Of a DNA stretch of 64,000 nt, positions 1-64,000 are shown piece after piece; the stretch's first letter is position 1; each line of letters starts with the position of its first letter. The notes beneath the pieces are model-generated. The model did not search any database. It had not been told where the DNA came from and saw only the letters and a list, made by a program, of their open reading frames with translations. The DNA lies in contig NZ_PTXL01000010.1 in assembly GCF_004343775.1 (NCBI RefSeq), positions 248,001 to 312,000 on the forward strand. The letters run 5' to 3'. The position numbers and the translations under genes are program-made. This DNA comes from Burkholderia sp. SRS-46 (GTDB lineage: Bacteria; Pseudomonadota; Gammaproteobacteria; Burkholderiales; Burkholderiaceae).

Positions 1-1017
1 CGACGCCTCGGCCAGTGTCGGCGCGAGCCCGACACTGTAGAGAAAGCCGGGCGACAGATAACGAAGCATGTCGATTAGCGGCTGGCAGCCGGCGATGAAG
101 CCACCGCAGCCGGCCAACGTCTTGCTCATCGTGCCCATCCACAAGTCCACGTTGTAGGACGCGACGCCGCATTGCTCACGGATGCCCTTGCCGGTTGCGC
201 CGAGCACGCCGAGAGAATGCGCTTCGTCGACCATCAGGAACGCGCCATGACGCTCCTTCAATTCGACGAAGCGCCTCAGGTCCGGAAAGTCGCCGTCCAT
301 GCTGTACAGGCCTTCGATCGCGATCAGCACGTTCCGGTAGTCGCGACGCACCCGCGTCAGCAGTTCGTCGAGCGTCTGCCAGTCGTTGTGCGCAAAGCTC
401 AGACGCTTCGCGCCGCTCAGTTGCGCGCCCTGCACGATGCTGTTGTGCGCGAGCGCATCGTGAACGATCAGATCGCCCTGCCCGAACAGCGCGCCGATCA
501 CGGTCACGTTGGTCGCGTGGCCGCTCACGAACGCGACGCAATCGTCGACCTCGTAGAACGACGCAAGTGCCTGCTCGAGCGCGCGTTGCACCGGCCGCTC
601 GCCGGCGACCATACGGCTCGCCGATGCGGACGTGCCGTAGCGGTCGATGGCTGCCTTGGCACGCGCCGAGACGACCGCATCGCCTGAAAAGCCAAGATAG
701 TTGTAGTTGGCAAAATTCAGATATTCGCGCCCGCCGATGCGGGTCGTCGCGCCGGCAACGCCGTCGTGCACTCGAAAAAACGGCGAGTCGACGTGCAATT
801 TCTCGCCCATCTCGCGCATGATCCTGACCTGCTGATAGAGCGGCATCGCCTCGAATCGGCTGCGCGCCGACATCTGCTCCGGTGCAGCGTTAGGCACCGC
901 AGCGGCGCCGTCGGCCACCCGATCGAGCTGCCGCTTCAGCGCCTTTGCGGCCAGTTGCCGCCGAAGGTGCTCTCCCAGTCCCATCGTTTCGTACGCCCTT
1001 ATCTCGAACAAATCCAT
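1..1017 (-). CDS. wcbT: Alpha-oxoamine synthase (AONS/KBL/SPT-like), 3' end outside window
   Basis: Reading leftward from the ATG at 1017 the frame is open to the window edge (339 codons). The protein is a PLP-dependent alpha-oxoamine synthase, the family that condenses an acyl thioester with an amino acid and releases CO2 (8-amino-7-oxononanoate synthase, 2-amino-3-ketobutyrate ligase, serine palmitoyltransferase). Seen: the cofactor-stacking His in FVSGHATN, DEAHSLG, and the PLP-lysine motif TMSKTLAGCGG (Lys about 299). About 80 extra N-terminal residues precede the family core. The start lies one base after the stop of the LpxC-like gene, so it is the distal gene of the capsule operon. It corresponds to B. 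pseudomallei WcbT and rhizobial RkpG. Substrates are unknown; an acyl chain from the upstream polyketide synthase is an inference. Confidence 0.85.
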   Translation of the reverse strand, partial: MDLFEIRAYETMGLGEHLRRQLAAKALKRQLDRVADGAAAVPNAAPEQMSARSRFEAMPLYQQVRIMREMGEKLHVDSPFFRVHDGVAGATTRIGGREYLNFANYNYLGFSGDAVVSARAKAAIDRYGTSASASRMVAGERPVQRALEQALASFYEVDDCVAFVSGHATNVTVIGALFGQGDLIVHDALAHNSIVQGAQLSGAKRLSFAHNDWQTLDELLTRVRRDYRNVLIAIEGLYSMDGDFPDLRRFVELKERHGAFLMVDEAHSLGVLGATGKGIREQCGVASYNVDLWMGTMSKTLAGCGGFIAGCQPLIDMLRYLSPGFLYSVGLAPTLAEAS

Positions 1018-1018
1018 G

Positions 1019-1933
1019 TTATCCGGTGAACCCGGCCCACTCCCACGCCCCGGCGTCGGCCAGCAGCGCGTCTACCAGTCGAAAATTCATTTCGTGGCTG
1101 GGCCGCACCGCGCTGACTCGCGCGAGCAGTGGCGCGCCGGCAAGCGCGAGGTCGCCGACGAGATCGAGCACGCGATGCCGGACGAACTCATCCGGAAGCC
1201 GCATGCCGCCCAGCACGCGATTGCCGACGATCGACGCGGTACACGACGGCCGTGCGCCGCGCAGAATCGGCACCCCGCGCGCGTAGCCCGCGAGGATCGC
1301 GGGCACTGCCCATTTAACCCGCCCGTACGAGCGCGACGGTGCAATCTCGGCGGCGAACGCGGCGGGCGTCAGCACCCCCTCCCAATGCATGTCGCCGAAG
1401 CCGCGCAAGTCGTTGCGTACGCTCAGTTCGTAGCGCGGCGCGGGTTCGATCCGCATCTCGCGCCGCTGGTCGCCGACACCGCCCGAGACGACAATAGGCC
1501 GCAGCACCCGGATAAAGCGCTTCGGCACGGCGAGCGCGGCACGCCCGCCTGCACGAATCGCGTCGACCCATGGCTTGGCGCTGCCGTCGAGGATCGGTAC
1601 CTCCTCCGCGTCGAGCTCGACGATCGCGTAATCGATCTCGCAGGCAAGCAATGACGCGAGCAAATGCTCGACGGTGCGCACGCCAACTCCGTCCGCATTA
1701 CACAGCATGGTGCAGAGCGGCTGGGCACGCCGCAGCGCCGGGGCGGCGGCAAGCGTGGCTAGCGTGCGTCCACGCGCGATGCGACGAAACATGACGCCCG
1801 TCACCCCACTCTCGGGTTCTGCCGGCAGGATCCGCACGCCGACCCGCCGGCCCGTATGCAGCCCATGGCCGGTGATCGTCAGCTCGCGCGCGAGTGTGCC
1901 CTGGCTACCGGCCCAACCGACCGGCGCGCTCAC
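1019..1933 (-). CDS. wcbS: LpxC-like zinc deacetylase of the capsule operon
   Basis: A 304-residue protein of the LpxC family, the Zn amidases that deacetylate UDP-3-O-acyl-GlcNAc in lipid A synthesis. The catalytic set looks intact: the Glu-His pair in TVEH (E89, H90), the Zn ligands H253 and D257 in RHRVLDLVGD, and the C-terminal general acid H280 in SHEMNF. This copy sits inside a capsule operon rather than beside cell-division genes, and its start overlaps the PKS stop by 4 bases. It is therefore probably a second, specialised deacetylase acting on an N-acylated amino sugar or amino lipid. Equivalent by position to B. pseudomallei WcbS. The acyl-chain tunnel cannot be judged by eye. Confidence 0.85.
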   Translation of the reverse strand: MSAPVGWAGSQGTLARELTITGHGLHTGRRVGVRILPAEPESGVTGVMFRRIARGRTLATLAAAPALRRAQPLCTMLCNADGVGVRTVEHLLASLLACEIDYAIVELDAEEVPILDGSAKPWVDAIRAGGRAALAVPKRFIRVLRPIVVSGGVGDQRREMRIEPAPRYELSVRNDLRGFGDMHWEGVLTPAAFAAEIAPSRSYGRVKWAVPAILAGYARGVPILRGARPSCTASIVGNRVLGGMRLPDEFVRHRVLDLVGDLALAGAPLLARVSAVRPSHEMNFRLVDALLADAGAWEWAGFTG

Positions 1934-4900
1934 TGGACGGTCTCCGGCACGGTCGGCATCGCAGCAGGCGCTGCAGGCGCAACGTCGAGCAACGCCTGCG
2001 CGTCGCCGTCGAGCGCATGCTTTTCGGCGAGCGCGGCCACTGCCTCGTTCGTCACACCCTCCGCCGGCTCGCCGCCGCCGTCGGCCGAGGCGACGATCGA
2101 ATCGACGATACGGCCAGCCAGCGTCGTCACGGTCACGCCTTCGGCAATGGCCATCACCGACAACTTCACGTCGAATGCCTCCTCGACCGCAAGGCCGAGT
2201 TCCATGCCCATCAGCGAGTCCATCCCCATGTCGAGAACCGATCGATCGATGGCGATACGCTCCGGCGTCATGTGCAAGATGCGAGCGATCTGCCCCTGCA
2301 GCGTCTGGGCGACGAGCGCGACCGCGTTGTCGCGCATGAGCCCGAGCACGTCCTCGCGGAGCCGGCCGCCACCATCGCCCGTGTCACCGCCACCGGCGTG
2401 TATTTGCAGCAGCGCATAGCGCCGAGCCTTCGTCGCGGGCATCCCGCGCGCAACCGCGTGCCAGTCGAGGCGCGCCACGGCTTCGCCCGCCGCCCCGGTG
2501 ACGAGCACGTGCTCAAGCGCGACCATCGCCTCATCGGAGGTGATCGACGCGCCGCCGATGCGCGTCTGCAACGCCTCGCGCGTGTTCGCATGGCGAGCAA
2601 GGAAACCGACGTCCTCGACCGGCCCCCATGCCATAAACGTGCCGGGCAGGCCCGCCGCTCGACGGTGTTCGATGAGTGCTTCTAGGAAACTGTTGGCTGC
2701 GACGTAGTTCGACTGGCCGGGATTGCCGAGATAGGTCGTCGCCGACGAATAGACGACGAACCAGTCGACCTTCAGTGCGCGCGTCGCCCGATGCAGGTTC
2801 CACGCACCGGCCACCTTCGGAGCGAGCACCGCAGCGAAACGTGCGTCGTCTAGGTTACGCACGAGACCGTCGTCGATCGACATCGCCGAATGCAGCACGC
2901 CCTTGAGCGGCGTACCGCGCGCTGCGATTGCCGCGACCATCGCGTCGACCGCAGCCTCATTCGTGACGTCGCATGCCACAACGTCGACCGTCACCCCGAG
3001 CGTGTCACGCCAACGCACGGCTTCGTCCAGTGCGGCTCCCATGAGGATGCCTGAGCGGCTCGCAAGCGTCACGTGGCGCGCGCCGCGCTCGACCATCCAG
3101 CGCGCGCTCGCGAAACCGAGCCCGCCGGTGCCGCCGACGACCAGATAGGCACCGTGAGAATCGAGCACGAGTGGCCCCGGCGCTGCGACGCCGAGCTTGG
3201 GCGCCGGCGTGCCGGACGGATAGATGACGAGCACCTTGCCGATCTGGCGCGCCTGCTGCATGTAGCGGAACGCACCCTCCGCCCGCTCGGCGGGAAACAC
3301 ACGGTATGGCAGCGGATGCAGCGCGCCGGCGGCGAACAGTTTCATCACCTCGCCGAACACGCGCGCCGTCAGCTCCGGCAATGCGCCCATCAACTGATCC
3401 GCGTCGATACCGAAGTAGCTGATGTTGTTACGGAACGGCCGCAGGCCGATATGGCTGTTCTCGTAGAAATCCCGTTTGCCCAGTTCGAGGAAGCGGCCGA
3501 ACGGACGTAACGTGTCGATGCTGCGCACCATCGCCTCGCCCGCGAGCGAGTTGAGCACGACGTCGACGCCCGCCCCCGCCGTCATCGCGCGGATCTCGTC
3601 CGCGAACGCCAGGCTGCGCGAATCGAGCACATGATCGGCGCCTAGCAGGCGCACGAACTCGCGCTTCTCGTCGCTGCCGGCCGTTGCAAACACTTCGGCG
3701 CCAAAATGGCGCGCGAGCTGGATCGCCGCGATCCCGACGCCGCCCGCGCCGCCGTGCACGAGCACTCGTTCGCCGCGGCGCAGACGCGCCAGCTCAACGA
3801 GCGCGTAGTACGCGGTAAAGAACGCGGTCGGCACGGTCGCGGCTTCCTCGAACGAGAGCCGCTCCGGCTTGTGCGCAATCGCCGCCACACAGGTTGTCAC
3901 ACGCGCCGCAAACGACGCCGGAGCAAAGCCGAGCACTGCGTCGCCCGGCACGAAACCCGTCACGTCGGCGCCAACGCGCACGACACGCCCCGACAGTTCC
4001 ATGCCGATCGTGGCTCCCGCGAAACCGGTTTCCACGGCCTCGTCGGACAGCAGGCCCATCGCGTACATCACGTCGCGGAAATTCAGGCCGGTCGCCGCGG
4101 GTTCGATCTCGATCTCGTCGGCGGCAAGCGCTCGCTCAGGCAACGCGAACCACTCGAGATGGCGCAGCGAACCCGGCGCGTCGAATGCGAGCACTGCGGG
4201 TTGCGCGACAGTACGCACATTGCGGGCCGCCACACTCGCGGCCGTCAGCATGCGCGGCACCAGCCGGCCACGCGCCGACAACACGACTTCCTCCTCCAGC
4301 GCCGCACCCGTCAGCTCGCGCACCAGTGCATCGAGCAACACGTCGGCGCGAGGATCGACGTCGATCATGCGGCACGCCAGCTCTGGATGCTCGTTTGCCA
4401 GCACCCGGCCGAGGCCCCATAGCGTCGCATGCTCCGGATGCGCGTTCGCCGCACCAGCGAACGGCGCGCCACCACGTGTGACGACAGTCAGCCGCACTGC
4501 CGCGCACGCCTGCGCGTCGAACAGGCGTACGAGCGCTGCGAGCGCGATTGCGCCAGACTGTTGCGCCGCGAGCAGCTGTGCGCCGGTCGTCGCGTCGTCG
4601 AGCGCCGTCTCCGGTGCGCAAAACACGACGTGATGCGGCTGCGCGTCCGGCAACGCAGCGATTGCATCAGCAGCGCACGCAATCTCGCATGCGTCGGCCG
4701 GGTAGCCCGCGCCCACCAGCGCAGCGGCAAGCCGCGCGCCAAACGCGCCGGATTCCGACGCATGCAGAACGAGCCATCGCTCGGTGCGCGCGAGTGCATC
4801 GAAGCCGTCCGCGGCGTTGTCGACCGCAGACGTCGTCGGATTGCGCGCAATGACGAGCGCCGGCGCACCTTCGAGATCGAGCGATTGCTCCGCGTGACGC

Positions 4901-7900
4901 GCGACGTCGCCAAAGCCGGCGCCGGCAACCGCCGCGCCGAGATCGGCAGGTATCGGCGACGGCAATCCAACGGCGTCGGCAGTTGCGGCCTGCAAGCCGA
5001 ACACGATATCCGCGAAGCGGCCACGGCGCGGCTCGGCGAGCAACAAGAGCCCGCCCGGCGCGAGCCACGAACGGATCGCAGACAGCGCATCGAGCGGATC
5101 CGGGCGACCGCTCAATCCGCGATTGACGACAACCACGTCGTAGGGTCCCGCGTCGTCACCCGACAGTGCGAGTCGCTCGCCTGGCTGCAGCGTTACCGTG
5201 CGCATGCCCGCCAGTGCTTCAGCCTCGAATCCCGGCAGCTGACCCGCCGTCGCAGCAATCGCGTAATCGCAGCGCGCGGCCGGCAGATGCACGCCCAGCG
5301 GCTGCAGAACGTCGCCGTCGGTCGCATTCAGCTCGAGCACGCGAAGCCGGCGCGTCGGACGCCAAGCGTCGAGCGTCTTCTCGACGCCCGCCTTCAGCAG
5401 CGCATGCGTATGGCTCCACGTCGGCGACGCAGCAAAGAAATGCTCGACCAGACCGTGCCCCGTCGGCGACAACACACGTACAGGATCATTCACGCCGGTC
5501 AATACGTCGGGCAGCGCAGCGCCGCATTGTGCAAGCAGCGTCAGTTCGGCGACATGTCCGGGAGATACGGCAAGCAGCCCGCGCCACAGCTCGTCGAGCG
5601 GCGGTAGGGCTGCGCAAGCACCATCGACGCGCGCGAGACGGCCGCTGTCGCGACGTGCGAGACCGTCCTCGACCAGCATGTCCGCGAGCCGCTCCGCAAG
5701 CGCAGCATGTGCCGACGCAGGCTGCCACGCAGCGTCGAATGCGCCGAGCGCATCGAATGCGCGCAGCGCGTACAGGCTTGCAAGCACGTCGAGCAGCGGC
5801 AAGATTTCGGTCAGATGCCGCTCGCGCTGGCTGCCGTTCTCGACCGCCGCGAGCCGGGCCACCGCCTGCTCGAGCAGCACGCCGGGCGCGGGCAAGCTCG
5901 CCGCGTCGCAATCGCCCGGCAGCGGCGTCTCCTCGAGCGTGTAGACGAAGTGCGCCGGCGGGCTATGTCGGCGGCCAACGAGATCCACGCGCCGGAACCG
6001 GCAGCCGCCAAGCCGCGCGACGATCTCACCTCGTGCGTCGAGAAACTCGAAGGTCGCGACGATCGAGTGCGGGCTGCGCCGGTCGATACGTGCCAGCACG
6101 CGTGTGACTGTGTCGCCGCGCAGGTAGTCGACGCGGCCGATCTGAACCGGCACGTAAGCTGGATGCTCGCCATCACGCGCATGCGTGGCGAGCAATGCGA
6201 ACAATGGATGAAAGCCGCTGTCCATCAACCCCGGATGCAGCAGGTAGGCAGCGAGCGAGCGAGCATCGCAGCATACTGCCGGCGCGACGACGTCGGCCAG
6301 CGCCGCATCTTCGGCGATCCGCACCGTGCTGACCCAGCGGAACGCCGGACCGTAACTGAGACCGATCGCCGCGGTGCCTGCATATAGCACGTCGCCGCTC
6401 ATCGCCGGCAGCGCGACGAACGCGTCGAGCGTCGTCGCCGGAACGATGCTGGCCGCGTCGAGCGTGTTGCCGCTGGCCAGCATCCGACCCGTCACGTTGA
6501 GCGTCCATACACCGTCGGACATACGGTCGCGCGTCTCGATCGCGAAGGTCGCCGTGCGGGGCTCAATCACGAGCCGGAACTGCTTCGACTGCTGTGCTTG
6601 AAACACGACCGGCGCGCGAATCTCGAGGTTCTCCAGCGCGACGTCCGACGTTTCGAAATACGCGCGCGCGGCAGCCAGAGCCATCTCCACGTAGCCTGCG
6701 CCCGGGAACGCGACGCCGCCATCGACGACGTGATCGGCCAGCAACGGCAGCTTCGCCGGATCGAGCTGGTTCTCCCACGCGAACGCATGTTCGTGCAGGC
6801 GATAGCCCAGAAGCGGATGTTCGCGGCGGCGGTTCACGAGACCGTAGCCGTCGGCGGTCGGCGTCAGCCAATAGCGCTCGTGCTGCCACGGATAGGTCGG
6901 CAGCGCGACATACGATGCGCCCGGTGCGAAACGCTCAGGATCGACGGCGGCGCCGTGCGCGACCGCCGCAAGAATCGCGTGCTGCAGCATCGCCGCGCTG
7001 CCATGGTCGCGCTTGAGCGTCGGCAGCGACACGCCGGCCGCGTTCGCCGAAGCGAGCGTCTGCTTCACGTACGTGCGCAGGATCGAGTGCGGCGACACCT
7101 CGACGAACAGGCGCACGCCGTCCGTGATCAGTTGCGCGATGCCGGTGCCGAAACGCACCGGCTCGCGGATGTTGCGCCACCAGTAACGAGCGTCCAGTTC
7201 GCTTCCCGACAGCGCGCCGCCTGTCACGGTCGACACGAGGCCGCTGGTGCCCGGCTGCGGCCGGATGCCGGCCAGCTCGGCGAGCACGACAGGCTCGATC
7301 CGGTCCATGTGCCTGCTGTGGAACGCGTAGTCGAGGTCCAGCATCTGGAAGAGCTTGCTGCTGCCACGCAGCGACGCCTCGAACGCCTGCAGCCCCTGCA
7401 GCGAGCCCGCGAGCGTCACGGAGTCCGGGCTGTTGACACCCGCGATCTCGACAAGCTGCGCAAGCCCGTGGTGCGCGATCAGTTCGCGCGCCGCGTCCTC
7501 GCCGAGACCCACTGCCGCCATCCGGCCACTGCCGCGCGTCATCGCTTGCGCGCGGCTGCGAATCTTGATTACGCGCACCGCGTCGGCAAGCGACAGCGCG
7601 CCCGTCACCCATGCTGCGGCGACTTCGCCGACGCTGTGCCCGATCGCGGCGTCGTAGCGCATGCCGCGCGCGTCGATCACGCGCGTCATGCCGACCTGGA
7701 TCGCAAACAGCAATGGCTGGGCGTTTTCGGTCGCAGCGAGCCACTCGGCGCTCGCGCCTTCGCGCATCACGTCGACGAGCGACGGGCTGCCGCCCGTACA
7801 CCATAGCGCGTCGACCTCGTCGAGCGCCGCGCGAAACACCGCATCCTCTTCGTACAACTGCTTGCCCATCCCGGCCCACTGGGAACCATTGCCGGAGAAC

Positions 7901-9513
7901 ACGAGCGCGGTGCGCACGGCGTCTGCGGGCGCGTCGCCCGTCACCACGCAAACGGGCAGTGCGTCCTGCGACGGTTCCGCCAGAGCAGCGAGGGCTGCTC
8001 GCCCTTCGGCGACGTCGGCCGGCGCGACGATCATGCGATGTTCGAGCCATTGGCGGCGACGCGTGGCCGCCGCTGCGAGCGCTTGCCAGTCTCCGTCGTC
8101 GCAGAGCGCCGCCAGATAGCGACCGGCGAGTGCGGCGAGCGCCTTCACGCTGCGTGCTGTCAGCACGAGCGGCGACGGGGCGGCGGGCATTGCAGCCGAC
8201 GCGCCTGGCGCGGCAGCAGGATTCGGCGCTTCCGTCAGCACCACGTGCGCATTGGTACCACCGAAGCCAAACGAATTGACACCCACGGTCAGCGGTGCGT
8301 CGCGCCCATCGAGCGTCGTGTAGCGATCGACCACGCGCAGGCGACCGCCGTCGAAATCGATGTTCGGGTTCGGCGTCACGAAGTGCAGCGAGCGGGGCAC
8401 CGCACGGTGCTTCAGGCACAGCACGGCCTTCACCAGGCCGGCCATCCCGGACGCCGTCTCCAGGTGCCCGATGTTGGTTTTGACCGAACCGATGAGGAGC
8501 GGTTGGTCGGCGGGGCGCCCTGCCGATACGACGTCGATCAGCGCGCGCGCCTCGATCGGATCACCGACCGCGGTGCCAGTACCATGTGCTTCGAGATATG
8601 CAAGCGAACGCGGCTCGATGCCCGCGCGCTCGTAGACACTTCGGAGCAGCGTCGTCTGTGCATCCAGGCCAGGCACGCTGATGCCGCCAGGTGAATGACC
8701 GACGGAGTTCACGCCGGAGCCGGCGATCACCGCGTGAATCGTGTCGCCGTCGGCAAGCGCGCAATCGAGCGGCTTGAGCAGCACGAACGCCCCGCCCTCC
8801 GAACGGACATAGCCGTCGCCCGTCGCATCGAACGCGCTGCAGCGGCCGCGCGGGGACAGCATCGACGCCTTCGAGAAGCTGACGAAGCCGAACGGATGCA
8901 GCAGCAGGTTGACGCCGCCCGCGAGCGCCATGTCGGTCTCGCCAGATTGGAGCGACTGAACGGCTTGATGCAGCGCGACGAGCGACGACGAGCATGCGGT
9001 ATCGACCGACATGCTCGGTCCGCGCAGGTCGAACAGGTAGGACACGCGGTTCGACGCGATGCTCAGGGTGTTGCCGGTAGCCGAATACGGATCGATCACA
9101 TTCAGGTCGTCCATGTTGCGGTTGCCGTAATCCATGCTCGCTGCGCCGACGAAAACGCCACAGTTGCTGCCGCGCATGTCGGTCGGACGCACGCCGGCAT
9201 CCTCGAAGGCTTCCCACGCGAGTTCTAGCAGCAGGCGCTGTTGCGGGTCCATCTGCGTCGCTTCGCGCGGCGAAATGCCGAAGAACGCGGCGTCGAAGCC
9301 GGCGACGTCATCGAGTACACCCGCGGCGAACGTGTAGCTCTTGCCCGGTTCGCGTTTTGACGGATGCTGGTAGAAGTCGGTGCCGAAGCGGCTCACGGGG
9401 ACTTCCGTGACGGCATCACGCTCATCAAGCAGCAGGCGCCAGAAATCATCGACTCCTTCAACGCCGCCGGGAAATCGGCAAGCCATCCCGATAATTGCTA
9501 TCTCTTTACTCAT
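1930..9513 (-). CDS. wcbR: Single-module reducing polyketide/fatty acid synthase
   Basis: Multidomain type I synthase of 2527 residues when started at the ATG at 9513 (MSKEIAIIGMA), where a GGAG overlaps the preceding stop; an in-frame ATG at 9540 has no visible RBS. Domain order: KS (about 1-430; Cys174 in DTACSSS, His310, His350), AT (535-850; Ser627 in GHSVGE, AFHS at about 731 as in malonyl-specific ATs), DH (900-1180; HVVDGGVAFP, His928, and DSGFH), a methyltransferase-like region (1370-1560) with a degenerate SAM motif, ER (1730-2045; GGAGGVG), KR (2110-2300; GGTGGLG, NYVAANS) and ACP (Ser about 2431 in GMDSLM). There is no thioesterase, so the saturated chain must be handed to another enzyme; the oxoamine synthase two genes downstream is the obvious candidate. 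Equivalent to WcbR/RkpA, required for capsule in relatives. Confidence 0.93.
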   Translation of the reverse strand: MSKEIAIIGMACRFPGGVEGVDDFWRLLLDERDAVTEVPVSRFGTDFYQHPSKREPGKSYTFAAGVLDDVAGFDAAFFGISPREATQMDPQQRLLLELAWEAFEDAGVRPTDMRGSNCGVFVGAASMDYGNRNMDDLNVIDPYSATGNTLSIASNRVSYLFDLRGPSMSVDTACSSSLVALHQAVQSLQSGETDMALAGGVNLLLHPFGFVSFSKASMLSPRGRCSAFDATGDGYVRSEGGAFVLLKPLDCALADGDTIHAVIAGSGVNSVGHSPGGISVPGLDAQTTLLRSVYERAGIEPRSLAYLEAHGTGTAVGDPIEARALIDVVSAGRPADQPLLIGSVKTNIGHLETASGMAGLVKAVLCLKHRAVPRSLHFVTPNPNIDFDGGRLRVVDRYTTLDGRDAPLTVGVNSFGFGGTNAHVVLTEAPNPAAAPGASAAMPAAPSPLVLTARSVKALAALAGRYLAALCDDGDWQALAAAATRRRQWLEHRMIVAPADVAEGRAALAALAEPSQDALPVCVVTGDAPADAVRTALVFSGNGSQWAGMGKQLYEEDAVFRAALDEVDALWCTGGSPSLVDVMREGASAEWLAATENAQPLLFAIQVGMTRVIDARGMRYDAAIGHSVGEVAAAWVTGALSLADAVRVIKIRSRAQAMTRGSGRMAAVGLGEDAARELIAHHGLAQLVEIAGVNSPDSVTLAGSLQGLQAFEASLRGSSKLFQMLDLDYAFHSRHMDRIEPVVLAELAGIRPQPGTSGLVSTVTGGALSGSELDARYWWRNIREPVRFGTGIAQLITDGVRLFVEVSPHSILRTYVKQTLASANAAGVSLPTLKRDHGSAAMLQHAILAAVAHGAAVDPERFAPGASYVALPTYPWQHERYWLTPTADGYGLVNRRREHPLLGYRLHEHAFAWENQLDPAKLPLLADHVVDGGVAFPGAGYVEMALAAARAYFETSDVALENLEIRAPVVFQAQQSKQFRLVIEPRTATFAIETRDRMSDGVWTLNVTGRMLASGNTLDAASIVPATTLDAFVALPAMSGDVLYAGTAAIGLSYGPAFRWVSTVRIAEDAALADVVAPAVCCDARSLAAYLLHPGLMDSGFHPLFALLATHARDGEHPAYVPVQIGRVDYLRGDTVTRVLARIDRRSPHSIVATFEFLDARGEIVARLGGCRFRRVDLVGRRHSPPAHFVYTLEETPLPGDCDAASLPAPGVLLEQAVARLAAVENGSQRERHLTEILPLLDVLASLYALRAFDALGAFDAAWQPASAHAALAERLADMLVEDGLARRDSGRLARVDGACAALPPLDELWRGLLAVSPGHVAELTLLAQCGAALPDVLTGVNDPVRVLSPTGHGLVEHFFAASPTWSHTHALLKAGVEKTLDAWRPTRRLRVLELNATDGDVLQPLGVHLPAARCDYAIAATAGQLPGFEAEALAGMRTVTLQPGERLALSGDDAGPYDVVVVNRGLSGRPDPLDALSAIRSWLAPGGLLLLAEPRRGRFADIVFGLQAATADAVGLPSPIPADLGAAVAGAGFGDVARHAEQSLDLEGAPALVIARNPTTSAVDNAADGFDALARTERWLVLHASESGAFGARLAAALVGAGYPADACEIACAADAIAALPDAQPHHVVFCAPETALDDATTGAQLLAAQQSGAIALAALVRLFDAQACAAVRLTVVTRGGAPFAGAANAHPEHATLWGLGRVLANEHPELACRMIDVDPRADVLLDALVRELTGAALEEEVVLSARGRLVPRMLTAASVAARNVRTVAQPAVLAFDAPGSLRHLEWFALPERALAADEIEIEPAATGLNFRDVMYAMGLLSDEAVETGFAGATIGMELSGRVVRVGADVTGFVPGDAVLGFAPASFAARVTTCVAAIAHKPERLSFEEAATVPTAFFTAYYALVELARLRRGERVLVHGGAGGVGIAAIQLARHFGAEVFATAGSDEKREFVRLLGADHVLDSRSLAFADEIRAMTAGAGVDVVLNSLAGEAMVRSIDTLRPFGRFLELGKRDFYENSHIGLRPFRNNISYFGIDADQLMGALPELTARVFGEVMKLFAAGALHPLPYRVFPAERAEGAFRYMQQARQIGKVLVIYPSGTPAPKLGVAAPGPLVLDSHGAYLVVGGTGGLGFASARWMVERGARHVTLASRSGILMGAALDEAVRWRDTLGVTVDVVACDVTNEAAVDAMVAAIAARGTPLKGVLHSAMSIDDGLVRNLDDARFAAVLAPKVAGAWNLHRATRALKVDWFVVYSSATTYLGNPGQSNYVAANSFLEALIEHRRAAGLPGTFMAWGPVEDVGFLARHANTREALQTRIGGASITSDEAMVALEHVLVTGAAGEAVARLDWHAVARGMPATKARRYALLQIHAGGGDTGDGGGRLREDVLGLMRDNAVALVAQTLQGQIARILHMTPERIAIDRSVLDMGMDSLMGMELGLAVEEAFDVKLSVMAIAEGVTVTTLAGRIVDSIVASADGGGEPAEGVTNEAVAALAEKHALDGDAQALLDVAPAAPAAMPTVPETVQ

Positions 9514-9524
9514 CGTAATGTCAT

Positions 9525-11054
9525 TCACTCCGGCGAACATTCGAGTTGTGCATTTGCCTGATCGACGGAAGTCGCCCTCAGCAGCGCGGACCCGAGTTCC
9601 TCCGCACGCAAATCCTGCCGTTCCCCGGACAGAACATCGAAGTTGCGCCAGATAAAGTAATTGCTCTTCTCGGGCGAGGCGCCCAGTTTGTCGAACACGT
9701 GCCCCAGCGCTGGAACGTGATCACCGTAAAAGCACACCACGGTGTCCCGGCGCCGCTCGCGCAGGTATCCGAGTAGCCGCCCGATCATCGCATCCGCATT
9801 GGCCACGTGGCGCAGATAGGCGGTGAGGTCCCGCCAGTCCGCATCCTCGCCAAGTCGGTGGAGCGGCAGCGACTCCCCGGGACTGACGAACTCGAGATGC
9901 AACGGCCCATGATTTTCCATCGTCATCGCAAAAACGAACACCGGACTATCGGCTGATGCATCTAGCTCCGCGATGACGGCGTCAGCGACCGCGACATCGC
10001 CAACATAAGCACCTGTTCGCTCCACGTCCGCAAAATGCCTGATGTCGAGAAAGCGCTCGAACTGGAGTAGCGGATACGCGCGATCCCGACCGAAGAAATC
10101 TGCATAGTACGGATGAATCGCGGTCGTGCGATGGCCGGCGCGGCGGAACCAGCCAGCCAGCGACGCGCAACGACGACGCAGAAACGCGTAAGGATAGAAA
10201 CGCGCGTAGCCGAGCCGCTCCGACGCGACACCCGTCAGCACCGAGAATTCGGTGCGCATAGTGTTGGCGCCCCAAGCAGGTACCGCCAGTCGGCCATGCA
10301 TGACGGATTCGCGACAAGCCCGGTCGAATTGCGCGTACACCGCCGGCTCGATCGCCGGAATATGATCTCGTGCATCGAAGTAAGATTCACTCTGAATCAC
10401 GATCACGTCCGGCCGCACCCTCGGCACGCTGCCCGCGAACGGACTTGTCTCCAGTGTGCGGAGCAGGGTTTCGAACGTCGTGGGACGCAGGCCATTCAAT
10501 AGAAGGGCAACGAACACCGCAAAAAAACCGTGGCGACGCTGGTCGTTGTTCGCGTCGAGTGTAAGCGGCAGGCGCGCTGCCACCAACCGGCCAGCGAACA
10601 GGCAGACGAGTGCCGTCAGCGCGGCACCGACACGAGTATCCGGATATGGCGACGTCTCCGAGCAGTACCCTGCCGAAAGCGCCACGACTGCGGCCAGTGC
10701 ACCCGCAACCGCAGCCGGACTCAGAAACGGCAGATACAGCCGAGGATGCGAAAACAACTGGCTGAACAAGCTCAGATCCGAGAATACGAACGGCTCGCGC
10801 AATGCTTTGTATTTTGCGTTACTGACAACTACCACCAAGCAAACCAGTGCGACCGTAACGAATGCCGAGAACGACGGACGGCGCGTTACGAGCAGCATGA
10901 GACTTGCGACGAACGCAAAGGCGAGCACATGAAGCGCCAACGCAGCGCAGGAACGTCGAAACCTCGCGCGCGGCTTGGCCATAGCATCCGGCAAGAACGA
11001 CGTTGCAGCACCGATTGCGAAGATGAGCAGAAGCCGCACCTCAGCGCTCCTCAT
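9525..11054 (-). CDS. wcbQ: Membrane-bound LTA-synthase/sulfatase-like phosphotransferase
   Basis: A 509-residue protein. The N-terminal 180 residues contain several hydrophobic membrane segments, followed by an alkaline-phosphatase-superfamily domain facing the periplasm. Motifs match LtaS/OpgB-type phosphoglycerol and phosphoethanolamine transferases: IQSESYF (metal Glu), NTMRTEF (Thr nucleophile region) and YGDHVPALG (metal Asp-His). Its start overlaps the 3' end of the SDR gene by 14 bases. Position and type match WcbQ of B. pseudomallei and RkpI of rhizobia. A plausible role is transfer of a phosphoalcohol head group to the capsule lipid or polymer; the substrate is not known. Confidence 0.85.
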   Translation of the reverse strand: MRSAEVRLLLIFAIGAATSFLPDAMAKPRARFRRSCAALALHVLAFAFVASLMLLVTRRPSFSAFVTVALVCLVVVVSNAKYKALREPFVFSDLSLFSQLFSHPRLYLPFLSPAAVAGALAAVVALSAGYCSETSPYPDTRVGAALTALVCLFAGRLVAARLPLTLDANNDQRRHGFFAVFVALLLNGLRPTTFETLLRTLETSPFAGSVPRVRPDVIVIQSESYFDARDHIPAIEPAVYAQFDRACRESVMHGRLAVPAWGANTMRTEFSVLTGVASERLGYARFYPYAFLRRRCASLAGWFRRAGHRTTAIHPYYADFFGRDRAYPLLQFERFLDIRHFADVERTGAYVGDVAVADAVIAELDASADSPVFVFAMTMENHGPLHLEFVSPGESLPLHRLGEDADWRDLTAYLRHVANADAMIGRLLGYLRERRRDTVVCFYGDHVPALGHVFDKLGASPEKSNYFIWRNFDVLSGERQDLRAEELGSALLRATSVDQANAQLECSPE

Positions 11055-11826
11055 GAGGCACTGGATAGAGAACGCCGAGGATGGTGTCCGCTATTCGGAT
11101 CGGCAGCAGCGGCAGAATACGCATGCCAAGGTTGAGCAGGCGCGGAAACGCGATTTCGCCCCGCCGCTCCGTCAGCTTGCGTCGAATGTGTACGGCGGCT
11201 TTGTCGGGTGTCCACATGAACAGTTTGTCGCCCGGAAACACGTCGCTCATGGCTGTCTCGACGAAACCGGGCAAGACCACCGTCAGCGAGATGCCGTCGC
11301 GCCTCAGCAGAGGCCGTACCGAATCGGCGAACGCCTTGACCGCAGCCTTGCTTGCGCAATATGCCGGTGAGATCGCCATGCCACGGAGCGCGGCAAGCGA
11401 CGCCACCATCGCGACCTGGCCTCGTTTGCGTTCGCGCATGCGTTCAACTACCGGTAGTACGACGTTTATCGCGCCGTAGAAGTTTGTATCGACGACGCGG
11501 GCCGTTCTGTCACGCCCCTCCCAATCCGCCGAACTGGCAAGCGTGCTCGCAACGCCCGCGTTCGCGATCAACAGATCGATCGGATAGCAGGCGTCGAATT
11601 GCCGCAGCCAGTGCTCGACGGCTTGTGCGTCCCGGACGTCAAATTGCCCCGTTACAACCTCGGCGCCACGTGCACGACAATCCGCGGCGCATTCCGAAAG
11701 ACGCTGCGCGTCGCGCCCGACGAGACCAAGCACAGTGCCTGGCTCCGCGTAGGCTCTCGCCAGCGCACGGCCAATGCCAGCGCTCGCGCCGGTGATGACG
11801 ACATGACGAACAACTGTTCTAGTCAT
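11041..11826 (-). CDS. wcbP: Short-chain dehydrogenase/reductase
   Basis: Classical SDR of 261 residues: the nucleotide-binding motif TGASAGIG at residues 12-19, NAGV, a catalytic Ser in VASLAALRG and the YCASK catalytic pair. A hydrophobic C-terminal stretch (ILPLLPIRIADTILGVL) suggests membrane association, as in 3-ketosphinganine reductases and RkpH. It overlaps wcbO by 8 bases and wcbQ by 14, so it is translationally coupled. Equivalent to WcbP. In the pathway it could reduce a keto-lipid made by the oxoamine synthase; that is inference. Confidence 0.88.
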   Translation of the reverse strand: MTRTVVRHVVITGASAGIGRALARAYAEPGTVLGLVGRDAQRLSECAADCRARGAEVVTGQFDVRDAQAVEHWLRQFDACYPIDLLIANAGVASTLASSADWEGRDRTARVVDTNFYGAINVVLPVVERMRERKRGQVAMVASLAALRGMAISPAYCASKAAVKAFADSVRPLLRRDGISLTVVLPGFVETAMSDVFPGDKLFMWTPDKAAVHIRRKLTERRGEIAFPRLLNLGMRILPLLPIRIADTILGVLYPVPHEER

Positions 11827-13024
11827 GGGCCGCCTCGAGACGCTGAATAGTACCCGTTGTCGCCATTTCTATGCCGGTGCGCGTATAGAAATCACCATTG
11901 ATCTGCGTACGATGGACGACATAATCGAGAAACGCACGATAAAGACGATCATCCGGCGCCTTCGCTTCATTCCAGAATGCATCGACGGAACCTTGCCACG
12001 TGAGGCCGTCCATACTGTAGATCGCCGTGCCTAGCGCAAGCAGCGGTCGGCGGTGGTGAAGCGCGGAAAGGCCAACGGTGCTGTTTACCACCACCACACC
12101 TCGCGCATGTTCAAGCAGCGTCGGCAAGTGGCCGGCATCGATGAAGCGTAGTCGACCGCCGATGTCGAGCTCTCTCGCGAGACCTTCGGCAAAACGCCTG
12201 TAGTCGATCAATCCTGTATCGAGCGGATGATTCTTGATGATGAGCCATGTCGATTCTGGAGCATGGCGGGCGAACGAGCGCATGATTCGCTCGATTGCGT
12301 CGCATATGCCGTCGAAAGGAGAATGCACGACGATCTGCGCATCGGAATTCAGCTGCAGTGGAAACAGGAAATACGCTCGCCGTGCGCCCAGCAAGTCTTC
12401 CGTCACCGCTTGCGCTTCGGCGCGATGGCGGCCGCCAGACATCGCGCGGCACGCAAGTCCCATGTACTCCATCACCCCATTGCGAGGGCGATGGCTTGCA
12501 TAGTGCCGAAAGTAGCCCGCGAAAAGGAGGTTGGCCGCACGATAACGCATATCGTGCGCGGCGCGCTCGACAAGGCTGTAGCCGGTCTCTTTACCCAACG
12601 GACACGGCGGAATTGATCCGTGAACGTCAAGATAGTATTCCGGATTGCGCGGTAGCTCGGAGCGGCCATTGACACCTTGGCGTTCGAGCGTCAACCAATA
12701 TGGACGGACGTAACCTTCCTCGAAAACATGAACCTTAACGCCGCGTGCATGCGCAACCTTGTGCATCGGCAGATGAATCGCTCGGCAGTCCCCGAACATC
12801 AGTACGTCGGTGACGCCTTCGCGCGCGAGGAGGACGTCGTACCAAGTCGAAAGCTCGCCGACTCGACCCGTATAATTCAGAACCCCTTTCTTCTCTCCGT
12901 AAACGAGATCACCGCCGCAGAAATTCACGCGGCGCACGGAGTACCCGCGCGCCGAGAGCGACGCACTCAGGCTCGCGAAGAATGGGGAAGCTGGCCCCTG
13001 GAGGGTCAGGATGGAACGCCGCAT
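11819..13024 (-). CDS. wcbO: KpsS-type capsule (Kdo-linker) transferase
   Basis: A 401-residue member of the capsule polysaccharide biosynthesis family (KpsS/LipB/RkpJ). N-terminal ILTLQGPASPFF and GYSVRRVNFCGGD, then VHVFEEGYVRPYWLTLE, are the family hallmarks; the C-terminal half carries ENTSTVGLSAL-type residues seen here as VVNSTVGLSALHH. KpsS adds the first beta-Kdo to phosphatidylglycerol, and KpsC extends the poly-Kdo linker on which group 2 capsules are built. It is cytoplasmic, working with the KpsC at 29.3 kb. A 69-base gap separates it from the sulfotransferase upstream, the largest gap in this part of the operon. Confidence 0.9.
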   Translation of the reverse strand: MRRSILTLQGPASPFFASLSASLSARGYSVRRVNFCGGDLVYGEKKGVLNYTGRVGELSTWYDVLLAREGVTDVLMFGDCRAIHLPMHKVAHARGVKVHVFEEGYVRPYWLTLERQGVNGRSELPRNPEYYLDVHGSIPPCPLGKETGYSLVERAAHDMRYRAANLLFAGYFRHYASHRPRNGVMEYMGLACRAMSGGRHRAEAQAVTEDLLGARRAYFLFPLQLNSDAQIVVHSPFDGICDAIERIMRSFARHAPESTWLIIKNHPLDTGLIDYRRFAEGLARELDIGGRLRFIDAGHLPTLLEHARGVVVVNSTVGLSALHHRRPLLALGTAIYSMDGLTWQGSVDAFWNEAKAPDDRLYRAFLDYVVHRTQINGDFYTRTGIEMATTGTIQRLEAAHD

Positions 13025-13093
13025 GAGAATGACACCTGCCGAAACGATAGTGGTACGAACGCGCAGATATTGCGCGACGGATCGCGGAACTTA

Positions 13094-14305
13094 TCAGTCG
13101 GCGAACTCAATTTCGCTGATCATGATTCCGAGATTCCGGTCATCCTCACCAACTCCCTCGACGCTCGGATTAACTGGATCCTCGACCCGGATTCCCAAGC
13201 TCACGGCCCTGCCTCGCCGCAGATCCACCGACGGAAGATAGATCGTGTACGCTGCGCCAGCTCCGTTGCGGGTTCCCAGCGTAACCACGGTGTCAAATAT
13301 CCTGGTACCGTTCAGAAGCAGTGCTATCCGCCGCCCGCGCCCCTGGTGCTCCGCCACCCAAACAATATTCATCTTGATCAGCAGAGGCCCCGTGCGATCA
13401 CAATCAGGGGCAAACAGGAGTTCCGCATCCTGCCCCTGTGTCCAACTGCCCGCCCCCTCTGCCGGATAGAACCCAGTCTGGATATACCGGTAACCGTTTC
13501 CTCCATGCCGAAGATCGATCACAATCCCGCGCGGTAGCGGAAAGCCGATCCTTTCACCAAGCTGCGATCCCGGCTCCGCGGTGTCGAACCACCCGAGCGG
13601 CTCTGCCACGACATCCAAGAGCGGCAGGCAATGCTCGAGACCGGCACGAACGAATTTCTCTCGCGCCGGCGTGTCCCCAATAACCTTCATATTGTCGAAA
13701 TCGAAATCATCAACTTCGAGAAACCGGGACATGGCGTCCCGCCAGACACGCTGGTGTACGATCAGGCTATCGTAAAAGACGTGAAAAAAGTCGCCGGCGA
13801 CGCGACGCGTCATCGCATGGTTCCACGCACTCACCCACCAATGTAAAGCGGTCTCGGCATCGACCAGGGTCGCCTCTTCACCGTGATTCTTCCTGAGCAT
13901 CGAGATCACTACGTCGTATGGATTGCGTGTGATCCAGATCTCACGAAATCCGATCCATGCTGGATATCGAGGTTGCGGCCACGCATGATGTCCGGGAAAT
14001 TTCGTGCCGATATAGCGCGGCGTTTTCCCGAGCACACGTCCGAAAATGGCCAGTGAGAGCGCCTTCTCGTCGCGCTCCTGAACAGGCATGAGATGCGCGT
14101 AGTCTTCGAAGCCGGTTTCTTTGCGCAGCCGCCGTTCCTCACGGAAGATCGAATCGAGCGAATCAAAGAACGTCCACGAGGAATACTCATGAAACAGAGC
14201 AATCTCGGCGCTCCGGTTCAGCGCTGCTCCCAAAGCCGTCGTACCGCTACGCGGTGCGCCGCCCACGACCAGCCAGTCGACGGGTTTGTCATTCATGTCA
14301 GCCAT
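13094..14305 (-). CDS. Sulfotransferase fused to a C-terminal beta-rich domain
   Basis: A 403-residue protein. Residues 10-240 form a PAPS-dependent sulfotransferase: the 5'-phosphosulfate loop GAPRSGTT (16-23) and the 3'-phosphate motif ITRNPYDVVIS (about 125-135) are clear. Residues 255-403 form a separate beta-rich region beginning with GYRYIQTGFYP, ending in a strand-rich tail, and resembling the tail of the glycosyltransferase at 20.9-22.1 kb. It lies 3 bases after its upstream neighbour in the serotype-specific block. It probably sulfates the capsular polysaccharide or its lipid; no APS kinase or PAPS gene is visible in the window. The accessory domain's role is unknown. Confidence 0.8.
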   Translation of the reverse strand: MADMNDKPVDWLVVGGAPRSGTTALGAALNRSAEIALFHEYSSWTFFDSLDSIFREERRLRKETGFEDYAHLMPVQERDEKALSLAIFGRVLGKTPRYIGTKFPGHHAWPQPRYPAWIGFREIWITRNPYDVVISMLRKNHGEEATLVDAETALHWWVSAWNHAMTRRVAGDFFHVFYDSLIVHQRVWRDAMSRFLEVDDFDFDNMKVIGDTPAREKFVRAGLEHCLPLLDVVAEPLGWFDTAEPGSQLGERIGFPLPRGIVIDLRHGGNGYRYIQTGFYPAEGAGSWTQGQDAELLFAPDCDRTGPLLIKMNIVWVAEHQGRGRRIALLLNGTRIFDTVVTLGTRNGAGAAYTIYLPSVDLRRGRAVSLGIRVEDPVNPSVEGVGEDDRNLGIMISEIEFAD

Positions 14306-14308
14306 ACT

Positions 14309-14938
14309 TCACTCCTCCCAGACCCAACCCAGCTCGCGCTTGATCTTACGATCTTCTGCTCGGCGTCGACGTGCCGACCAATTGTGCAGAAGGCTTGGCA
14401 ACGCACCGATGTTCTTGCCGAGGAGTTTCAAAGATTTTCCGTCCTTGCAGAGTCGCTCGGCAATCCGTTTTACAGTGACCGGATTCAGGATTGCAGGCTG
14501 CACAAAGAATGCAGTCGACAACGGCGGAGCCAACTGGAAAATCTGGGAATCGTCGCAAATCAGCGCGAAGACCTTCGGCCAGTCGGTAATCGAATGCAAA
14601 CCAACGCGCAGTTGGAACAGCGCGCGTATGACAAGCTCCGACTCAAATCCGTTGGCCTTGACCAGCACGACTCCGTCCGCCGGAAAGCTGGCGCACGAGT
14701 CGCGAATTTTTTCGACGTCGAGCACCCCCTCGAGCGTGAAGCCGATTTCAACCCAATCACAGAAATTCCAGATCGATAGGACACGCGTCGCGCCATTCTC
14801 AGACGGCCGTCGCAGTATTGCGGCGGTATCGGCAACCATCGAGACCGGGTCATCAAGCTCGGCGACTCGGTGGAGAAACGGCGCGACGGCGGCCTCGTCG
14901 GCCCGCCACACCGATGTCGGAAGACAGACTGTATGCAT
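14309..14938 (-). CDS. Unrecognised protein of the capsule block
   Basis: A 209-residue soluble protein without signal peptide or membrane segment. I do not recognise its family. Its middle contains hydrophobic strand-like stretches (TRVLSIWNF, DGVVLVKANGF, KVFALICDDS) that would suit an alpha/beta fold, and the C-terminus is basic (ARRRRAEDRKIKRELG). It is separated by 1 base from the 593-residue gene upstream and 3 bases from the sulfotransferase downstream, so it is cotranscribed and presumably acts on the same serotype-specific residue. Confidence 0.6.
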   Translation of the reverse strand: MHTVCLPTSVWRADEAAVAPFLHRVAELDDPVSMVADTAAILRRPSENGATRVLSIWNFCDWVEIGFTLEGVLDVEKIRDSCASFPADGVVLVKANGFESELVIRALFQLRVGLHSITDWPKVFALICDDSQIFQLAPPLSTAFFVQPAILNPVTVKRIAERLCKDGKSLKLLGKNIGALPSLLHNWSARRRRAEDRKIKRELGWVWEE

Positions 14939-14939
14939 G

Positions 14940-16721
14940 CTATGTACGAATGAACGGCGTCGACTTCATGAGCGCTTGAAAGTAAAAAAACAAGCCGCCT
15001 CGCAAATAAAGAACGTCCCGTCGCCGACGAAAGAGATGGAAAGCGGAGAACAATGTTCCGATAATCAATGCCACCGACCGCTTCTGCAGATAGTCTTCTG
15101 GTGCGCGATAAAAAACCGAGCCCAGCGGTCGTAGTGCGATGTGGTTCAGCAATACTTCGTTCTCTAGAACAAGCGCTCGAACCGGATCGACACGCTCAAC
15201 GAGCAAGCGATGCACGACGCGCTCCGTCCAGGAAAAGGGCAACTGATCAAAAACCACCCATTTTTCGAAATCCGCGATGAATGTGCGCAGTGCCGTCGCC
15301 TGAATCGGCACCCGAACGCGCGACAGCAGGTTGATGATCAACGCAATCCGATGCGATGAACGCTCGACGGCAGCCGCTGGCAACTGCACCCGGATATCCG
15401 CCGGCACATACTTCGCGGCGAAGCGATTCATCAGATCCAGCGCCTTGGACGTGCTGACCTTGATCGACGGCTTGCGTGCGAATGGGAACATTTCGGTCCA
15501 CGCGCGAATGTGGCGCGCCTTGCCTCGCGCGTTTTCGATGAGCATACCGGTGACACGCGACAGCAGCGGACGGGACACCAACGATTGCGTGATACCGAAC
15601 GGATTGACTCGGCTCGGAATACCTTTGTCAGACGCTCGGAACGCATGCTCCAGATCCTCGAATTCGATCCAATGCAAGTTTTCGTTCTGCGGGCACGCGA
15701 GCCACACGGACTTCTTGCAAAGGTACATGCTTCCAGTCGGGTAACTCGTCTGCTCGTAACGAAGGGCATTGGCTGCGAAGAATCCGGAGCGCTCCGTCAA
15801 CGCAAGCACACTCGGCGCGAATTCGCTCGTTTTCTCTACGTCCTCGTTGCGCATGACACCACGCTCGGTCTGCCCGCGCACGCGATGCGATATGCCGAAA
15901 TCGGAATACCGGCGAGGCATGAGGTTCAATTTGTCTTCAAAGAACACGCTCTGCATCGTCGTGAGCGGAAAGCAATCGCCGAATCGCTGCACGACTTCAA
16001 GGAAATTCTCTGGGAGGAAAACCCTATCGTGAATGATGCAAAGATTCGGCCACTTGGCTTCCTGAGCCAGACGGTTCTTCTTTTCGCAGATCTTCACCGG
16101 CGGCGCCGTAATGTCCTCGCCGACGATCCGCACTCGGTCGAAATACTTGAAGTTGCTCCCGGGCCGGCCGCAGAGCAGGATCTCGATTTTCTCGATTTTC
16201 AGCTCAAGGATGCGCTCGACAACCACGTTCAGCAACGTCGCATCTTCCGGCCCAACCGGAATACCGAACGTCCAGGCGTCCACTCCGGCATCGCGCTCGG
16301 CCATCAACGGCGCACGCTTTCTGAAAATAATGGCCCCCGGCTCACCGTCGATTCGCTCGAAGGCATCGGAGAAATAATGTCGCTGCAGATAGGGCTCAGT
16401 CGACACGTCGCCCATCATCGTGATCGTCGCACCGACGTCAACCGTATGCGCTATATCCCAAAGGATAAGCGGAGCCAACGGAGAATCGGTCTCGATGCCG
16501 TACAGAACGATGTTCGAACCGTGCACCCACAAAAATCGTTCAGCGGCATGAACACGTCTCACCACCTTACGGCGATAGCGCGAATCGATCGACCGGAACG
16601 TCAACACCGTTGCACCTTGATCTGCCAGCGCAGCGACGTCATCGGGCAACAATGGGGCGGTCTTCTTCGAGATCGACGTGTATCCGAGCGACTTGAGATG
16701 CTCGAGTTTGATGATGGGCAT
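14940..16721 (-). CDS. Large glycosyltransferase-like protein of the capsule block
   Basis: A 593-residue soluble protein. It lacks a transmembrane region except for a weakly hydrophobic tail. The central part, with NLCIIHDRVFLPENF (about residues 228-242), resembles the nucleotide-sugar-binding region of GT-A type transferases, and TGSMYLCKKSVWLACP with a following Trp-Ile-Glu-Phe-Glu resembles the acceptor loop. The N- and C-terminal thirds match nothing I recognise. It sits between the cupin gene (3 bases away) and the unknown gene downstream. Polymerising or branching transferase is the best guess; confidence in the function is modest. Confidence 0.55.
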   Translation of the reverse strand: MPIIKLEHLKSLGYTSISKKTAPLLPDDVAALADQGATVLTFRSIDSRYRRKVVRRVHAAERFLWVHGSNIVLYGIETDSPLAPLILWDIAHTVDVGATITMMGDVSTEPYLQRHYFSDAFERIDGEPGAIIFRKRAPLMAERDAGVDAWTFGIPVGPEDATLLNVVVERILELKIEKIEILLCGRPGSNFKYFDRVRIVGEDITAPPVKICEKKNRLAQEAKWPNLCIIHDRVFLPENFLEVVQRFGDCFPLTTMQSVFFEDKLNLMPRRYSDFGISHRVRGQTERGVMRNEDVEKTSEFAPSVLALTERSGFFAANALRYEQTSYPTGSMYLCKKSVWLACPQNENLHWIEFEDLEHAFRASDKGIPSRVNPFGITQSLVSRPLLSRVTGMLIENARGKARHIRAWTEMFPFARKPSIKVSTSKALDLMNRFAAKYVPADIRVQLPAAAVERSSHRIALIINLLSRVRVPIQATALRTFIADFEKWVVFDQLPFSWTERVVHRLLVERVDPVRALVLENEVLLNHIALRPLGSVFYRAPEDYLQKRSVALIIGTLFSAFHLFRRRRDVLYLRGGLFFYFQALMKSTPFIRT

Positions 16722-16724
16722 CGC

Positions 16725-17048
16725 TTACTCGACCAGATACTTGTCGTCGAGCGCACCCGGCGTCTTCACGACGACATTGATCGCATCGGTCAACGCCTCG
16801 AAATCCGTTGCCTCATTGGGCGATACGACAATGATGTCGCCTTCGCCCCACTCCTTGCCGAACATGCGGACACGTCCTGAGAGAACCAGGGTAATTTCGG
16901 TCGCTTGCTTGTGGAAATGGGCACCTTCCTTGTCGCCGACCTTGTAGCGCTTGACCGCGACCTCGCAGCTGTCGGTGGAAAGTGCGGTCGGCGTAAATGC
17001 GCCAACGAACCACCCCTTTGTCATATCAGAGAGTTTGAATACCTGCAT
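16725..17048 (-). CDS. Small cupin protein
   Basis: A single-domain cupin of 107 residues. The first cupin motif is visible as GAHFHKQATE followed by VLSGRVRMFG (two His and a Glu for metal binding), and the second is weak (GEGDIIVVSP). Such small cupins in polysaccharide loci act as sugar epimerases/isomerases or as binding and regulatory proteins. It lies 3 bases after the nucleotidyltransferase gene, so it is likely to act on the same activated sugar or polyol. Confidence 0.8.
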   Translation of the reverse strand: MQVFKLSDMTKGWFVGAFTPTALSTDSCEVAVKRYKVGDKEGAHFHKQATEITLVLSGRVRMFGKEWGEGDIIVVSPNEATDFEALTDAINVVVKTPGALDDKYLVE

Positions 17049-17051
17049 CTC

Positions 17052-17780
17052 TCACACTCCTTGCTCGTAATGCGCTTCGGTATGCTGAAGCTGGCGCTCG
17101 CTCTTAATCGGCAGATACCTGCTGCTTTCGATGTTGTGCAGGCCGATGCGGGCCTGTTTCAAGATCAGCTCATTAAGAACCGGTGTCACATAAAAATCAC
17201 TGCCAACGTGGACGTCCTTGCGAATCATGTCGCGGACGCCCGCAAGGAAACTGCGGCCGCTGGCGAACCAGTACACGCCCGCAGACGCGAACTTGCTGAT
17301 CGGTCGCTTTTCTGCCGCTTCGGTAACAAGGCCATCTTCGCCGACGCGAACATACGAGTAACGCGGATGAACCGACTGGAACGTAATGATCCCGGCGTCA
17401 AGCTTGCCGGAACGAAAGTCATGCACGATTTCCGCTAGATTCACGTCGACCAGCTGATTCGCGTTGACGACCAGGAGTTCCGAATCGGAATCGATATATT
17501 CCGATGCGAGCAACGCAGTGCATGCTGCACCGCGAACGGAGTCCGCTACAGGGACCAGCGCTGCATCCGAACGCAGGATGGTCACGACATCGCCCATATG
17601 GAAACGCGTCATTTCAGAGCGCCGCAGCGCGACGATGACGCGGCCGCCGACAACCGAACTGACAGACTGGATAACGCGTTCGATCAGCGTCACGCCGTCG
17701 ATTTCGGCGAGCAGAAGTGGATATTCGCCGTCGACTGGCTCCATCGTTGCGGCGCCTGCCGCGAGAATCAGTACGTTCAT
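17052..17780 (-). CDS. Nucleotidyltransferase-fold protein with atypical signature
   Basis: A 242-residue protein starting MNVLILAAG, with the Rossmann-like fold of sugar-phosphate nucleotidyltransferases: ELLVVNANQLVDVNLAEI is the second-motif region and SDFYVTPVLNELILKQ is family-typical. The nucleotide-binding signature, normally GxGTRxxPxxxxxPK, reads GAATMEPVDGEYPLLL, so the usual Arg and Lys are missing. It may be a catalytically altered partner of the intact nucleotidyltransferase at 19.0 kb, or use a different phosphate donor. Its start overlaps the stop of the HAD gene by 4 bases. Confidence 0.75.
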   Translation of the reverse strand: MNVLILAAGAATMEPVDGEYPLLLAEIDGVTLIERVIQSVSSVVGGRVIVALRRSEMTRFHMGDVVTILRSDAALVPVADSVRGAACTALLASEYIDSDSELLVVNANQLVDVNLAEIVHDFRSGKLDAGIITFQSVHPRYSYVRVGEDGLVTEAAEKRPISKFASAGVYWFASGRSFLAGVRDMIRKDVHVGSDFYVTPVLNELILKQARIGLHNIESSRYLPIKSERQLQHTEAHYEQGV

Positions 17781-18412
17781 GCGGTCAGCGCCTCCTGCGC
17801 CTTGTCGATTGCGTCGACGATGTTGGCGTAATTGGTGTCGTGAACGTCCTTGACGACCAGAACATGCGCGCCTGACGCTCGGGCGGCCTTCACGCCGTTC
17901 TCGTTATCCTCGACGATCACGCATTCGGTCGGGTGGCAACCGAGCGCCTGCATTGCCTTGAGATAGATCTCGGGATTCGGTTTGGCATTCACGACATCTT
18001 CATTCGAGAGCATCACGTCGAGATACTTGGTCAATCCGGCCTTGTCCATCATCAATTCGACCGTGTGGCGAATCGAATTCGACGCGACTGCAAGCTTGCA
18101 CCCTTGCGCCTTCAGCTTGGAAAGTGCAAATTCGTGTACAAAACGCGGCTTGCACAGTGCGTGTACGATTTCAGTCGTGTACTGCTGCTTCATTTCGTTT
18201 ACGAACGAATGCAGCGCCTGCGGAAGGTCCGTCTGAAGCGAGAGCATCTCCAGCTTCCGCTTGGTCGGCAATCCGTCATACGTCGTCAGATGGTCGATCC
18301 GGTTGATTTCGTAACCGAACAGCTGCAGCGCTCGATTGAGCGCTTCGTAGTGCCACTCCTTGGCTTCGATGAGGACGCCGTCCATATCGAATATCACCGC
18401 CTTGATCATCAC
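17777..18412 (-). CDS. HAD-superfamily phosphatase (beta-PGM-like)
   Basis: A 211-residue HAD hydrolase with cap type C1. Motif I is VIFDMDGVL (nucleophile Asp in FDMDG), motif II is VASNS, motif III a Lys in VNAKPNPEIYLKA, and motif IV VIVEDNENG. All catalytic residues are present. Substrates in this subgroup are small phosphosugars or polyol phosphates. Overlapped with the atypical nucleotidyltransferase and 21 bases downstream of the GDPD-like gene, it likely supplies or removes a phosphate in synthesis of a polyol or deoxysugar substituent. A second ATG at 18409 is also possible. Confidence 0.85.
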   Translation of the reverse strand: MMIKAVIFDMDGVLIEAKEWHYEALNRALQLFGYEINRIDHLTTYDGLPTKRKLEMLSLQTDLPQALHSFVNEMKQQYTTEIVHALCKPRFVHEFALSKLKAQGCKLAVASNSIRHTVELMMDKAGLTKYLDVMLSNEDVVNAKPNPEIYLKAMQALGCHPTECVIVEDNENGVKAARASGAHVLVVKDVHDTNYANIVDAIDKAQEALTA

Positions 18413-18433
18413 AACCCCGTGTTCAGTAGTGTG

Positions 18434-19045
18434 TTATCCGAAGAACCGTTGACATTCTTCCGGAAGATCCGTGCAGATCATCAGTCGGTCCTGATCCTTC
18501 AAGTCGCGCAGTGCAGACCAGAGTTCGCCGTGCGCGCGGCCATGAAGCTCGGCAGAGACGACACAAACGCGCAGCCCCCTGGCAAGCAGATCGATAATCG
18601 TAGCCGCGTTGTACCAGACCTGGGAGAACGCATCGAGCCAGATACCCTGTATCTGGTCCAGCCAGGCCGGAGCCTGCTCGACCTCACTCATGCGCGCAAA
18701 TACAGGGTTTCCTGCCTTCAACTGCATTTTCATGTCGGGAATCGACATGTCGAAGACGAACCAGTCGAGTGCGCGACGATTGAATGCGTCGGCGAGACCT
18801 ACGGCGAGGCCGTCCGCCTTGACATTCATCGCGAGCGGCAAATTTCTGCCTGACACGATATCGATGAACGAGTCGAGCGACCGCGACGCCATGGTCGCGG
18901 GATCGTGTGAAATCACCAGTTCACCCAACCGATCCCGCACATCGGTCTCAGTGCCGAAACCCATGTCGAACGACCGATGGAAGGCAAGCGGGGTGTTCTT
19001 CTCGCTTGCCTCCTTCCAGTAGCCGCGATGCGAAAGTATCTTCAC
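18434..19045 (-). CDS. Glycerophosphodiester phosphodiesterase-like protein
   Basis: Best started at the GTG at 19045, which overlaps the upstream TGA as GTGA, giving 203 residues beginning VKILSHRGYWKEASEKNT. The first His-Arg of the GDPD/PI-PLC TIM barrel is in LSHRG, the acidic pair in FGTETDVRD, and the second His in LVISHDP, so the core catalytic set appears present. The protein is short compared with the usual about 250 residues and has no signal peptide. Within a capsule block it may act on a glycerol-phosphate or similar diester, or be a lyase on a nucleotide-linked intermediate; this is inference. Confidence 0.75.
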   Translation of the reverse strand: MKILSHRGYWKEASEKNTPLAFHRSFDMGFGTETDVRDRLGELVISHDPATMASRSLDSFIDIVSGRNLPLAMNVKADGLAVGLADAFNRRALDWFVFDMSIPDMKMQLKAGNPVFARMSEVEQAPAWLDQIQGIWLDAFSQVWYNAATIIDLLARGLRVCVVSAELHGRAHGELWSALRDLKDQDRLMICTDLPEECQRFFG

Positions 19046-19800
19046 GCCCGCACTCCCGTGGCGGCATCGCATACCGGCAGGGAGAGAAACAGTTCGAGGT
19101 CTTTCGGGATGCCCAGTCCGTACATCCCCGCAGCTTCGCTGCCCACGTTCGAAATGCCGATGCGCACACCTTCTGCGATGAGTTCGTTGTAGACGGGGGC
19201 AACGTAATACTCGTTGTTCACGATCAGCTTCTTTTCAATCATCGAATCGGCTGCACGGAGGAAATCGCAGCCGCGACGGAAGTTGTAGATCCCGACCGTC
19301 GCTTCATTCGATATGACCTGCTTCTCCACGACGGTCGTCACGAGATGTGCCTCGTCCAGGCCGACGAACGACCACTTGGGATCATCTGCCGTCATGGTCA
19401 TGATCAGCCCGTCAAGCTGCTGCCGATCCATTTCTGCGAGATATGCATCAATATCGACATCCACATACTGGTCGCTATTTGCGATCATCAGCGACTCGTC
19501 CGCCCCGATGTGCTCTCGCGCGGCCAGTACAGTGCATGCCGCGCCCTGGGTCAAACCGTTCAGACCGACGATCGCGCATCCCGGCGCCCAGCTCGACAAC
19601 TTTTCGACGAGCCCGTACTGCTCGACGTGCATTTGCTGACACACGAAGATGAACCGATGATCGGAGGCCGGCCTGAGGTTATCGATCACCAGCTTGATCA
19701 TCGGGACGCTACGCACCGGAATGAGCGGCTTGGGATCTGCATACCCTGCGTTGGCAAATCGGCTTCCGGCTCCAGCCATAGGTACAACGATATTCAACAT
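19042..19800 (-). CDS. Sugar-phosphate nucleotidyltransferase
   Basis: A 252-residue NTP-transferase-family protein with an intact signature: VVPMAGAGSRFANAGYADP then KPLIPV (residues 5-30), the metal-Asp region MIANSDQYVDVDIDA and the substrate-loop motif NNEYYVAPVYNEL. It should activate a sugar or polyol phosphate as an NDP derivative. It pairs with the second, atypical nucleotidyltransferase at 17.1 kb, and its stop overlaps the GTG start of the GDPD-like gene. Which nucleotide and sugar it uses cannot be told from sequence. Confidence 0.82.
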   Translation of the reverse strand: MLNIVVPMAGAGSRFANAGYADPKPLIPVRSVPMIKLVIDNLRPASDHRFIFVCQQMHVEQYGLVEKLSSWAPGCAIVGLNGLTQGAACTVLAAREHIGADESLMIANSDQYVDVDIDAYLAEMDRQQLDGLIMTMTADDPKWSFVGLDEAHLVTTVVEKQVISNEATVGIYNFRRGCDFLRAADSMIEKKLIVNNEYYVAPVYNELIAEGVRIGISNVGSEAAGMYGLGIPKDLELFLSLPVCDAATGVRA

Positions 19801-19805
19801 GATCT

Positions 19806-20858
19806 CTACCCTCGGTAATTCAGTCTACGAACAATTCCAAGCACATCGCCAATCAGTGGCATCAGTCCGCAAGTCTTCATCAGACCCAGCGCTCGGTCGA
19901 GCTGCCGGATCAGCGACACGGCCGCTCTGCGCTGATCCGATGTCGGCCCTTTATCGGAAAACGCCGGCTCCGTCGCTATCACGGAATTCTTCTCGTTTGC
20001 TGCGAACGAGCGCCAATCCGAACCCCAAACACAGTTGAAGAATTGAAAGTTCGACCCTGCCGCTCGCTGATATTTTTCAAATACGAAGCCAAATTCCGAT
20101 AAATCACATATCACGAACTTCTCGACCAGAAATCGAACATAGCTATCGATCACCTCAACGCATGTGTCGCCCAGATGCGTCGGCACCACATAACCAGCCT
20201 TCCGCGCATTCTCGATCGCGATATATTGTTCAGGACTCCATCTACTCCGGTATCGGCGTGCAAAATGGTTGGTCCCTATGTCGTGGCTTTCCGTGGCATA
20301 CCAGCTAGCATCTTGCTTCGACATCAATGGAACATCGAAATATTCACTCAGCGCTGACGTTTCACCGAAGAAAAACCAATCGGATACATGAAACGGCAGC
20401 GCCTCGATTCCTTCGGGATGCAGTGTATAAATGCTGCTCGCGAGCAGACGCGTTGAATTTCCGGATTCACGCGCGATGCGCTCATAGAGGTCTATAAATC
20501 CCCTCTCCTGGATGCTGCAATCCGTCCGGATCTTTACCGCATATCGCGTCTTCACCTGCGCAAGACCGGCACGACTGGAAACTATCTGGCGATTGACGTT
20601 GTTTGCGGGCTTGTTGCGGCCTCGCCTGTATGCCGGCAGTTCACCCGGATCCTGTACGAGCGCGACTTGCACGCCCTCCACCACGCCTTTTATGAGCGGA
20701 TCGGTACTGCCGATGACGAGCGCGGCGCCGGGCAAAACCTCGCGGGCGCGTTCGACGTTCTCACGCAACGATGCATGCCTTGGTCCCTGGAATACGAGCG
20801 TGATATCGTCGTTGGCGATTTTGGATTCGCACATACGGCTAACGTGATTGATCAACAT
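19806..20858 (-). CDS. WavE-family glycosyltransferase
   Basis: A 350-residue member of the WavE lipopolysaccharide/capsule synthesis family: the N-terminal DITLVFQGP, then YAVKIRTDCSI (an acidic RTD motif in place of DxD) and PFHVSDWFFFG are typical. The start ATG overlaps the preceding TGA by one base (TGATG), indicating coupling. It probably transfers a residue in the capsule repeat unit. The N-terminal 15 residues before DDITLVF are poorly conserved-looking, so an internal start is possible. Confidence 0.82.
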   Translation of the reverse strand: MLINHVSRMCESKIANDDITLVFQGPRHASLRENVERAREVLPGAALVIGSTDPLIKGVVEGVQVALVQDPGELPAYRRGRNKPANNVNRQIVSSRAGLAQVKTRYAVKIRTDCSIQERGFIDLYERIARESGNSTRLLASSIYTLHPEGIEALPFHVSDWFFFGETSALSEYFDVPLMSKQDASWYATESHDIGTNHFARRYRSRWSPEQYIAIENARKAGYVVPTHLGDTCVEVIDSYVRFLVEKFVICDLSEFGFVFEKYQRAAGSNFQFFNCVWGSDWRSFAANEKNSVIATEPAFSDKGPTSDQRRAAVSLIRQLDRALGLMKTCGLMPLIGDVLGIVRRLNYRG

Positions 20859-22078
20859 CAGATGATGTCTGCCTGCGAATTCGCACGTGCATCGTCTTCG
20901 CCCCGGATTTGGATCGCCCCTACGGCCACGGAAAGCTTGCGATGATCGTTAGGATTGGCTCCGGTCTGAGAGGGAACCACCACCCGCCTCGACGAGAAAC
21001 CGAATTTGCTCCAAGGACGGCGAAATTGCATGCCTTGCAACGTACCTTCGACGCGCACGCGACCGTACTCATCCGTCGAAGTTTCGACAAGCTGCACCGG
21101 GGTGCCATCAATGTGCAGTGTGAAGTCGGACAACGTCCATTCCGATACGCGGAAATGCAATAGAAACGACAGCGATTTCGCTCGCGGCGAAAGAGCCCGA
21201 TTCAGATGCGCATGCACGGCCATCCAGCGGAATACCGTGCCATCGCGCGCATCGACTTCGATCGGATAGAAGTTCGCATCGGTGTTACCTGCGGTATGAA
21301 GCGGGAAGCGCAGTTCGGTTTCGGTGGCCGCGCGAATTTCCCGAAGACACTGAGCTCGAGATTCGGGTGTATCGAGATTGGATCCGATTTTGTACGTCGA
21401 CAATGTTGGGTACGCGGTTGCGAGAATGCGCAACTCTTCGTCGGTAAGTGACGAAAATAGTGCATGCCGATAGAGAACGAAGAACACGTCGAGCCGATGT
21501 TGAACGAGACTCGCGATGGCAACCGATCGTGCGGCGATGATCTCCGGGTTCCATATTCCTTCGTCGACTATTTGACCAAGACGATCGTAAGTGCTGGCAT
21601 ACCGCAGGAAGGCGCGCGGTCCGGCAAGACATAGCATGTCATTGGTGCCAGACCAACTCATTTGACTTGGCAGATAAACATCGTCGTCTCCTGCAATGAC
21701 TTCCGGCAGAAACTGGCGATGAAAGAAAACGTCGAAGCGCGTACGAAACACCAACTGGTAATCGGACAGGTTGTCGATCTGCCGAATTCCGTAGGACAGT
21801 TCATGCCACATCATGACGATCGTCGGCTTGATCGGCTTTCCAGCAAATCGCGCGATTGCCTCCGAGGTCGACTGAATCGGGACTACGATGGCCTTCAGCC
21901 CCTGCAGTGCGAGCGCAGCCAGCGCCTCGGCAGAGGCAAACTCTTCGCGGAACACGGCGAAATAGTCGACATCACGATCCTGCAGGAGAAATCGCAACGG
22001 CTCGATGCACCGCTCATAGTTTCGCGGCACGCCGGTCAACAGGACCGCGACCTTCCTAACCTTCTGCTTCGACAGCAT
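20858..22078 (-). CDS. Glycosyltransferase with C-terminal beta-rich extension
   Basis: 406 residues when started at the ATG at 22078 (MLSKQKVRKVAVLLTG), which has GGGA 9 bases upstream; a further ATG at 22114 would lie deep in kpsT. The first 260 residues resemble WavE-like or GT-A transferases: KVAVLLTGVPRNYERC, YQLVFRTRFDVFF (the RTRFDV acidic motif) and DVYLPSQMSWSGTND. The last 140 residues, rich in strands (FPLHTAGNTDANFYPIEVD onward), form an extra domain comparable to the tail of the sulfotransferase at 13.1 kb. It overlaps kpsT by 23 bases, so it is the first serotype-specific gene after the exporter. Confidence 0.7.
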   Translation of the reverse strand: MLSKQKVRKVAVLLTGVPRNYERCIEPLRFLLQDRDVDYFAVFREEFASAEALAALALQGLKAIVVPIQSTSEAIARFAGKPIKPTIVMMWHELSYGIRQIDNLSDYQLVFRTRFDVFFHRQFLPEVIAGDDDVYLPSQMSWSGTNDMLCLAGPRAFLRYASTYDRLGQIVDEGIWNPEIIAARSVAIASLVQHRLDVFFVLYRHALFSSLTDEELRILATAYPTLSTYKIGSNLDTPESRAQCLREIRAATETELRFPLHTAGNTDANFYPIEVDARDGTVFRWMAVHAHLNRALSPRAKSLSFLLHFRVSEWTLSDFTLHIDGTPVQLVETSTDEYGRVRVEGTLQGMQFRRPWSKFGFSSRRVVVPSQTGANPNDHRKLSVAVGAIQIRGEDDARANSQADII

Positions 22079-22727
22079 GGTGCAATTTCCCATAAAACTC
22101 GTATGCTTCTGCAACCGTTCCGAATTCGCTGAACCGACCTTCTTTCAGAACAGCAGCCCGTCGACAATATCGCTCAATCAAATGCGGATCGTGTGATACC
22201 AGCACAAACGCGCAAGATCCCCGCCTCTCGAACAGCTCGTATTCGCACTTACGATGAAACGTGGAATCGCCCACCGCGATAATCTCGTCAATGAGATAGC
22301 AGTCGAAGTCGATCGCGAGTGAAAGTGCAAACGACAGCCGGGCTCTCATCCCTGCCGAATAGCGCTTGACGGGTTCTCGTAGATAAGAGCCTAGTTCGGT
22401 AAAACGCTCGACGAAATCCACCTTCTCGTCGAACGATGCGCCATACAACCGGCAAATGAAGCGTAGATTGTCGAGTCCTGTGAGGCTGCTTTGAAATGCG
22501 CCGCCGAAAGCGAGCGGCCACGATACGCGGAGCGAGCGCGTAATCGAACCGGTCGAGGGGCGCTCTGCGCCGCTCAGTAGCCGCAGCAACGTAGATTTGC
22601 CTGATCCGTTTCGGCCAAGAATGCCGATACGCTCCCCGGCTCCAATCCCGGTTGTCACGTTGTCGAGAATGCGTCGAGGCCCTTTCCTCGTCGGATAGTA
22701 TTTCGATACGGCATCGAGAACGATCAT
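22056..22727 (-). CDS. kpsT: Capsule export ABC transporter ATPase
   Basis: A 223-residue ATPase of the KpsT/Wzt-short type. Walker A is GRNGSGKST (residues about 39-47), the ABC signature is RYSAGMRARLSFALS and Walker B is FDCYLIDEII, with the switch His in LVSHDP. It pairs with KpsM to drive the completed polysaccharide across the inner membrane. It lacks the C-terminal polysaccharide-binding domain of long Wzt proteins, as in group 2 capsules. It overlaps kpsM by 4 bases. Confidence 0.95.
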   Translation of the reverse strand: MIVLDAVSKYYPTRKGPRRILDNVTTGIGAGERIGILGRNGSGKSTLLRLLSGAERPSTGSITRSLRVSWPLAFGGAFQSSLTGLDNLRFICRLYGASFDEKVDFVERFTELGSYLREPVKRYSAGMRARLSFALSLAIDFDCYLIDEIIAVGDSTFHRKCEYELFERRGSCAFVLVSHDPHLIERYCRRAAVLKEGRFSEFGTVAEAYEFYGKLHHAVEAEG

Positions 22728-23536
22728 TCGTGCTCCACCCGAGCTTCAGCGTCTCGGCAGAGATAGAGGCCGGCGAGCGTGAGCGCCATGTTTACGCCGA
22801 TGACGTACGGAACATCGTAGTGTGCCTTGATTTGATGCCCGAAGTAGCCGAGACGAATCAACTCGATAGGCGTAATCATCGGCACCCACAGCGCCAGCGA
22901 ACGCAGACTCGTCGGCAACCATTCGACAAGAAACATCGCGCCGGAGAGCGGAAACAGCAAGTATGCAATCGGGTGCCACAGGCGCTCGACCAGTTCCGAA
23001 AGCTCACTTGCCGCCCCCAACGTCAGGGCCAACGACGCGCCGAACCAACTTAACAGGAGCCACCCGGACATCAGGGAAAACGGATCTGCCGGCATCTTGA
23101 TCAATCCGACGCCGGCGAACAGGACAATCATCAGCGTGAAAGCTGCCGTGGCGCCCGCCAGTTCCAGCAAAATGCGAGAAAAATATATGTCGATCAGATG
23201 AACGTTGCGGTGATACAGCAAACTCAAATTCGGCTGCAGTGCATGAATGCATCGCCCGGCAGTCGTACGCCAGAGTTGCACGGACGAATATCCCGTGACG
23301 GCAAACGCGGTGATCGAGAGATTGCCGGCGTGAGACTTGAACGTGAAATGCCACAACAGCGTGACGCCGAGTGTCAACAACATCGGCTCGAGAAAAAGCC
23401 AGAGAAAGCCGATGTTGTGGCGCCCGTAGCGAGTGAGAATCTCGCGCATCAAAAGGGAGTAGATCGCTCTCGCCTGAAGCACAACAGAGCGACGCAACGA
23501 TGCTTTCTCGATGTTGATATCAACGATCTCAGCCAT
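22724..23536 (-). CDS. kpsM: Capsule export ABC transporter permease
   Basis: A 270-residue ABC-2 type permease with six predicted membrane segments starting around residue 37 (IGFLWLFLEPMLLTLGVTLL). The ILTRYGRHNIGFLW region is the conserved N-terminal amphipathic segment of the KpsM/BexB/Wzm family. It forms the inner-membrane channel with KpsT. The start overlaps kpsE by 8 bases. Corresponds to wzm in the B. pseudomallei capsule I locus. Confidence 0.95.
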   Translation of the reverse strand: MAEIVDINIEKASLRRSVVLQARAIYSLLMREILTRYGRHNIGFLWLFLEPMLLTLGVTLLWHFTFKSHAGNLSITAFAVTGYSSVQLWRTTAGRCIHALQPNLSLLYHRNVHLIDIYFSRILLELAGATAAFTLMIVLFAGVGLIKMPADPFSLMSGWLLLSWFGASLALTLGAASELSELVERLWHPIAYLLFPLSGAMFLVEWLPTSLRSLALWVPMITPIELIRLGYFGHQIKAHYDVPYVIGVNMALTLAGLYLCRDAEARVEHE

Positions 23537-24689
23537 GATGCTCTCGAATACCGGCCATCAACAGGGTTACGATACCCCATACGACTAACCCGGCGATGAA
23601 CGTAACAAGAACGTTCTTCGGTCGATACGGCCGGATGGGCATGTCGGGCCGATTCGGGCTTGCGACGACTTCGACATACAATTGTTTGCGCAACGCTTCA
23701 TTGCGCGCCGATTCGAGTGTCGCGAGCGCCAAAGTCAGTTGCCTCTCCGCAAAGACCCGTTCAATCTGCAGGCGACTGAATTCCGTCGCCTTTTGTGTCA
23801 ACGAGGCGCCTCCGCCCGCGATGGAAGCCATCTGGCCGTCAGCCTGTTGCTGCAGAGACGCAAGCCGGGTTGTCAATGCTTGAAGCCGCGGGTTGCCGGG
23901 TGCGAATGATCTGATCTGTGCAATCTCGGCCTTCGTCTCGACAATGGCTTCCTGCAGCTTCGAGATTTGCTGTAACTGCAGTACGGACTGGCGCTCGGGA
24001 TCGTAGATTTGCTTCGATGTACGGTAGCGGGCAAGATTCAACTCCGCAATCACAGCGGCCGCCTTTGCCCTATCCGCCTCGCGCTGAGCCGAGGCAACGA
24101 GATCCGATTGCATGCGCTCGTTCATCTTGTTAACGAGGCGCTCCGCCGCTGCGACAAGCTCAGCGTTGATCGCGTAGGCGTTCGACGCGGAGAACGCATT
24201 GATGGTCAGCGTCGTGATACCCGACGTGGATTCGACATCAGTATCGACGCGCCGGGAATAGTACTTATACAGGCTCTCGAAACTCGGATCAAAGCCAAAC
24301 GGATCGAAGCGACTCGCAAGATCAACACTCTTCGCCCCAAACATCCCGGACACTTTTAGTCGCTGATCGAGTTGCTCCAGTGCGTCGCGTGACTGAATGA
24401 AGTCGCGCACGACATACACATTGTCTCCGGAACGCGTAAAGCCCGTTCCCTGCAACAGGGCCCCGATGCCCGACTGTGTCTCCTTGTCTTGCGAACGGAC
24501 GACAAAGCGGCTTTCGGAAACGTAGATATCCGAGGCAATCAAACTGAAGTAGATACCCGCGAGCAACGTCGGAATAACCACCAGGAAGAAAAACGGACTC
24601 TTGATCAGACTGCCCCGACGCAATACCACGTGCTCACCCCAAGATACTGTTTTTGCTCTCACGCCATCCCTGATGGCGCTCGACATCAT
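23529..24689 (-). CDS. kpsE: Capsule export inner-membrane/periplasmic adaptor (PCP family)
   Basis: A 386-residue polysaccharide co-polymerase of the KpsE/BexC/WcbD type. There is one membrane segment near residues 33-53 (FFFLVVIPTLLAGIYFSLIA), a periplasmic domain with long coiled coil (about 170-320, including KLQEAIVETKAEIAQ), and a second membrane segment near the C-terminus (VTFIAGLVVWGIVTLLMAG) preceded by PxxPxxP-like MPIRPYRPKN. It bridges KpsMT with the outer-membrane KpsD. It is the first gene of the continuous minus-strand operon; kpsD, usually adjacent, is 2.1 kb away across insertion-sequence debris. Confidence 0.95.
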   Translation of the reverse strand: MMSSAIRDGVRAKTVSWGEHVVLRRGSLIKSPFFFLVVIPTLLAGIYFSLIASDIYVSESRFVVRSQDKETQSGIGALLQGTGFTRSGDNVYVVRDFIQSRDALEQLDQRLKVSGMFGAKSVDLASRFDPFGFDPSFESLYKYYSRRVDTDVESTSGITTLTINAFSASNAYAINAELVAAAERLVNKMNERMQSDLVASAQREADRAKAAAVIAELNLARYRTSKQIYDPERQSVLQLQQISKLQEAIVETKAEIAQIRSFAPGNPRLQALTTRLASLQQQADGQMASIAGGGASLTQKATEFSRLQIERVFAERQLTLALATLESARNEALRKQLYVEVVASPNRPDMPIRPYRPKNVLVTFIAGLVVWGIVTLLMAGIREHHG

Positions 24690-24963
24690 TTCCGTTCACC
24701 GCAGAATCGCTTGTACACACCAGACACGCGTCCGTCGACACGCTCACACCTGGATCGGATAGATCGCCACGCGAATGGCGACAACGCCCATTGAACGCAC
24801 CAGCACCGCTCCTGGCCACCGCGTCGCGACATCGATTCGGCGTTGATGATTGCCTGAAACACCGCGCTGCCCTCGCCCCCCCCTTTTCACGCGGAAATCC
24901 ATAATATTCAGGGCGCCGCTAGGTGCGAATTGCGCGAATTCCGATGTACTTGCGGCAAAAAGC

Positions 24964-25119
24964 TCATGTGATTGAATTAGATCCGCGCACGAAGCTGCAT
25001 ACGTTCGATGGCCACCCAATGTCAACCGCCGACCGACTGCGTTGTGTCATCCAGCGTATTGCGCACTCCGGATCGGGCGTGTCGTGTAACAGCACCGAAG
25101 AATTGATCGCCTGATTCAT
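24964..25119 (-). pseudogene. Truncated copy of the SnoaL-like gene at 47.9 kb
   Basis: The ORF from the ATG at 25119 starts MNQAINSSVLLHDTPDPEC and aligns with MSQAIASSAPLHKTSDTDR of the protein at 47.9 kb. The similarity stops after about 22 residues and the frame ends at 24964. A different minus frame remains open from about 25025 to 24744, so a frameshift is possible. The DNA upstream of both starts is also alike (see the repeat entries). Between 24690 and 24963 I see no other gene; it is the region upstream of kpsE and may hold its promoter. Confidence 0.5.
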
Positions 25120-25139
25120 TGAGGCATCTCGCAAGAGGA

Positions 25140-25245
25140 TCACATCGCGAAGTGATCGATTGTCGGTCTCTTGCGATATAAAAAGAATCGTCAAGGACCG
25201 CATCGTGGAACTTTTAAAAAAATACACCTCGATGCCTTGCATCAG
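25140..25245. repeat. Upstream segment shared with 47960-48070
   Basis: The segment around 25150-25230 contains GTGATCGATTGTCGG, then AAAAAGAATCGTCAAGGACC, then GCATCGTGGAACTTTTAAAA. The segment at 47960-48070 has GTGATTGATCTGTCGATTT, AAAAAAATCATCGAGGTCC and GAATCGTGGGACTTTTTG in the same order and relative position before a MxQAIxSS start. The two are clearly related by eye (about three quarters identical over the core). Confidence 0.55.
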
Positions 25246-25370
25246 AAGTTTTGACCTGCGATGTTTCTTGTAGCCGACTTGTTCAGCGACGACCGGCACG
25301 CACCGCCCGGCAAATCGCACTACGGACGCTCGTGCACTGCGCCCTGTGGCAATTGTTATTGTGTAGAGCC

Positions 25371-25880
25371 TCAATCAACCAGCGTCTCAAGCGAACAGAC
25401 CAGATAGAGTACCTTCGTGACGCCCCACAGCCGCTTGACCATGGCGAATACGTGATTGACGCGAGCCCCAGTCTTCGACTTGTTGCCACTCTTGCAGTAC
25501 GCATCCTCGTCGACTACGCCATTGCGATGCGTGCGCTGATTCGTAAAGTCGCGCGCTTTGGGCACCTTGCCATGAATCAATGCCTTCTGGCTCGCGTAGG
25601 CGTTGTTTCCGTAGACGCGCCGCTCCTACCCATGCAGCAGCATTGCAAGCTTGCGTGGACATTACCCGCCGTCGCGACCGCGCCGTGAGCCAGCCCGCTC
25701 CGAGTGTCGATCCTGAAGTGCAGCTTCATGCCGAAGTGCCAGTTGGCATTCTTCTTCGTCTGACGCATCTCGGGATCGCGCGCCTTCTGTTCATTCGTCG
25801 TCGAGCCCGATGCCGCGATCAGGGTGACATCGGCGATCGTGCCGCTATGGAGTTTCATGCCGCTGGTCAGCCGCATTCCC
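25371..25880 (-). pseudogene. IS5-family transposase remnant
   Basis: Pieces of an IS5-family DDE transposase lie in different minus frames. Upstream piece: MKLHSGTIADVTLIAASGST and WHFGMKLHFRIDTRSGLAH, the KxWxFGMKxHxGxD region. Downstream piece: VNHVFAMVKRLWGVTKVLY, the C-terminal helix region, ending at 25371. Frameshifts make it non-functional. Its 5' part is lost where the IS3 remnant begins near 25886. Confidence 0.75.
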
Positions 25881-25885
25881 CCGTC

Positions 25886-26740
25886 TGATTCATCGACGAG
25901 CGGATCATCCGCATCTTGCGCGAGGCTGAGGGCCGGGATGAGCCGATGAAGGTCCTATCCAAGCGACACAACATTTCGGAACAGACGCTCTATCGCTGGC
26001 GCAACAAGTTCGGTGAGATGGACGTGGCTGACGCGCGTCGGCTCAAGGAGCTGGAATCGAAGAACGAGCGGCTCAAGCGCCTGATTGCCGAGCAGATGTC
26101 AGATCGATGGCCTGAAGCAGTCCAATCGAAAAAATGAGCGCCCCGACGGGCCGGCACGAGGCGCTGGAAATCCCGATCCGGCGGGGGTTGTCGCGATGCA
26201 AGGAATGTCGCCACCTGGGATTGAGCCGCCGGGTGGCGACCTATACGCTCAAGCAACCGAAGCAGGATAGGAGTTTGGGCGAGCGGCTGATTGGGGCCGC
26301 GCAGGAGGTGCCACGCTTCGGCTATCGCAGGATGTCGCCTGGCCGGCATTGGGGGGAATCGCGTGTTTGACGAATCTGGCGCGCCTTGCAGCTCAACATT
26401 CCGCGGTGACGCCCTCACCGAGACGTTGTTGCGGCAACGACCACGCCTGCCAGGCGCCACGCAGCCAAATTCGGTGTGGGCCCATACGACTTTGTGCACG
26501 ACCAGCTAGTGCATGCACGGACATGGAAGACGACAGGCGTGATCGATGAAATACCCCGCGAGTGCCTGGTGATCGAGGTCGGTGCCCGCCTGCGTTCGCA
26601 GGATGTGATCTTGACGCCGTCGCGACTCATGCGGTTATACGGCAGGCCGTGCTACGAATTGCTGAGCAGCGAATGGTTCCGCAGCCGCGCCGAGGCCGGG
26701 CACCGGAATCAGAAGGCGTCGTAGCGACGGTCGCCTCAAA
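25886..26740 (+). pseudogene. IS3-family (IS407-like) element remnant
   Basis: OrfA without its first codons is readable from 25886 as FIDERIIRILREAEGRDEP then HNISEQTLYRWRNKFGEMD and DARRLKELESKNERLKRLI, the HTH and leucine-zipper of IS3-type OrfA. It is followed by a broken OrfB: RGLSRCKECRHLGLSRRVA and GERLIGAAQEVPRFGYRRM (26160-26345), then stops and later fragments (KFGVGPYDFVHDQLVH, GYGRPCYELLSSEWF-like) to about 26720. Several frameshifts. It sits between kpsE and kpsD and so interrupts the capsule export operon. Confidence 0.75.
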
Positions 26741-26796
26741 AATTGGCCACAATTCGCCCCCTTGCAACCAATTGGAGAGACGCCAGATGATCCCGG

Positions 26797-27963
26797 CTAC
26801 TTGAACGATTGAACCCCGGTCACGACAGGGTAAGCGACCGAAAATACGAGATTCAGCACCTTCTGGATCTCGGTGATCGGCGCATTGGAGACGTAGAGCA
26901 AATCCTTGTTGTCCATCACGAAGCTCTGCGCAACAAAGAATGCGTTGGGGTCACGTAAATTGACCCGATAGACGACCGGCACCTTGCCATCCGCGGTAGT
27001 GCGCACGGGCGTCGCCGGCCATTGCAGCGCGTCGGCTTTCTCGAGCCGGAACACGAATACGCCTTGCGCGTCGGAGCGCGCGTCCTGAAGCCCTCCTGCC
27101 CTTGCAAGGGCCTGCGCGAGCGTGATGCCCTGAGCCTCGAAATTGATCTCCTCGTTCTTCCCGGTTGCACCCAGCGCTGTGAAACTGAACGGCTGAAACA
27201 ACGCGGTGACGACGTCGCCGGCCCGCAGCGGAATGTTCTGGCGCGGATCGCGTATTACTGTCTGCAACGGCAACGACACGACCGTGTTCCCACGCGTGAC
27301 CTGAATCGTGATCTTGTCCACCGGCTGACGAACACCGCCGGCATTTGCTAATGCATCGAGCAGCCGTTCACCCCGCGCCGACAACTGCATGCGATTGCTG
27401 CTCGCCACATCGCCAACAACGGTCACGTAAGACGTGACATTGCGCGACAACTTCACCAGCACTTGCGGATCATGTGCCATCCCCTTGAGACGCGCCGCAA
27501 TATCGCTCTGCAGTTGGTTCGGCGTTCGGCCTGCAGCGCGAACCTCGCCCGCAAACGGAATGCTGATGTTGCCGTCCGCGCCAACCGTCTGGTCTGGCAG
27601 GACTGTCACGCGTGAACTGCCGCCGGGTTGCCGGACATCAGCTTGGGACGAGCCAAACAGCAACGCCGGCGGCGCCTCCCAGATCGACACTTCGATCGAG
27701 TCACCCACACCCAGCTGTTGCTTGAACGCCGCGTCGCTGCCGAACACAGCCGCGAAATCGCCCTTTTCCCGCTCAGCGAACAGTTTGCGCGCCACATCGT
27801 CCGTCACGTCCACGATCTGAATTCCGGCTGGATTCGCCTGCGCAGCGGCATCCCCGATTTGCGCACGACTGGGTCCCGAAGTCGGCACCGCTCCACACCC
27901 TGTGAGACCCACTCCCGCCATGGCCATCAACGCCCAACCTCGTACAGCAAACACTCGCCACAT
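26797..27963 (-). CDS. kpsD: Capsule export outer-membrane lipoprotein
   Basis: A 388-residue outer-membrane polysaccharide export protein (KpsD/BexD/WcbC family). I chose the ATG at 27963 because it gives a classical lipoprotein signal, MWRVFAVRGWALMAMAGVG followed by LTGC, and leaves a divergent intergenic region; the open frame extends to 28089. Residues 90-190 hold the PES/poly_export domain (GDSIEVSIWEAPPALLFG, DGNISIPFAGEVRAAG), followed by SLBB-type repeats (YVTVVGDVASSNRMQLSARG and the QGITLAQALARAGG region). It forms the outer-membrane channel with KpsE. No co-oriented capsule gene is adjacent because dead IS elements separate it from kpsE. Confidence 0.93.
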   Translation of the reverse strand: MWRVFAVRGWALMAMAGVGLTGCGAVPTSGPSRAQIGDAAAQANPAGIQIVDVTDDVARKLFAEREKGDFAAVFGSDAAFKQQLGVGDSIEVSIWEAPPALLFGSSQADVRQPGGSSRVTVLPDQTVGADGNISIPFAGEVRAAGRTPNQLQSDIAARLKGMAHDPQVLVKLSRNVTSYVTVVGDVASSNRMQLSARGERLLDALANAGGVRQPVDKITIQVTRGNTVVSLPLQTVIRDPRQNIPLRAGDVVTALFQPFSFTALGATGKNEEINFEAQGITLAQALARAGGLQDARSDAQGVFVFRLEKADALQWPATPVRTTADGKVPVVYRVNLRDPNAFFVAQSFVMDNKDLLYVSNAPITEIQKVLNLVFSVAYPVVTGVQSFK

Positions 27964-28092
27964 TATTCTTGAAGGAACTCGAGATATGATGGGACAATTG
28001 TCGCATGTCGCACGGAAAAATTGAACGCGACAGATAAAAATGCACATGCTGCGCAATTGTGACGCGCGGCGCAACCTATCGCTTCGCATCCT
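27964..28092. promoter_or_regulatory. Divergent promoter region of the capsule locus
   Basis: 129 bases between the lipoprotein start of kpsD (minus) and the GTG start of the glycosyltransferase (plus). Relative to its surroundings it is AT-rich around 28010-28045. It must hold promoters for both directions, but no convincing -35/-10 pair could be picked by eye. Confidence 0.5.
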
Positions 28093-29244
28093 GTGCCCAA
28101 GATCTTGCTTGATGTAACACGCCTTCTGTCGCGCCTATCGAACGGTCTTCAGCCGACAGGTGTCGATCGCGTCGGCATCGCTTACATCCAGCATTACGGG
28201 CATCAGGCCCACGCCGTTCTGAGCGAAAAAGGATTTTCCGTCGTTTTGACGGGAAAACACTCCAGGCGCGCCTTTGATTTGATCTTGTCGGCAAACCGCA
28301 ATCGCGGCGTGCTGGCGAAGCTGCTGGGATATGCGCTTGTAGACCGACAGAACCGCAGTCAATTGGCCGATTCCGTTCTACTCCACACCAGTCACAATGG
28401 AATGGAATTCGGCCGCTATTACCGGGCGATGTCGAAACGGCGTGCACGCACGGTATTCATGGTGCACGACTTAATTCCGTTGACCCATGCCGAGTATTGC
28501 CGCGCCGGGGTCGACCAAATTCACCGGCGTCGCATCCACACCGCGCTCGCACACGCTGACGGACTGATCGCCAACTCGAACGCCACGCTCGACTCGCTGC
28601 GCGCAGAAGCCAATAACGCGGGACTTCGGCTTCCACCGACGGTTGTCGCTCACCTTGCGCCTGGCGTCGCACCTCGACCTCTCGCCGCCCCGCTTCTCGA
28701 TACCCCCTATTTCGTGATGCTCGGCACGATTGAGCCTCGCAAGAATCACTGGTTCATCCTGCACGTATGGAGAACGCTGGTGGAGCGCATGGGCAACGCC
28801 GCGCCCAAGTTGGTCATCATCGGTCGACGCGGTTGGGAATGCGAGAACGTCGTCGACATGCTCGAACGCTGCTCGATTCTAAAGGGAGCGGTCGTCGAGG
28901 AGAGGGATTGCCCGGATGACCGGTTGCATGCACTACTCCAGCATGCCCGTGCGCTGCTCTTTCCGTCGTTCGTTGAAGGTTACGGCCTACCGCTGGTTGA
29001 AGCATTGATGTTGCGCGTGCCGGTGATCGCTAGTGATCTCGCCATTTTTCGAGAAATCTCGTCGGACTTGCCAGACTACCTCGATCCGCTCGACGGGCCC
29101 GGTTGGCTTGCCCGCATTCTCGCGTACGTCTCCCCCACCAGTCCGGAGCGTACCGCGCAGATGGCCAGGATTGCTCACTTTCGCGAATCGACGTGGCCCG
29201 AGCACTTCGAACGGGTCGATACTTTCCTCGACGCCCTGACCTGA
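28093..29244 (+). CDS. wcbB: GT4-family glycosyltransferase
   Basis: A 383-residue family 4 (GT-B) glycosyltransferase starting at GTG 28093. The N-terminal domain includes QPTGVDRVGIAYIQHY and FMVHDLIPLTHAEYC; the C-terminal nucleotide-sugar domain has MLGTIEPRKNHWFILHVW and the EX7E-type motif FPSFVEGYGLPLVEALMLR (Glu about 290 and 298). In position (next to kpsD, followed by kpsC and manC) it matches WcbB of the B. pseudomallei capsule. It likely adds a GDP-mannose-derived residue, given manC downstream; the exact donor is inference. Confidence 0.85.
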   Translation: MPKILLDVTRLLSRLSNGLQPTGVDRVGIAYIQHYGHQAHAVLSEKGFSVVLTGKHSRRAFDLILSANRNRGVLAKLLGYALVDRQNRSQLADSVLLHTSHNGMEFGRYYRAMSKRRARTVFMVHDLIPLTHAEYCRAGVDQIHRRRIHTALAHADGLIANSNATLDSLRAEANNAGLRLPPTVVAHLAPGVAPRPLAAPLLDTPYFVMLGTIEPRKNHWFILHVWRTLVERMGNAAPKLVIIGRRGWECENVVDMLERCSILKGAVVEERDCPDDRLHALLQHARALLFPSFVEGYGLPLVEALMLRVPVIASDLAIFREISSDLPDYLDPLDGPGWLARILAYVSPTSPERTAQMARIAHFRESTWPEHFERVDTFLDALT

Positions 29245-29313
29245 CACGATGCTCGTCCGATACCCCGACGCCCGAGCCATGTCGCGTCTCCGATACGGGA
29301 CGCCCCTCGAATC

Positions 29314-31233
29314 ATGACGACGAGTCGCATCACACGCTGGATACACCCGGCATCGCCCACGCACGGGCCGTCGAGGGCCGCCACCATGTGGCCCGGGCCA
29401 ATAGCATCCCGACCGGAGCGTTCAGCACCCTTGTTGTCGTGGTTCATCGCGCCAACGAGTCGGCAGCCACGCGATACCTTGGTCTCCACCCTTGATGCAA
29501 GGTTGCGCGAGAATCCGCAACCAGGCGAACCGGAGCGAATCGCTGCGCTGATGGCGCGCGTGCTGGACAGCGATGCGCTTCATCTGCGCCGTCGCATCGA
29601 GGCGTTGCCAGACGCCATGACTTGTACCGCTCCCTCGAACAATATCGTGGTCGTCGACGAGCGCATTCACTCCGAGGTCGACATCGGTGTCCGCCACTGC
29701 GAGCGACTACGTCAGTTTGCCGCAATGCTCCTGCATCTCGGCGATACGCTGCCTGAAGCACGCATTTGGATCCTGCGCTCGAACGATCCCGGACGCGGCG
29801 CGTGGTTGTCCGACCGGATACGTCCGCCGCGCCAAGTGCGCCACCTGCCGGACGCGAGCTCGCTCCGCGAGGTTCTGCGCCACACGGGACGCCTGTACGT
29901 CGTAGGCGCATCCGAAGGGATGGCGGCATTGCTCGCAGGCGTGCCCGTCCACGTATTCGGCGCCCCCTACTACGCCGGCTGGGGGTTGACGATCGATAAC
30001 CTGCCACTGACTGATCGCTCGGCACGTCCCACGCTCGCCGCATTGTTCGACGCGGTGTTCGTCGGCCAGGCACACTACCGCGATCTTGAGACTCACGCCG
30101 ATGGAACGCTCGACGGCATGCTCGACACCGTCGAACTCCAGCACGCGGTTGCACGACGCTTCGCCGACCTTCGGCGCGTCGTCGCCATCCGCTTCCAGTG
30201 GTGGAAACGCCCGCTCGCGACACCGTATCTCACCGCCGGTGGAGGCAATCTGCGCTGGAGTGCACGTGCAGACGCGCCAGGCACCGGCGAATGCGCGGCA
30301 TTGTGGGGCGCGCGAGACGCAAATGGCCTGCCTGCCGCCGTTCCGCGCGTACGGATGGAAGATGGCTTCATTCACTCCACCGGACTCGGGTCCGACATGT
30401 CGGCACCACGCAGCCAGGTAATCGACGGACGCGGGCTCTATTTTGACGCCAGTGCGCCAAGCGACCTGTCGGTACTACTGAATACCATCGACTTTCCCCC
30501 CAAGGAACTCGCCCGTGCGGCTGCATTGCGGTCACGGATTGTCGCAACGGGCATCACCAAGTACAACCTGGGGCGCAAGGCGCCCAATTGGCGTGCTCCG
30601 GCAGGACGCCGTGTCGTCCTGGTACCGGGTCAGGTTGCCGACGACGCATCGATCAGACTGGGTACGCGCGGCATCCGGAGCCTGGATGCGCTCCTTCGGC
30701 GCGTGCGCGAGCGTCGCCCGAATGCATTCGTGGTCTACAAACCCCATCCGGATGTGCTCTCGGGAAACAGGAAGGGTCTTGTAGACGCGACCCGGCTTGC
30801 GGACGTCGTAGACACCGACTCGGACATGGTTTCGCTAATCGAAGTGGCAGACGAAGTACATACGCTATCCTCGCTTGCCGGTTTCGACGCGCTACTACGC
30901 GGCAAGCACGTGTGCACTTACGGCATGCCGTTTTATGCAGGCTGGGGGTTGACCGACGACGATCTCGCACCATTGCCTTGGCGCGAACGAACCCTGACCC
31001 TCGACATGCTGATCGCAGGTGCACTGCTACACTATCCGCTCTACTGGGATTGGCGCCTCGGACTCTACACGACGCCCGAAGCCGTCGTCGGCCAGTTGTC
31101 GGAGGCCACTGCTCGTCCGCTGCGTACGGTCACGCAGGATCGCTGGCGTCCATACACCAAGGCATTTCGCTGGATACGCAATTCAATGCATCACTGGGCC
31201 TGGCGCTTCCGGCAAGTCCTAGATGAGCGTTGA
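29314..31233 (+). CDS. kpsC: KpsC dual beta-Kdo transferase
   Basis: A 639-residue capsule protein with two homologous GT modules, each ending in the diagnostic motif: FGAPYYAGWGLT at about residues 218-229 and YGMPFYAGWGLTDD at about 535-548. KpsC (LipA/WcbA) adds alternating beta-2,4 and beta-2,7 Kdo residues to build the poly-Kdo linker on the lipid primed by KpsS. The first 70 residues of the listed frame look non-conserved and the true start may be slightly downstream. It follows the GT4 gene by 69 bases and precedes manC by 109. Confidence 0.9.
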   Translation: MTTSRITRWIHPASPTHGPSRAATMWPGPIASRPERSAPLLSWFIAPTSRQPRDTLVSTLDARLRENPQPGEPERIAALMARVLDSDALHLRRRIEALPDAMTCTAPSNNIVVVDERIHSEVDIGVRHCERLRQFAAMLLHLGDTLPEARIWILRSNDPGRGAWLSDRIRPPRQVRHLPDASSLREVLRHTGRLYVVGASEGMAALLAGVPVHVFGAPYYAGWGLTIDNLPLTDRSARPTLAALFDAVFVGQAHYRDLETHADGTLDGMLDTVELQHAVARRFADLRRVVAIRFQWWKRPLATPYLTAGGGNLRWSARADAPGTGECAALWGARDANGLPAAVPRVRMEDGFIHSTGLGSDMSAPRSQVIDGRGLYFDASAPSDLSVLLNTIDFPPKELARAAALRSRIVATGITKYNLGRKAPNWRAPAGRRVVLVPGQVADDASIRLGTRGIRSLDALLRRVRERRPNAFVVYKPHPDVLSGNRKGLVDATRLADVVDTDSDMVSLIEVADEVHTLSSLAGFDALLRGKHVCTYGMPFYAGWGLTDDDLAPLPWRERTLTLDMLIAGALLHYPLYWDWRLGLYTTPEAVVGQLSEATARPLRTVTQDRWRPYTKAFRWIRNSMHHWAWRFRQVLDER

Positions 31234-31342
31234 AAGCCCTTCCAGCGTCCGCCCGAAACCACCCGCCGCCCCAGCCCCGCTCCGCTAGAATGCCACGGCA
31301 GTCTCGGCCCACAGCAGAAATCATTCCGACCGACCATTCCGC

Positions 31343-32782
31343 ATGAGTCTCCATCCGATCATCCTCTGCGGCGGCAACGGCAGCCGGCTATGGCCAATGT
31401 CGCGCAGCAATTGCCCTAAGCAATACCTGAAGCTCGCCGGAGACGACACGCTCCTTCAGCAAACCGCACGACGGGCGGCCGCGGTGCCCAACGCCGCACC
31501 ACCCATCGTCATTGCGAATAACGAGCACCGTTTCCTGGTAGCAGAGCAATTGCGTCATTCCGGCATCGCACCGCGGACCATCGTGCTGGAGCCTTTCGGT
31601 CGCAACACGGCGCCGGCAATCGCTATTGCGGCCCGGTTCGCGTTACGCGACGATCCGGATGCGCTGCTCCTCGTGTTGCCGTCCGATCACGTTGTACAGG
31701 ACGAGCAGGCGTTCGTCGCGGCAATCGGGTCCGCGTTCGACATCGCGCAAGCAGGCCGCCTCGTCACGTTCGGAATTCCACCGACCAGCCCGCATACCGG
31801 CTATGGCTACATCCGCCGCGGCGCGGCGCTCGTCGCTCACGACGGCATCCACGCCGTCGACGCATTCGTCGAAAAACCCGACCACGAACGTGCTACGGCA
31901 TTCGCCCAGGATGGGCGCCATTACTGGAACAGCGGAATGTTTCTGCTGAACGCGGCAACCTACATCGCCGACCTCGAGCGGCATGCGCCCGAAGTTGGCA
32001 GGCAGGCTGCGCTGGCACTCGAGCACGCGCAACAGGATTACGACTTCCTTCGCATCGACGCCGACTCCTTTTCCACCTGTCCCGACATTTCAATCGACTA
32101 TGCGGTCATGGAAAAGACAGACCGCGCCGCTGTCGTCGCCGCTCACAACCTCGGCTGGAGCGACATCGGCTCGTGGAGCGCACTCGCCGACATCATGCCG
32201 CGCGATGCGCAAGGCAATGTCGTCCGTGGCGACGTCCACATCGAAGCCGTCGCAAACGCGTACATCCACGCTGAACACCGGATGGTTGCCGCAGTCGGCG
32301 TTCAGGACGTCGTCATCGTCGAGACCGCCGATGCCGTTCTCGTCGCCAATCGCGAAAGCGTCCAGAGCGTGAAAACGATCGTGGCGCGACTCAACGCGCA
32401 CGGCCGTCACGAAGCCGTCACTCATCGCCGCGTTGCTCGCCCCTGGGGCTCGTACGAAAGTATCGACACGGGCGAACGGTTCCAAGTCAAACGGATCGTC
32501 GTGGCGCCCGGAGCGCAATTGAGCCTGCAGATGCACCATCACCGCGCGGAGCACTGGATCGTGGTGAAAGGCACCGCGCGCGTGACGAACGGCGACAAAG
32601 AAATCATCCTGACCGAGAATCAATCGACGTACATTCCACTCGGCACCCTGCACCGGCTCAGCAATCCCGGCAAGATCCCGCTCGAGCTGATCGAGGTGCA
32701 GTCCGGATCGTATCTTGGCGAAGATGACATCGTGCGCTTCGACGACACTTACGGCCGCCGCACTGCTACGAAGCCGGCGTGA
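31343..32782 (+). CDS. manC: Mannose-1-phosphate guanylyltransferase / mannose-6-phosphate isomerase
   Basis: A 479-residue bifunctional type II PMI-GMP protein. Residues 1-280 are the GDP-mannose pyrophosphorylase: ILCGGNGSRLWPMSRSNCPK (signature with catalytic Arg and Lys) and FVEKPDHERA. Residues 370-470 are the isomerase cupin: ARPWGSYESIDTG, VKRIVVAPGAQLSLQMHHHR and HWIVVKGTARVTNGD. It makes GDP-mannose, also the usual activated precursor in the related B. pseudomallei locus. A short palindrome CGCCTAGGCG follows the stop at 32787. Confidence 0.95.
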   Translation: MSLHPIILCGGNGSRLWPMSRSNCPKQYLKLAGDDTLLQQTARRAAAVPNAAPPIVIANNEHRFLVAEQLRHSGIAPRTIVLEPFGRNTAPAIAIAARFALRDDPDALLLVLPSDHVVQDEQAFVAAIGSAFDIAQAGRLVTFGIPPTSPHTGYGYIRRGAALVAHDGIHAVDAFVEKPDHERATAFAQDGRHYWNSGMFLLNAATYIADLERHAPEVGRQAALALEHAQQDYDFLRIDADSFSTCPDISIDYAVMEKTDRAAVVAAHNLGWSDIGSWSALADIMPRDAQGNVVRGDVHIEAVANAYIHAEHRMVAAVGVQDVVIVETADAVLVANRESVQSVKTIVARLNAHGRHEAVTHRRVARPWGSYESIDTGERFQVKRIVVAPGAQLSLQMHHHRAEHWIVVKGTARVTNGDKEIILTENQSTYIPLGTLHRLSNPGKIPLELIEVQSGSYLGEDDIVRFDDTYGRRTATKPA

Positions 32783-32804
32783 TCACCGCCTAGGCGAGTC
32801 CAGT

Positions 32805-32923
32805 TGTAGGTGTTCACAATTGGCGCTAGCGGTGTTCACAGGAGCGCTAGCAAGTTCAGTAGTCCTGCTAGCGTAGCGTTCTGGTAATCGCCTCGACTGG
32901 TGTGTTCATCAACCATCAACAGT
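32805..32923 (+). repeat. Orphan transposon-end array of about 21-bp repeats
   Basis: Starting with TGTAGG at 32805, copies of a 21-bp unit of form TGTTCAC-N7-GCTAGCG lie at 32811-32831, 32833-32853 and 32853-32873, with a weaker one at 32903-32923 (TGTTCATCAACC...). The same terminus (TGTTGG) and repeat type precede the TniA-like gene at 58.7 kb in the same orientation. Such arrays are the transposase-binding sites at ends of Tn7/Tn5053-type elements. No transposase gene of that type follows here. Confidence 0.7.
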
Positions 32924-32965
32924 AGAAAGCGGACAACGGGGCACCATAACACTGGCTCGTGTCCT

Positions 32966-33078
32966 TCATGGCGCGCCGGTCCCGTTTTTCGAGATCCAGT
33001 CTTGCATATAGGCGATTACGCGGTTTAGTCCCTCCTCCGACGGCATCACATCCATCGGGGCCTGATTCTCGAAAAACG
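32966..33078 (-). pseudogene. 3' end of a gene cut by IS66 copy 1
   Basis: On the minus strand the sequence directly outside the IS66 left end reads FFENQAPMDVMPSEEGLNRV then IAYMQDWISKNGTGAP and a stop at 32966-32968. It looks like the carboxy-terminus of a real protein that ends in a helix; I do not recognise the family. The 5' part is not found on the other side of the IS66 element. Confidence 0.45.
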
Positions 33079-33167
33079 GTAAGCCCCCGGCAATGTCACC
33101 TTGAACCGTCGGGGTGATGAAGGCGACGATCGTGTCCATCTATTCTTTAAATGGAAACGTGTACGCT

Positions 33168-33554
33168 ATGGACGAGAATGAAGCGATTTCGGAGGCGCTG
33201 GAGCCGACGCGGCGACGCCGCCACAGCAAAGAATTCAAGGAAAAGGTGATCCGAGCGGCGATGCAGCCGAACGTGTCGATCGCGGCGGTTGCGCTGCATT
33301 ACCGCTTGAACGCGAATTTGCTGCGTCGATGGGTGGCCGCACGTGAGGAGCTGGACGCAGCGGACGAGGCACGCCAGTCGCTGAGCTTGCCGGCGGCGGA
33401 GTTCATCCCGCTGCAACTGGAAGCGCCGGGCGCGACGGCTGCCGCGACCGAGATTCAGATCGAGGTACGCCGGGGCGCGGCGACCGTGACGGTGCGCTGG
33501 CCGCTATGCGCTGCGGCCGATTGCGCGGCATGGTTGCAAGGGTGGCTGCGGTGA
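33168..33554 (+). CDS. tnpA: IS66 TnpA accessory protein
   Basis: 128 residues from the ATG at 33168 (MDENEAISEALEPT). The helix-turn-helix region is RRRRHSKEFKEKVIRAAMQP followed by VSIAAVALHYRLNANLLRRW, typical of the IS66 first ORF. Copy 2 has a near twin at 61.8 kb. The stop overlaps the GTG start of tnpB. Confidence 0.85.
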   Translation: MDENEAISEALEPTRRRRHSKEFKEKVIRAAMQPNVSIAAVALHYRLNANLLRRWVAAREELDAADEARQSLSLPAAEFIPLQLEAPGATAAATEIQIEVRRGAATVTVRWPLCAAADCAAWLQGWLR

Positions 33555-33886
33555 TCCGCATCGAGGCGATCTGGCTGGCGCCGGAGCCCGTCGATATGCG
33601 CGCTGGCGTCGATACGATACTGGCCCGGGTGGTGAAGGTGTTCGGCGCGGCGCGTCCGCACCACGCCTACCTGTTCGCCAACCGGAATTCGATGCGCCTG
33701 AAGGTGCTAGTGTACGACGGGTTCGGCATCTGGCTGGCCGCACGTCGCCTGAACAAGGGGCGATTCATCTGGACGAACGGAGACCAGGCGATCGCCACCG
33801 CGCTCAATCCTGAGCAGTTGCGCGCGCTGGTGACCGGGCTCCCGTGGCAGACGCTCACCCACGATCACGCGATCACGGTCGTGTAA
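33551..33886 (+). CDS. tnpB: IS66 Orf2 (TnpB)
   Basis: 111 residues from the GTG at 33551 (GTGA overlap with tnpA). Contains the family hallmark PVDMRAGVDTILARVVKVFG and YDGFGIWLAARRLNKGRFIW. TnpB proteins of IS66 are required with TnpA and TnpC for transposition. Intact here although TnpC is not. Confidence 0.9.
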   Translation: MIRIEAIWLAPEPVDMRAGVDTILARVVKVFGAARPHHAYLFANRNSMRLKVLVYDGFGIWLAARRLNKGRFIWTNGDQAIATALNPEQLRALVTGLPWQTLTHDHAITVV

Positions 33887-33938
33887 TACCCCCAAGGCCG
33901 TAAACCCGCAGCGGGTTAGGTTCTGGCAGACTGGCCGC

Positions 33939-35466
33939 ATGAACCGACCCGCTAGCCTCGACGCCCTGAGCCCTGACGAACTGCGCACGCTGGCTGCGCA
34001 GTTGATGGCTCAGATCGGCGAGAAGGACCGCGAACTGCACTACCGCCAGACGCGCATTGACCAGCTTACCCACGAGATCGCCGCGCTCAAGCGCCTGCAA
34101 TTCGGCAAGCGCAGCGAGCAGTTCACCCCCGAGCAAATGAGCCTGCTCGACGAGGCCATCGACGCCGACCTGGCCGCCCTCGAAATCGAGCTGGAGCAGT
34201 TGCAACCGACGCCTGCGGACAAGCAACGGCAGAAACCCAAGCGTGCACCGTTGCCGCCGCACTTGCCGCGCACCGACATCCATCACGAACCCGACGACAT
34301 CACGTGCTCCTGCGGTTGCGAGCGCGCGCATCGGCGAGGACATTAGCGAGAAGCTGGACTATACGCCGGGGGTGTTCACGGTCGAGCGCCACATCCGCGG
34401 CAAATGCGCCTGCAAGGCGTGCGAGACGCCGATTCAGGCGCCCGTTGCGCCGCATGTGATCGACAAGGGCATTCCCACCACCGGATTGCTCGCACAGGTG
34501 CTGGTCGCCAAGTACGGCGATCACTTGCCGCTGTACCGTCAGGAACGCATCTTTGAGCGCGCCGGCCTGGCGATTGCACAGTCGACGCTGGGTGAATAGG
34601 TCGGCGTGTGCGGCGTGCGGTTGCAGCCGCTGGTCGACGCGCTTCACGAAGCGCTTCTCCAGCAGGATGTGCTGCACGCCGACGAAACGCCGGTGCAGAT
34701 GCTGGTTCCCGGTAAAGGCAAGATGCAGCGCGCATACGTCTGGGCGTACGCCACGACGCAGTTCGCCGACATGCGCGCGGTGATCTATGAGTTTGCCGAC
34801 AGCCGTGCTGGCGAACATGCTCGCGCGTTCCTCGGCAAGTGGCGTGGCAAGTTGGTGTGCGACGACTACAGCGCGTACAAGGGCAGATTCGAGCTGGGCA
34901 TTACCGAAATCGGATGTATGGCCCACGCGAGACGGAAGTTCTTCGAACTGCACGTCAACCACCAGAGCCAGATCGCCGAACAGGCGCTGAAATACTTCGG
35001 CGCGCTTCACGACATCGAACGCGACGTCGCGGAACTCGATCCCACTCGCCGACGCGAGGTTCGCCAGGAGCGCGCTCGGCCGATCGCCGATGCGTTACAT
35101 GAGTGGATGGTTGCCCAGCGCAAATTGGTCTCCGAGGGATTGGCGATCGCCAAGGCGCTCGACTACAGCCTCAAGCGCTGGGAGGCGCTCACGCGTTATC
35201 TGGTCGATGGGCATGTGCCCATCGACAACAACTGGTTGGAAAATCAGATTCGTCCGTGGGCGACGGGGCGCGCGAATTGGTTGTTCGTCGGTTCTCTGCG
35301 CGCCGGGAACCGGGCCGCCGCGATCATGAGCCTGATTCGATCAGCGCAGCTCAATGGCCATGATCCCTACGTCTATTTGAAAGACGTGCTCGATCGCCTG
35401 CCGACCCACCGCGCCGACGACATCGCCGCGCTTCTGCCGCATCGTTGGGCACCCGTCGCCGCTTGA
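33939..35466 (+). pseudogene. tnpC: IS66 TnpC transposase, frameshift plus nonsense
   Basis: Compared with copy 2, two bases are missing near 34322, which throws CGCER into ahrrgh and a stop, and a TGG Trp codon in LGAWVGVCGV is TAG at 34597 (LGE-stop). The rest reads well: GKRSEQFTPEQMSLLDEAID, VLHADETPVQM (catalytic Asp), KLVCDDYSAYKGRF and IDNNWLENQIRPWATGRANW with the DDE Glu, to the stop at 35466. Full-length IS66 TnpC is about 510 residues; this copy cannot make one. Confidence 0.9.
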
Positions 35467-35533
35467 TTGGCGGCAATTTACGCCGAGGGGTGCCTTCGCC
35501 GGGCGCTTACTTTACTGATCGCATACTTTTGTT

Positions 35534-36535
35534 TCACCGGGGTTGGCATTGCCTCGTCGTTGATCTCTGCACGAACGCCGAGATGGCTTCCACCACGCCA
35601 TCCGCTAGCGGAAGATCCGGGGCCGTATACGCTGCAAGGTTGTCACTCAGAGCCTGCGTGTGGACGGTTTTGAGGACATGATTTGCGTTGGTAATAGTCA
35701 CCAGTTCAGCTCGCGGATTGGCATGCTTAAGTCGTTGTGCGTCCTGAAGCGTAACCTGAATATCCCGCGAACCTTGTACGATGAGCACCGGCTTCATATA
35801 GCCACCTAGAAGGGCTGCCGGGTCAATGGTCAATTCGCTCATCAGGAAGCGCTGAACCTGCGGCCTGAGCAACGGCAATAGTGCTGGATCGATTCTGTCC
35901 GCGTCCACCGTCTTCCCGGTCTCGAGGGAGTCGAGTATCGACAGTGCGTTTCCCAAGATCGGGGCATTTGCCGGGTTTGATTGCAGTTGTTGCCTCAATA
36001 CCTGTCCGAGCGGGCGTCCCATCGTGGATACCAGAATCAATCCGCCAATGTCGGCCATTTGTTGCGCAGCCAACAACGCCACCAATCCTCCCTCGCTATG
36101 TCCCAACACCCATACACAGGAAGCACCGGTCCGCTTTCGAATGGTCATCACCCACGAGCGGACGTCCGTCGCGTAGTCTTCAATTGTGACATCGTTGGCG
36201 TCCGGTATCGCTGACGCGCTACCGTACATGCCGCGCTTGTCGATGCGGACCGACGCGATTCCTTGGCTTAGCAGTCCATCGGCGAGCAACCGGTAGGTCG
36301 ACGCCTGCAGCCCGTTTGGCCAGTTGCCGTTTCTGTCGTTCGGACCTGAGCCCGGCACGATTAGCACCACCGGGGCCTCGCCGCCGGCCGGAGACAACAG
36401 CGTGCCGCGCAGCGGTCCGACCGGCCCCGGGGCTTCGATGTTTGCCTGCACCATGAGTAATGGACTTCCTAATGAACTTCCCGAATGAAGGGCTATAGCT
36501 AGCGCGATGTATGTAGCGATACGCCAACGCAGCAT
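35534..36535 (-). CDS. Secreted alpha/beta hydrolase
   Basis: A 333-residue protein with an N-terminal hydrophobic signal (RIATYIALAIALHSGSSLGS). The alpha/beta-hydrolase core is intact: oxyanion region VLIVPGSGPNDRNG, nucleophile elbow GHSEGG (Ser about 146), Asp in QGSRDIQV and His in NANHVLK. It belongs to the serine aminopeptidase/esterase-like hydrolases (PF12146 group) often annotated as periplasmic peptidase-like esterases. It starts 23 bases inside the right flank of IS66 copy 1 and is transcribed towards it. Substrate unknown. Confidence 0.8.
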   Translation of the reverse strand: MLRWRIATYIALAIALHSGSSLGSPLLMVQANIEAPGPVGPLRGTLLSPAGGEAPVVLIVPGSGPNDRNGNWPNGLQASTYRLLADGLLSQGIASVRIDKRGMYGSASAIPDANDVTIEDYATDVRSWVMTIRKRTGASCVWVLGHSEGGLVALLAAQQMADIGGLILVSTMGRPLGQVLRQQLQSNPANAPILGNALSILDSLETGKTVDADRIDPALLPLLRPQVQRFLMSELTIDPAALLGGYMKPVLIVQGSRDIQVTLQDAQRLKHANPRAELVTITNANHVLKTVHTQALSDNLAAYTAPDLPLADGVVEAISAFVQRSTTRQCQPR

Positions 36536-36650
36536 CGCGATGAAATAATGTCTTGCGTGGCGTGTAATGAAAATGTAAAAAACGCTCCTAAGTGTCCTGG
36601 GTAAATTCCGGCATTGTCACGTAGTCCCTCGGGTCGGTTAGGATGACCCG

Positions 36651-36762
36651 ATGAAGAAGACGAAATCGCCCTGTCACGGCCATCGATTCCCGGCCTCGAT
36701 CATCAGCTTGGCGGCGAGGTGGTACTGCCGATTCCAGCTCAGCTTGCGCACGATCGAGGAAT
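36651..36762 (+). pseudogene. N-terminal scrap of an IS6-family transposase
   Basis: ATG at 36651 gives MKKTKSPCHGHRFPASIISL then AARWYCRFQLSLRTIEE and a stop. The pattern GHRFPxEIISxAVWLYxRFxLSxRDVE is the start of IS6/IS26-type transposases. Nothing of the DDE domain follows. Surrounding bases to 36953 contain only IS ends (see next entry) and no gene. Confidence 0.6.
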
Positions 36763-36817
36763 GAACCGAACCCCAGAAGTTGGACGGTGGTTGAACGAAT
36801 ATCACGCGAATCTGAAC

Positions 36818-36848
36818 TGAACCGCACCGGGAATCGTGGAGGCTGGTT
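36818..36848 (+). repeat. Solo terminal inverted repeat of an IS3-family element
   Basis: TGAACCGCACCGGGAATCGT followed by GGAGGCTGGTT. The same terminus, in inverse orientation (AGCCTCCACCAAATCCGGTG then CGGTTCA), lies at 60369-60396 just outside the IS3 orfA fragment. Another IS3-like end (CCCCAGAAGTTGGAC) lies at 36768-36784. These are scars of earlier insertions. Confidence 0.55.
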
Positions 36849-36953
36849 GGTTTAAGTTAATGCAGGGCACGTCAGCGGCATTTCTGAGTTGCCTGTAGTA
36901 GTTTGCCTCAGCCTCAGCGGGCGGGATATAGGATTCGATCTACGTTCCCTCAA

Positions 36954-37721
36954 TTACTTCAACCGCCCTGACAGGAACTGCCCCAGCCGCTCGCTCTTCG
37001 GGCTGACGAGAATCTCCTGCGGATGCCCCTGCTCCTCGATCTTCCCCTGATGCAGGAAGATCACGTGATTCGACACGTTGCGCGCAAATCCCATCTCGTG
37101 CGTGACGACGACCATCGTGCGGCCTTCCTCGGCGAGCTTCTGCATCACCTTCAGCACTTCGCCGACGAGTTCCGGATCGAGCGCCGACGTCGGCTCGTCG
37201 AACAGCATCACTTCCGGCTCCATCGCGAGCGCCCGCGCGATCGCGACGCGCTGCTGCTGCCCGCCCGACAGGTGCGACGGATACATCCCCTCGACCCGCG
37301 CCGGCAGCCCGACCTTCTCGAGATACTTGCGCGCACGCGCGACCGCCTCGTCCTTGCCGAGCCCGAGCACGGCCATCGGCGCCTCGATCACGTTCTCCAG
37401 CACCGTCATGTGCGCCCACAGGTTGAAGTGCTGGAACACCATCGCGAGCTTGGTGCGCATCCGCTGCAGTTGCTTCTGGTCGGCCACGCGCAGCCCGCCG
37501 TTCTTGTCGCGCGTGGTCTGGATCGCCTCGCTGCCGATCGTGATCTGCCCCGAGCACGGCTGCTCGAGAAAGTTGATGCAGCGCAGGAACGTGCTCTTGC
37601 CCGAGCCGCTCGACCCGATGATGCTGATCACGTCGCCGGCCTTCGCCTGCATCGAGACGCCCTTCAGGACCTCGTTGTCGCCGAACTTCTTGTGCAGGTC
37701 CTCGACGATGAGCTTGTACAT
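36954..37721 (-). CDS. hisP: Basic amino acid ABC importer ATPase
   Basis: 255 residues from the ATG at 37721, which has AAGGAAA nine bases upstream. HisP/ArtP type: Walker [13 protein letters not shown]-loop [14 protein letters not shown], signature [16 protein letters not shown], Walker [16 protein letters not shown] and switch His in [11 protein letters not shown]. The interruption between Walker A and Q-loop ([16 protein letters not shown]) is characteristic of HisP. Last gene of the hisJ-Q-M-P operon, 31 bases after hisM. Confidence 0.93.
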
Positions 37722-37752
37722 GCGTGTGTTTCCTTTCGAATGCGTGAACGCG

Positions 37753-38466
37753 TTAATGACCGCGGGGCGACAGGAACGCGAGCCAGCGCGCCTCGAGCTT
37801 GCGGAACGCCCAGATGAGCGCGAAGACGACCAGCGCATACATCACCGCGGCGATGCCGTATGCCTGGAACGACATGTACGTCGCCGAGTTCACGTCGCGC
37901 GTGACCTTCAGGATGTCCGGCACGGTCGCGGTGAACGCGAGCGTGGTCGCGTGCAGCATCAGGATCACTTCGTTGCTGTAGCTCGGCAGCGAGCGGCGCA
38001 GCGCGGACGGCAGGATGATTCGCGTATAGAGCTTGAAGCGCGACATCCCGTACGCGAGGCCGGCCTCGACCTCGCCGGCCGCCGTCGACTTGATCGCGCC
38101 GGCGAAGATCTCGGTCGCATACGCGCACTCGTTCAGCGTGAACGCGAGCAGCGTGCAGTTCATCGCGTCGCGGAAGAAGCTGTCGAGCAGCACGTGATCG
38201 TGCACGACCTGCAGGCTGTAGATGCCCGTGTAGCACATCAGCAGCTGCACGTAGAGCGGCGTGCCGCGAAACACGTAGGTATAGAACCACACCGGCCCCG
38301 ACACCCAGCGGTTGCTCGACGCGCGCGCGATCGCGAGCGGCACCGCGAGCAGGAAGCCGAGCGCGATCGACACGACCAGCAGCCACAGCGTGATCGCGAG
38401 CCCGCTGAAGCGGTAGCCGTCGGTGTAAAGGTAGCTCTGCCAATACTGGCTGATGATCTCGATCAC
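37753..38466 (-). CDS. hisM: Basic amino acid ABC importer permease
   Basis: 237 residues from a GTG at 38466 overlapping the hisQ stop as GTGA ([14 protein letters not shown]). Polar amino acid permease with about five membrane segments and the EAA-loop [20 protein letters not shown]. HisM-type, forming a heterodimer with the HisQ-type permease. The frame extends upstream through hisQ in another reading frame, but coupling and family length support this start. Confidence 0.9.
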
Positions 38467-39152
38467 AGTGCAAGCCTCCGGACGCCGACCGAATAACGCT
38501 TCTCGAGGTGGTGCAGCACGACGTTCGACACCGTCGTGATCGCGAGGTAGATCGCGCCCGCCGCAAGCGTGAAGAAAAAGAAGTTCAGCGTGCTCTTGCC
38601 CGCATCCTGCGACGCCTTCACGACGTCGGCGAGGCCGATGATCGATACCAGCGCGGTGGCCTTCACGAGCACCTGCCAGTTGTTGCCGATGCCCGGCAGC
38701 GCGAAGCGCATCATCTGCGGGAACAGGATGCGGCGGAACACGCGCCAGCCGCTCATCCCGTACGCGAAGCCGGCTTCGAGCTGGCCGCGCGGCACCGACA
38801 GGAACGCGCCGCGGAACGTCTCGGTGAAATACGCGCCGTAGATGAAGCCGAGCGTCACGACGCCGGCCGCGAACGGGTCGATGTCGATCTGGTCCCAGCC
38901 GAGCAGGTCGGTCACGTTGTTCAGCAGGATCTGCATCCCGTAGAACAGCAGCAGCATCAGCACGAGGTCGGGCACCGCGCGGATCAGCGTCGTATAGAAC
39001 GTGCCGACCGACGCGAGCGCGCGGTTCGCCGACAGCTTCGCGGCCGCGCCGGCGAGCCCCAGCACGAGCGACGCGGCCAGCGACAGCACCGCGAGCTTCA
39101 CGGTCTCGACCGTACCGGCCCACAGCAGCGGGCCAAATCCTTGGAAGATCAT
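38463..39152 (-). CDS. hisQ: Basic amino acid ABC importer permease
   Basis: 229 residues, HisQ/ArtQ type. Begins MIFQGFGPLLWAGTVETVKL; the EAA loop reads VPRGQLEAGFAYGMSGWRVF. Five membrane segments. It lies 69 bases after the binding-protein gene and is coupled to hisM. Together they import arginine, ornithine, lysine or histidine, which fits the ureohydrolase gene upstream. Confidence 0.92.
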   Translation of the reverse strand: MIFQGFGPLLWAGTVETVKLAVLSLAASLVLGLAGAAAKLSANRALASVGTFYTTLIRAVPDLVLMLLLFYGMQILLNNVTDLLGWDQIDIDPFAAGVVTLGFIYGAYFTETFRGAFLSVPRGQLEAGFAYGMSGWRVFRRILFPQMMRFALPGIGNNWQVLVKATALVSIIGLADVVKASQDAGKSTLNFFFFTLAAGAIYLAITTVSNVVLHHLEKRYSVGVRRLAL

Positions 39153-39221
39153 GTCAGCGTTTCCAGAAACCAGAATGGCAGGCGACGCAGCACGGACAAA
39201 GCTGCGTGCGCCGCGAAAACT

Positions 39222-39995
39222 TCAACCACCGTAGATGTCGAATGCGAAGTACTTCTTCTCGATCTTCTTGTACGCGCCGTCCTTGATCATGTCGCCGATG
39301 GCCGCATCAATCTTCGCCTTCAGATCGGTGTCTTCCTTGCGCAGACCGATGCCCACACCACTGCCGAGCGTCTTCAGATCGGTGATGTCGCCACCTACGA
39401 ACTGGAAGTTCGCACCGCGCGGCGTCTTGAGGAAGCCGAGGTCGGCCTGCACCGCGTCCTGCAGCGCCGCGTCAAGACGGCCGGAGATTAGGTCCTGGTA
39501 CACGCCGTCCTGATTCTGGTACGGCACGACCTGCACGCCCTTCGGCGCCCAGTAGGTCTTCGCGTACGTTTCCTGGATCGTGCCCTGCTCGACACCGACC
39601 GACTTACCCTTCAGGGACTCCACCGTCGGTTGCAGCGATACTCTCTTCTTCGTGAGGAGTCGCGTCGGTGCGTTGTAAATCTTGTCAGAGAACGCGATCT
39701 GCTCGGCTCTCTGCGCCGTGATCGACATCGACGACAGCACGCCGTCGAATTTCTTAGCCTTCAGGGCAGGGATCATGCCGTCGAAGTCGTTCTCGACCCA
39801 CACGCACTTTGTCTTCAGCCTCGCGCAAATCTCGTTACCGAGGTCGATATCAAAACCGGCAAGCTTGCCATCCGCGGTTTTCGACTCGAACGGAGCAAAG
39901 GTAGGGGCAACGCCAAAACGAACCGTGGCCCAGTCCTTGGCATAGGATCCCGCTGCAAACGACGCGAGGGCAACGCAAATAAGTAGCTTCTTCAA
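39222..39995 (-). CDS. hisJ: Periplasmic lysine/arginine/ornithine/histidine-binding protein
   Basis: A 257-residue solute-binding protein with signal peptide MKKLLICVALASFAAGSYA. The family motif GFDIDLGNEICARL and the ligand-binding ENDFDGMIPALKAKKFD, SSMSITAQRAEQIAFSD and VGVEQGTIQETYA are clear. The start codon is TTG at 39995 with AAGGAGA seven bases upstream; TTG starts are uncommon and may set expression. First gene of the importer operon; it reads away from the ureohydrolase stop 250 bases upstream. Confidence 0.93.
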   Translation of the reverse strand: MKKLLICVALASFAAGSYAKDWATVRFGVAPTFAPFESKTADGKLAGFDIDLGNEICARLKTKCVWVENDFDGMIPALKAKKFDGVLSSMSITAQRAEQIAFSDKIYNAPTRLLTKKRVSLQPTVESLKGKSVGVEQGTIQETYAKTYWAPKGVQVVPYQNQDGVYQDLISGRLDAALQDAVQADLGFLKTPRGANFQFVGGDITDLKTLGSGVGIGLRKEDTDLKAKIDAAIGDMIKDGAYKKIEKKYFAFDIYGG

Positions 39996-40246
39996 AATTG
40001 TCTCCTTAATATTTATTGAATCGACAACAAAATTCGTCTTTTATATTTCGTATTACTAATTGAACTTCATTTGATTATATAGTATTGTTTTTGTAAACTG
40101 AGGTGAGCTGTGTACGCTCCTCGGATCGAACGGTAGGTTCGACACGCACCCGCGCGTCGCTCCTTCAAATCCGCCGCCCGCCCCCCCTTCTTGGGCCTCT
40201 TGCGCAGCGGTGATCGAATCGATCACCGCCACTCACTCGCAATTCG
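39996..40246. promoter_or_regulatory. AT-rich leader of the importer operon
   Basis: 251 bases between the ureohydrolase stop and hisJ. The 40010-40100 part is strikingly AT-rich against the high-GC surroundings and contains, on the minus strand, TATAAT (40074-40079) and TTTACA (40092-40097), though their 12-base spacing is too short for a standard promoter. Probably contains the hisJ promoter; no ORF. Confidence 0.4.
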
Positions 40247-41194
40247 TTATCGGTTTTGCTTCCGCCACGCGTAGAGGCATATCATTTCCAGTGCGATCAT
40301 CGCTCCCGCGAGAGATGTGATCTCTGCATGGTCATAGGGCGGCGACACTTCGACGACGTCCATTCCGACCAGATTGATGCCTCGCAAGTGATGCAGGATT
40401 TCGAATGCCTGGTAGCTGGACAGCCCACCGGAGACCGGCGTACCCGTTCCCGGAGCAAAAGCCGGATCGAGACAATCGATGTCAAACGTCAGATACACGG
40501 GATGGTCGCCAACCCGCTCTCGAATGCGTGCTGCAATCACCTCCGGAGTTGAACGGTGTACCTGCCGCGCGTCTGCAATTTCAAAACCCATCGGGTCGTC
40601 ATTGGTCGTTCGGATCCCCACCTGGATCGACCGTTCAGGCACGACCAAACTCTCTTTCGCGGCGTGGAAGAACATCGTCCCGTGATCAATCCGCTTCGCG
40701 TCATGATCGGGCCATGTATCGGTGTGAGCATCGAAATGGACCAAGGACAGCGGGCCATGGACTTTCGCATGAGCCTTCAGAAGCGGATACGTGATGAAGT
40801 GATCGCCGCCGAGGGTCAGCATCCCGCAATTTCGCCTCAGGATTTCATCCGCATGTCGCTCGATTGCGCCAGGGACCGATTCAGGCTGACCGGCATCAAA
40901 CGCGCAGTCGCCGTAGTCAACGGCAGCGAGCACGTCGAACGGATCGAATTCCGACGGCCACGGTCGCTCCCACGCAATCCCAGTGGACGCAATACGCAGC
41001 CCTCGGGGCCCGAAGCGGGTGCCAGGTCGATGTGAGGCTGCAGCGTCATACGGCACCCCGGTGATGGCGAGATCGACGCCGTCGAGATCACGACTGAAGC
41101 GTCGACGCATGAAGCTCGTCGCGCCTGCAAAACTGGGTTCCGCCACCGTGCCGTACAGGCTGTCACGCGTGAAGGCGAGATCATTTTTTTTCAA
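40247..41194 (-). CDS. Ureohydrolase, agmatinase/guanidinobutyrase type
   Basis: A 315-residue binuclear Mn enzyme hydrolysing a guanidino compound to urea and an amine. Metal motifs are intact: LTLGGDHFITYPLL, VHFDAHTDTWPDHD and FDIDCLDPAFAPGTGTPVSG. The AFAPGTGTPVSGG loop and substrate-loop residues fit agmatinase (SpeB) or guanidinobutyrase rather than arginase. It is divergent from a LysR regulator and upstream of the basic-amino-acid importer, suggesting uptake and catabolism of arginine derivatives. Exact substrate undetermined. Confidence 0.88.
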   Translation of the reverse strand: MKKNDLAFTRDSLYGTVAEPSFAGATSFMRRRFSRDLDGVDLAITGVPYDAAASHRPGTRFGPRGLRIASTGIAWERPWPSEFDPFDVLAAVDYGDCAFDAGQPESVPGAIERHADEILRRNCGMLTLGGDHFITYPLLKAHAKVHGPLSLVHFDAHTDTWPDHDAKRIDHGTMFFHAAKESLVVPERSIQVGIRTTNDDPMGFEIADARQVHRSTPEVIAARIRERVGDHPVYLTFDIDCLDPAFAPGTGTPVSGGLSSYQAFEILHHLRGINLVGMDVVEVSPPYDHAEITSLAGAMIALEMICLYAWRKQNR

Positions 41195-41280
41195 CTTTCG
41201 AGTTCCTTTCTATGCGAAGTGGGGGTACGCCACCGACCGACATCACGACCAATGATGCCGCCCTCGCAACCGGGAACAAA

Positions 41281-41294
41281 TATGAAATATCATA
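41281..41294. promoter_or_regulatory. Inverted repeat in the ureohydrolase-lysR intergenic region
   Basis: TATGAAATATCATA, a palindrome with arms TATGA/TCATA, in the 152-base divergent region. AT-rich dyads of this size are typical LysR-regulator sites; use by the adjacent LysR is an inference. Confidence 0.45.
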
Positions 41295-41346
41295 AGCTAA
41301 CTTCATACCTCCGCTATGTATCGCTATGCTCACAACAATCAGGGAC

Positions 41347-42240
41347 ATGGACCTGCAACTGCTGCGCCTCTTCATTACGATTGTTGAGAGCGGCGGGTTC
41401 AGCGCCGCGCAAGGCAAGCTCGGAATGGCCCCATCAACGATCAGCACCCAGATGGCCAAACTCGAGGCTCGTCTTGGATTCCGAGTTTGCGATCGAGGAA
41501 AAAGCGGCTTTCGGCTGACACCTAAGGGCGAGCGTGTACTGCAGTCCACACGACGACTATTGCAGGCGCTTGATGTATTCACGCGCGATACGCAGCACGT
41601 GTCAGGGACGCTGCTTGGCGATCTCCGGATTGGTCTGTCGGAACGATTGGCACCCGAGGTCATTGAATCGATTGCGGCTGCCGTTGGTCGCTTCCGGGAA
41701 TCTGGGCCGGACGTAATGATCGAGATTCTCGCCAGTTCGCCAGATGAACTTGAGCGGAAGCTTCTGAAGGGCGAACTACATCTCGCTGTCGGTTACTTTT
41801 CAGGACATCAGGTAGGCTTGAATTACGTGCCTTTGTTCGTGGAAACACAGTCACTCTACTGCGGTACCGGACATCCCCTCTACGCCAAGAAGTCACTGTC
41901 TATCGACGATGTGAAGCGAGCGAGTAATGTCGCTCGATTGTACAAATCGAATACCGTCGAATCGACGTTGCGCAATGAATGGCCAACCGCATTCTCGGAG
42001 AACGCCGAAGCAGACGCTGTCTTCATCTTGTCAGGTGCCCACATCGGCTTCCTACCCGATCATATTGCGGCACCATGGGTGATGTCCGGAAAAATGCACA
42101 AAGTGCCCGCGAACAAACTGAGCCACGCTGCCCAATTCCAGCTCGCGACGCCTAAAAACTGCGACAGCAGCGAAGTGCTGGACACCTTCAAACAAATACT
42201 TATCGACGAGTTCGGCGAGCCGCGCATCCGATCTCGGTGA
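41347..42240 (+). CDS. LysR-family regulator with IS-derived C-terminus
   Basis: 297 residues from the ATG at 41347 (MDLQLLRLFITIVESGGFSA); an in-frame ATG at 41326 is the alternative. Winged HTH with SAAQGKLGMAPSTISTQMAK, then a periplasmic-binding-like effector domain. The last residues (RIRSR) and stop at 42240 lie in DNA that is antisense to an IS66 tnpC fragment starting about 42215, so the native C-terminus has been replaced by a few IS-encoded codons. Since the effector domain is essentially complete it may still function. Likely regulates the divergent ureohydrolase. Confidence 0.82.
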   Translation: MDLQLLRLFITIVESGGFSAAQGKLGMAPSTISTQMAKLEARLGFRVCDRGKSGFRLTPKGERVLQSTRRLLQALDVFTRDTQHVSGTLLGDLRIGLSERLAPEVIESIAAAVGRFRESGPDVMIEILASSPDELERKLLKGELHLAVGYFSGHQVGLNYVPLFVETQSLYCGTGHPLYAKKSLSIDDVKRASNVARLYKSNTVESTLRNEWPTAFSENAEADAVFILSGAHIGFLPDHIAAPWVMSGKMHKVPANKLSHAAQFQLATPKNCDSSEVLDTFKQILIDEFGEPRIRSR

Positions 42241-42536
42241 TGCCGTGCTGGAACGAGGCCTTGTACTCACTGTAGTCATCGCATACTAGCTTGCCGTACC
42301 AGTTCGTCAGGAACGTGCGCGCGCACCGGCGCGGCTCTCGGCGAAGTCGTAGACCACCGCGCGTAGCTCGCTGAACTGAGTCGACGTATACGCCCACAGG
42401 TACGCCCGGTGCGTCTTGCCTTTGCCGGGGCTGAGCATCTGCACTGGCGTCTCGTCCACGTGCAGCACATCGTGTTGCAGGATGGCCTGGCGGAGGGCGT
42501 CGACCGGCGGCTGTAACTGCACGCCGCACTTGCCCA
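42215..42536 (-). pseudogene. IS66 tnpC internal fragment
   Basis: On the minus strand it reads GKCGVQLQPPVDALRQAIL, VLHVDETPVQMLSPGKGKTH, then after a frameshift TFLTNWYGKLVCDDYSEYKA and QHGITEIG. These are the central part of IS66 TnpC including the first catalytic Asp. Truncated at both ends, by the lysR end and by the IS30 fragment. Confidence 0.85.
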
Positions 42537-42870
42537 GCCGCGAGGTGCGGCGAAATGGCGGAAGGCAGTACTATCGGGCGAGCCAGGCCGACGAGATCGC
42601 CTGGGACCGCGCACGGCGCCCAAAGACATGTAAGCTGGTCAGGAATCGGACGCTCGCCCAGGTTGTGGCAAGCAAGCTTCGATTGCAGTGGCCGCCGGAG
42701 CAGATCGCGGGTTGGCTCAAGCACGTGTATGCGGTCAACAAGGACTATCAGGTGTCGCACGAAACCATCTATCGGAGCCTCTACATCCAGGCCCGTGGTG
42801 CGCTGAAAAGAGAACTGCTGGAACACCTGCGCCGTTCTCGGGCCATGCGCCGATCGCGTTCAACGGCCGT
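42537..42870 (+). pseudogene. IS30-family transposase fragment
   Basis: In-frame sequence SREVRRNGGRQYYRASQADE, KTCKLVRNRTLAQVVASKL, WPPEQIAGWLKHVYAVNKDY and VSHETIYRSLYIQARGALKR, the N-terminal half of an IS30 transposase. No catalytic domain; the 5' end abuts the IS66 fragment and the 3' end fades near 42870. The remaining bases to 42983 show no gene. Confidence 0.85.
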
Positions 42871-42983
42871 AGCGAATATACACGTGGCCATCGACGTGCC
42901 CAGCAGGAAGAATCCTGTGGCGCGCCCAAGCAGTTGGTACTGGCGTGCGGAAATCGGCGGGCTTTGCGCCCGATTAGATCCAG

Positions 42984-43799
42984 TCAGAAAAGCTCATCCA
43001 GCATCAGGTGAAATTGCAGCTTGCACCGATCGGAGTCGGTGATGCCGTACAGTTCGAATAGCCTTTTTTGCAGCGATGGGCCAAACTCACCAAGACAGTT
43101 CCAAAGGATGGCAAGGTCTTGGTAGCGATCGGCAATGCCAACCCGGCCAGCGTCGATGCAGCCAACCACTTCACCCTCATGCATCAAAACGTTGTCCAGC
43201 GAAAAATCGCCATGGGTCACGACTGGATCAGGTGCAAACGGAAGCAAGCCCTGCATGGCTTCCCAAACCTGATCGGCCGTCCAACCTTCCCGTTCCTGGT
43301 CGAAATTATCGACTTCGACCAGGCCAGCATCGATGCGTCTCCTTGCTCGGTTAAGCCGAAACTCGTGGCGACTGTTGAACGGGCAGACGCTCACCGGGAT
43401 CGCGTGCAGTCGGCGCAGAAATCTTACCAGCGCATCCACCACGTCGGGACCGGCATCGGGGTTTGCCTCCAACACCTGATAAGCCGTCTTGCCGGGCATG
43501 GCCGTCATCAGGAGCCACGCCTCGTCTGGCGCGCGGACAAAGTGCTTAATCGTTGGTACGGGCAAATGGTCAGCCAACCAGCGCAGCCTCACCATTTCGT
43601 CGGTTACGTCATCGGCGGCGCCATCCTTGCCCTGTTTCAGGAAGAGGTCCGGCGCAAGGGCTTTACCATGCAAACGGTAGACGGAGCAACCGGACTGGCC
43701 CACCGTGTCGCGTGCCCATTTGTATCCATCAACCTCAACGAGCATGGTTGAGGGTACCTGCACGATCGCACAGGCCTCTTCGAACTCGGCGTCACTCAT
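42984..43799 (-). CDS. aph(3'): Aminoglycoside 3'-phosphotransferase, APH(3') family
   Basis: Started at the ATG at 43799 the protein has 271 residues, exactly the usual APH(3') length (the frame extends to 43871). It is clearly homologous to APH(3')-Ia: GYKWARDTVGQSGCSVYRL, VTDEMVRLRWLADHLPVPTI, the Brenner motif VVTHGDFSLDNVLM (catalytic Asp and Asn), the metal Asp region CIDAGRVGIADRYQDLA and the terminal KLQFHLMLDELF. Known members phosphorylate kanamycin and neomycin on the 3'-OH. It is flanked by IS30/IS66 debris and an acetyltransferase remnant, so it may have moved as a resistance gene; spectrum unknown. Confidence 0.92.
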   Translation of the reverse strand: MSDAEFEEACAIVQVPSTMLVEVDGYKWARDTVGQSGCSVYRLHGKALAPDLFLKQGKDGAADDVTDEMVRLRWLADHLPVPTIKHFVRAPDEAWLLMTAMPGKTAYQVLEANPDAGPDVVDALVRFLRRLHAIPVSVCPFNSRHEFRLNRARRRIDAGLVEVDNFDQEREGWTADQVWEAMQGLLPFAPDPVVTHGDFSLDNVLMHEGEVVGCIDAGRVGIADRYQDLAILWNCLGEFGPSLQKRLFELYGITDSDRCKLQFHLMLDELF

Positions 43800-43863
43800 C
43801 TCTTGCGTCTCTTGAATCATCTTTGATGAAGTAATTCTTGGAACGATCTGTGTCAAATTTGGG

Positions 43864-44140
43864 TTAGGCATTTACGCAATTCGGCTGCGGGCGAAATTTC
43901 TGTATCGACGGTCCCAAAAAATCGAAATCCAGAAGCTTCGTAGAATGATCGTACCCGATCGCCAGCCACGACGCGCAACGATAGAAACGACGGAATCCAA
44001 GTTTCATAGCATTACGCTCAGATTCGATCAGAAGCCTTTTGCTCACTCCCATTCACCATACTTCGGGCGCAACAAGCAGGTCTTCGAGTTCCGCCTCGGT
44101 GCCGATACCGGTAACGACTGCTATGAAGTCGACGTGTTCC
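43864..44140 (-). pseudogene. Frameshifted GNAT acetyltransferase remnant
   Basis: Minus-strand pieces HVDFIAVVTGIGTEAELEDL then LVAPEV, a frameshift/stop, and SKRLLIESERNAMKLGFRRF. Together they match the acetyl-CoA loop of GNAT proteins (EDLLVAPExxGxGxxKRLL). The expected GxG is destroyed. The 5' part is absent and the MATE fragment begins upstream. Confidence 0.6.
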
Positions 44141-44154
44141 ATCTAGTTCTGCAG

Positions 44155-44338
44155 CGATGGCATATGGCAGGTGTTCAGCGGGAAGCCGAAGCGACCGAAC
44201 ATCAGCGCATAGTCGAGCGTCGCGTTGACGACGATCGATGCGACCGTGATCGCGAGCAGCGGCCCGGGCGTGCGCAACCCGACCGTGTACTGCCTGAGCG
44301 ACTGAAACCAGAGGCACGTCAGCATGCCGCGCAAGCCA
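44155..44338 (-). pseudogene. MATE-family efflux pump fragment
   Basis: Minus-strand reading LRGMLTCLWFQSLRQYTVGL then RTPGPLLAITVASIVVNATL and DYALMFGRFGFP, matching an internal segment of MATE/NorM drug-sodium antiporters. Only about 60 codons remain, with no start or stop of their own. Confidence 0.65.
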
Positions 44339-44480
44339 ATGCGGTTGCGGTTGGAGCAGGCTCGACAGCGGGTTCCAATTCTGCGGCGCTCGGGCCAAAC
44401 ACGATCGCCTCGGGAAGTCGCAATGCTGCACTCGGCGATAGCGCCACTGCCGGCGCAAACTCGAGCAACGGCGTGAGCGC
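44327..44480 (+). pseudogene. Trimeric autotransporter (YadA-like) head fragment
   Basis: In-frame QANAVAVGAGSTAGSNSAAL then GPNTIASGSRNAALGDSATA, repeats of about 14 residues with the S-x-A-L-G pattern of YadA/Hia-type left-handed parallel beta-roll heads. No signal sequence or anchor follows. It abuts the antisense MATE fragment with no spacer. Confidence 0.7.
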
Positions 44481-44499
44481 GGGCAACGTGGCGATCCAC

Positions 44500-44522
44500 C
44501 CTCGCCGGCTTCGCCGGCGAGG
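44500..44522. repeat. Strong 10-bp-stem hairpin (REP-like)
   Basis: Arms CCTCGCCGGC and GCCGGCGAGG around a TTC loop, a perfect 10-bp stem. There is no U-tract on either strand, so it is more like a REP/IS200-type hairpin than a terminator. Confidence 0.5.
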
Positions 44523-44621
44523 CGTCACGCGGGCTCTCGCCCGCTTGCCGTGTACAAACCATCAGGAACGCCCGGGCTCGTCTTCGGCAGGCCGTAAGCG
44601 CCACGCCGGCCGCCAGCCGCC

Positions 44622-44828
44622 GTGGCCCAACGGCGCGTAAATCACCAGCGCGCGGCTGGCTTCCGTAAGGCGCGCAAGCAGCGCGCGCCGGCGAAATACT
44701 ACGATCCCTCCTCGGGCAAGACGTGGTCCGGCCGTGGCCCGCGTCCGAAATGGCTCGAAGGAAAGAATCTCGATGACTATCTGGTCGACCGGGTGGCGAA
44801 GCCGTGGTGGCCCGGAGAAGAGTCGTAA
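44622..44828 (+). CDS. H-NS-type DNA-binding domain, small or truncated
   Basis: 68 residues ending YYDPSSGKTWSGRGPRPKWL, then EGKNLDDYLVDRVAKPWWPG and the stop. The TWSGRGxxPKWL motif is the AT-hook-like DNA-binding loop of H-NS/Bv3F family proteins of Burkholderia. The N-terminal oligomerisation coiled coil, usually 50 or more residues, is missing, so it is probably a gene remnant, or a dominant-negative small form if translated from 44622. The stretch 44829-45121 holds no gene I can identify. Confidence 0.55.
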   Translation: MAQRRVNHQRAAGFRKARKQRAPAKYYDPSSGKTWSGRGPRPKWLEGKNLDDYLVDRVAKPWWPGEES

Positions 44829-45121
44829 GGCGAGTTCGTGTCCGCGGCTGCAATCGACCCGACAGCGAGCCGTTGCCCTGGTCGTCCGGTCCCGCTGCGG
44901 CCATGCGAGGTGAGGCTTTCGGCGCTGGCTTGGCCGCCATCTTGTCCGCCGGATACAGCAGAAGCATCGCCCGCGCGGCTTCGATGTTCTTCGTGCGCAA
45001 CTATTCGTCGTAGTCGGCCGGCCGCGGGAACACGACGACCCGCTTCAGCAGACCATTACCAACCGCTTCAGCCAGTACGTGGGGATGAGCGACTGGCACT
45101 GATCACGGCAATTCTCGAATA

Positions 45122-45940
45122 TCAGGCTCGCAGACGATCGAAGATCGGCTCGAGCGCCTCCAGTAGAGGCCCAGGCGAAACAGGATCACCGTCCACGGTC
45201 CACGAGTTCTGGAACTCGGCAACCTCGATACCGATGACTTCGCCTTGCGCAATGGCCTGACAGGCTGCGCGAAGGTCGTCAAGCGTCAAGCCACCTTCAT
45301 GCACATAGTCAGTCGGCACGATGCCGGGATCCAGCACGTCGCAATCCAGATGCATATAGACAGGGCGTCCCACAATGGCGACAGAAAGCTCTGCAGCCAC
45401 ATTCGGGCCTGGTTTGATGTGCTTTACCTTGCCAGACTCGATCAGTTCGATCTCAAAGGGATCAAGGTCACGCTGTCCCACTAGGACGATATTTTCGAGT
45501 GCCAACCCGTCGCCTAGCCCGGAGTCCCACATCCCGGCCGGTCCGGAAAGTGCCAGTCCGCCGAGATAGCCAGTCGTTGTCGACTCGGGCGTATTCAAAT
45601 CGGCGTGAGCATCGAACCAGACAACACACGCATCCTTTCTGTACTTGGCCACCACCGGTAGTGTCGCGATGGAGACCGTACAGCGACTCGTCGCGGCCAC
45701 GGGCTTATGCCCTTCCGAAAAAATCCGTTCAAATTCAGCCTGCATCACTCGAAGCGACGGCAACGCCACTTCGAGCTCCCTACGCCAATCCGTGCTCAGC
45801 GCGCGCTCCGGTGTTCCGACGATCGTCGGCGCCAACCCGAGCCGACTACTGAGCAAGCCGGAAATCGCCTTCGCCCCGGGAATCGCTAAATCGTTATGGT
45901 CGCCAGCGCGCCCCTGAAATACCATCAAAGAAATCGACAT
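45122..45940 (-). CDS. Arginase-family ureohydrolase with atypical first metal motif
   Basis: A 272-residue protein. The second and third Mn-binding motifs are good: VVWFDAHADLNTPEST and HLDCDVLDPGIVPTDYVHEG, the latter followed by LTLDDL as in arginases. The first motif, normally GGDH, reads AATSRCTVSIATLP, so the His ligand is not present; some arginase-fold proteins have GGDC or lack it. It may therefore be a divergent arginase or an enzyme with altered metal site. The N-terminus SLMVFQGRAGDHNDLAIPG looks full-length. It stands alone, 139 bases downstream of IS701 debris. Confidence 0.72.
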   Translation of the reverse strand: MSISLMVFQGRAGDHNDLAIPGAKAISGLLSSRLGLAPTIVGTPERALSTDWRRELEVALPSLRVMQAEFERIFSEGHKPVAATSRCTVSIATLPVVAKYRKDACVVWFDAHADLNTPESTTTGYLGGLALSGPAGMWDSGLGDGLALENIVLVGQRDLDPFEIELIESGKVKHIKPGPNVAAELSVAIVGRPVYMHLDCDVLDPGIVPTDYVHEGGLTLDDLRAACQAIAQGEVIGIEVAEFQNSWTVDGDPVSPGPLLEALEPIFDRLRA

Positions 45941-46079
45941 ATCAATGCCTCCAAAAAATCAGAAGAAGGAAACTTCCGAAAATTGATCAAAACACGTTCG
46001 TTCGAAGTGCGAATAATGAAACCGATGCGACCTGCTCCCAATTTTAGTCAGAACTGGCCTTAGTACTACTGTGTCGATA

Positions 46080-46670
46080 AATTGCCGGAAGACACAAAGC
46101 AAAATGGACATCGTGGACATCGGTGGAGCCGGCGCGCAATGCAAGCGGCGATGTGCCAGCGCAACGTCGCGATGGAGTCAGCCACGTGGCGCTGCGCGCG
46201 CTGGGGAGCCGCGTGGGATGTAGTCCGGGGGTAAGGCAAGTGGGGCGCCAATTTCGGCGCTTTTTTACTGCCTCCTTGAATGAGGCGTTGCGCGACAAGA
46301 AACCCTTAAGCGGCAATGCATAGCGACGCGTGGTGATGAAACCCGCGCCAGCCGCGGCCCTCGAAGTGCCCAAGACCAAACTCCTGCTCGAGATCCTGGT
46401 AGTCGCGCTCGATGCGCCAATGCATCCTGACAACGTGAACGAGTCGTTCCACAGGTGCGTCTGCGGGCAAAGTTGAGAGCCAGTACTTGGTCGGCTCGGC
46501 CTCGCCAGCTGGCCGCTCAATCAACAGCCATTCCTCGTCGCGCGCAGTGGAACGCCAGTAATCGCGGTGCGAGGCGCGCACGCGAACCGCCGCAAATCGT
46601 GAGCTCAGTGCGGCACGCATACCTTCGCGCCACGATATCGTCCGATAGCAATGGTCGGCAATGTGCCCAC
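46080..46670 (-). pseudogene. IS701-family transposase, 3' fragment
   Basis: Minus-strand reading GGHIADHCYRTISWREGMRA, EEWLLIERPAGEAEPTKYWL, MHWRIERDYQDLEQEFGLGH and YEGRGWRGFHHH-like EGRGWRGFHHHASLCIAA; then a frameshift and RNASFKEAVKKRRNW and, in another frame, GSPARAQRHVADSIATLRWH to about 46080. These are the C-terminal third of an IS701 DDE transposase with at least one frameshift. Confidence 0.8.
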
Positions 46671-47135
46671 CGAGCGTCGCGCCGACCGAGAACTACTTTC
46701 GCTTCCCATACGCAATCCAACCAGACGGTGCTGGCAGGATATTTACGGATATTTCGAATTAATCCGCGCAAGAAGGGACGCATGCCGTCCAAGGCCGCTC
46801 GCGAGACCGCCCAGTCGAAGAATCTCGAAATCGAAAGGGCTGCGACGCCGTTCGTGAGAAACGTTTGGCTCGCAATGCTGCCGACGTACATCTTGACGCG
46901 GCGCGCCGCACAGGCTATTCGCGGCGGCCGAAGGCAATCAGGCATTCAGAGTTGCAGTTTAGGCAGTGTGGAGGCGACTAGGTGACGTCGAGGTGATATT
47001 GGTGATCGAGCCCGACCGAAAGGACCTCGTAGGCTGGCAGCTTCAGAATGTTCGTGCGCACGTTGTCACTGTGGGTGGCCAGGAACGAAACTGTAGCTGC
47101 CGGCGCGAGAGGCCGGGAAATCGACCTTATGCGTT
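46671..47135. other. No gene recognised
   Basis: A minus-strand open frame (about 46690-46945, containing VKMYVGSIASQTFLTNGVAA and FDWAVSRAALDGMRPFLRG) resembles coding sequence but has no recognisable family, start or neighbours. It joins the IS701 fragment. The rest of the stretch shows nothing. Confidence 0.3.
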
Positions 47136-47579
47136 TTAGGCCCGAATATCGATGCCAATAGTCTGGCCCTGATACCGCTGCATGATCTGCGTGGCGGATT
47201 CCAGCATCCTCAAGGTCGTTTTGTCATTGCGCAATAGTGCGCCCTGGATGCCATCGCGAACTTTCTGCGTGAAGTCATATCGTGTGTCATCGCTGACAGC
47301 CGGCAATTCTCCGCTGGGTCCGCCCTCTACCGGAGTTTTCATGCTCATCGCCATGAAAGGCCGGCTGTCGTCGAGTGACATTTCCCCGTTGCGGATTTGA
47401 GCATTGACCCAATCGCGTATTTCCTGACGAGTCATGCTAGTGAAATCCGCCTGTTTGATGTTGTCGCTCTGGGTTGCAGTTCGAGTTGCGTCGAAGACCG
47501 TTGCGGCCGAGCGATCGGCGGACGTGACCCGCGAGCGCTGACTCGCAACTAGGTAGTTTGTTCCCGCATTAATTTTCAT
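47136..47579 (-). CDS. Conserved-looking hypothetical protein
   Basis: 147 residues from the ATG at 47579 (MKINAGTNYLVASQRSRVTS); the frame reaches 47615. Hydrophilic, no signal peptide or membrane segment, no family I know. It has a Ser/Thr/Ala-rich N-terminus and helical C-terminal half (TRYDFTQKVRDGIQGALLR, SATQIMQRYQGQTIG). Composition resembles small type III or flagellar-associated proteins, but no such genes are nearby. Confidence 0.5.
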   Translation of the reverse strand: MKINAGTNYLVASQRSRVTSADRSAATVFDATRTATQSDNIKQADFTSMTRQEIRDWVNAQIRNGEMSLDDSRPFMAMSMKTPVEGGPSGELPAVSDDTRYDFTQKVRDGIQGALLRNDKTTLRMLESATQIMQRYQGQTIGIDIRA

Positions 47580-47672
47580 CGAAAATCCATTCCATCGGCA
47601 AGGTAAGCACAACACCCATTACCTGCAAAACTCGCGACGGGGCTTGTGCATTCGATTACTACCATGAACAAC

Positions 47673-47946
47673 TCATTTCAGTGTCCCACGAATCTGCGGA
47701 TATCGCTGCAGATGTGCCCGATAATCATCTCGGCCGGTCGTGCGCTGAGCGATTCCTGATCGCATCGTGTCCGCGCACGGCGCGCCCTTCCGACACGATC
47801 TCGGCATCATCCGTAAACAGCTGACGTACGCTCGAATACGCTTGCGCATCCAGCGCATTCGCGAAATAAGTGCAGAGCAACGTGCATGCGCGGTCCGTAT
47901 CGGACGTCTTGTGCAACGGCGCAGAGGATGCGATCGCCTGGCTCAT
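47673..47946 (-). pseudogene. SnoaL/NTF2-like small protein, frameshifted at 3' end
   Basis: Starts at ATG 47946 with AAAGGA eight bases upstream: MSQAIASSAPLHKTSDTDRA, then TYFANALDAQAYSSVRQLFT and DDAEIVSEGRAVRGHDAI, the helix-strand pattern of SnoaL-like NTF2-fold proteins. The frame then ends at 47725 as NRSAHDRPR, but the alternative frame continues sensibly as SGIAQRTTGRDDYRAHLQRY to 47673. So there is one frameshift near 47760, or the protein is a shortened variant of 73 residues. A partial paralogue lies at 25.1 kb. Confidence 0.6.
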
Positions 47947-47959
47947 TTTGGTTTCCTTT

Positions 47960-48070
47960 GTAACCAAAAACCGTCTGTGATTGATCTGTCGATTTTCAGT
48001 CCTGCCCGGCACAAAAAAATCATCGAGGTCCGAATCGTGGGACTTTTTGCAAAAATACTCCGCTGCACCG
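47960..48070. repeat. Upstream segment shared with 25140-25245
   Basis: Partner of the segment at 25.15-25.24 kb: both contain, in order, GTGATYGATYTGTCG, an A-rich run followed by ATCRTCRAGG, and ATCGTGGRACTTTT, upstream of a MxQAIxSS start on the minus strand. It may be a duplicated promoter/leader. Confidence 0.55.
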
Positions 48071-48243
48071 CCTCCTGTCAGTGAGTCAATGGGTCATGTG
48101 CGGCCGCGCGGTGACTCCGTATCAATTTCTGCATGTGCTCGGCATGCTCGCGTAAGACAGTCAGCAAAGTCTGGCGACGGGGGACGGTCAGGCGACTTGT
48201 CGACATGGCGACGCTCAAGGCCAGGACCGGCCACTCCGTCGCG

Positions 48244-48519
48244 TCAAAGACAGGGATAGCCTAATGCCCTGAGGGTGAAGCTGAAGCAGCGCCCGTGATT
48301 GACGTAATGCTCGAGTGCTAAGTTCTTCTGTTCTTCTGAGTCCTTTGGCTTTACGCAAACATACTCTTTCTGCAGATCGCCACTCTTCTTGAATTCCTCA
48401 CACCACGCCTTGAGAGAATTCTTCGTCGGGTAACCCAACTGGCGGATTGTCGCCTTGATGCGCTTCCCGAGTTTCAGGTAGAGCTCGACCGCTCGAACGC
48501 GGTCTTCGTGTGAATACAT
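48244..48519 (-). pseudogene. IS3-family OrfA, N-terminal part
   Basis: 91 codons: MYSHEDRVRAVELYLKLGKR, IKATIRQLGYPTKNSLKAWC and, at the end, FTLRALGYPCL. Two HTH units of an IS3-type OrfA (IS2/IS150-like). The rest of the element is missing; the frame ends right after the second HTH. The stretch 48520-48913 holds IS ends but no gene. Confidence 0.7.
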
Positions 48520-48913
48520 GGACTACCTCCAAAGTAGGCCAAGATTTTGTCCGCATCCCCAGGGGTCAAGATTCGGTGAACGGCAACACGCGTGGACAAC
48601 TCCGCGCTGCGAACGGCTCCGTGATCCATCCCGATCACGGCCGTTCGTCCGACGCCGTGGATGTGTGGACAATGCTCATCGGTCCACCCGCGCCCCACCT
48701 GCTGCTCACCTTTCTCCGATTTTCCGCGCCGCGCCGAACCTGCAGATTCCCCGCTACTTCCGCCATCTACCTTCCTGCGCAGGTTGCACTGATCTGCTCC
48801 ACTTTGTTCCGTGACTGGACCGCGAAAATCCACCGCCCTCGCTACGATCCGGCTCCTCGCAGTTCCCCCCGGATACGTCGCTCCCTTGAGCGGGAGACGG
48901 CGCACTCCGTCTG

Positions 48914-49597
48914 GTGACAGCAGAGCGAGATCTCGCCGAGGAACGGCTGCGGGCATACCGTCGCGAACTGTTCGGTGCAAAGAGCGAGGCACGAGACTCT
49001 GACCAGCTCGGTCTGTTCAACAAAGCCGAAGCGCTCGGCGCGAACGCGGCACCCGCTCAGGAAGACATCCCGGAAACGACCATCGCCGCGCACACGCGCA
49101 AGAAACGCGGTCACCGCAAACCACTCGATCCCAATCTGCCACGCGAAGTCGTACGGCACGAACTGCCCGAAGCCGAGCGTGTCTGCGCCCACGACGGCCA
49201 CGCACTCGTCGAGATCGGCGTGGAGATCAGCGAGCAGCTCGATGTGATTCCGGAGCAGCTTCGCGTGATCCAGTACCAGCGCGTCAAGTATGCGTGCCCG
49301 TGCTGCGATCTCGGCATCAAGGTCACACCAGCGCCGGTGCGCATCATCCCGCGCGGACTGTTGAGCGAATCCGCAATCGCGTGGATCGCCACCGGCAAGT
49401 ATCAGTTCGGTATGCCGCTGTATCGCCAGGCTGGTTTGCTGCGCCGCTTCGGCGGCGACATCTCATCGAACACGATCGCCGCGAGGATGGTTCGCGTCGG
49501 ACTCGCGGCGCAGCCGGTGATCAACCTGATGCGTGACGCACTGCTCGAGGCCGAACTGATCTATTGCGACGAGACGACGTTCCAGGTCCTGAAAGGG
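48914..49597 (+). pseudogene. IS66-family TnpC N-terminal half, second subfamily
   Basis: From GTG 48914: LAEERLRAYRRELFGAKSEA, the DUF-like zinc-finger region HELPEAERVCAHDGHALVEI, KYACPCCDLGIKVTPAPVRI and the start of the catalytic domain ELIYCDETTFQVLK at the 3' end. It breaks off just after the first catalytic Asp. Sequence differs strongly from the other IS66 copies here, so it came from a different IS66 subtype. Confidence 0.85.
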
Positions 49598-50318
49598 GTA
49601 TGCGTACTTTTCATGCGAAATGTGGCGGTTTCAGGGTGATGCCCCGCCTGCAGCAAGGCTTGGCCGCCATTGGGATTTCACGCGGCCTGTCCAATCGCAA
49701 GCCCTTGATCTTTTGGCTCTTTTCAGACCCAACCACCATTTCCTGCACGATAAGGACGATCACCCCTGCAAGCAACGATCTCGCACCACGCTGGCGGGCA
49801 GCGACGAATCGAAGTCGACGCCGTAGGGAACGCAACGGCGCAGGTTGCGATGCTCCAGCGTATGCACCGTCGTGATCAGTTATTTTTCCTAAAGTGGAAT
49901 GTTGCATGACGCCCCCTCGAAATGTATCGATTTTTATTTAGATTTGCGTGAAATTATTTTGTAATGTTAATTGGGTGAATGTTTACGTTTACATTGATTT
50001 TGTATTGTCAGTTTAATTGATTTCATCCCCCTGAATTGCCGGTTTTTTGGCCAAATTTAACGGGAAGGAAGGGTGTCTATACATCTGACAAATTCGGAAG
50101 ATGCATGATGTCTCGCCTGCTCGGGGGCTATTGGTTCTGTAAGCGTTTTGCGGAGTAGTTTGTTAATGAAGCACTGAATTTCCATGGGAAATATGTGCGG
50201 GGTTTTTCATATTGCCGGTTTTGATTTATCGCAATTCTCTTGAATTCCCATAAAAACACACTATTGTTCAATGCCATCTGCTCTGTCGTTTTTGGCGATT
50301 GCCCGGTGGGAGAATGAC
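49598..50318. other. AT-rich intergenic stretch without a gene
   Basis: The first 300 bases look like decayed IS sequence with no convincing frame. From 49,900 to 50,270 the composition turns very AT-rich (runs such as TTTTTATTTAGATTTGCGTG and TGTAATGTTAATTGGGTG), unlike the rest of the window. It lies upstream of the membrane-protein/lipoprotein/cysteine-ladder genes and may include their promoter and silencer-protein binding DNA. Confidence 0.45.
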
Positions 50319-50942
50319 ATGACGATCGGGAAATTTCTTCGCAGGTTCATGAGCGGACTGCTGTCGAAGGACGCGTCGGTAGCGGCAGGCATTGTGCTTG
50401 GCCTGGTGGTGTGGACGCTCACGCGCATCGTCAACGAAGTCGTCGACAGTCCCACGGTCGAATACGACGTGTCCTACTCGGCCGCAACCGTGGCGAACGG
50501 TCAGGCCGGCGCGCGGATAATGGTTGCACTGACAAACCTGTCGCGCGACTCGACGCTGCAGAATCTGGGCGTGACGATTTACGACCCTTCGGGAAAAGCC
50601 ACGTTCATTCCCGACTCCATTCGATGCGCTTTCCCACCGCCGTTATGGGCTCAAGATGGCGTTTGCCTGTTGTTGCAGAGCGGACTCAAGTTCCAGGCGC
50701 CGTGGTTCACTCCCGATTCGCAGCTGCACATCGCCATCGACTACGTCGGCTCGGTCGAAGCCGGCAAACGTCCCATCGTTCGGATTCTGCCGAGCCGGAG
50801 CAGCCCGGGGATACGTCTCGTCGAGAAGAGCTGGAAGACATGGGTCGCTCGCTATCAGTTCACGTTGCTTTGCGGTTTGTTGATGGTCGTCTTCGCGCTC
50901 TATGCCGTCGCCGTTGCGGCTGGCGCGACCGACCCAACCTAG
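50319..50942 (+). CDS. Two-TM membrane protein of unknown function
   Basis: 207 residues from the ATG at 50319 (MTIGKFLRRFMSGLL), preceded by GGGAG; the frame extends to 50271. One membrane segment at about 19-37 (VAAGIVLGLVVWTLTRIV) and one near the C-terminus (YQFTLLCGLLMVVFALYAVA), with a strand-rich domain of about 130 residues between them, probably periplasmic, with two Cys. I do not recognise it. It is 39 bases upstream of the lipoprotein gene and likely cotranscribed. Confidence 0.65.
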   Translation: MTIGKFLRRFMSGLLSKDASVAAGIVLGLVVWTLTRIVNEVVDSPTVEYDVSYSAATVANGQAGARIMVALTNLSRDSTLQNLGVTIYDPSGKATFIPDSIRCAFPPPLWAQDGVCLLLQSGLKFQAPWFTPDSQLHIAIDYVGSVEAGKRPIVRILPSRSSPGIRLVEKSWKTWVARYQFTLLCGLLMVVFALYAVAVAAGATDPT

Positions 50943-50981
50943 CTGGATCGCCGCGGTCGATGGCCCTAACGGGGAGTGCGC

Positions 50982-51974
50982 ATGAAAACGCTTGCATGGA
51001 TTCTGCTTGCGGCCGGTCTTTCCGCCGGATGCTCGAAGAACGAGACGCCCTCTCCGCCGGCGTCGGATTCGGCAAGCGCCAGCGCCATCGCGGCGCCGAC
51101 AGCAAACAGCGCGGCAAGCGAGCCGGCTCGCCTGCCCGCGACGCCTGCGACAGCCGCGAGCCTGGCCGGCGCCGACGACGCCGGCAATCCTCCGGACTCG
51201 CCGCATGCGATGCCGCCACAAAGTCCCACCAGCCCGATCAACGTGCTGCGCATCGATGTGCATCAGAAAGGCACGTCGTCGGGCGTGCCCGCCGATATTT
51301 ACCGGATCGCCTCGGACGGCAACAAGTATTACGTCGCAACGACCGATCAGAGCGGGACGGTCACGCCGAATTCGTCGTGTCTGAATACGGATCGCTTTAA
51401 TGTCACCACAACGCTGCCTGATTATCTCGATCCGGGGCCGCAGGCATGCGGGCCGGTCGTCCATTTCGAGGTGTCGACCGCGCAGGCGGCCTACGCGTTG
51501 GTCAAGCTCGGCGGCGATGCGTTCAAGGCCGATCGATTCGGGGAGGCGCAGGCGTATTTCAGCGCGGCAGCCGACGCGCTTCAGCAGTCGCGCCCCGGCG
51601 ACGCACATTTCCTGCGCGGTCAGGCGCTGCTGTCAGCCGGGAAAATGCTAGGAGTCGATGTGCCGACGGCAACGGTCAACGGCGTGCCAACCGCCACGAT
51701 CGAGTTCACCCGGAAGCTGCGTCAATTTCAGTCGAGCCAGAATTTGACGCCGACAGGAAAGCTGGACGACTCGACAGTGCAATCGCTTGGCGGCATTGGC
51801 AAGACAGAGGCGTTGCAGCGCGCGCTGAAGATTTCACCCGATCGCATTCAGAAATTCCGCGTCGATGAGGCGCCGCCTTCGACTGCCGTTCCGAATCAGC
51901 CGGAACGGAATCCGTCGCGTGCATTGCCGCGATATGACCTGAGAGGTCTGGCCGGAGTACAGCGCGGCGGCTGA
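50982..51974 (+). CDS. Lipoprotein with TPR-like and peptidoglycan-binding-like parts
   Basis: 330 residues from the ATG at 50982, with GGGGAG seven bases upstream. Lipoprotein signal MKTLAWILLAAG then LSAGC. Residues 20-80 are an Ala/Ser/Pro-rich linker; 85-170 a compact domain (NVLRIDVHQKG, PADIYRIASDGNKYYVATTD); 170-215 resemble one or two TPR helices (GGDAFKADRFGEAQAYFSAA); 235-270 (FTRKLRQFQSSQNLTPTGKL then DDSTVQSLG) match the three-helix peptidoglycan-binding fold. Outer-membrane or cell-wall anchoring is likely. Function unknown. Confidence 0.7.
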   Translation: MKTLAWILLAAGLSAGCSKNETPSPPASDSASASAIAAPTANSAASEPARLPATPATAASLAGADDAGNPPDSPHAMPPQSPTSPINVLRIDVHQKGTSSGVPADIYRIASDGNKYYVATTDQSGTVTPNSSCLNTDRFNVTTTLPDYLDPGPQACGPVVHFEVSTAQAAYALVKLGGDAFKADRFGEAQAYFSAAADALQQSRPGDAHFLRGQALLSAGKMLGVDVPTATVNGVPTATIEFTRKLRQFQSSQNLTPTGKLDDSTVQSLGGIGKTEALQRALKISPDRIQKFRVDEAPPSTAVPNQPERNPSRALPRYDLRGLAGVQRGG

Positions 51975-52234
51975 GTTCGAACGCGCGGCGTTCCGCCGAA
52001 TGACGAAAGCGCCGCGCGTCGGCCGTCGCACCTTTCGCGCGAATTTTCTACGACGACGTGTGCGTGTGCGTGGACGTAGAACGATCACGCACCGGCGGTG
52101 GCGATCTCAATGTTTTCCGGACGTTTTTTCGACGAACAGCGCAGGCACGCCCGATCACGTTGGCTTTGGGAATTGCGAAACGGGGCAAGGTCCAAGGTCA
52201 GTCACATGTAGGACTACGAAAGGACGTGATCATC

Positions 52235-54196
52235 ATGAGCAACTCTTTCAAGCAGTCCACCACGCGGAACCTGGCGGAGCAGGCGGCGGCGATCGCAGCG
52301 CTGTCTGCCGACCGCGGCGCGTTCGACGCCGCCCTGGATGCCTATCTGATGGCGGACGCAAATGGTTTCCGGTATGTGCTCGGGCAGCAAAAGCTGATAG
52401 ATCGCTGCGAACTCATTTGCCACTGGTTCCGCACCAAATGGTGCGTGGTCACTTGCCTGAAGCTATGCGGGCCAGCCTCCGCCGAGACGCAGCGTTTCGC
52501 CGACATCCGGCGCCTGGCCGAGGTGATCGTCAAGATCGCCGGCGACGAGGTATTGTTGAACAAGGTTATCGCGGGCGTCGAAGCACAGGATGCGGACGAT
52601 TTCGCCGAGGTCGTGGCGCAGTTGAAGATCAGGGACATCTGCCACTACGTTTGTTCGTGGGTCTGCACCGTGTTGTCCGAGCGGGTTTGCCGCATCGTCT
52701 GCTCGCCGTTGGTGGTCGAGGTGCCGAGCCAGGCCGAGACGGTACGCGCTGCGGCGGCGGTGATCGCGAAGCTCGCTGCCGATGGCCAGACACTCGAGGC
52801 GGCGGCCGCCGCGGCGCGCGCAGGCGACTGCGAAAGCCTGCGCAAGATCATCCGGGGCCTGCCGATCGAGGGGCGCTGCCACATCATCTGCGAGTCGTTC
52901 TGCACTTGGCGTTGCGTGTCGGTGTGCTTGACCATCTGCCGCGCCTTCCCGTTGCCGCCGCTGACAGACGTGCGAACCGAAGTCTACGCATTCGCTCAGG
53001 CGGTGGGCCGTCTCGGGCCGCAGACGGCCAGCCTCGAAACGTTGACCGATGCCGTGCGCACGGCCGACGGCGAGCAATACGCCGCCGAGCTGAAGCGGCT
53101 GGGCTACGAGCGCTTTTGCGTCCAGCTGTGCAAATGGATCTGCACCGAGGTCTGCGAGGAGTTCTGCTTCTGCGTATGTCCCCCGACTTCCACTGCGGCG
53201 TTCACCAAGATCGGCGGTTACTACTACAGCTTCGAGGTGGCCAGTGCGCTCAACGGTAACGGCTTGACCAACGACAACCGCGCCTTCTTCGACACCATGC
53301 GCTTGAACGGCGGCTATGCGCTGGTCGACGGGGCGCCGCAGGTCCAGTACCGCTTCGAGATCGTGCCCACCGACGCCAACGGCAACCCTGCGGGTGCGTG
53401 GGTACCGGTGCTTCCAACGCAGATCGCCGCGACGAATATCGGCTGGATCAGTGGTCTGATGGGGCAGGAGGTCTGGGTGAACAACCCGACGCCGAGCCCG
53501 AACGTGATCAATATCACGCCGGCGGCCGATGGCTGGATCACAGTGCCGCCGGTGCAGTCGTTCGGCGGTAAGTTCATACCCGGCTCGGACCTGATCAACC
53601 TGATTTCCACCACCTTGCAGCCCTGGCCTTCCCACGACGAGACCGGCGTGATGGCCGGCTCCAGCGCCAACCTGCCCCTGGCCGCTGACCGCTACTACGG
53701 CATCCGCATGCGCGTGCGCAATCTGGGCGATGTGGGTGACGGCAGCGATGCGGGTACGTGCACGCACGTCGCGATCGACAACACGCTGTACTCCAACGTG
53801 GCACATCACACCTATTGGGACGGCTATGTCGGCGTGAACGAGCTGGCGGTTTGCTCGGTGGGCATCCAGGAGTTGATTCCTGCCGGCTGCGCCGAGATCA
53901 CCACCAGTCTCACCGTGGTATTCACCGCGGCGCATCCGAACCTCGATCCGAACGGCGTTTCCATTACGCTGACCGGACCCGGCGGCCCGTACCAGTTCAC
54001 GCTCGATCCGGCCGCTACCAGCACGGCGGACAACCGGTTCGGAACCGCTGTTCCCAATAACTGGATCCTGACCAACTTGCCGGACTGTGCCTATTTCGTC
54101 GATCTCAGCGTCAATGTCCTGCTGACGACCGGCGACGCAGTGCCTGGTCCGCTGCACGACCTGTTCGCATTCTGCAAGCATGTGAAACGCGGTTGA
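52235..54196 (+). CDS. Cysteine-ladder repeat protein
   Basis: 653 residues from ATG 52235 (MSNSFKQSTTRN), AGGA ten bases upstream; the frame continues upstream but shows no other good start. Residues 1-320 contain four repeats of 78-80 residues. Each has two amphipathic helices followed by a 21-residue helix with Cys every fourth residue: C58/62/70/74/78; C136/140/144/152/156; C215/219/223/227/231/235; C295/299/303/307/311/315 plus C313. Residues 325-653 are strand-rich with many Gly/Pro/Asn and five scattered Cys, ending in an immunoglobulin-like or adhesin-like segment (TGPGGPYQFTLDPAA). No signal peptide or membrane segment. I know no family with this arrangement. Cys at i+4 spacing along helices would line one face and could bind metals, as in CxxxC copper-storage bundles, or form disulfide staples. 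Confidence 0.75.
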   Translation: MSNSFKQSTTRNLAEQAAAIAALSADRGAFDAALDAYLMADANGFRYVLGQQKLIDRCELICHWFRTKWCVVTCLKLCGPASAETQRFADIRRLAEVIVKIAGDEVLLNKVIAGVEAQDADDFAEVVAQLKIRDICHYVCSWVCTVLSERVCRIVCSPLVVEVPSQAETVRAAAAVIAKLAADGQTLEAAAAAARAGDCESLRKIIRGLPIEGRCHIICESFCTWRCVSVCLTICRAFPLPPLTDVRTEVYAFAQAVGRLGPQTASLETLTDAVRTADGEQYAAELKRLGYERFCVQLCKWICTEVCEEFCFCVCPPTSTAAFTKIGGYYYSFEVASALNGNGLTNDNRAFFDTMRLNGGYALVDGAPQVQYRFEIVPTDANGNPAGAWVPVLPTQIAATNIGWISGLMGQEVWVNNPTPSPNVINITPAADGWITVPPVQSFGGKFIPGSDLINLISTTLQPWPSHDETGVMAGSSANLPLAADRYYGIRMRVRNLGDVGDGSDAGTCTHVAIDNTLYSNVAHHTYWDGYVGVNELAVCSVGIQELIPAGCAEITTSLTVVFTAAHPNLDPNGVSITLTGPGGPYQFTLDPAATSTADNRFGTAVPNNWILTNLPDCAYFVDLSVNVLLTTGDAVPGPLHDLFAFCKHVKRG

Positions 54197-54606
54197 TCGT
54201 CAATGTCGGCAAGCGCGGATTGTGGTTCGACAATGCGTCGAACTCAACAATCCGCCGCGGACGGAACGCCGCCGGACTCGGCTCGCGCTGCCGCAATCGA
54301 GCGAACGTGCTTTCATGGTTTGACTTGCGAGAACAACGTCGATCGACGCTCGGCGAGTCGACATTGCGTTCAATATTTTCGCTGCAATTCGATATCCCGG
54401 GAACTGGACTTCCTCATGCCGAAATCCTCATGACGCGAATTCACGGTTCGCGCAGAGAATCCGATCTCCGACGACGATCTCGCAACTGATCTTCGATGTC
54501 TTCCGGCGCGCCGCCGATCCGCGCCTGCTGAGCTGGCGCGCTGCTCGGAATCGAGGAGCAGGCGTTTTCCGGCCTGCTCTGTCACGCCACGCCGTCATGC
54601 AAACAA
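54197..54606. other. Intergenic, no gene recognised
   Basis: 410 bases between the cysteine-ladder gene and the convergent lipoprotein gene. Short frames exist but lack start signals or homology. Nothing else seen. Confidence 0.4.
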
Positions 54607-54636
54607 GCCGGCGGAACGGCGCCCCGTCCCGCCGGC
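54607..54636 (-). terminator. Rho-independent terminator of the large lipoprotein gene
   Basis: Arms GCCGGCGG and CCGCCGGC, extended inward by ACGG/CCGT, followed on the minus strand by TTGTTT. It lies 36 bases beyond the lipoprotein stop at 54672. Confidence 0.7.
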
Positions 54637-54671
54637 CAGGCGCTCGCCGGACGCATCCGTCCGGCTGCCTG

Positions 54672-56753
54672 TCACCGGTCGTACTCGAATACCTCGGTGA
54701 ACAGCATGTCGATCGTATCCGTCCAGTTCAGGTTCACGTACGAGAAGTCGGCGCTCCCCGTCCAGCCCGCCACCGACGGAAACGCTACGCCCTGATCGCC
54801 CGGCACGGTGAGCGTTACCGTGGCGCCCGGCTGGGCCGGCTGGGCCCGTGCGGAACCGCTGACGAACGTCGCCGACGCCTGCCCCGGCGCGGTTGCGCGA
54901 ATCTGCACGTTGCCGTGCCTGACGAACGGCAGCCCCGGTTTCGACGTCCAGCTCAGCGGGAAGGTCGCGCCGCCCGCAAACGTGCTGGCGGTGCCCGGCG
55001 TCGCCCGGTCGCGTGTCGACTGCGCCACATCGTGCCATTGGTACTCGCGCAGTGCGTCAGGCGACGGCGACGGCGTGCGCAGCCGGACCGCATAGTGCCT
55101 GGCCGGCGCCGCGGTGTTGCCGTTCTGGTAGATGTCGATCGTGTACGTGCTGAATGGCTTGATGTCGGCCAGCTCGGCCGCACTCAATTGCGGCTTCGCC
55201 CAGGCGGAATTGTTGCGCGGTGCGTCGCCGGGCCACGAAAACAGGCCTTGATTGGCCGGGTCCTGCGCCACGCCGGCCAGACGATAGTTGTTGCGGCACT
55301 GGTTCCCCTTCGTCAGTGCGGCGAGCTGTGCCGGCGTCTGCCCGCTCGCGATCTGCGCGCGGATGTTCAGCGTGTCGCACGTGCCGCTCGACGGCTGGAG
55401 GAACACACCGTTGCGCAAGCCGGGGCCGTTGACGATCGCGAAGTCCACCGCGGTGCCCGCAGCGTCAACGGTGCCCACCTGCAGGTTGATCGAATCGACG
55501 AACGCGTTGGTGCCCGTCGACGGGTTGGCCGAATTCAGCCAGTCCCACTTCTGCGCGTTCGCGTTCACCTTGCTCAGTACCGCACGCTGATTGCCGATCA
55601 CGCGCCAGCCGGTATCGCCGCTCGCGAGGCTGCTCGCCCGCACGGCGAGTTTTACATTCTGCTGCATGCCGTCGCGAATACCGTCGGTGCGTGTCCATGC
55701 AAGCTTGACCCACATCGTATTGCTGGCCGCGACGCGGATCACTTCCGGCAGGCTGAAGCTGGCGCCGTTCATGGCATCGTCGGCCATGATGCCCGGCGCG
55801 CCACCGGGCGACGCGCCGAACTCCTGGGCAGCCGACATCCCGTTGTTGAGGTAGGCGGCAGGCACGCCCGCATTCAGCGCGCCCGACGCGACGTCATCGA
55901 CGAAGATCTGGCCGCACGCCGCCACCTTGCCGCCGGTGCGCGAAGCGCCGGTCGAACCGGCGAAGCACTGGTTGAGCGCGCCCTGCAAGCCCACCAGGTC
56001 GCTGGCGCTCGGCAGGTTCGACACCGCCGCGCCGTTGATGGTCGCGACGGACGGCAGGCTGGCCTTGTCGCTGGCCTGCGGCGCGACGCCGGGCGCGAGC
56101 TGGAGCAGCGCGGGCGTATCGCTGGACGCACCCGCCACCGAGCTGATCTGCACGCCGCCATCCGGCAGCACGTTGATCTTCACCTGGTCGAGCAACCGGT
56201 CGAGCCCTGGCGCACCCGCGGTCAACGGGCCGGAAATCAGGTCGACGCCCGTGTTGCCGGTCGCGGCCAGCAGGTCGGCCAATGCGGCGGAATAAGCCTG
56301 CACCGTGCTGGCAACGGCCTGTGCCGTGACCTTGCTCTGCAGCAGCCCCGTGTTGGCCAGCACCTTCGTCGGGTTGTCGCCGATGAGGGTGGCGGCGATC
56401 GCGTTCGTGATCGGCGTGATGTTGATCGTCTGCGTGCCGGCAGTGGCGCTGAGCGCGATTAGCGTGGTCTGCGAATCGGCGACGTTGCCGTACGCGGACA
56501 ATGCGAACGGCGCGGTCAGGCCCGTCACGGTGCAATGGAAGGCGCCGGTCGTCGCATCGGCCGGGCAGTCGACCGATTTGCCGGTCGCGTCGATCAGGGT
56601 TACGGTCGCGCCTTGCATCGCCGCGCCGGCCGCCGCGACACCGCTGACAGTCTGCGCGGCGGGCGCCGGAGGCGATGAAGACGAGCTGCTGCCGCCTCCG
56701 CAAGCGGACAGCGTGAGCGCTGCGATACCGACCACCACAGGTGTGAGTTTCAT
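54672..56753 (-). CDS. Large lipoprotein of unknown function
   Basis: 693 residues from the ATG at 56753 (MKLTPVVVGIAALT then LSACGGG), with GGGGA nine bases upstream. Clear lipoprotein signal followed by a Ser/Pro linker. Residues 40-110 resemble a carboxypeptidase-regulatory-like or Ig-like domain (VSGVAAAGAAMQGATVTLID), then a long helical/strand part without recognised motifs. Two Cys pairs (CFAGS/CGQIF, CDTLN/CRNNY) could form disulfides. No catalytic motif seen. Monocistronic, terminated at 54.6 kb, and divergent from the LuxR regulator, which may control it. Confidence 0.7.
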   Translation of the reverse strand: MKLTPVVVGIAALTLSACGGGSSSSSSPPAPAAQTVSGVAAAGAAMQGATVTLIDATGKSVDCPADATTGAFHCTVTGLTAPFALSAYGNVADSQTTLIALSATAGTQTINITPITNAIAATLIGDNPTKVLANTGLLQSKVTAQAVASTVQAYSAALADLLAATGNTGVDLISGPLTAGAPGLDRLLDQVKINVLPDGGVQISSVAGASSDTPALLQLAPGVAPQASDKASLPSVATINGAAVSNLPSASDLVGLQGALNQCFAGSTGASRTGGKVAACGQIFVDDVASGALNAGVPAAYLNNGMSAAQEFGASPGGAPGIMADDAMNGASFSLPEVIRVAASNTMWVKLAWTRTDGIRDGMQQNVKLAVRASSLASGDTGWRVIGNQRAVLSKVNANAQKWDWLNSANPSTGTNAFVDSINLQVGTVDAAGTAVDFAIVNGPGLRNGVFLQPSSGTCDTLNIRAQIASGQTPAQLAALTKGNQCRNNYRLAGVAQDPANQGLFSWPGDAPRNNSAWAKPQLSAAELADIKPFSTYTIDIYQNGNTAAPARHYAVRLRTPSPSPDALREYQWHDVAQSTRDRATPGTASTFAGGATFPLSWTSKPGLPFVRHGNVQIRATAPGQASATFVSGSARAQPAQPGATVTLTVPGDQGVAFPSVAGWTGSADFSYVNLNWTDTIDMLFTEVFEYDR

Positions 56754-56994
56754 GGCCTTTTCCCCGAGAGCCTTCTGGTTGATGCGTGGCATACGCACCG
56801 CGCATGCACGCTGAATGGCGGGGATTCTCGCAAAGCCGATTTTCTCGATCATCATTCAGGTGGATGAAAATCGGGAAACCATGCAGAACTAACGGCAAAA
56901 AACCTGTGCTAGCCTTTCAAAAACATTCGCTATTCGAATCAATATCATCAGACAAAATACCGCGAATCGGGATCGCGACGGGGGGGAAGAAAAA
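56754..56994. promoter_or_regulatory. Divergent region between lipoprotein and LuxR genes
   Basis: 241 bases separating two divergent starts. No clear dyad or promoter pair was found by eye. Confidence 0.35.
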
Positions 56995-58113
56995 ATGCAA
57001 AGGGACCAACTCATCGGGGACCTCTATGAGGCCGCGCTGCGCCCGGATGGCTTTCTCGACGTATTCCATCAGGTGTCCGAATCGCTTGGCGCAAACGTTT
57101 TCCACATGTTCAGCTGGGACAGCGCGCGCAATGCACCGCAATTCTCGATCTACTCCCCGCGCGCGGAAATAGACGACGTCGTCGCGCTCTACGATCAGTA
57201 TTACGGCGCGCTAGATCCTCGTCGCGGCTTTGTCGAGCGCGCACCGCTTGGCGAATTTGTCTGCTGCCAGGATTACCTGACCGAACAAGACGTTGCGCGC
57301 AGCGAGTTCTTTCAGGACTACCAGATCCCGTCGGGCATCCGCTATCTGATGGGCGTGCGCCTCGAGCGTCCAGGCAGCGACGACATCCTGCTCGGCTTGC
57401 TGAGGGCTCATGGCCGGCCACCCTACTCTTCCGAGGAACGCGCGACCCTGTCGGGCATGGCAGGACATCTGCAACGCGCCATCAACCTCTGGCAGGACGC
57501 ACGCGTGCTGCATCGCGACGCCGCGCTCGGCACCGAGCTGATGGAGGAACTGGGTCTGGCCGTGTTTGCACTCGACCGGCATTCGCGCGTCGTCTTCGTC
57601 AACCGGGCAGCAGAGTCGATGCTGCGCGCGACCGCCTGCCTCAAACTCGAGCACGGACACCTGAGCGCGGCGAGCGCGCCGCAGAACGACGCGCTCAAGG
57701 CCGCGCTCGCGCGCGTCACCAAGACTCGAAAGGGCGAGAGCCTTGCCTTTTCGGGTACCCTGAACGCCGCGCACGAGATCTTTCTCAGCATCTCGGCACT
57801 GTCCGGACAGGCGCTCCATGCCGCGTTCGGCGACGCAACGACGCTGATTGCCGTCAGGCGACGAAGCACCGCCCCGCTCGTCGTCGCGCAACAGCTGCGG
57901 CAAGCGTTCGGCCTGTCGAGTGCCGAAGCCGCGGTCGCGGAAGCGCTGATCGGTGGCAAGACGCCGGACGAATGCGCGGCATGTGCCGGGGTGTCGCTCG
58001 CGACCATTCGCACCCAGTTGCGCGCAATCTACGAGAAGACCCATTCCCGGAATCAGGCCGAGGCGGTCGGCAGGATGCTCTGGGTGCTTCCGCAGCACAA
58101 GCGCGAAAGCTGA
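56995..58113 (+). CDS. LuxR-type transcriptional regulator
   Basis: 372 residues. The N-terminal 180 residues (LYEAALRPDGFLDVFHQVSE, DPRRGFVERAPLGEFVCCQD) form a GAF/autoinducer-like sensory domain, followed by a PAS-like part around VFALDRHSRVVFVNRAAESM. The C-terminal 60 residues are a LuxR HTH: FGLSSAEAAVAEALIGGKTP and VSLATIRTQLRAIYEKTHSR. This architecture is common among Burkholderia orphan LuxR regulators. No luxI is present. A target could be the divergent lipoprotein gene. Confidence 0.85.
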   Translation: MQRDQLIGDLYEAALRPDGFLDVFHQVSESLGANVFHMFSWDSARNAPQFSIYSPRAEIDDVVALYDQYYGALDPRRGFVERAPLGEFVCCQDYLTEQDVARSEFFQDYQIPSGIRYLMGVRLERPGSDDILLGLLRAHGRPPYSSEERATLSGMAGHLQRAINLWQDARVLHRDAALGTELMEELGLAVFALDRHSRVVFVNRAAESMLRATACLKLEHGHLSAASAPQNDALKAALARVTKTRKGESLAFSGTLNAAHEIFLSISALSGQALHAAFGDATTLIAVRRRSTAPLVVAQQLRQAFGLSSAEAAVAEALIGGKTPDECAACAGVSLATIRTQLRAIYEKTHSRNQAEAVGRMLWVLPQHKRES

Positions 58114-58318
58114 CGCGTTCGAAGCGGCAGGCATGCCGGCGAATGGCGGCCCCGGTGCGCGAGGCCGGTCCGGGGAGCGAACTGCACGATAGCGCGAACA
58201 GGACGGCCAGCATTTTCGTCGTGTTTGCATCGGCACCTGGATGGTCGTGAGTGTCGGCAATCACACCCGGGCGATTTGCATTCGCCGTGATTGCCGTGAC
58301 GGTCCTGATCGCCTCATC

Positions 58319-58696
58319 TCAGGTCGAAGCCTGACAGCGCCGCGCGCTCGACTGACCGCCGCCCGCCTCACCGGTCGAAATCGTGAGCGTGATGGCGCCC
58401 CAATTGTTCCAATAATAGCCGGTGCGGTCGTTTGCAAATACGAAGAGCACGCCGTCGGTGGCCGCCCGATGTTCGCCCTGAACGCCGATCGGAAACGTCT
58501 GTGCCGGATCGTCTTGAGTCGGCACCACGTCGTTCGGCACGATGCGCCCCATCAAACGGAAATAGCGGCCATCGTCGAGGATCCGCGGCGGATGCCCGGT
58601 CGCATAGAACAACTGGGCCGGGTAGCCATCTGCCGAGCATGGGATGACCGCGTCCACCCACACGCCGACCGATTGAAATCGAAGCAGCGTACCTGC
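58319..58696 (-). pseudogene. LecA (PA-IL)-like lectin gene, 5' end lost to a transposon
   Basis: Minus-strand frame TAGTLLRFQSVGVWVDAVIP, DGRYFRLMGRIVPNDVVPTQ and DGVLFVFANDRTGYYWNNWG resembles the galactose-binding PA-IL family (GxRxGxLIGRI, FxANDxxYxDNxG). It has no start codon: its frame runs into the transposon terminus at 58697, past which a stop occurs. A GTG at 58663 would give 114 residues, close to the 121 of LecA but lacking the first strands. Functional expression is doubtful. Confidence 0.55.
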
Positions 58697-58912
58697 TGTT
58701 GGCGTTCTTTATTGATGCCAGCGGTGCTCATTAACCATGCTAACGGCAATCAAACGGAAACCACCTAGTTTCAAGGAGTTCGGGGGAAATTCCGCATTTC
58801 TCAGGGCGTTGCTATTGCGCAACAAATGACGCTTGCTTTGCTCACTAATTTTGCTAGCGCGGCTTTCGTGTCCTTTAATTCCGCTAGCGTGTCCCGTACC
58901 TTTGCTGGAGCG
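58697..58912 (+). repeat. Left end of a TniA/TnsB-type transposon with repeat array
   Basis: Terminus TGTTGG at 58697, then repeats of the about 21-bp unit at 58703-58723, 58725-58745, 58839-58859, 58869-58889 and 58890-58912 (first halves GTTCTTT, TGCTCAT, TGCTCAC, TGTCCTT, TGTCCCG; second halves GCCAGCG, GCTAACG, GCTAGCG, GCTAGCG, GCTGGAGCG). The transposase GTG start follows four bases after the last repeat. Same unit as the orphan array at 32.8 kb. Confidence 0.7.
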
Positions 58913-58915
58913 AAC

Positions 58916-60187
58916 GTGGCTTCCCTCGAAGAGATCGAAACTCGAGCAGCGAAGGTCGCATTGGTGCTCAGGCCGCTCGGGAGAGGCGCGCTTTCGCGAA
59001 AGCAGGCAGAGCGCGCTGCGCAACTACTCGGTGTTCATTGGGCAACCGTCTATCGGTTACGACGGCGCTTCCTTGCGAATCCAGTGGCCAGCGCCTTGCA
59101 GCCGTTGCCGCGAGGTCGATCTCGCCGCGGAAGACTGGACACCGCTGTCGAGAGCGTCATCGATGAAGTTGTGCATGAATGGCTACCTGCGCAGCGACAA
59201 CTGGCTCATCCCGAAACGGGCATGGTGCTCGAGGTCAAGCGTCGATGTGCTCTCGCAGGCTTGGTTTCGCCTAGTCGATCGACGGTTGCTCGCCGCTGGG
59301 CGGCATATCGCGAACAGGATGCATTGGCACGCGCGGCGCTTCCAGGCGCGATAGTTGTGCCCGGCACGTTCGAGGCCCGGCATCCCCTAGATGTCGTCCA
59401 GATCGATCACACGCAGGCCGACATACTGCTGGTAAACGAACGGGACGGTCAGATCATTGGTCGACCCTGGCTCTCGCTGGCGCTTGACGTTGCAACGAGG
59501 TGTGTTCTCGGCTTCTACTTGGGAATGGATCGACCGGGCGCAGCGACGGTTGGTTTGCTCCTTACGCGCGTCGTGCTACCGAAGGCAGCGTGGCTTGAAA
59601 AAATCGGTATCGATGCGCAATGGCCAATGCGCGGCATTCCCCGCACTTTGCATCTCGACAACGCAGCGGAGTTCAAAAGCAGAGCGCTCCGTAGCGGATG
59701 CCGCGAGTACGGTATCGACCTCATGTACCGACCAGTAGGCAAGCCACACTTTGGTGGCCATATTGAACGGCTTAACAGGACACTAATGGAGCGGGTGCGA
59801 GGATTGCCAGGGTCGACTGGGTCGTCCGTCAACGGAAGGAAAGCGCGTCAGGCCGAAAAGACCGCCGCACTCACGCTGAAAGACTTTGAGCAGTGGCTGA
59901 CGATCGAGATTGGCCGGCAATATCACAGCACTTCCCATCGTGGCCTTTCGGGACTGCCGCCTGCCGAGATGTGGCGAGAGAAAAGTCGTTCGGTTGAGTC
60001 ACGATGTTTGCCGAATGTCCCCGATGCCAAGCTTCAATTTTTGATCCGATTCTTGCCAGTGGCCACGCGAACCATACAGCCGGACGGCCTGAGCATCTTT
60101 CGCATTCGGTACTGGCATCCGCTGTTTTCAGCGTGGCGGGAAACACGCCGTGCAGTGACTGTTCGTTACCACCCAGAAGATTTTTGA
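58916..60187 (+). pseudogene. TniA/TnsB-like DDE transposase, truncated in its C-terminal domain
   Basis: Taken from the GTG at 58916, just after the repeat array (423 residues; the frame extends upstream to 58826). HTH part: GALSRKQAERAAQLLGVHWA. Catalytic domain: VVQIDHTQADILLVN (first Asp), LHLDNAAEFKSRALRSG (second Asp) and GKPHFGGHIERLNRTLMERV (Glu). The Mu-transposase C-terminal barrel starts ([20 protein letters not shown]) but is cut at [10 protein letters not shown] by the IS3 orfA fragment at 60190. TniB/TniQ-type partners are absent. Confidence 0.82.
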
Positions 60188-60189
60188 CC

Positions 60190-60347
60190 TCGTCGCGCTT
60201 GACCCAATCCAGCAGCGTTTGCGGTGTACAGCCGATCATCGGCGCAATCGATTCGACTGCCGCCCACATCGACGGGTGTTCGCTACGCTGCTCACGCACT
60301 GCGCGCTCTCGGACTTCCGGGGAAAACTTGCTTGGCTTCTTGTTCAT
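60190..60347 (-). pseudogene. IS3-family OrfA 5' fragment
   Basis: From the ATG at 60347: [20 protein letters not shown] then [20 protein letters not shown] and [10 protein letters not shown], an IS3-type OrfA HTH, ending where the TniA-like gene begins in antisense. Upstream (60369-60396) lies its terminal inverted repeat, the same as the solo copy at 36818. Confidence 0.8.
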
Positions 60348-60415
60348 GGCTCGATTCTCTCAAGAATACGAGCCTCCACCAAATCCGGTGCGGTTCATAC
60401 AGCATGTCATGCAGC

Positions 60416-60560
60416 AGCGCGTAGGGTTTCGTATTCGACGGGAGTGCAGTAGTCGATTGACGTGTGCATGCGCTGTCGATTGTAATAGCCTTCGATCCAG
60501 TCGACGATGTCCAGGCGAGCCTGAGCGCGGGTCTCGTAGCGCGTTTGGTAAATGGTGAGC
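60416..60560 (-). pseudogene. IS3-family OrfB C-terminal fragment
   Basis: Minus reading VVYGSLTIYQTRYETRAQAR then LDIVDWIEGYYNRQRMHTSI and DYCTPVEYETLRAAA with a stop at about 60416: the end of an IS3 OrfB (WIEGYYNRxRxHxSIDYxTPxEYE). It belongs to a different insertion from the orfA fragment. Between 60561 and 60718 I see only the upstream region of the APH gene. Confidence 0.8.
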
Positions 60561-60718
60561 GATCCATAGACGACGCTCCTCCAAGACAGTGCGATACGCC
60601 GATTGTGCGGGATACTCTGTTATCGTTTGCGCACACACATGTCGATGCCTTGTCCTTAGTTCGTGCGAGCGCTTTTGAGTCACTGGCAAGGACAGACAGA
60701 ACCTGAGAAACGGAATCC

Positions 60719-61519
60719 ATGTTCGAGAAGTATCTGAAGCAGTGGGATCTGACGATAGATGGTGATCCCTTTGGATCGCGGAACGGCGTTCTCCTCCCAG
60801 TGCGCCAACGTGACGTACCGGCCATGCTAAAGATTTCGCGAGAACTAGAGGAGCGCGCGGGTAACCGTCTCATGGCGTGGTGGAATGGCGATGGTGCAGC
60901 ACCAGTGCTTGCCCACGAGGACGAAGCCTTGCTCATGGTACGGGCGCAAAGTTCAGTTTCGCTCGCACAGATGGTCAAACTGGGCAGCGATGACGATGCG
61001 ACACACATCCTGTGTGCAACCACCTCACGCCTACACAAACGGCATGCAGAACCACTTCCCGGTCTGATTCCGTTGACGCAATGGTTCGATGCGCTGCTGT
61101 CTACGGCTGGCGGGCACGGTCGCTTTTTCGATCACTGCGCACGTACCGCGCGAGATCTGCTGGAAACTCCACGTGACGTAACGGTGCTGCATGGCGACGT
61201 TCATCACGGTAATGTTCTCGATTTCGGCGCGGCCGGCTGGCTTGCCATTGACCCAAAGGGTTTGTACGGTGAGCGTGGTTTCGACTACGCCAACATCTTC
61301 TGTAACCCCGACGGAGAAAGCGCATTGGCTCCGGGTATCTTCACTCACCGTCTTGAGTTAGTGGTTGAAGCCACTGGCATCGAGCGTCATCGACTTCTGC
61401 AATGGGTGCTCGCGTGGACCGGTTTATCGACGGTATGGATGTGCGCAGAGGGAGACGATGCAGGTAGCACGCTAGGGATAGGGAAACTCGCTGCGTCCGC
61501 CCTTGACATGGTCGATTGA
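60719..61519 (+). CDS. aph(6): APH(6)-type aminoglycoside (streptomycin) phosphotransferase
   Basis: 266 residues of the aminoglycoside/hydroxyurea kinase family (PF04655), resembling StrB/APH(6). Kinase motifs: VTVLHGDVHHGNVLDFGAAG (catalytic Asp and Asn) and WLAIDPKGLYGERGFDYANI (metal Asp). RLMAWWNGDGAAPVLAHEDE matches the hinge region. Family members phosphorylate streptomycin at the 6-OH. It is flanked by IS3 debris on one side and an acetyltransferase fragment and IS66 on the other, suggesting lateral movement. Confidence 0.88.
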   Translation: MFEKYLKQWDLTIDGDPFGSRNGVLLPVRQRDVPAMLKISRELEERAGNRLMAWWNGDGAAPVLAHEDEALLMVRAQSSVSLAQMVKLGSDDDATHILCATTSRLHKRHAEPLPGLIPLTQWFDALLSTAGGHGRFFDHCARTARDLLETPRDVTVLHGDVHHGNVLDFGAAGWLAIDPKGLYGERGFDYANIFCNPDGESALAPGIFTHRLELVVEATGIERHRLLQWVLAWTGLSTVWMCAEGDDAGSTLGIGKLAASALDMVD

Positions 61520-61546
61520 TTGTAAGCGATCAATAAACGACGCCCA

Positions 61547-61703
61547 TCAGACAGGTACCCGAAGGATTGGAAAGATCCTTCCGGGAATGACGGTCGATTC
61601 TTTCTCGCCGATTTTTTTGCGCCGAGCGACAGATAGAATGGCACGGCATTGGGATCAGCTTCGATCACGAAGCTCCTGATTCCCCTTGCGGCCGCCTCTT
61701 TCC
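61547..61703 (-). pseudogene. GNAT acetyltransferase 3' fragment
   Basis: Minus reading EAAARGIRSFVIEADPNAVP then FYLSLGAK, then a one-base slip in a run of seven A and KIGEKESTVIPGRIFPILRV with a stop at 61547. This is the C-terminal half of a GNAT protein (EADPNAxPFYxxxGA). The 5' half is removed by the IS66 end at 61704. Confidence 0.65.
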
Positions 61704-61791
61704 GTAAGCCCCCGGTGAAGTCATCTTGTCTGTCCGCTTCCCGACCGGGAGGATCGTGTCCACTTAATTTTTAAGTGGACACGTGTACACC

Positions 61792-62184
61792 ATGGACGGA
61801 AACGAAGCTGGGGAACTGGAGCAGATCGAGCCGACGCACCGGCGCCGGCATAGCCGCGAGTTCAAGGAGAAGGTCGTGCGCGCGGCGATGCAACCGAATG
61901 TATCGATCGCGGCGGTCGCGTTGCACTATCGCCTGAACGCCAACCTTGTGCGCCGCTGGGTTGTCGCTCAGCAGAAGCAACGGATGCTCGAGCCGCCAGC
62001 CGTTGAAGGGCTCGACGTGCCGCAGGCGGCATTCATGCCACTCCAGTTGGGAGCGGCGTGTGCGCCGACGGGCGAGTCAGAGATTCGGATCGAGGTTCGT
62101 CGGGGCGCCGCGACGCTCACGGTGCATTGGCCGCTGTCGGCGGCCGGCGAGTGCGCGGCGTGGCTGCGGGACTGGCTGCGATGA
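61792..62184 (+). CDS. tnpA: IS66 TnpA accessory protein
   Basis: 130 residues from the ATG at 61792 (MDGNEAGELEQIEPTHRRRH); a GTG/ATG three codons upstream is possible. HTH region SREFKEKVVRAAMQPNVSIA and ALHYRLNANLVRRWVVAQQK. Its stop overlaps the tnpB ATG (ATGA). Confidence 0.88.
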   Translation: MDGNEAGELEQIEPTHRRRHSREFKEKVVRAAMQPNVSIAAVALHYRLNANLVRRWVVAQQKQRMLEPPAVEGLDVPQAAFMPLQLGAACAPTGESEIRIEVRRGAATLTVHWPLSAAGECAAWLRDWLR

Positions 62185-62516
62185 TTCGAATCGATGCGAT
62201 CTGGCTCGCGACCGAGCCGATCGACATGCGTGCCGGTGCGGATACGCTGCTTGCCCGGGTGGTGAAGGTGTTCGGCGCAGTGCGGCCGCATCACGCGTAT
62301 CTGTTTGCCAATCGGCATTCCACGCGCATGAAGGTGCTGGTCTACGATGGATTGGGCATCTGGCTGGCCGCGCGTCGGCTGAACAAGGGCCGCTTCATCT
62401 GGAGCGATGGCGAACAGTCGGTTTCGCTGCCGCTGAACGCCGAACAACTGCGTGCGCTGGTCACGGGTTTGCCGTGGCGGACGCTGACACCCGATCACGC
62501 GATTACCGTGATATGA
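62181..62516 (+). CDS. tnpB: IS66 Orf2 (TnpB)
   Basis: 111 residues, ATG at 62181. PIDMRAGADTLLARVVKVFG and YDGLGIWLAARRLNKGRFIW are family hallmarks. Same length as the copy-1 protein. Confidence 0.9.
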   Translation: MIRIDAIWLATEPIDMRAGADTLLARVVKVFGAVRPHHAYLFANRHSTRMKVLVYDGLGIWLAARRLNKGRFIWSDGEQSVSLPLNAEQLRALVTGLPWRTLTPDHAITVI

Positions 62517-62579
62517 GCCACACGGAGACGTAAACAGTTGCGCTTCCGCGCTGGCGCAGCCTCTGGCAGACTGGCCAGC

Positions 62580-64000
62580 ATGGACCTGCCCACCGACCTC
62601 GACTCCCTGAGCCCGGAACAGCTGCGTGCGTTGGCCGCACAACTGATCGTGCAGGTCACGGAGAAAGAGCGGGAAGCCTGCGAGAAGGAACGGGAGCTGC
62701 AGTATCGGCAAACGCGTATCGACCAACTGACGCACGAACTCTCCGTGCTCAAGCGCCTGCAATTCGGCAAGCGCAGCGAGCGGCTCGATGCCGAACAGAT
62801 GAGCCTGCTCGACGAGGCGATCGATGCGGACCTGGCGGCACTCGAAGCCGAGCTCGAGCAGCTTCGGCCGGCCACGCCCGCCGCTGAGGAGCGCCAGAAG
62901 CCGAAGCGCGCGCTCTTGCCGCCGAACTTGCCGCGCACGGACGTCCATCACGAACCGGAAGACACCACGTGCCCGTGCGGTTGCCAGCGGGAGCGTGTGG
63001 GCGAAGACATCAGCGAGAAGCTGGACTATGCGCCTGGCGTGTTCACGGTCGAGCGGCATATCCGGGGCAAGTGGGCCTGCCGGCACTGCGGAACCCTGAT
63101 CCAGGCGCCAGTCTCGCCTCACGTCATCGACAAGGGCATTCCGACCACCGGGCTGCTGGCGCAGGTGCTGGTTGCCAAATACGGCGACCACTTGCCGCTG
63201 TACCGGCAGGAACGCATCTTTGCTCGCGCCGGCCTGGCGATCCCGCAATCGACGCTCGGTGCCTGGGTCGGCGTCTGCGGTGTACGGCTGCAGCCACTGG
63301 TCGATGCGCTGCGCGAAGCGCTCCTGCAGCAGGACGTGCTGCACGCCGACGAGACGCCGGTGCAGATGCTGGCACCTGGCAAGGGCAAGACGCATCGGGC
63401 TTACCTATGGGCGTACAGCACGACGCCGTTCGCCGATCTGAAGACCGTGGTCTACGACTTCGCCGACAGCCGCGCCGGCGAACATGCCCGAAAGTTCCTT
63501 GGGGCCTGGTGCGGCAAACTCATGTGCGACGACTACAGCGGCTACAAGGCCAGCTTCGAACTGGGCATCACGGAAATTGGATGTGTCGCTCACGCGCGCC
63601 GGAAGTTCTACGAGCTGCACGTTAACCACCAGAGCCAGATCGCCGAGCAGGCGCTGAAATACTTCGGCGCGCTCTATGACGTCGAACGCGATGTCGCCGA
63701 ACTGAAGCCCGACCGACGGCAGGCCATCCGCCGGCAGCGATCCAGACCCGTTGCCGATGCATTGCACGCCTGGATGGTGACCCAACGCAAGCTGGTTGCC
63801 GAAGGATCTGCGATTGCGAAGGCGCTCGACTACAGCCTGAAACGCTGGGAAGCGCTCATGCGCTATCTCGACGACGGGCGTGTGCCCATCGACAACAACT
63901 GGCTGGAAAACCAGATTCGCCCATGGGCAATGGGGCGTTCATTGTGCACCTCATTCCGAAACCTCGATAAACATTGGGATCTGCGCTTCATCATCGTTAC
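62580..64000 (+). pseudogene. tnpC: IS66 TnpC transposase, 3' end replaced
   Basis: From ATG 62580 (MDLPTDLDSLSPEQLRALAA) the frame is open to the window edge. Zinc-finger region TTCPCGCQRERVGEDISEKL, catalytic DVLHADETPVQMLAPGKGKT, CDDYSGYKASFELGITEIG and the Glu region IDNNWLENQIRPWAMGR are intact. After MGR (about 63938) copy 1 continues ANWLFVGSLRAG, whereas here it reads SLCTSFRNLDKHWDL, so another DNA begins within the gene. The three catalytic residues lie before the break, but about 50 C-terminal residues are lost. Confidence 0.85.

Follow-up and report, generated by a model that had tools for sequence, protein, structure and literature searches.

In the alpha-hairpinins, according to the excerpted text of PMC11591084, CX3C or CX3CX3C motifs lie on two antiparallel helices that are joined by cross-helix disulfides. 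The small Tims are built as a twin CX3C helix-loop-helix with bridges C1-C4 and C2-C3, and in their reduced form Tim9 and Tim10 are Zn-binding (excerpt of PMC3759932). In Csp3, as described in part of PMC5171941, the scaffold keeps the thiols apart, and none of them is disulfide-bonded.

Here we describe a protein encoded in a stretch of 64,000 nucleotides from Burkholderia sp. SRS-46 (contig NZ_PTXL01000010.1, positions 248,001 to 312,000), which we call the window. With the alpha-hairpinins (6C type CX3CX3C-Xn-CX3CX3C, e.g. Nigellin-1.1) the protein shares step-4 Cys and two antiparallel helices (excerpt of PMC11591084), and their antiparallel cross-helix Cys pairing appears to be matched here by evolutionary coupling between positions whose residue numbers sum to 214 or 530. 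The same excerpt gives the alpha-hairpinins two or three rungs and a loop of 4-20 residues (PMC11591084), whereas the present protein has up to six rungs, and its 57 (C78 to C136) and 59 (C235 to C295) residues between paired ladders do not fit the alpha-hairpinin spacing. Unlike them, it is moreover bacterial, contains two ladder pairs and is fused to a beta half. The small Tims are small and mitochondrial and have two rungs, against 22 ladder Cys on four helices here, and the Pfam and PDB sequence scans gave no small-Tim match. Csp1 and Csp3 likewise have Cys-rich CXXXC helices, but these form small four-helix bundles for which the excerpt of PMC5171941 describes no disulfides, and DUF326 (PF03860) was absent from the Pfam matches (E up to 1) of the present protein (P0001) and of 35 individual repeats. 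Zipping of helices by Cys thus has precedents of two or three rungs, and our searches found none for the ladder length, the helical fold, the bacterial setting or the fusion. By analogy, the protein may be regarded as akin to cross-helix Cys-zipped hairpins, while standing outside any named family.

Four cysteine ladders joined to a beta-rich half

The gene (52235..54196, plus strand, as are all its parts below) is a single open frame of 653 aa that begins with ATG, with AAAGGA 10 bases upstream, and its relatives begin near the same place. Residues 1-318 (52235..53188) form a helical half which AlphaFold resolves into four repeats of four helices. A sequence-only reading of the window had described four Cys-ladder repeats here, and we recover them with starts at C58, C136, C215 and C295, spaced by 78, 79 and 80 residues, and with 5, 5, 6 and 6 of the six step-4 positions filled, giving 22 ladder Cys plus C313 out of 29 Cys in the whole protein. 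Ladder helix 1 (52406..52468) carries C58, C62, C70, C74 and C78, with R66 in the remaining position, and ladder helix 2 (52640..52702) carries C136, C140, C144, C152 and C156, with S148 in the remaining one. Ladder helices 3 (52877..52939; C215, C219, C223, C227, C231, C235) and 4 (53117..53179; C295, C299, C303, C307, C311, C315, plus C313) are complete. Step 4 alone among steps 1 to 12 has windows, eight in number, in which Cys fills five or more of the six positions. When residues 1-318 were shuffled, 392 of 200,000 sequences showed even one ladder of at least five in six starting at Cys, compared with six such windows in the real protein. Against the organism's own 8.6 Mb genome, a repeat profile finds these four repeats with E <= 6.2e-23 and, among the 150 of 226 candidates that were scored, no further repeat better than E 0.17.

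The helicity assumed for the ladders is borne out by the AlphaFold model, which sets each of them on one helix (H55-78, H133-155, H215-234 and H292-314; pLDDT 92), the final Cys of ladders 2, 3 and 4 lying one residue beyond the predicted helix end. Folded alone, the helical half is predicted with a pLDDT of 91.9, a pTM of 0.91 and 16 helices. A fold search of the PDB with this half gave no convincing match, and Csp was absent among the fold matches listed. By sequence, the whole protein found no match in the PDB, and the helical profile hit designed helical proteins only (best E 0.29).

For the C-terminal half (residues 319-653; 53189..54193), the earlier description as strand-rich and adhesin-like holds at the level of the fold only. 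No helix of at least four residues is predicted in it by AlphaFold, and the model appears Ig/FN3-like at common-fold level, its best Foldseek match (E 1.7e-3) extending over one domain only; the resemblance to RbmA and other tandem FN3/Ig adhesins is of the same common-fold kind. The Cys of this half are strongly conserved, 509, 552 and 618 in 136 of 137 sequences and 647 in 133 of 137. The same half also follows other N-termini. Of the seven loci that match in the C-terminal half alone, the three analysed (L011:4959-6809, L014:9242-11128 and L016:2450-4258; P0077-P0079) have transthyretin-like N-termini, two of the three reaching the Pfam TTR-52 cut-off and the third falling below it; these N-termini are not hydrophobic and carry several Cys of their own.

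Ladder cysteines are gained and lost mostly in pairs

In the alignment, C66 and C148 are nearly always present together or absent together, and the same is true of C78 and C136. These pairs belong to an antiparallel register in which the residue numbers of ladders 1 and 2 sum to 214, giving six pairs, and those of ladders 3 and 4 sum to 530. We derived this pairing rule on a first alignment and then applied it to sequences fetched later. In the first set (73 sequences with ladder), antiparallel pairing of ladder 1 with 2 and of 3 with 4 yields 778 full, 77 empty and 21 half-filled rungs, compared with 113-173 half-filled rungs for the five other helix pairings or orientations. The later set consists of 65 sequences, 7 of the 72 new ones having been set aside for gaps (64 came through the C-terminal half and one, P0080, through the helical half), and gives 25 half-filled rungs against 145-217 for the five other pairings. 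Since the later sequences are relatives of the first set, we also counted distinct patterns and used a tree of the C-terminal half. With each of the 19 distinct C/non-C patterns counted once, 16 rungs are half-filled, against 52-66 for the other pairings.

The sequences of the tree were drawn from 151 proteins, of which 148 belong to the family once P0077-P0079 are taken away. Nine rows were dropped, P0076 for having no ladder and P0075, P0081, P0082, P0085, P0097, P0120, P0129 and P0151 for gaps in the ladder, leaving 139; exclusion of P0073 and P0080 from the tree and all later work, on account of frame-shifted C-termini, brought this to 137 (P0073 was omitted from A2 as well). Both excluded proteins are metagenome relatives whose helical halves are intact and whose C-terminal halves are frame-shifted. 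On the resulting 137-taxon tree, based on the C-terminal half only (FastTree, midpoint root, parsimony with ties to Cys), there are 19 cases in which the two Cys of a rung change together on one branch and in the same direction: eight at 66-148, six at 78-136, two each at 70-144 and 235-295, and one at 215-315. Random matchings of the 24 positions give a mean of 2.0 and a maximum of 16 shared changes, so that 0 of 20,000 reach 19. Counting against the pairing, shared branch changes also occur in 17 of 264 non-rung pairs, with at most 3. Rungs 58-156, 62-152, 74-140, 219-311, 227-303 and 231-299 underwent one or two changes each, none of them on the same branch in both partners. Where rungs are lost, bulky or small residues appear at both positions, as in R66/Y148 and A78/S136. 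The weak rung is 70-144, half-filled in 32 of 137 sequences, which leaves an odd Cys there; C144 was lost 14 times, 11 of these after the loss of C70, twice together with it and once with C70 present.

A thirteenth pair lies outside the ladders. C199 (52829..52831), which had been left out of the sequence-only reading, proves to be the partner of C313, the Cys that had appeared odd: both are present in 116 sequences, neither in 21 and a single one in 0 (n=137), and 7 of 7 changes are shared. A covariation scan of residues 10-318, made without any prior pairing, places 78-136 at rank 1 and 199-313 at rank 2; ranks 3 to 40 are taken by non-rungs, perhaps because of kinship. Across the 13 pairs, 96 of 137 sequences are free of unpaired Cys, and 32 of the 46 unpaired cases sit at 70-144. 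The Burkholderia protein lacks a single rung, 66/148, and all of its 22 ladder Cys fall into 11 complete rungs.

Selection usually acts against a Cys left without its partner, and perfect coupling of an isolated pair such as C199-C313 is accordingly the behaviour expected of a disulfide. The explanation that we prefer, with a probability of roughly 0.6, is a structural protein in which antiparallel helices, zipped by disulfides, build a rigid block linked to an adhesin-like module. The helical half would contain two antiparallel pairs of ladder helices, 1 with 2 and 3 with 4, each held together by as many as six successive Cys-Cys rungs, and an extra bond, C199-C313, would fasten ladder helix 4 to an inner helix of repeat 3. 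In the working state the rungs would be disulfides, giving a very rigid block that bears the Ig/FN3-like half as a surface or matrix-type module.

Comparison with copper-storage proteins

The sequence-only reading had offered two hypotheses, a metal or thiol store and disulfide-stapled repeats. The second has gained support relative to the first, since gains and losses of Cys follow the antiparallel pairs. A cytosolic metal store, in which Cu(I) or a different soft metal is coordinated by thiolates of ladders that face each other, as in Csp, would agree with the CxxxC-lined helices and with the lack of an apparent signal peptide (see below). The excerpt of PMC5171941 has Csp3 binding Cu(I) through CXXXC in one helix together with Cys of adjacent helices; linear S-Cu-S sites could likewise couple Cys in pairs, and the organism's own genome has no Csp match at E <= 0.001.

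As a control for the pairing itself, we used 37 distinct Csp-type sequences from 48 loci, a small set uncorrected for kinship. With the pairing chosen to fit the data, this set has 31 half-filled and 15 empty pairs, and for comparison the ladder family under its fixed pairing has 46 half-filled and 173 empty ones. The weaker pairing in this small control argues against a metal store, as do the mostly rung-wise losses with bulky or small substitutes at both partners, the isolated and perfectly coupled C199/C313 outside the step-4 ladders, the absence of a DUF326/Csp match and the absence of an adjoining gene common across phyla, and we consider metal storage unlikely. The Csp control also has fully coupled Cys, namely alignment columns 210-239 as a pair and 184/203/262 as a trio, and a metal site can therefore not be told from a disulfide by coupling alone. 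The coupling shows contact between partners and speaks for disulfides without proving them.

Signal peptide and compartment

The disulfide-zipped structure has to be reconciled with the N-terminus. RbmA-type FN3 adhesins are exported by means of a signal peptide; unlike these, the ladder protein has no apparent signal peptide, judged by alignment and hydropathy, in 137 of 137 relatives, and the earlier statement to this effect stands. Only 0-19 residues precede repeat 1, too few for a signal peptide of the usual kind. By hydropathy over the first 40 residues, the highest-scoring 12-residue stretch of one relative (2.29) comes near that of a lipoprotein from the window used as control (2.35), and the 2.29 stretch lies within the first helix of repeat 1. 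The default compartment would consequently be the reducing cytosol, which leaves either export by another route, perhaps via the shared beta half, or a cytosolic ladder, reversible or not, or the holding of metal in the cytosol.

A cytosolic redox switch or thiol reservoir, whose ladder would close under oxidative stress and open again when reduced, storing up to two electrons per rung, would suit coupled pairs without a signal peptide, as these fit reversible bonds, and relatives are present in Rhodanobacter and Sinomonas, which are soil aerobes. No shared redox partner gene was seen in the window or in the relatives' loci, and the Ig/FN3-like half favours a surface role; we thus regard this possibility as quite unlikely. 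A related and still speculative idea, which we hold to be improbable, is a cytoplasmic reversible zipper in which all Cys pairs of a chain, thirteen at most (twelve rungs and C199-C313), act as one. If true, this would be a genetically encoded store of dithiol/disulfide (or of linear Cu(I)) in a new fold, loaded and emptied rung by rung, with the Ig-like module as docking part.

A rare and patchily distributed family

A protein search returned 75 relatives, none bearing a functional name; their best local alignments are 36-75% identical, and 66 relatives extend over 93% or more of the query. From a search with the C-terminal half we used the best 120 of 380 matches. A pattern scan of genome_contigs (84,980 species) yielded 15 loci that code for a relative, eight matching over most or all of the length and seven from about residue 300 on only. 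By record titles, the eight belong to Rhodanobacter, a Solirubrobacteraceae MAG, Solirubrobacter soli, Sinomonas, Streptosporangiaceae, a Chloroflexi MAG, Terriglobia and Bryobacterales, so that the family spans four phyla going by these titles, several of the records being MAGs. A search for stand-alone ladder modules with the helical-half profile found two proteins, the frame-shifted P0080 and the fragment P0081. No relative was found in the phage and plasmid collections, or in viral contigs with the helical half as query.

Closer to home, the gene occurs in 1 of 65 genomes of its own genus and, as a whole gene, in its own genome alone among 299 of its family. Another genome of the family, from a different genus (G145), has a 28-residue remnant of the C-terminal end (L017:1501-1584), 93% identical in protein and 83% in DNA over 86 bases, with no other significant piece of the gene within the 3,087 bases examined; this is apparently a decayed copy. 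The gene being rare and patchy, it was probably acquired.

The claim that the protein belongs to no known family holds in the libraries searched, as Pfam, NCBIfam, PHROGs and the PDB sequences gave no convincing match. Whole proteins were compared with Pfam, NCBIfam and PHROGs, and 35 single repeats with Pfam and NCBIfam. The helical half gave weak matches only, the best being to an XXXCH domain (0.013, in P0067) and, in one repeat each, to Peptidase_Mx1 (0.013) and YicS (0.006). As such matches fall below any curated cut-off shown, we set aside CATASP, Nif11, XXXCH and Syntroph_Cxxx as candidates. Among the matches listed for open-licence PMC papers, none concerned the ladder family.

Precursors of sactipeptides and CXXX-repeat peptides have a neighbouring radical SAM maturase and lengths unlike that of the ladder protein. 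With these in mind, one could also imagine that the protein is the substrate of a thiol-modifying enzyme forming thioethers or similar. The step-4 Cys pattern would allow this, and 1 of 35 repeats touches TIGR04117, but at an E-value of 0.079, which is chance level. That both partners are Cys, that the length and beta-half fusion are unlike precursor peptides, and that no maturase is found by Pfam among ten neighbouring ORFs of the window make such a role highly improbable.

Genomic neighbourhood

No gene adjoining the ladder gene is common across phyla, either between the window and 16 loci or among the eight full-length loci compared with one another. Besides the ladder gene, the window ORFs have distant, weak matches only in the 16 loci, and among the eight full-length loci a few generic matches between transporter ATPases and response regulators occur. 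Two acidobacterial loci, L008 and L009 (ladder genes L008:3623-5236 and L009:2213-3850), have two shared genes 2-8 kb away. One of these precedes the ladder gene by some 5-8 kb and is about 37-46% identical in pieces, and the second lies at L008:7039-8160 and L009:14758-16323.

In the window, a lipoprotein-like ORF with a peptidoglycan-binding match (50976-51974) lies 260 bases upstream of the ladder gene on the same strand and was not found next to the relatives. The ladder gene sits within an IS-rich region, with transposase pieces at 48914-49639, 58826-60187 and 61783-63395, IS66-type and Mu-transposase-type by Pfam and further IS66-like by eye. Two phosphotransferase genes (60719-61519 and 42984-43871) match, one of them APH_6_hur, an aminoglycoside/hydroxyurea kinase family (E 4.7e-77), and the other APH (E 1.2e-37). 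On the minus strand at 1930-9540, an ORF of 2536 aa, whose start resembles a polyketide synthase by eye, adjoins what looks like a sugar/polysaccharide-type gene cluster.

Discussion

The ladders, their predicted helicity and the pairwise evolutionary coupling in the 214/530 register are directly supported. Against the disulfide zipper we weigh the apparent signal peptide in 0 of 137 sequences, the half-filled rung 70-144 in 32 of 137, the six rungs whose few changes were not common to both partners, and, by geometric reasoning, the strongly twisted helices that six step-4 rungs would need. We infer that the coupled partners form disulfides and that the protein acts extracellularly or under oxidising conditions, where it may serve as a scaffold or adhesin.

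The precedents have two or three cross-helix Cys rungs, and six in succession, occurring twice per chain, would go beyond them. Apparent disulfides without a signal peptide raise the question of whether the protein is exported by a new route or whether a long disulfide ladder is formed in the bacterial cytosol, and a stapled helical repeat of this kind would offer a natural template for design.
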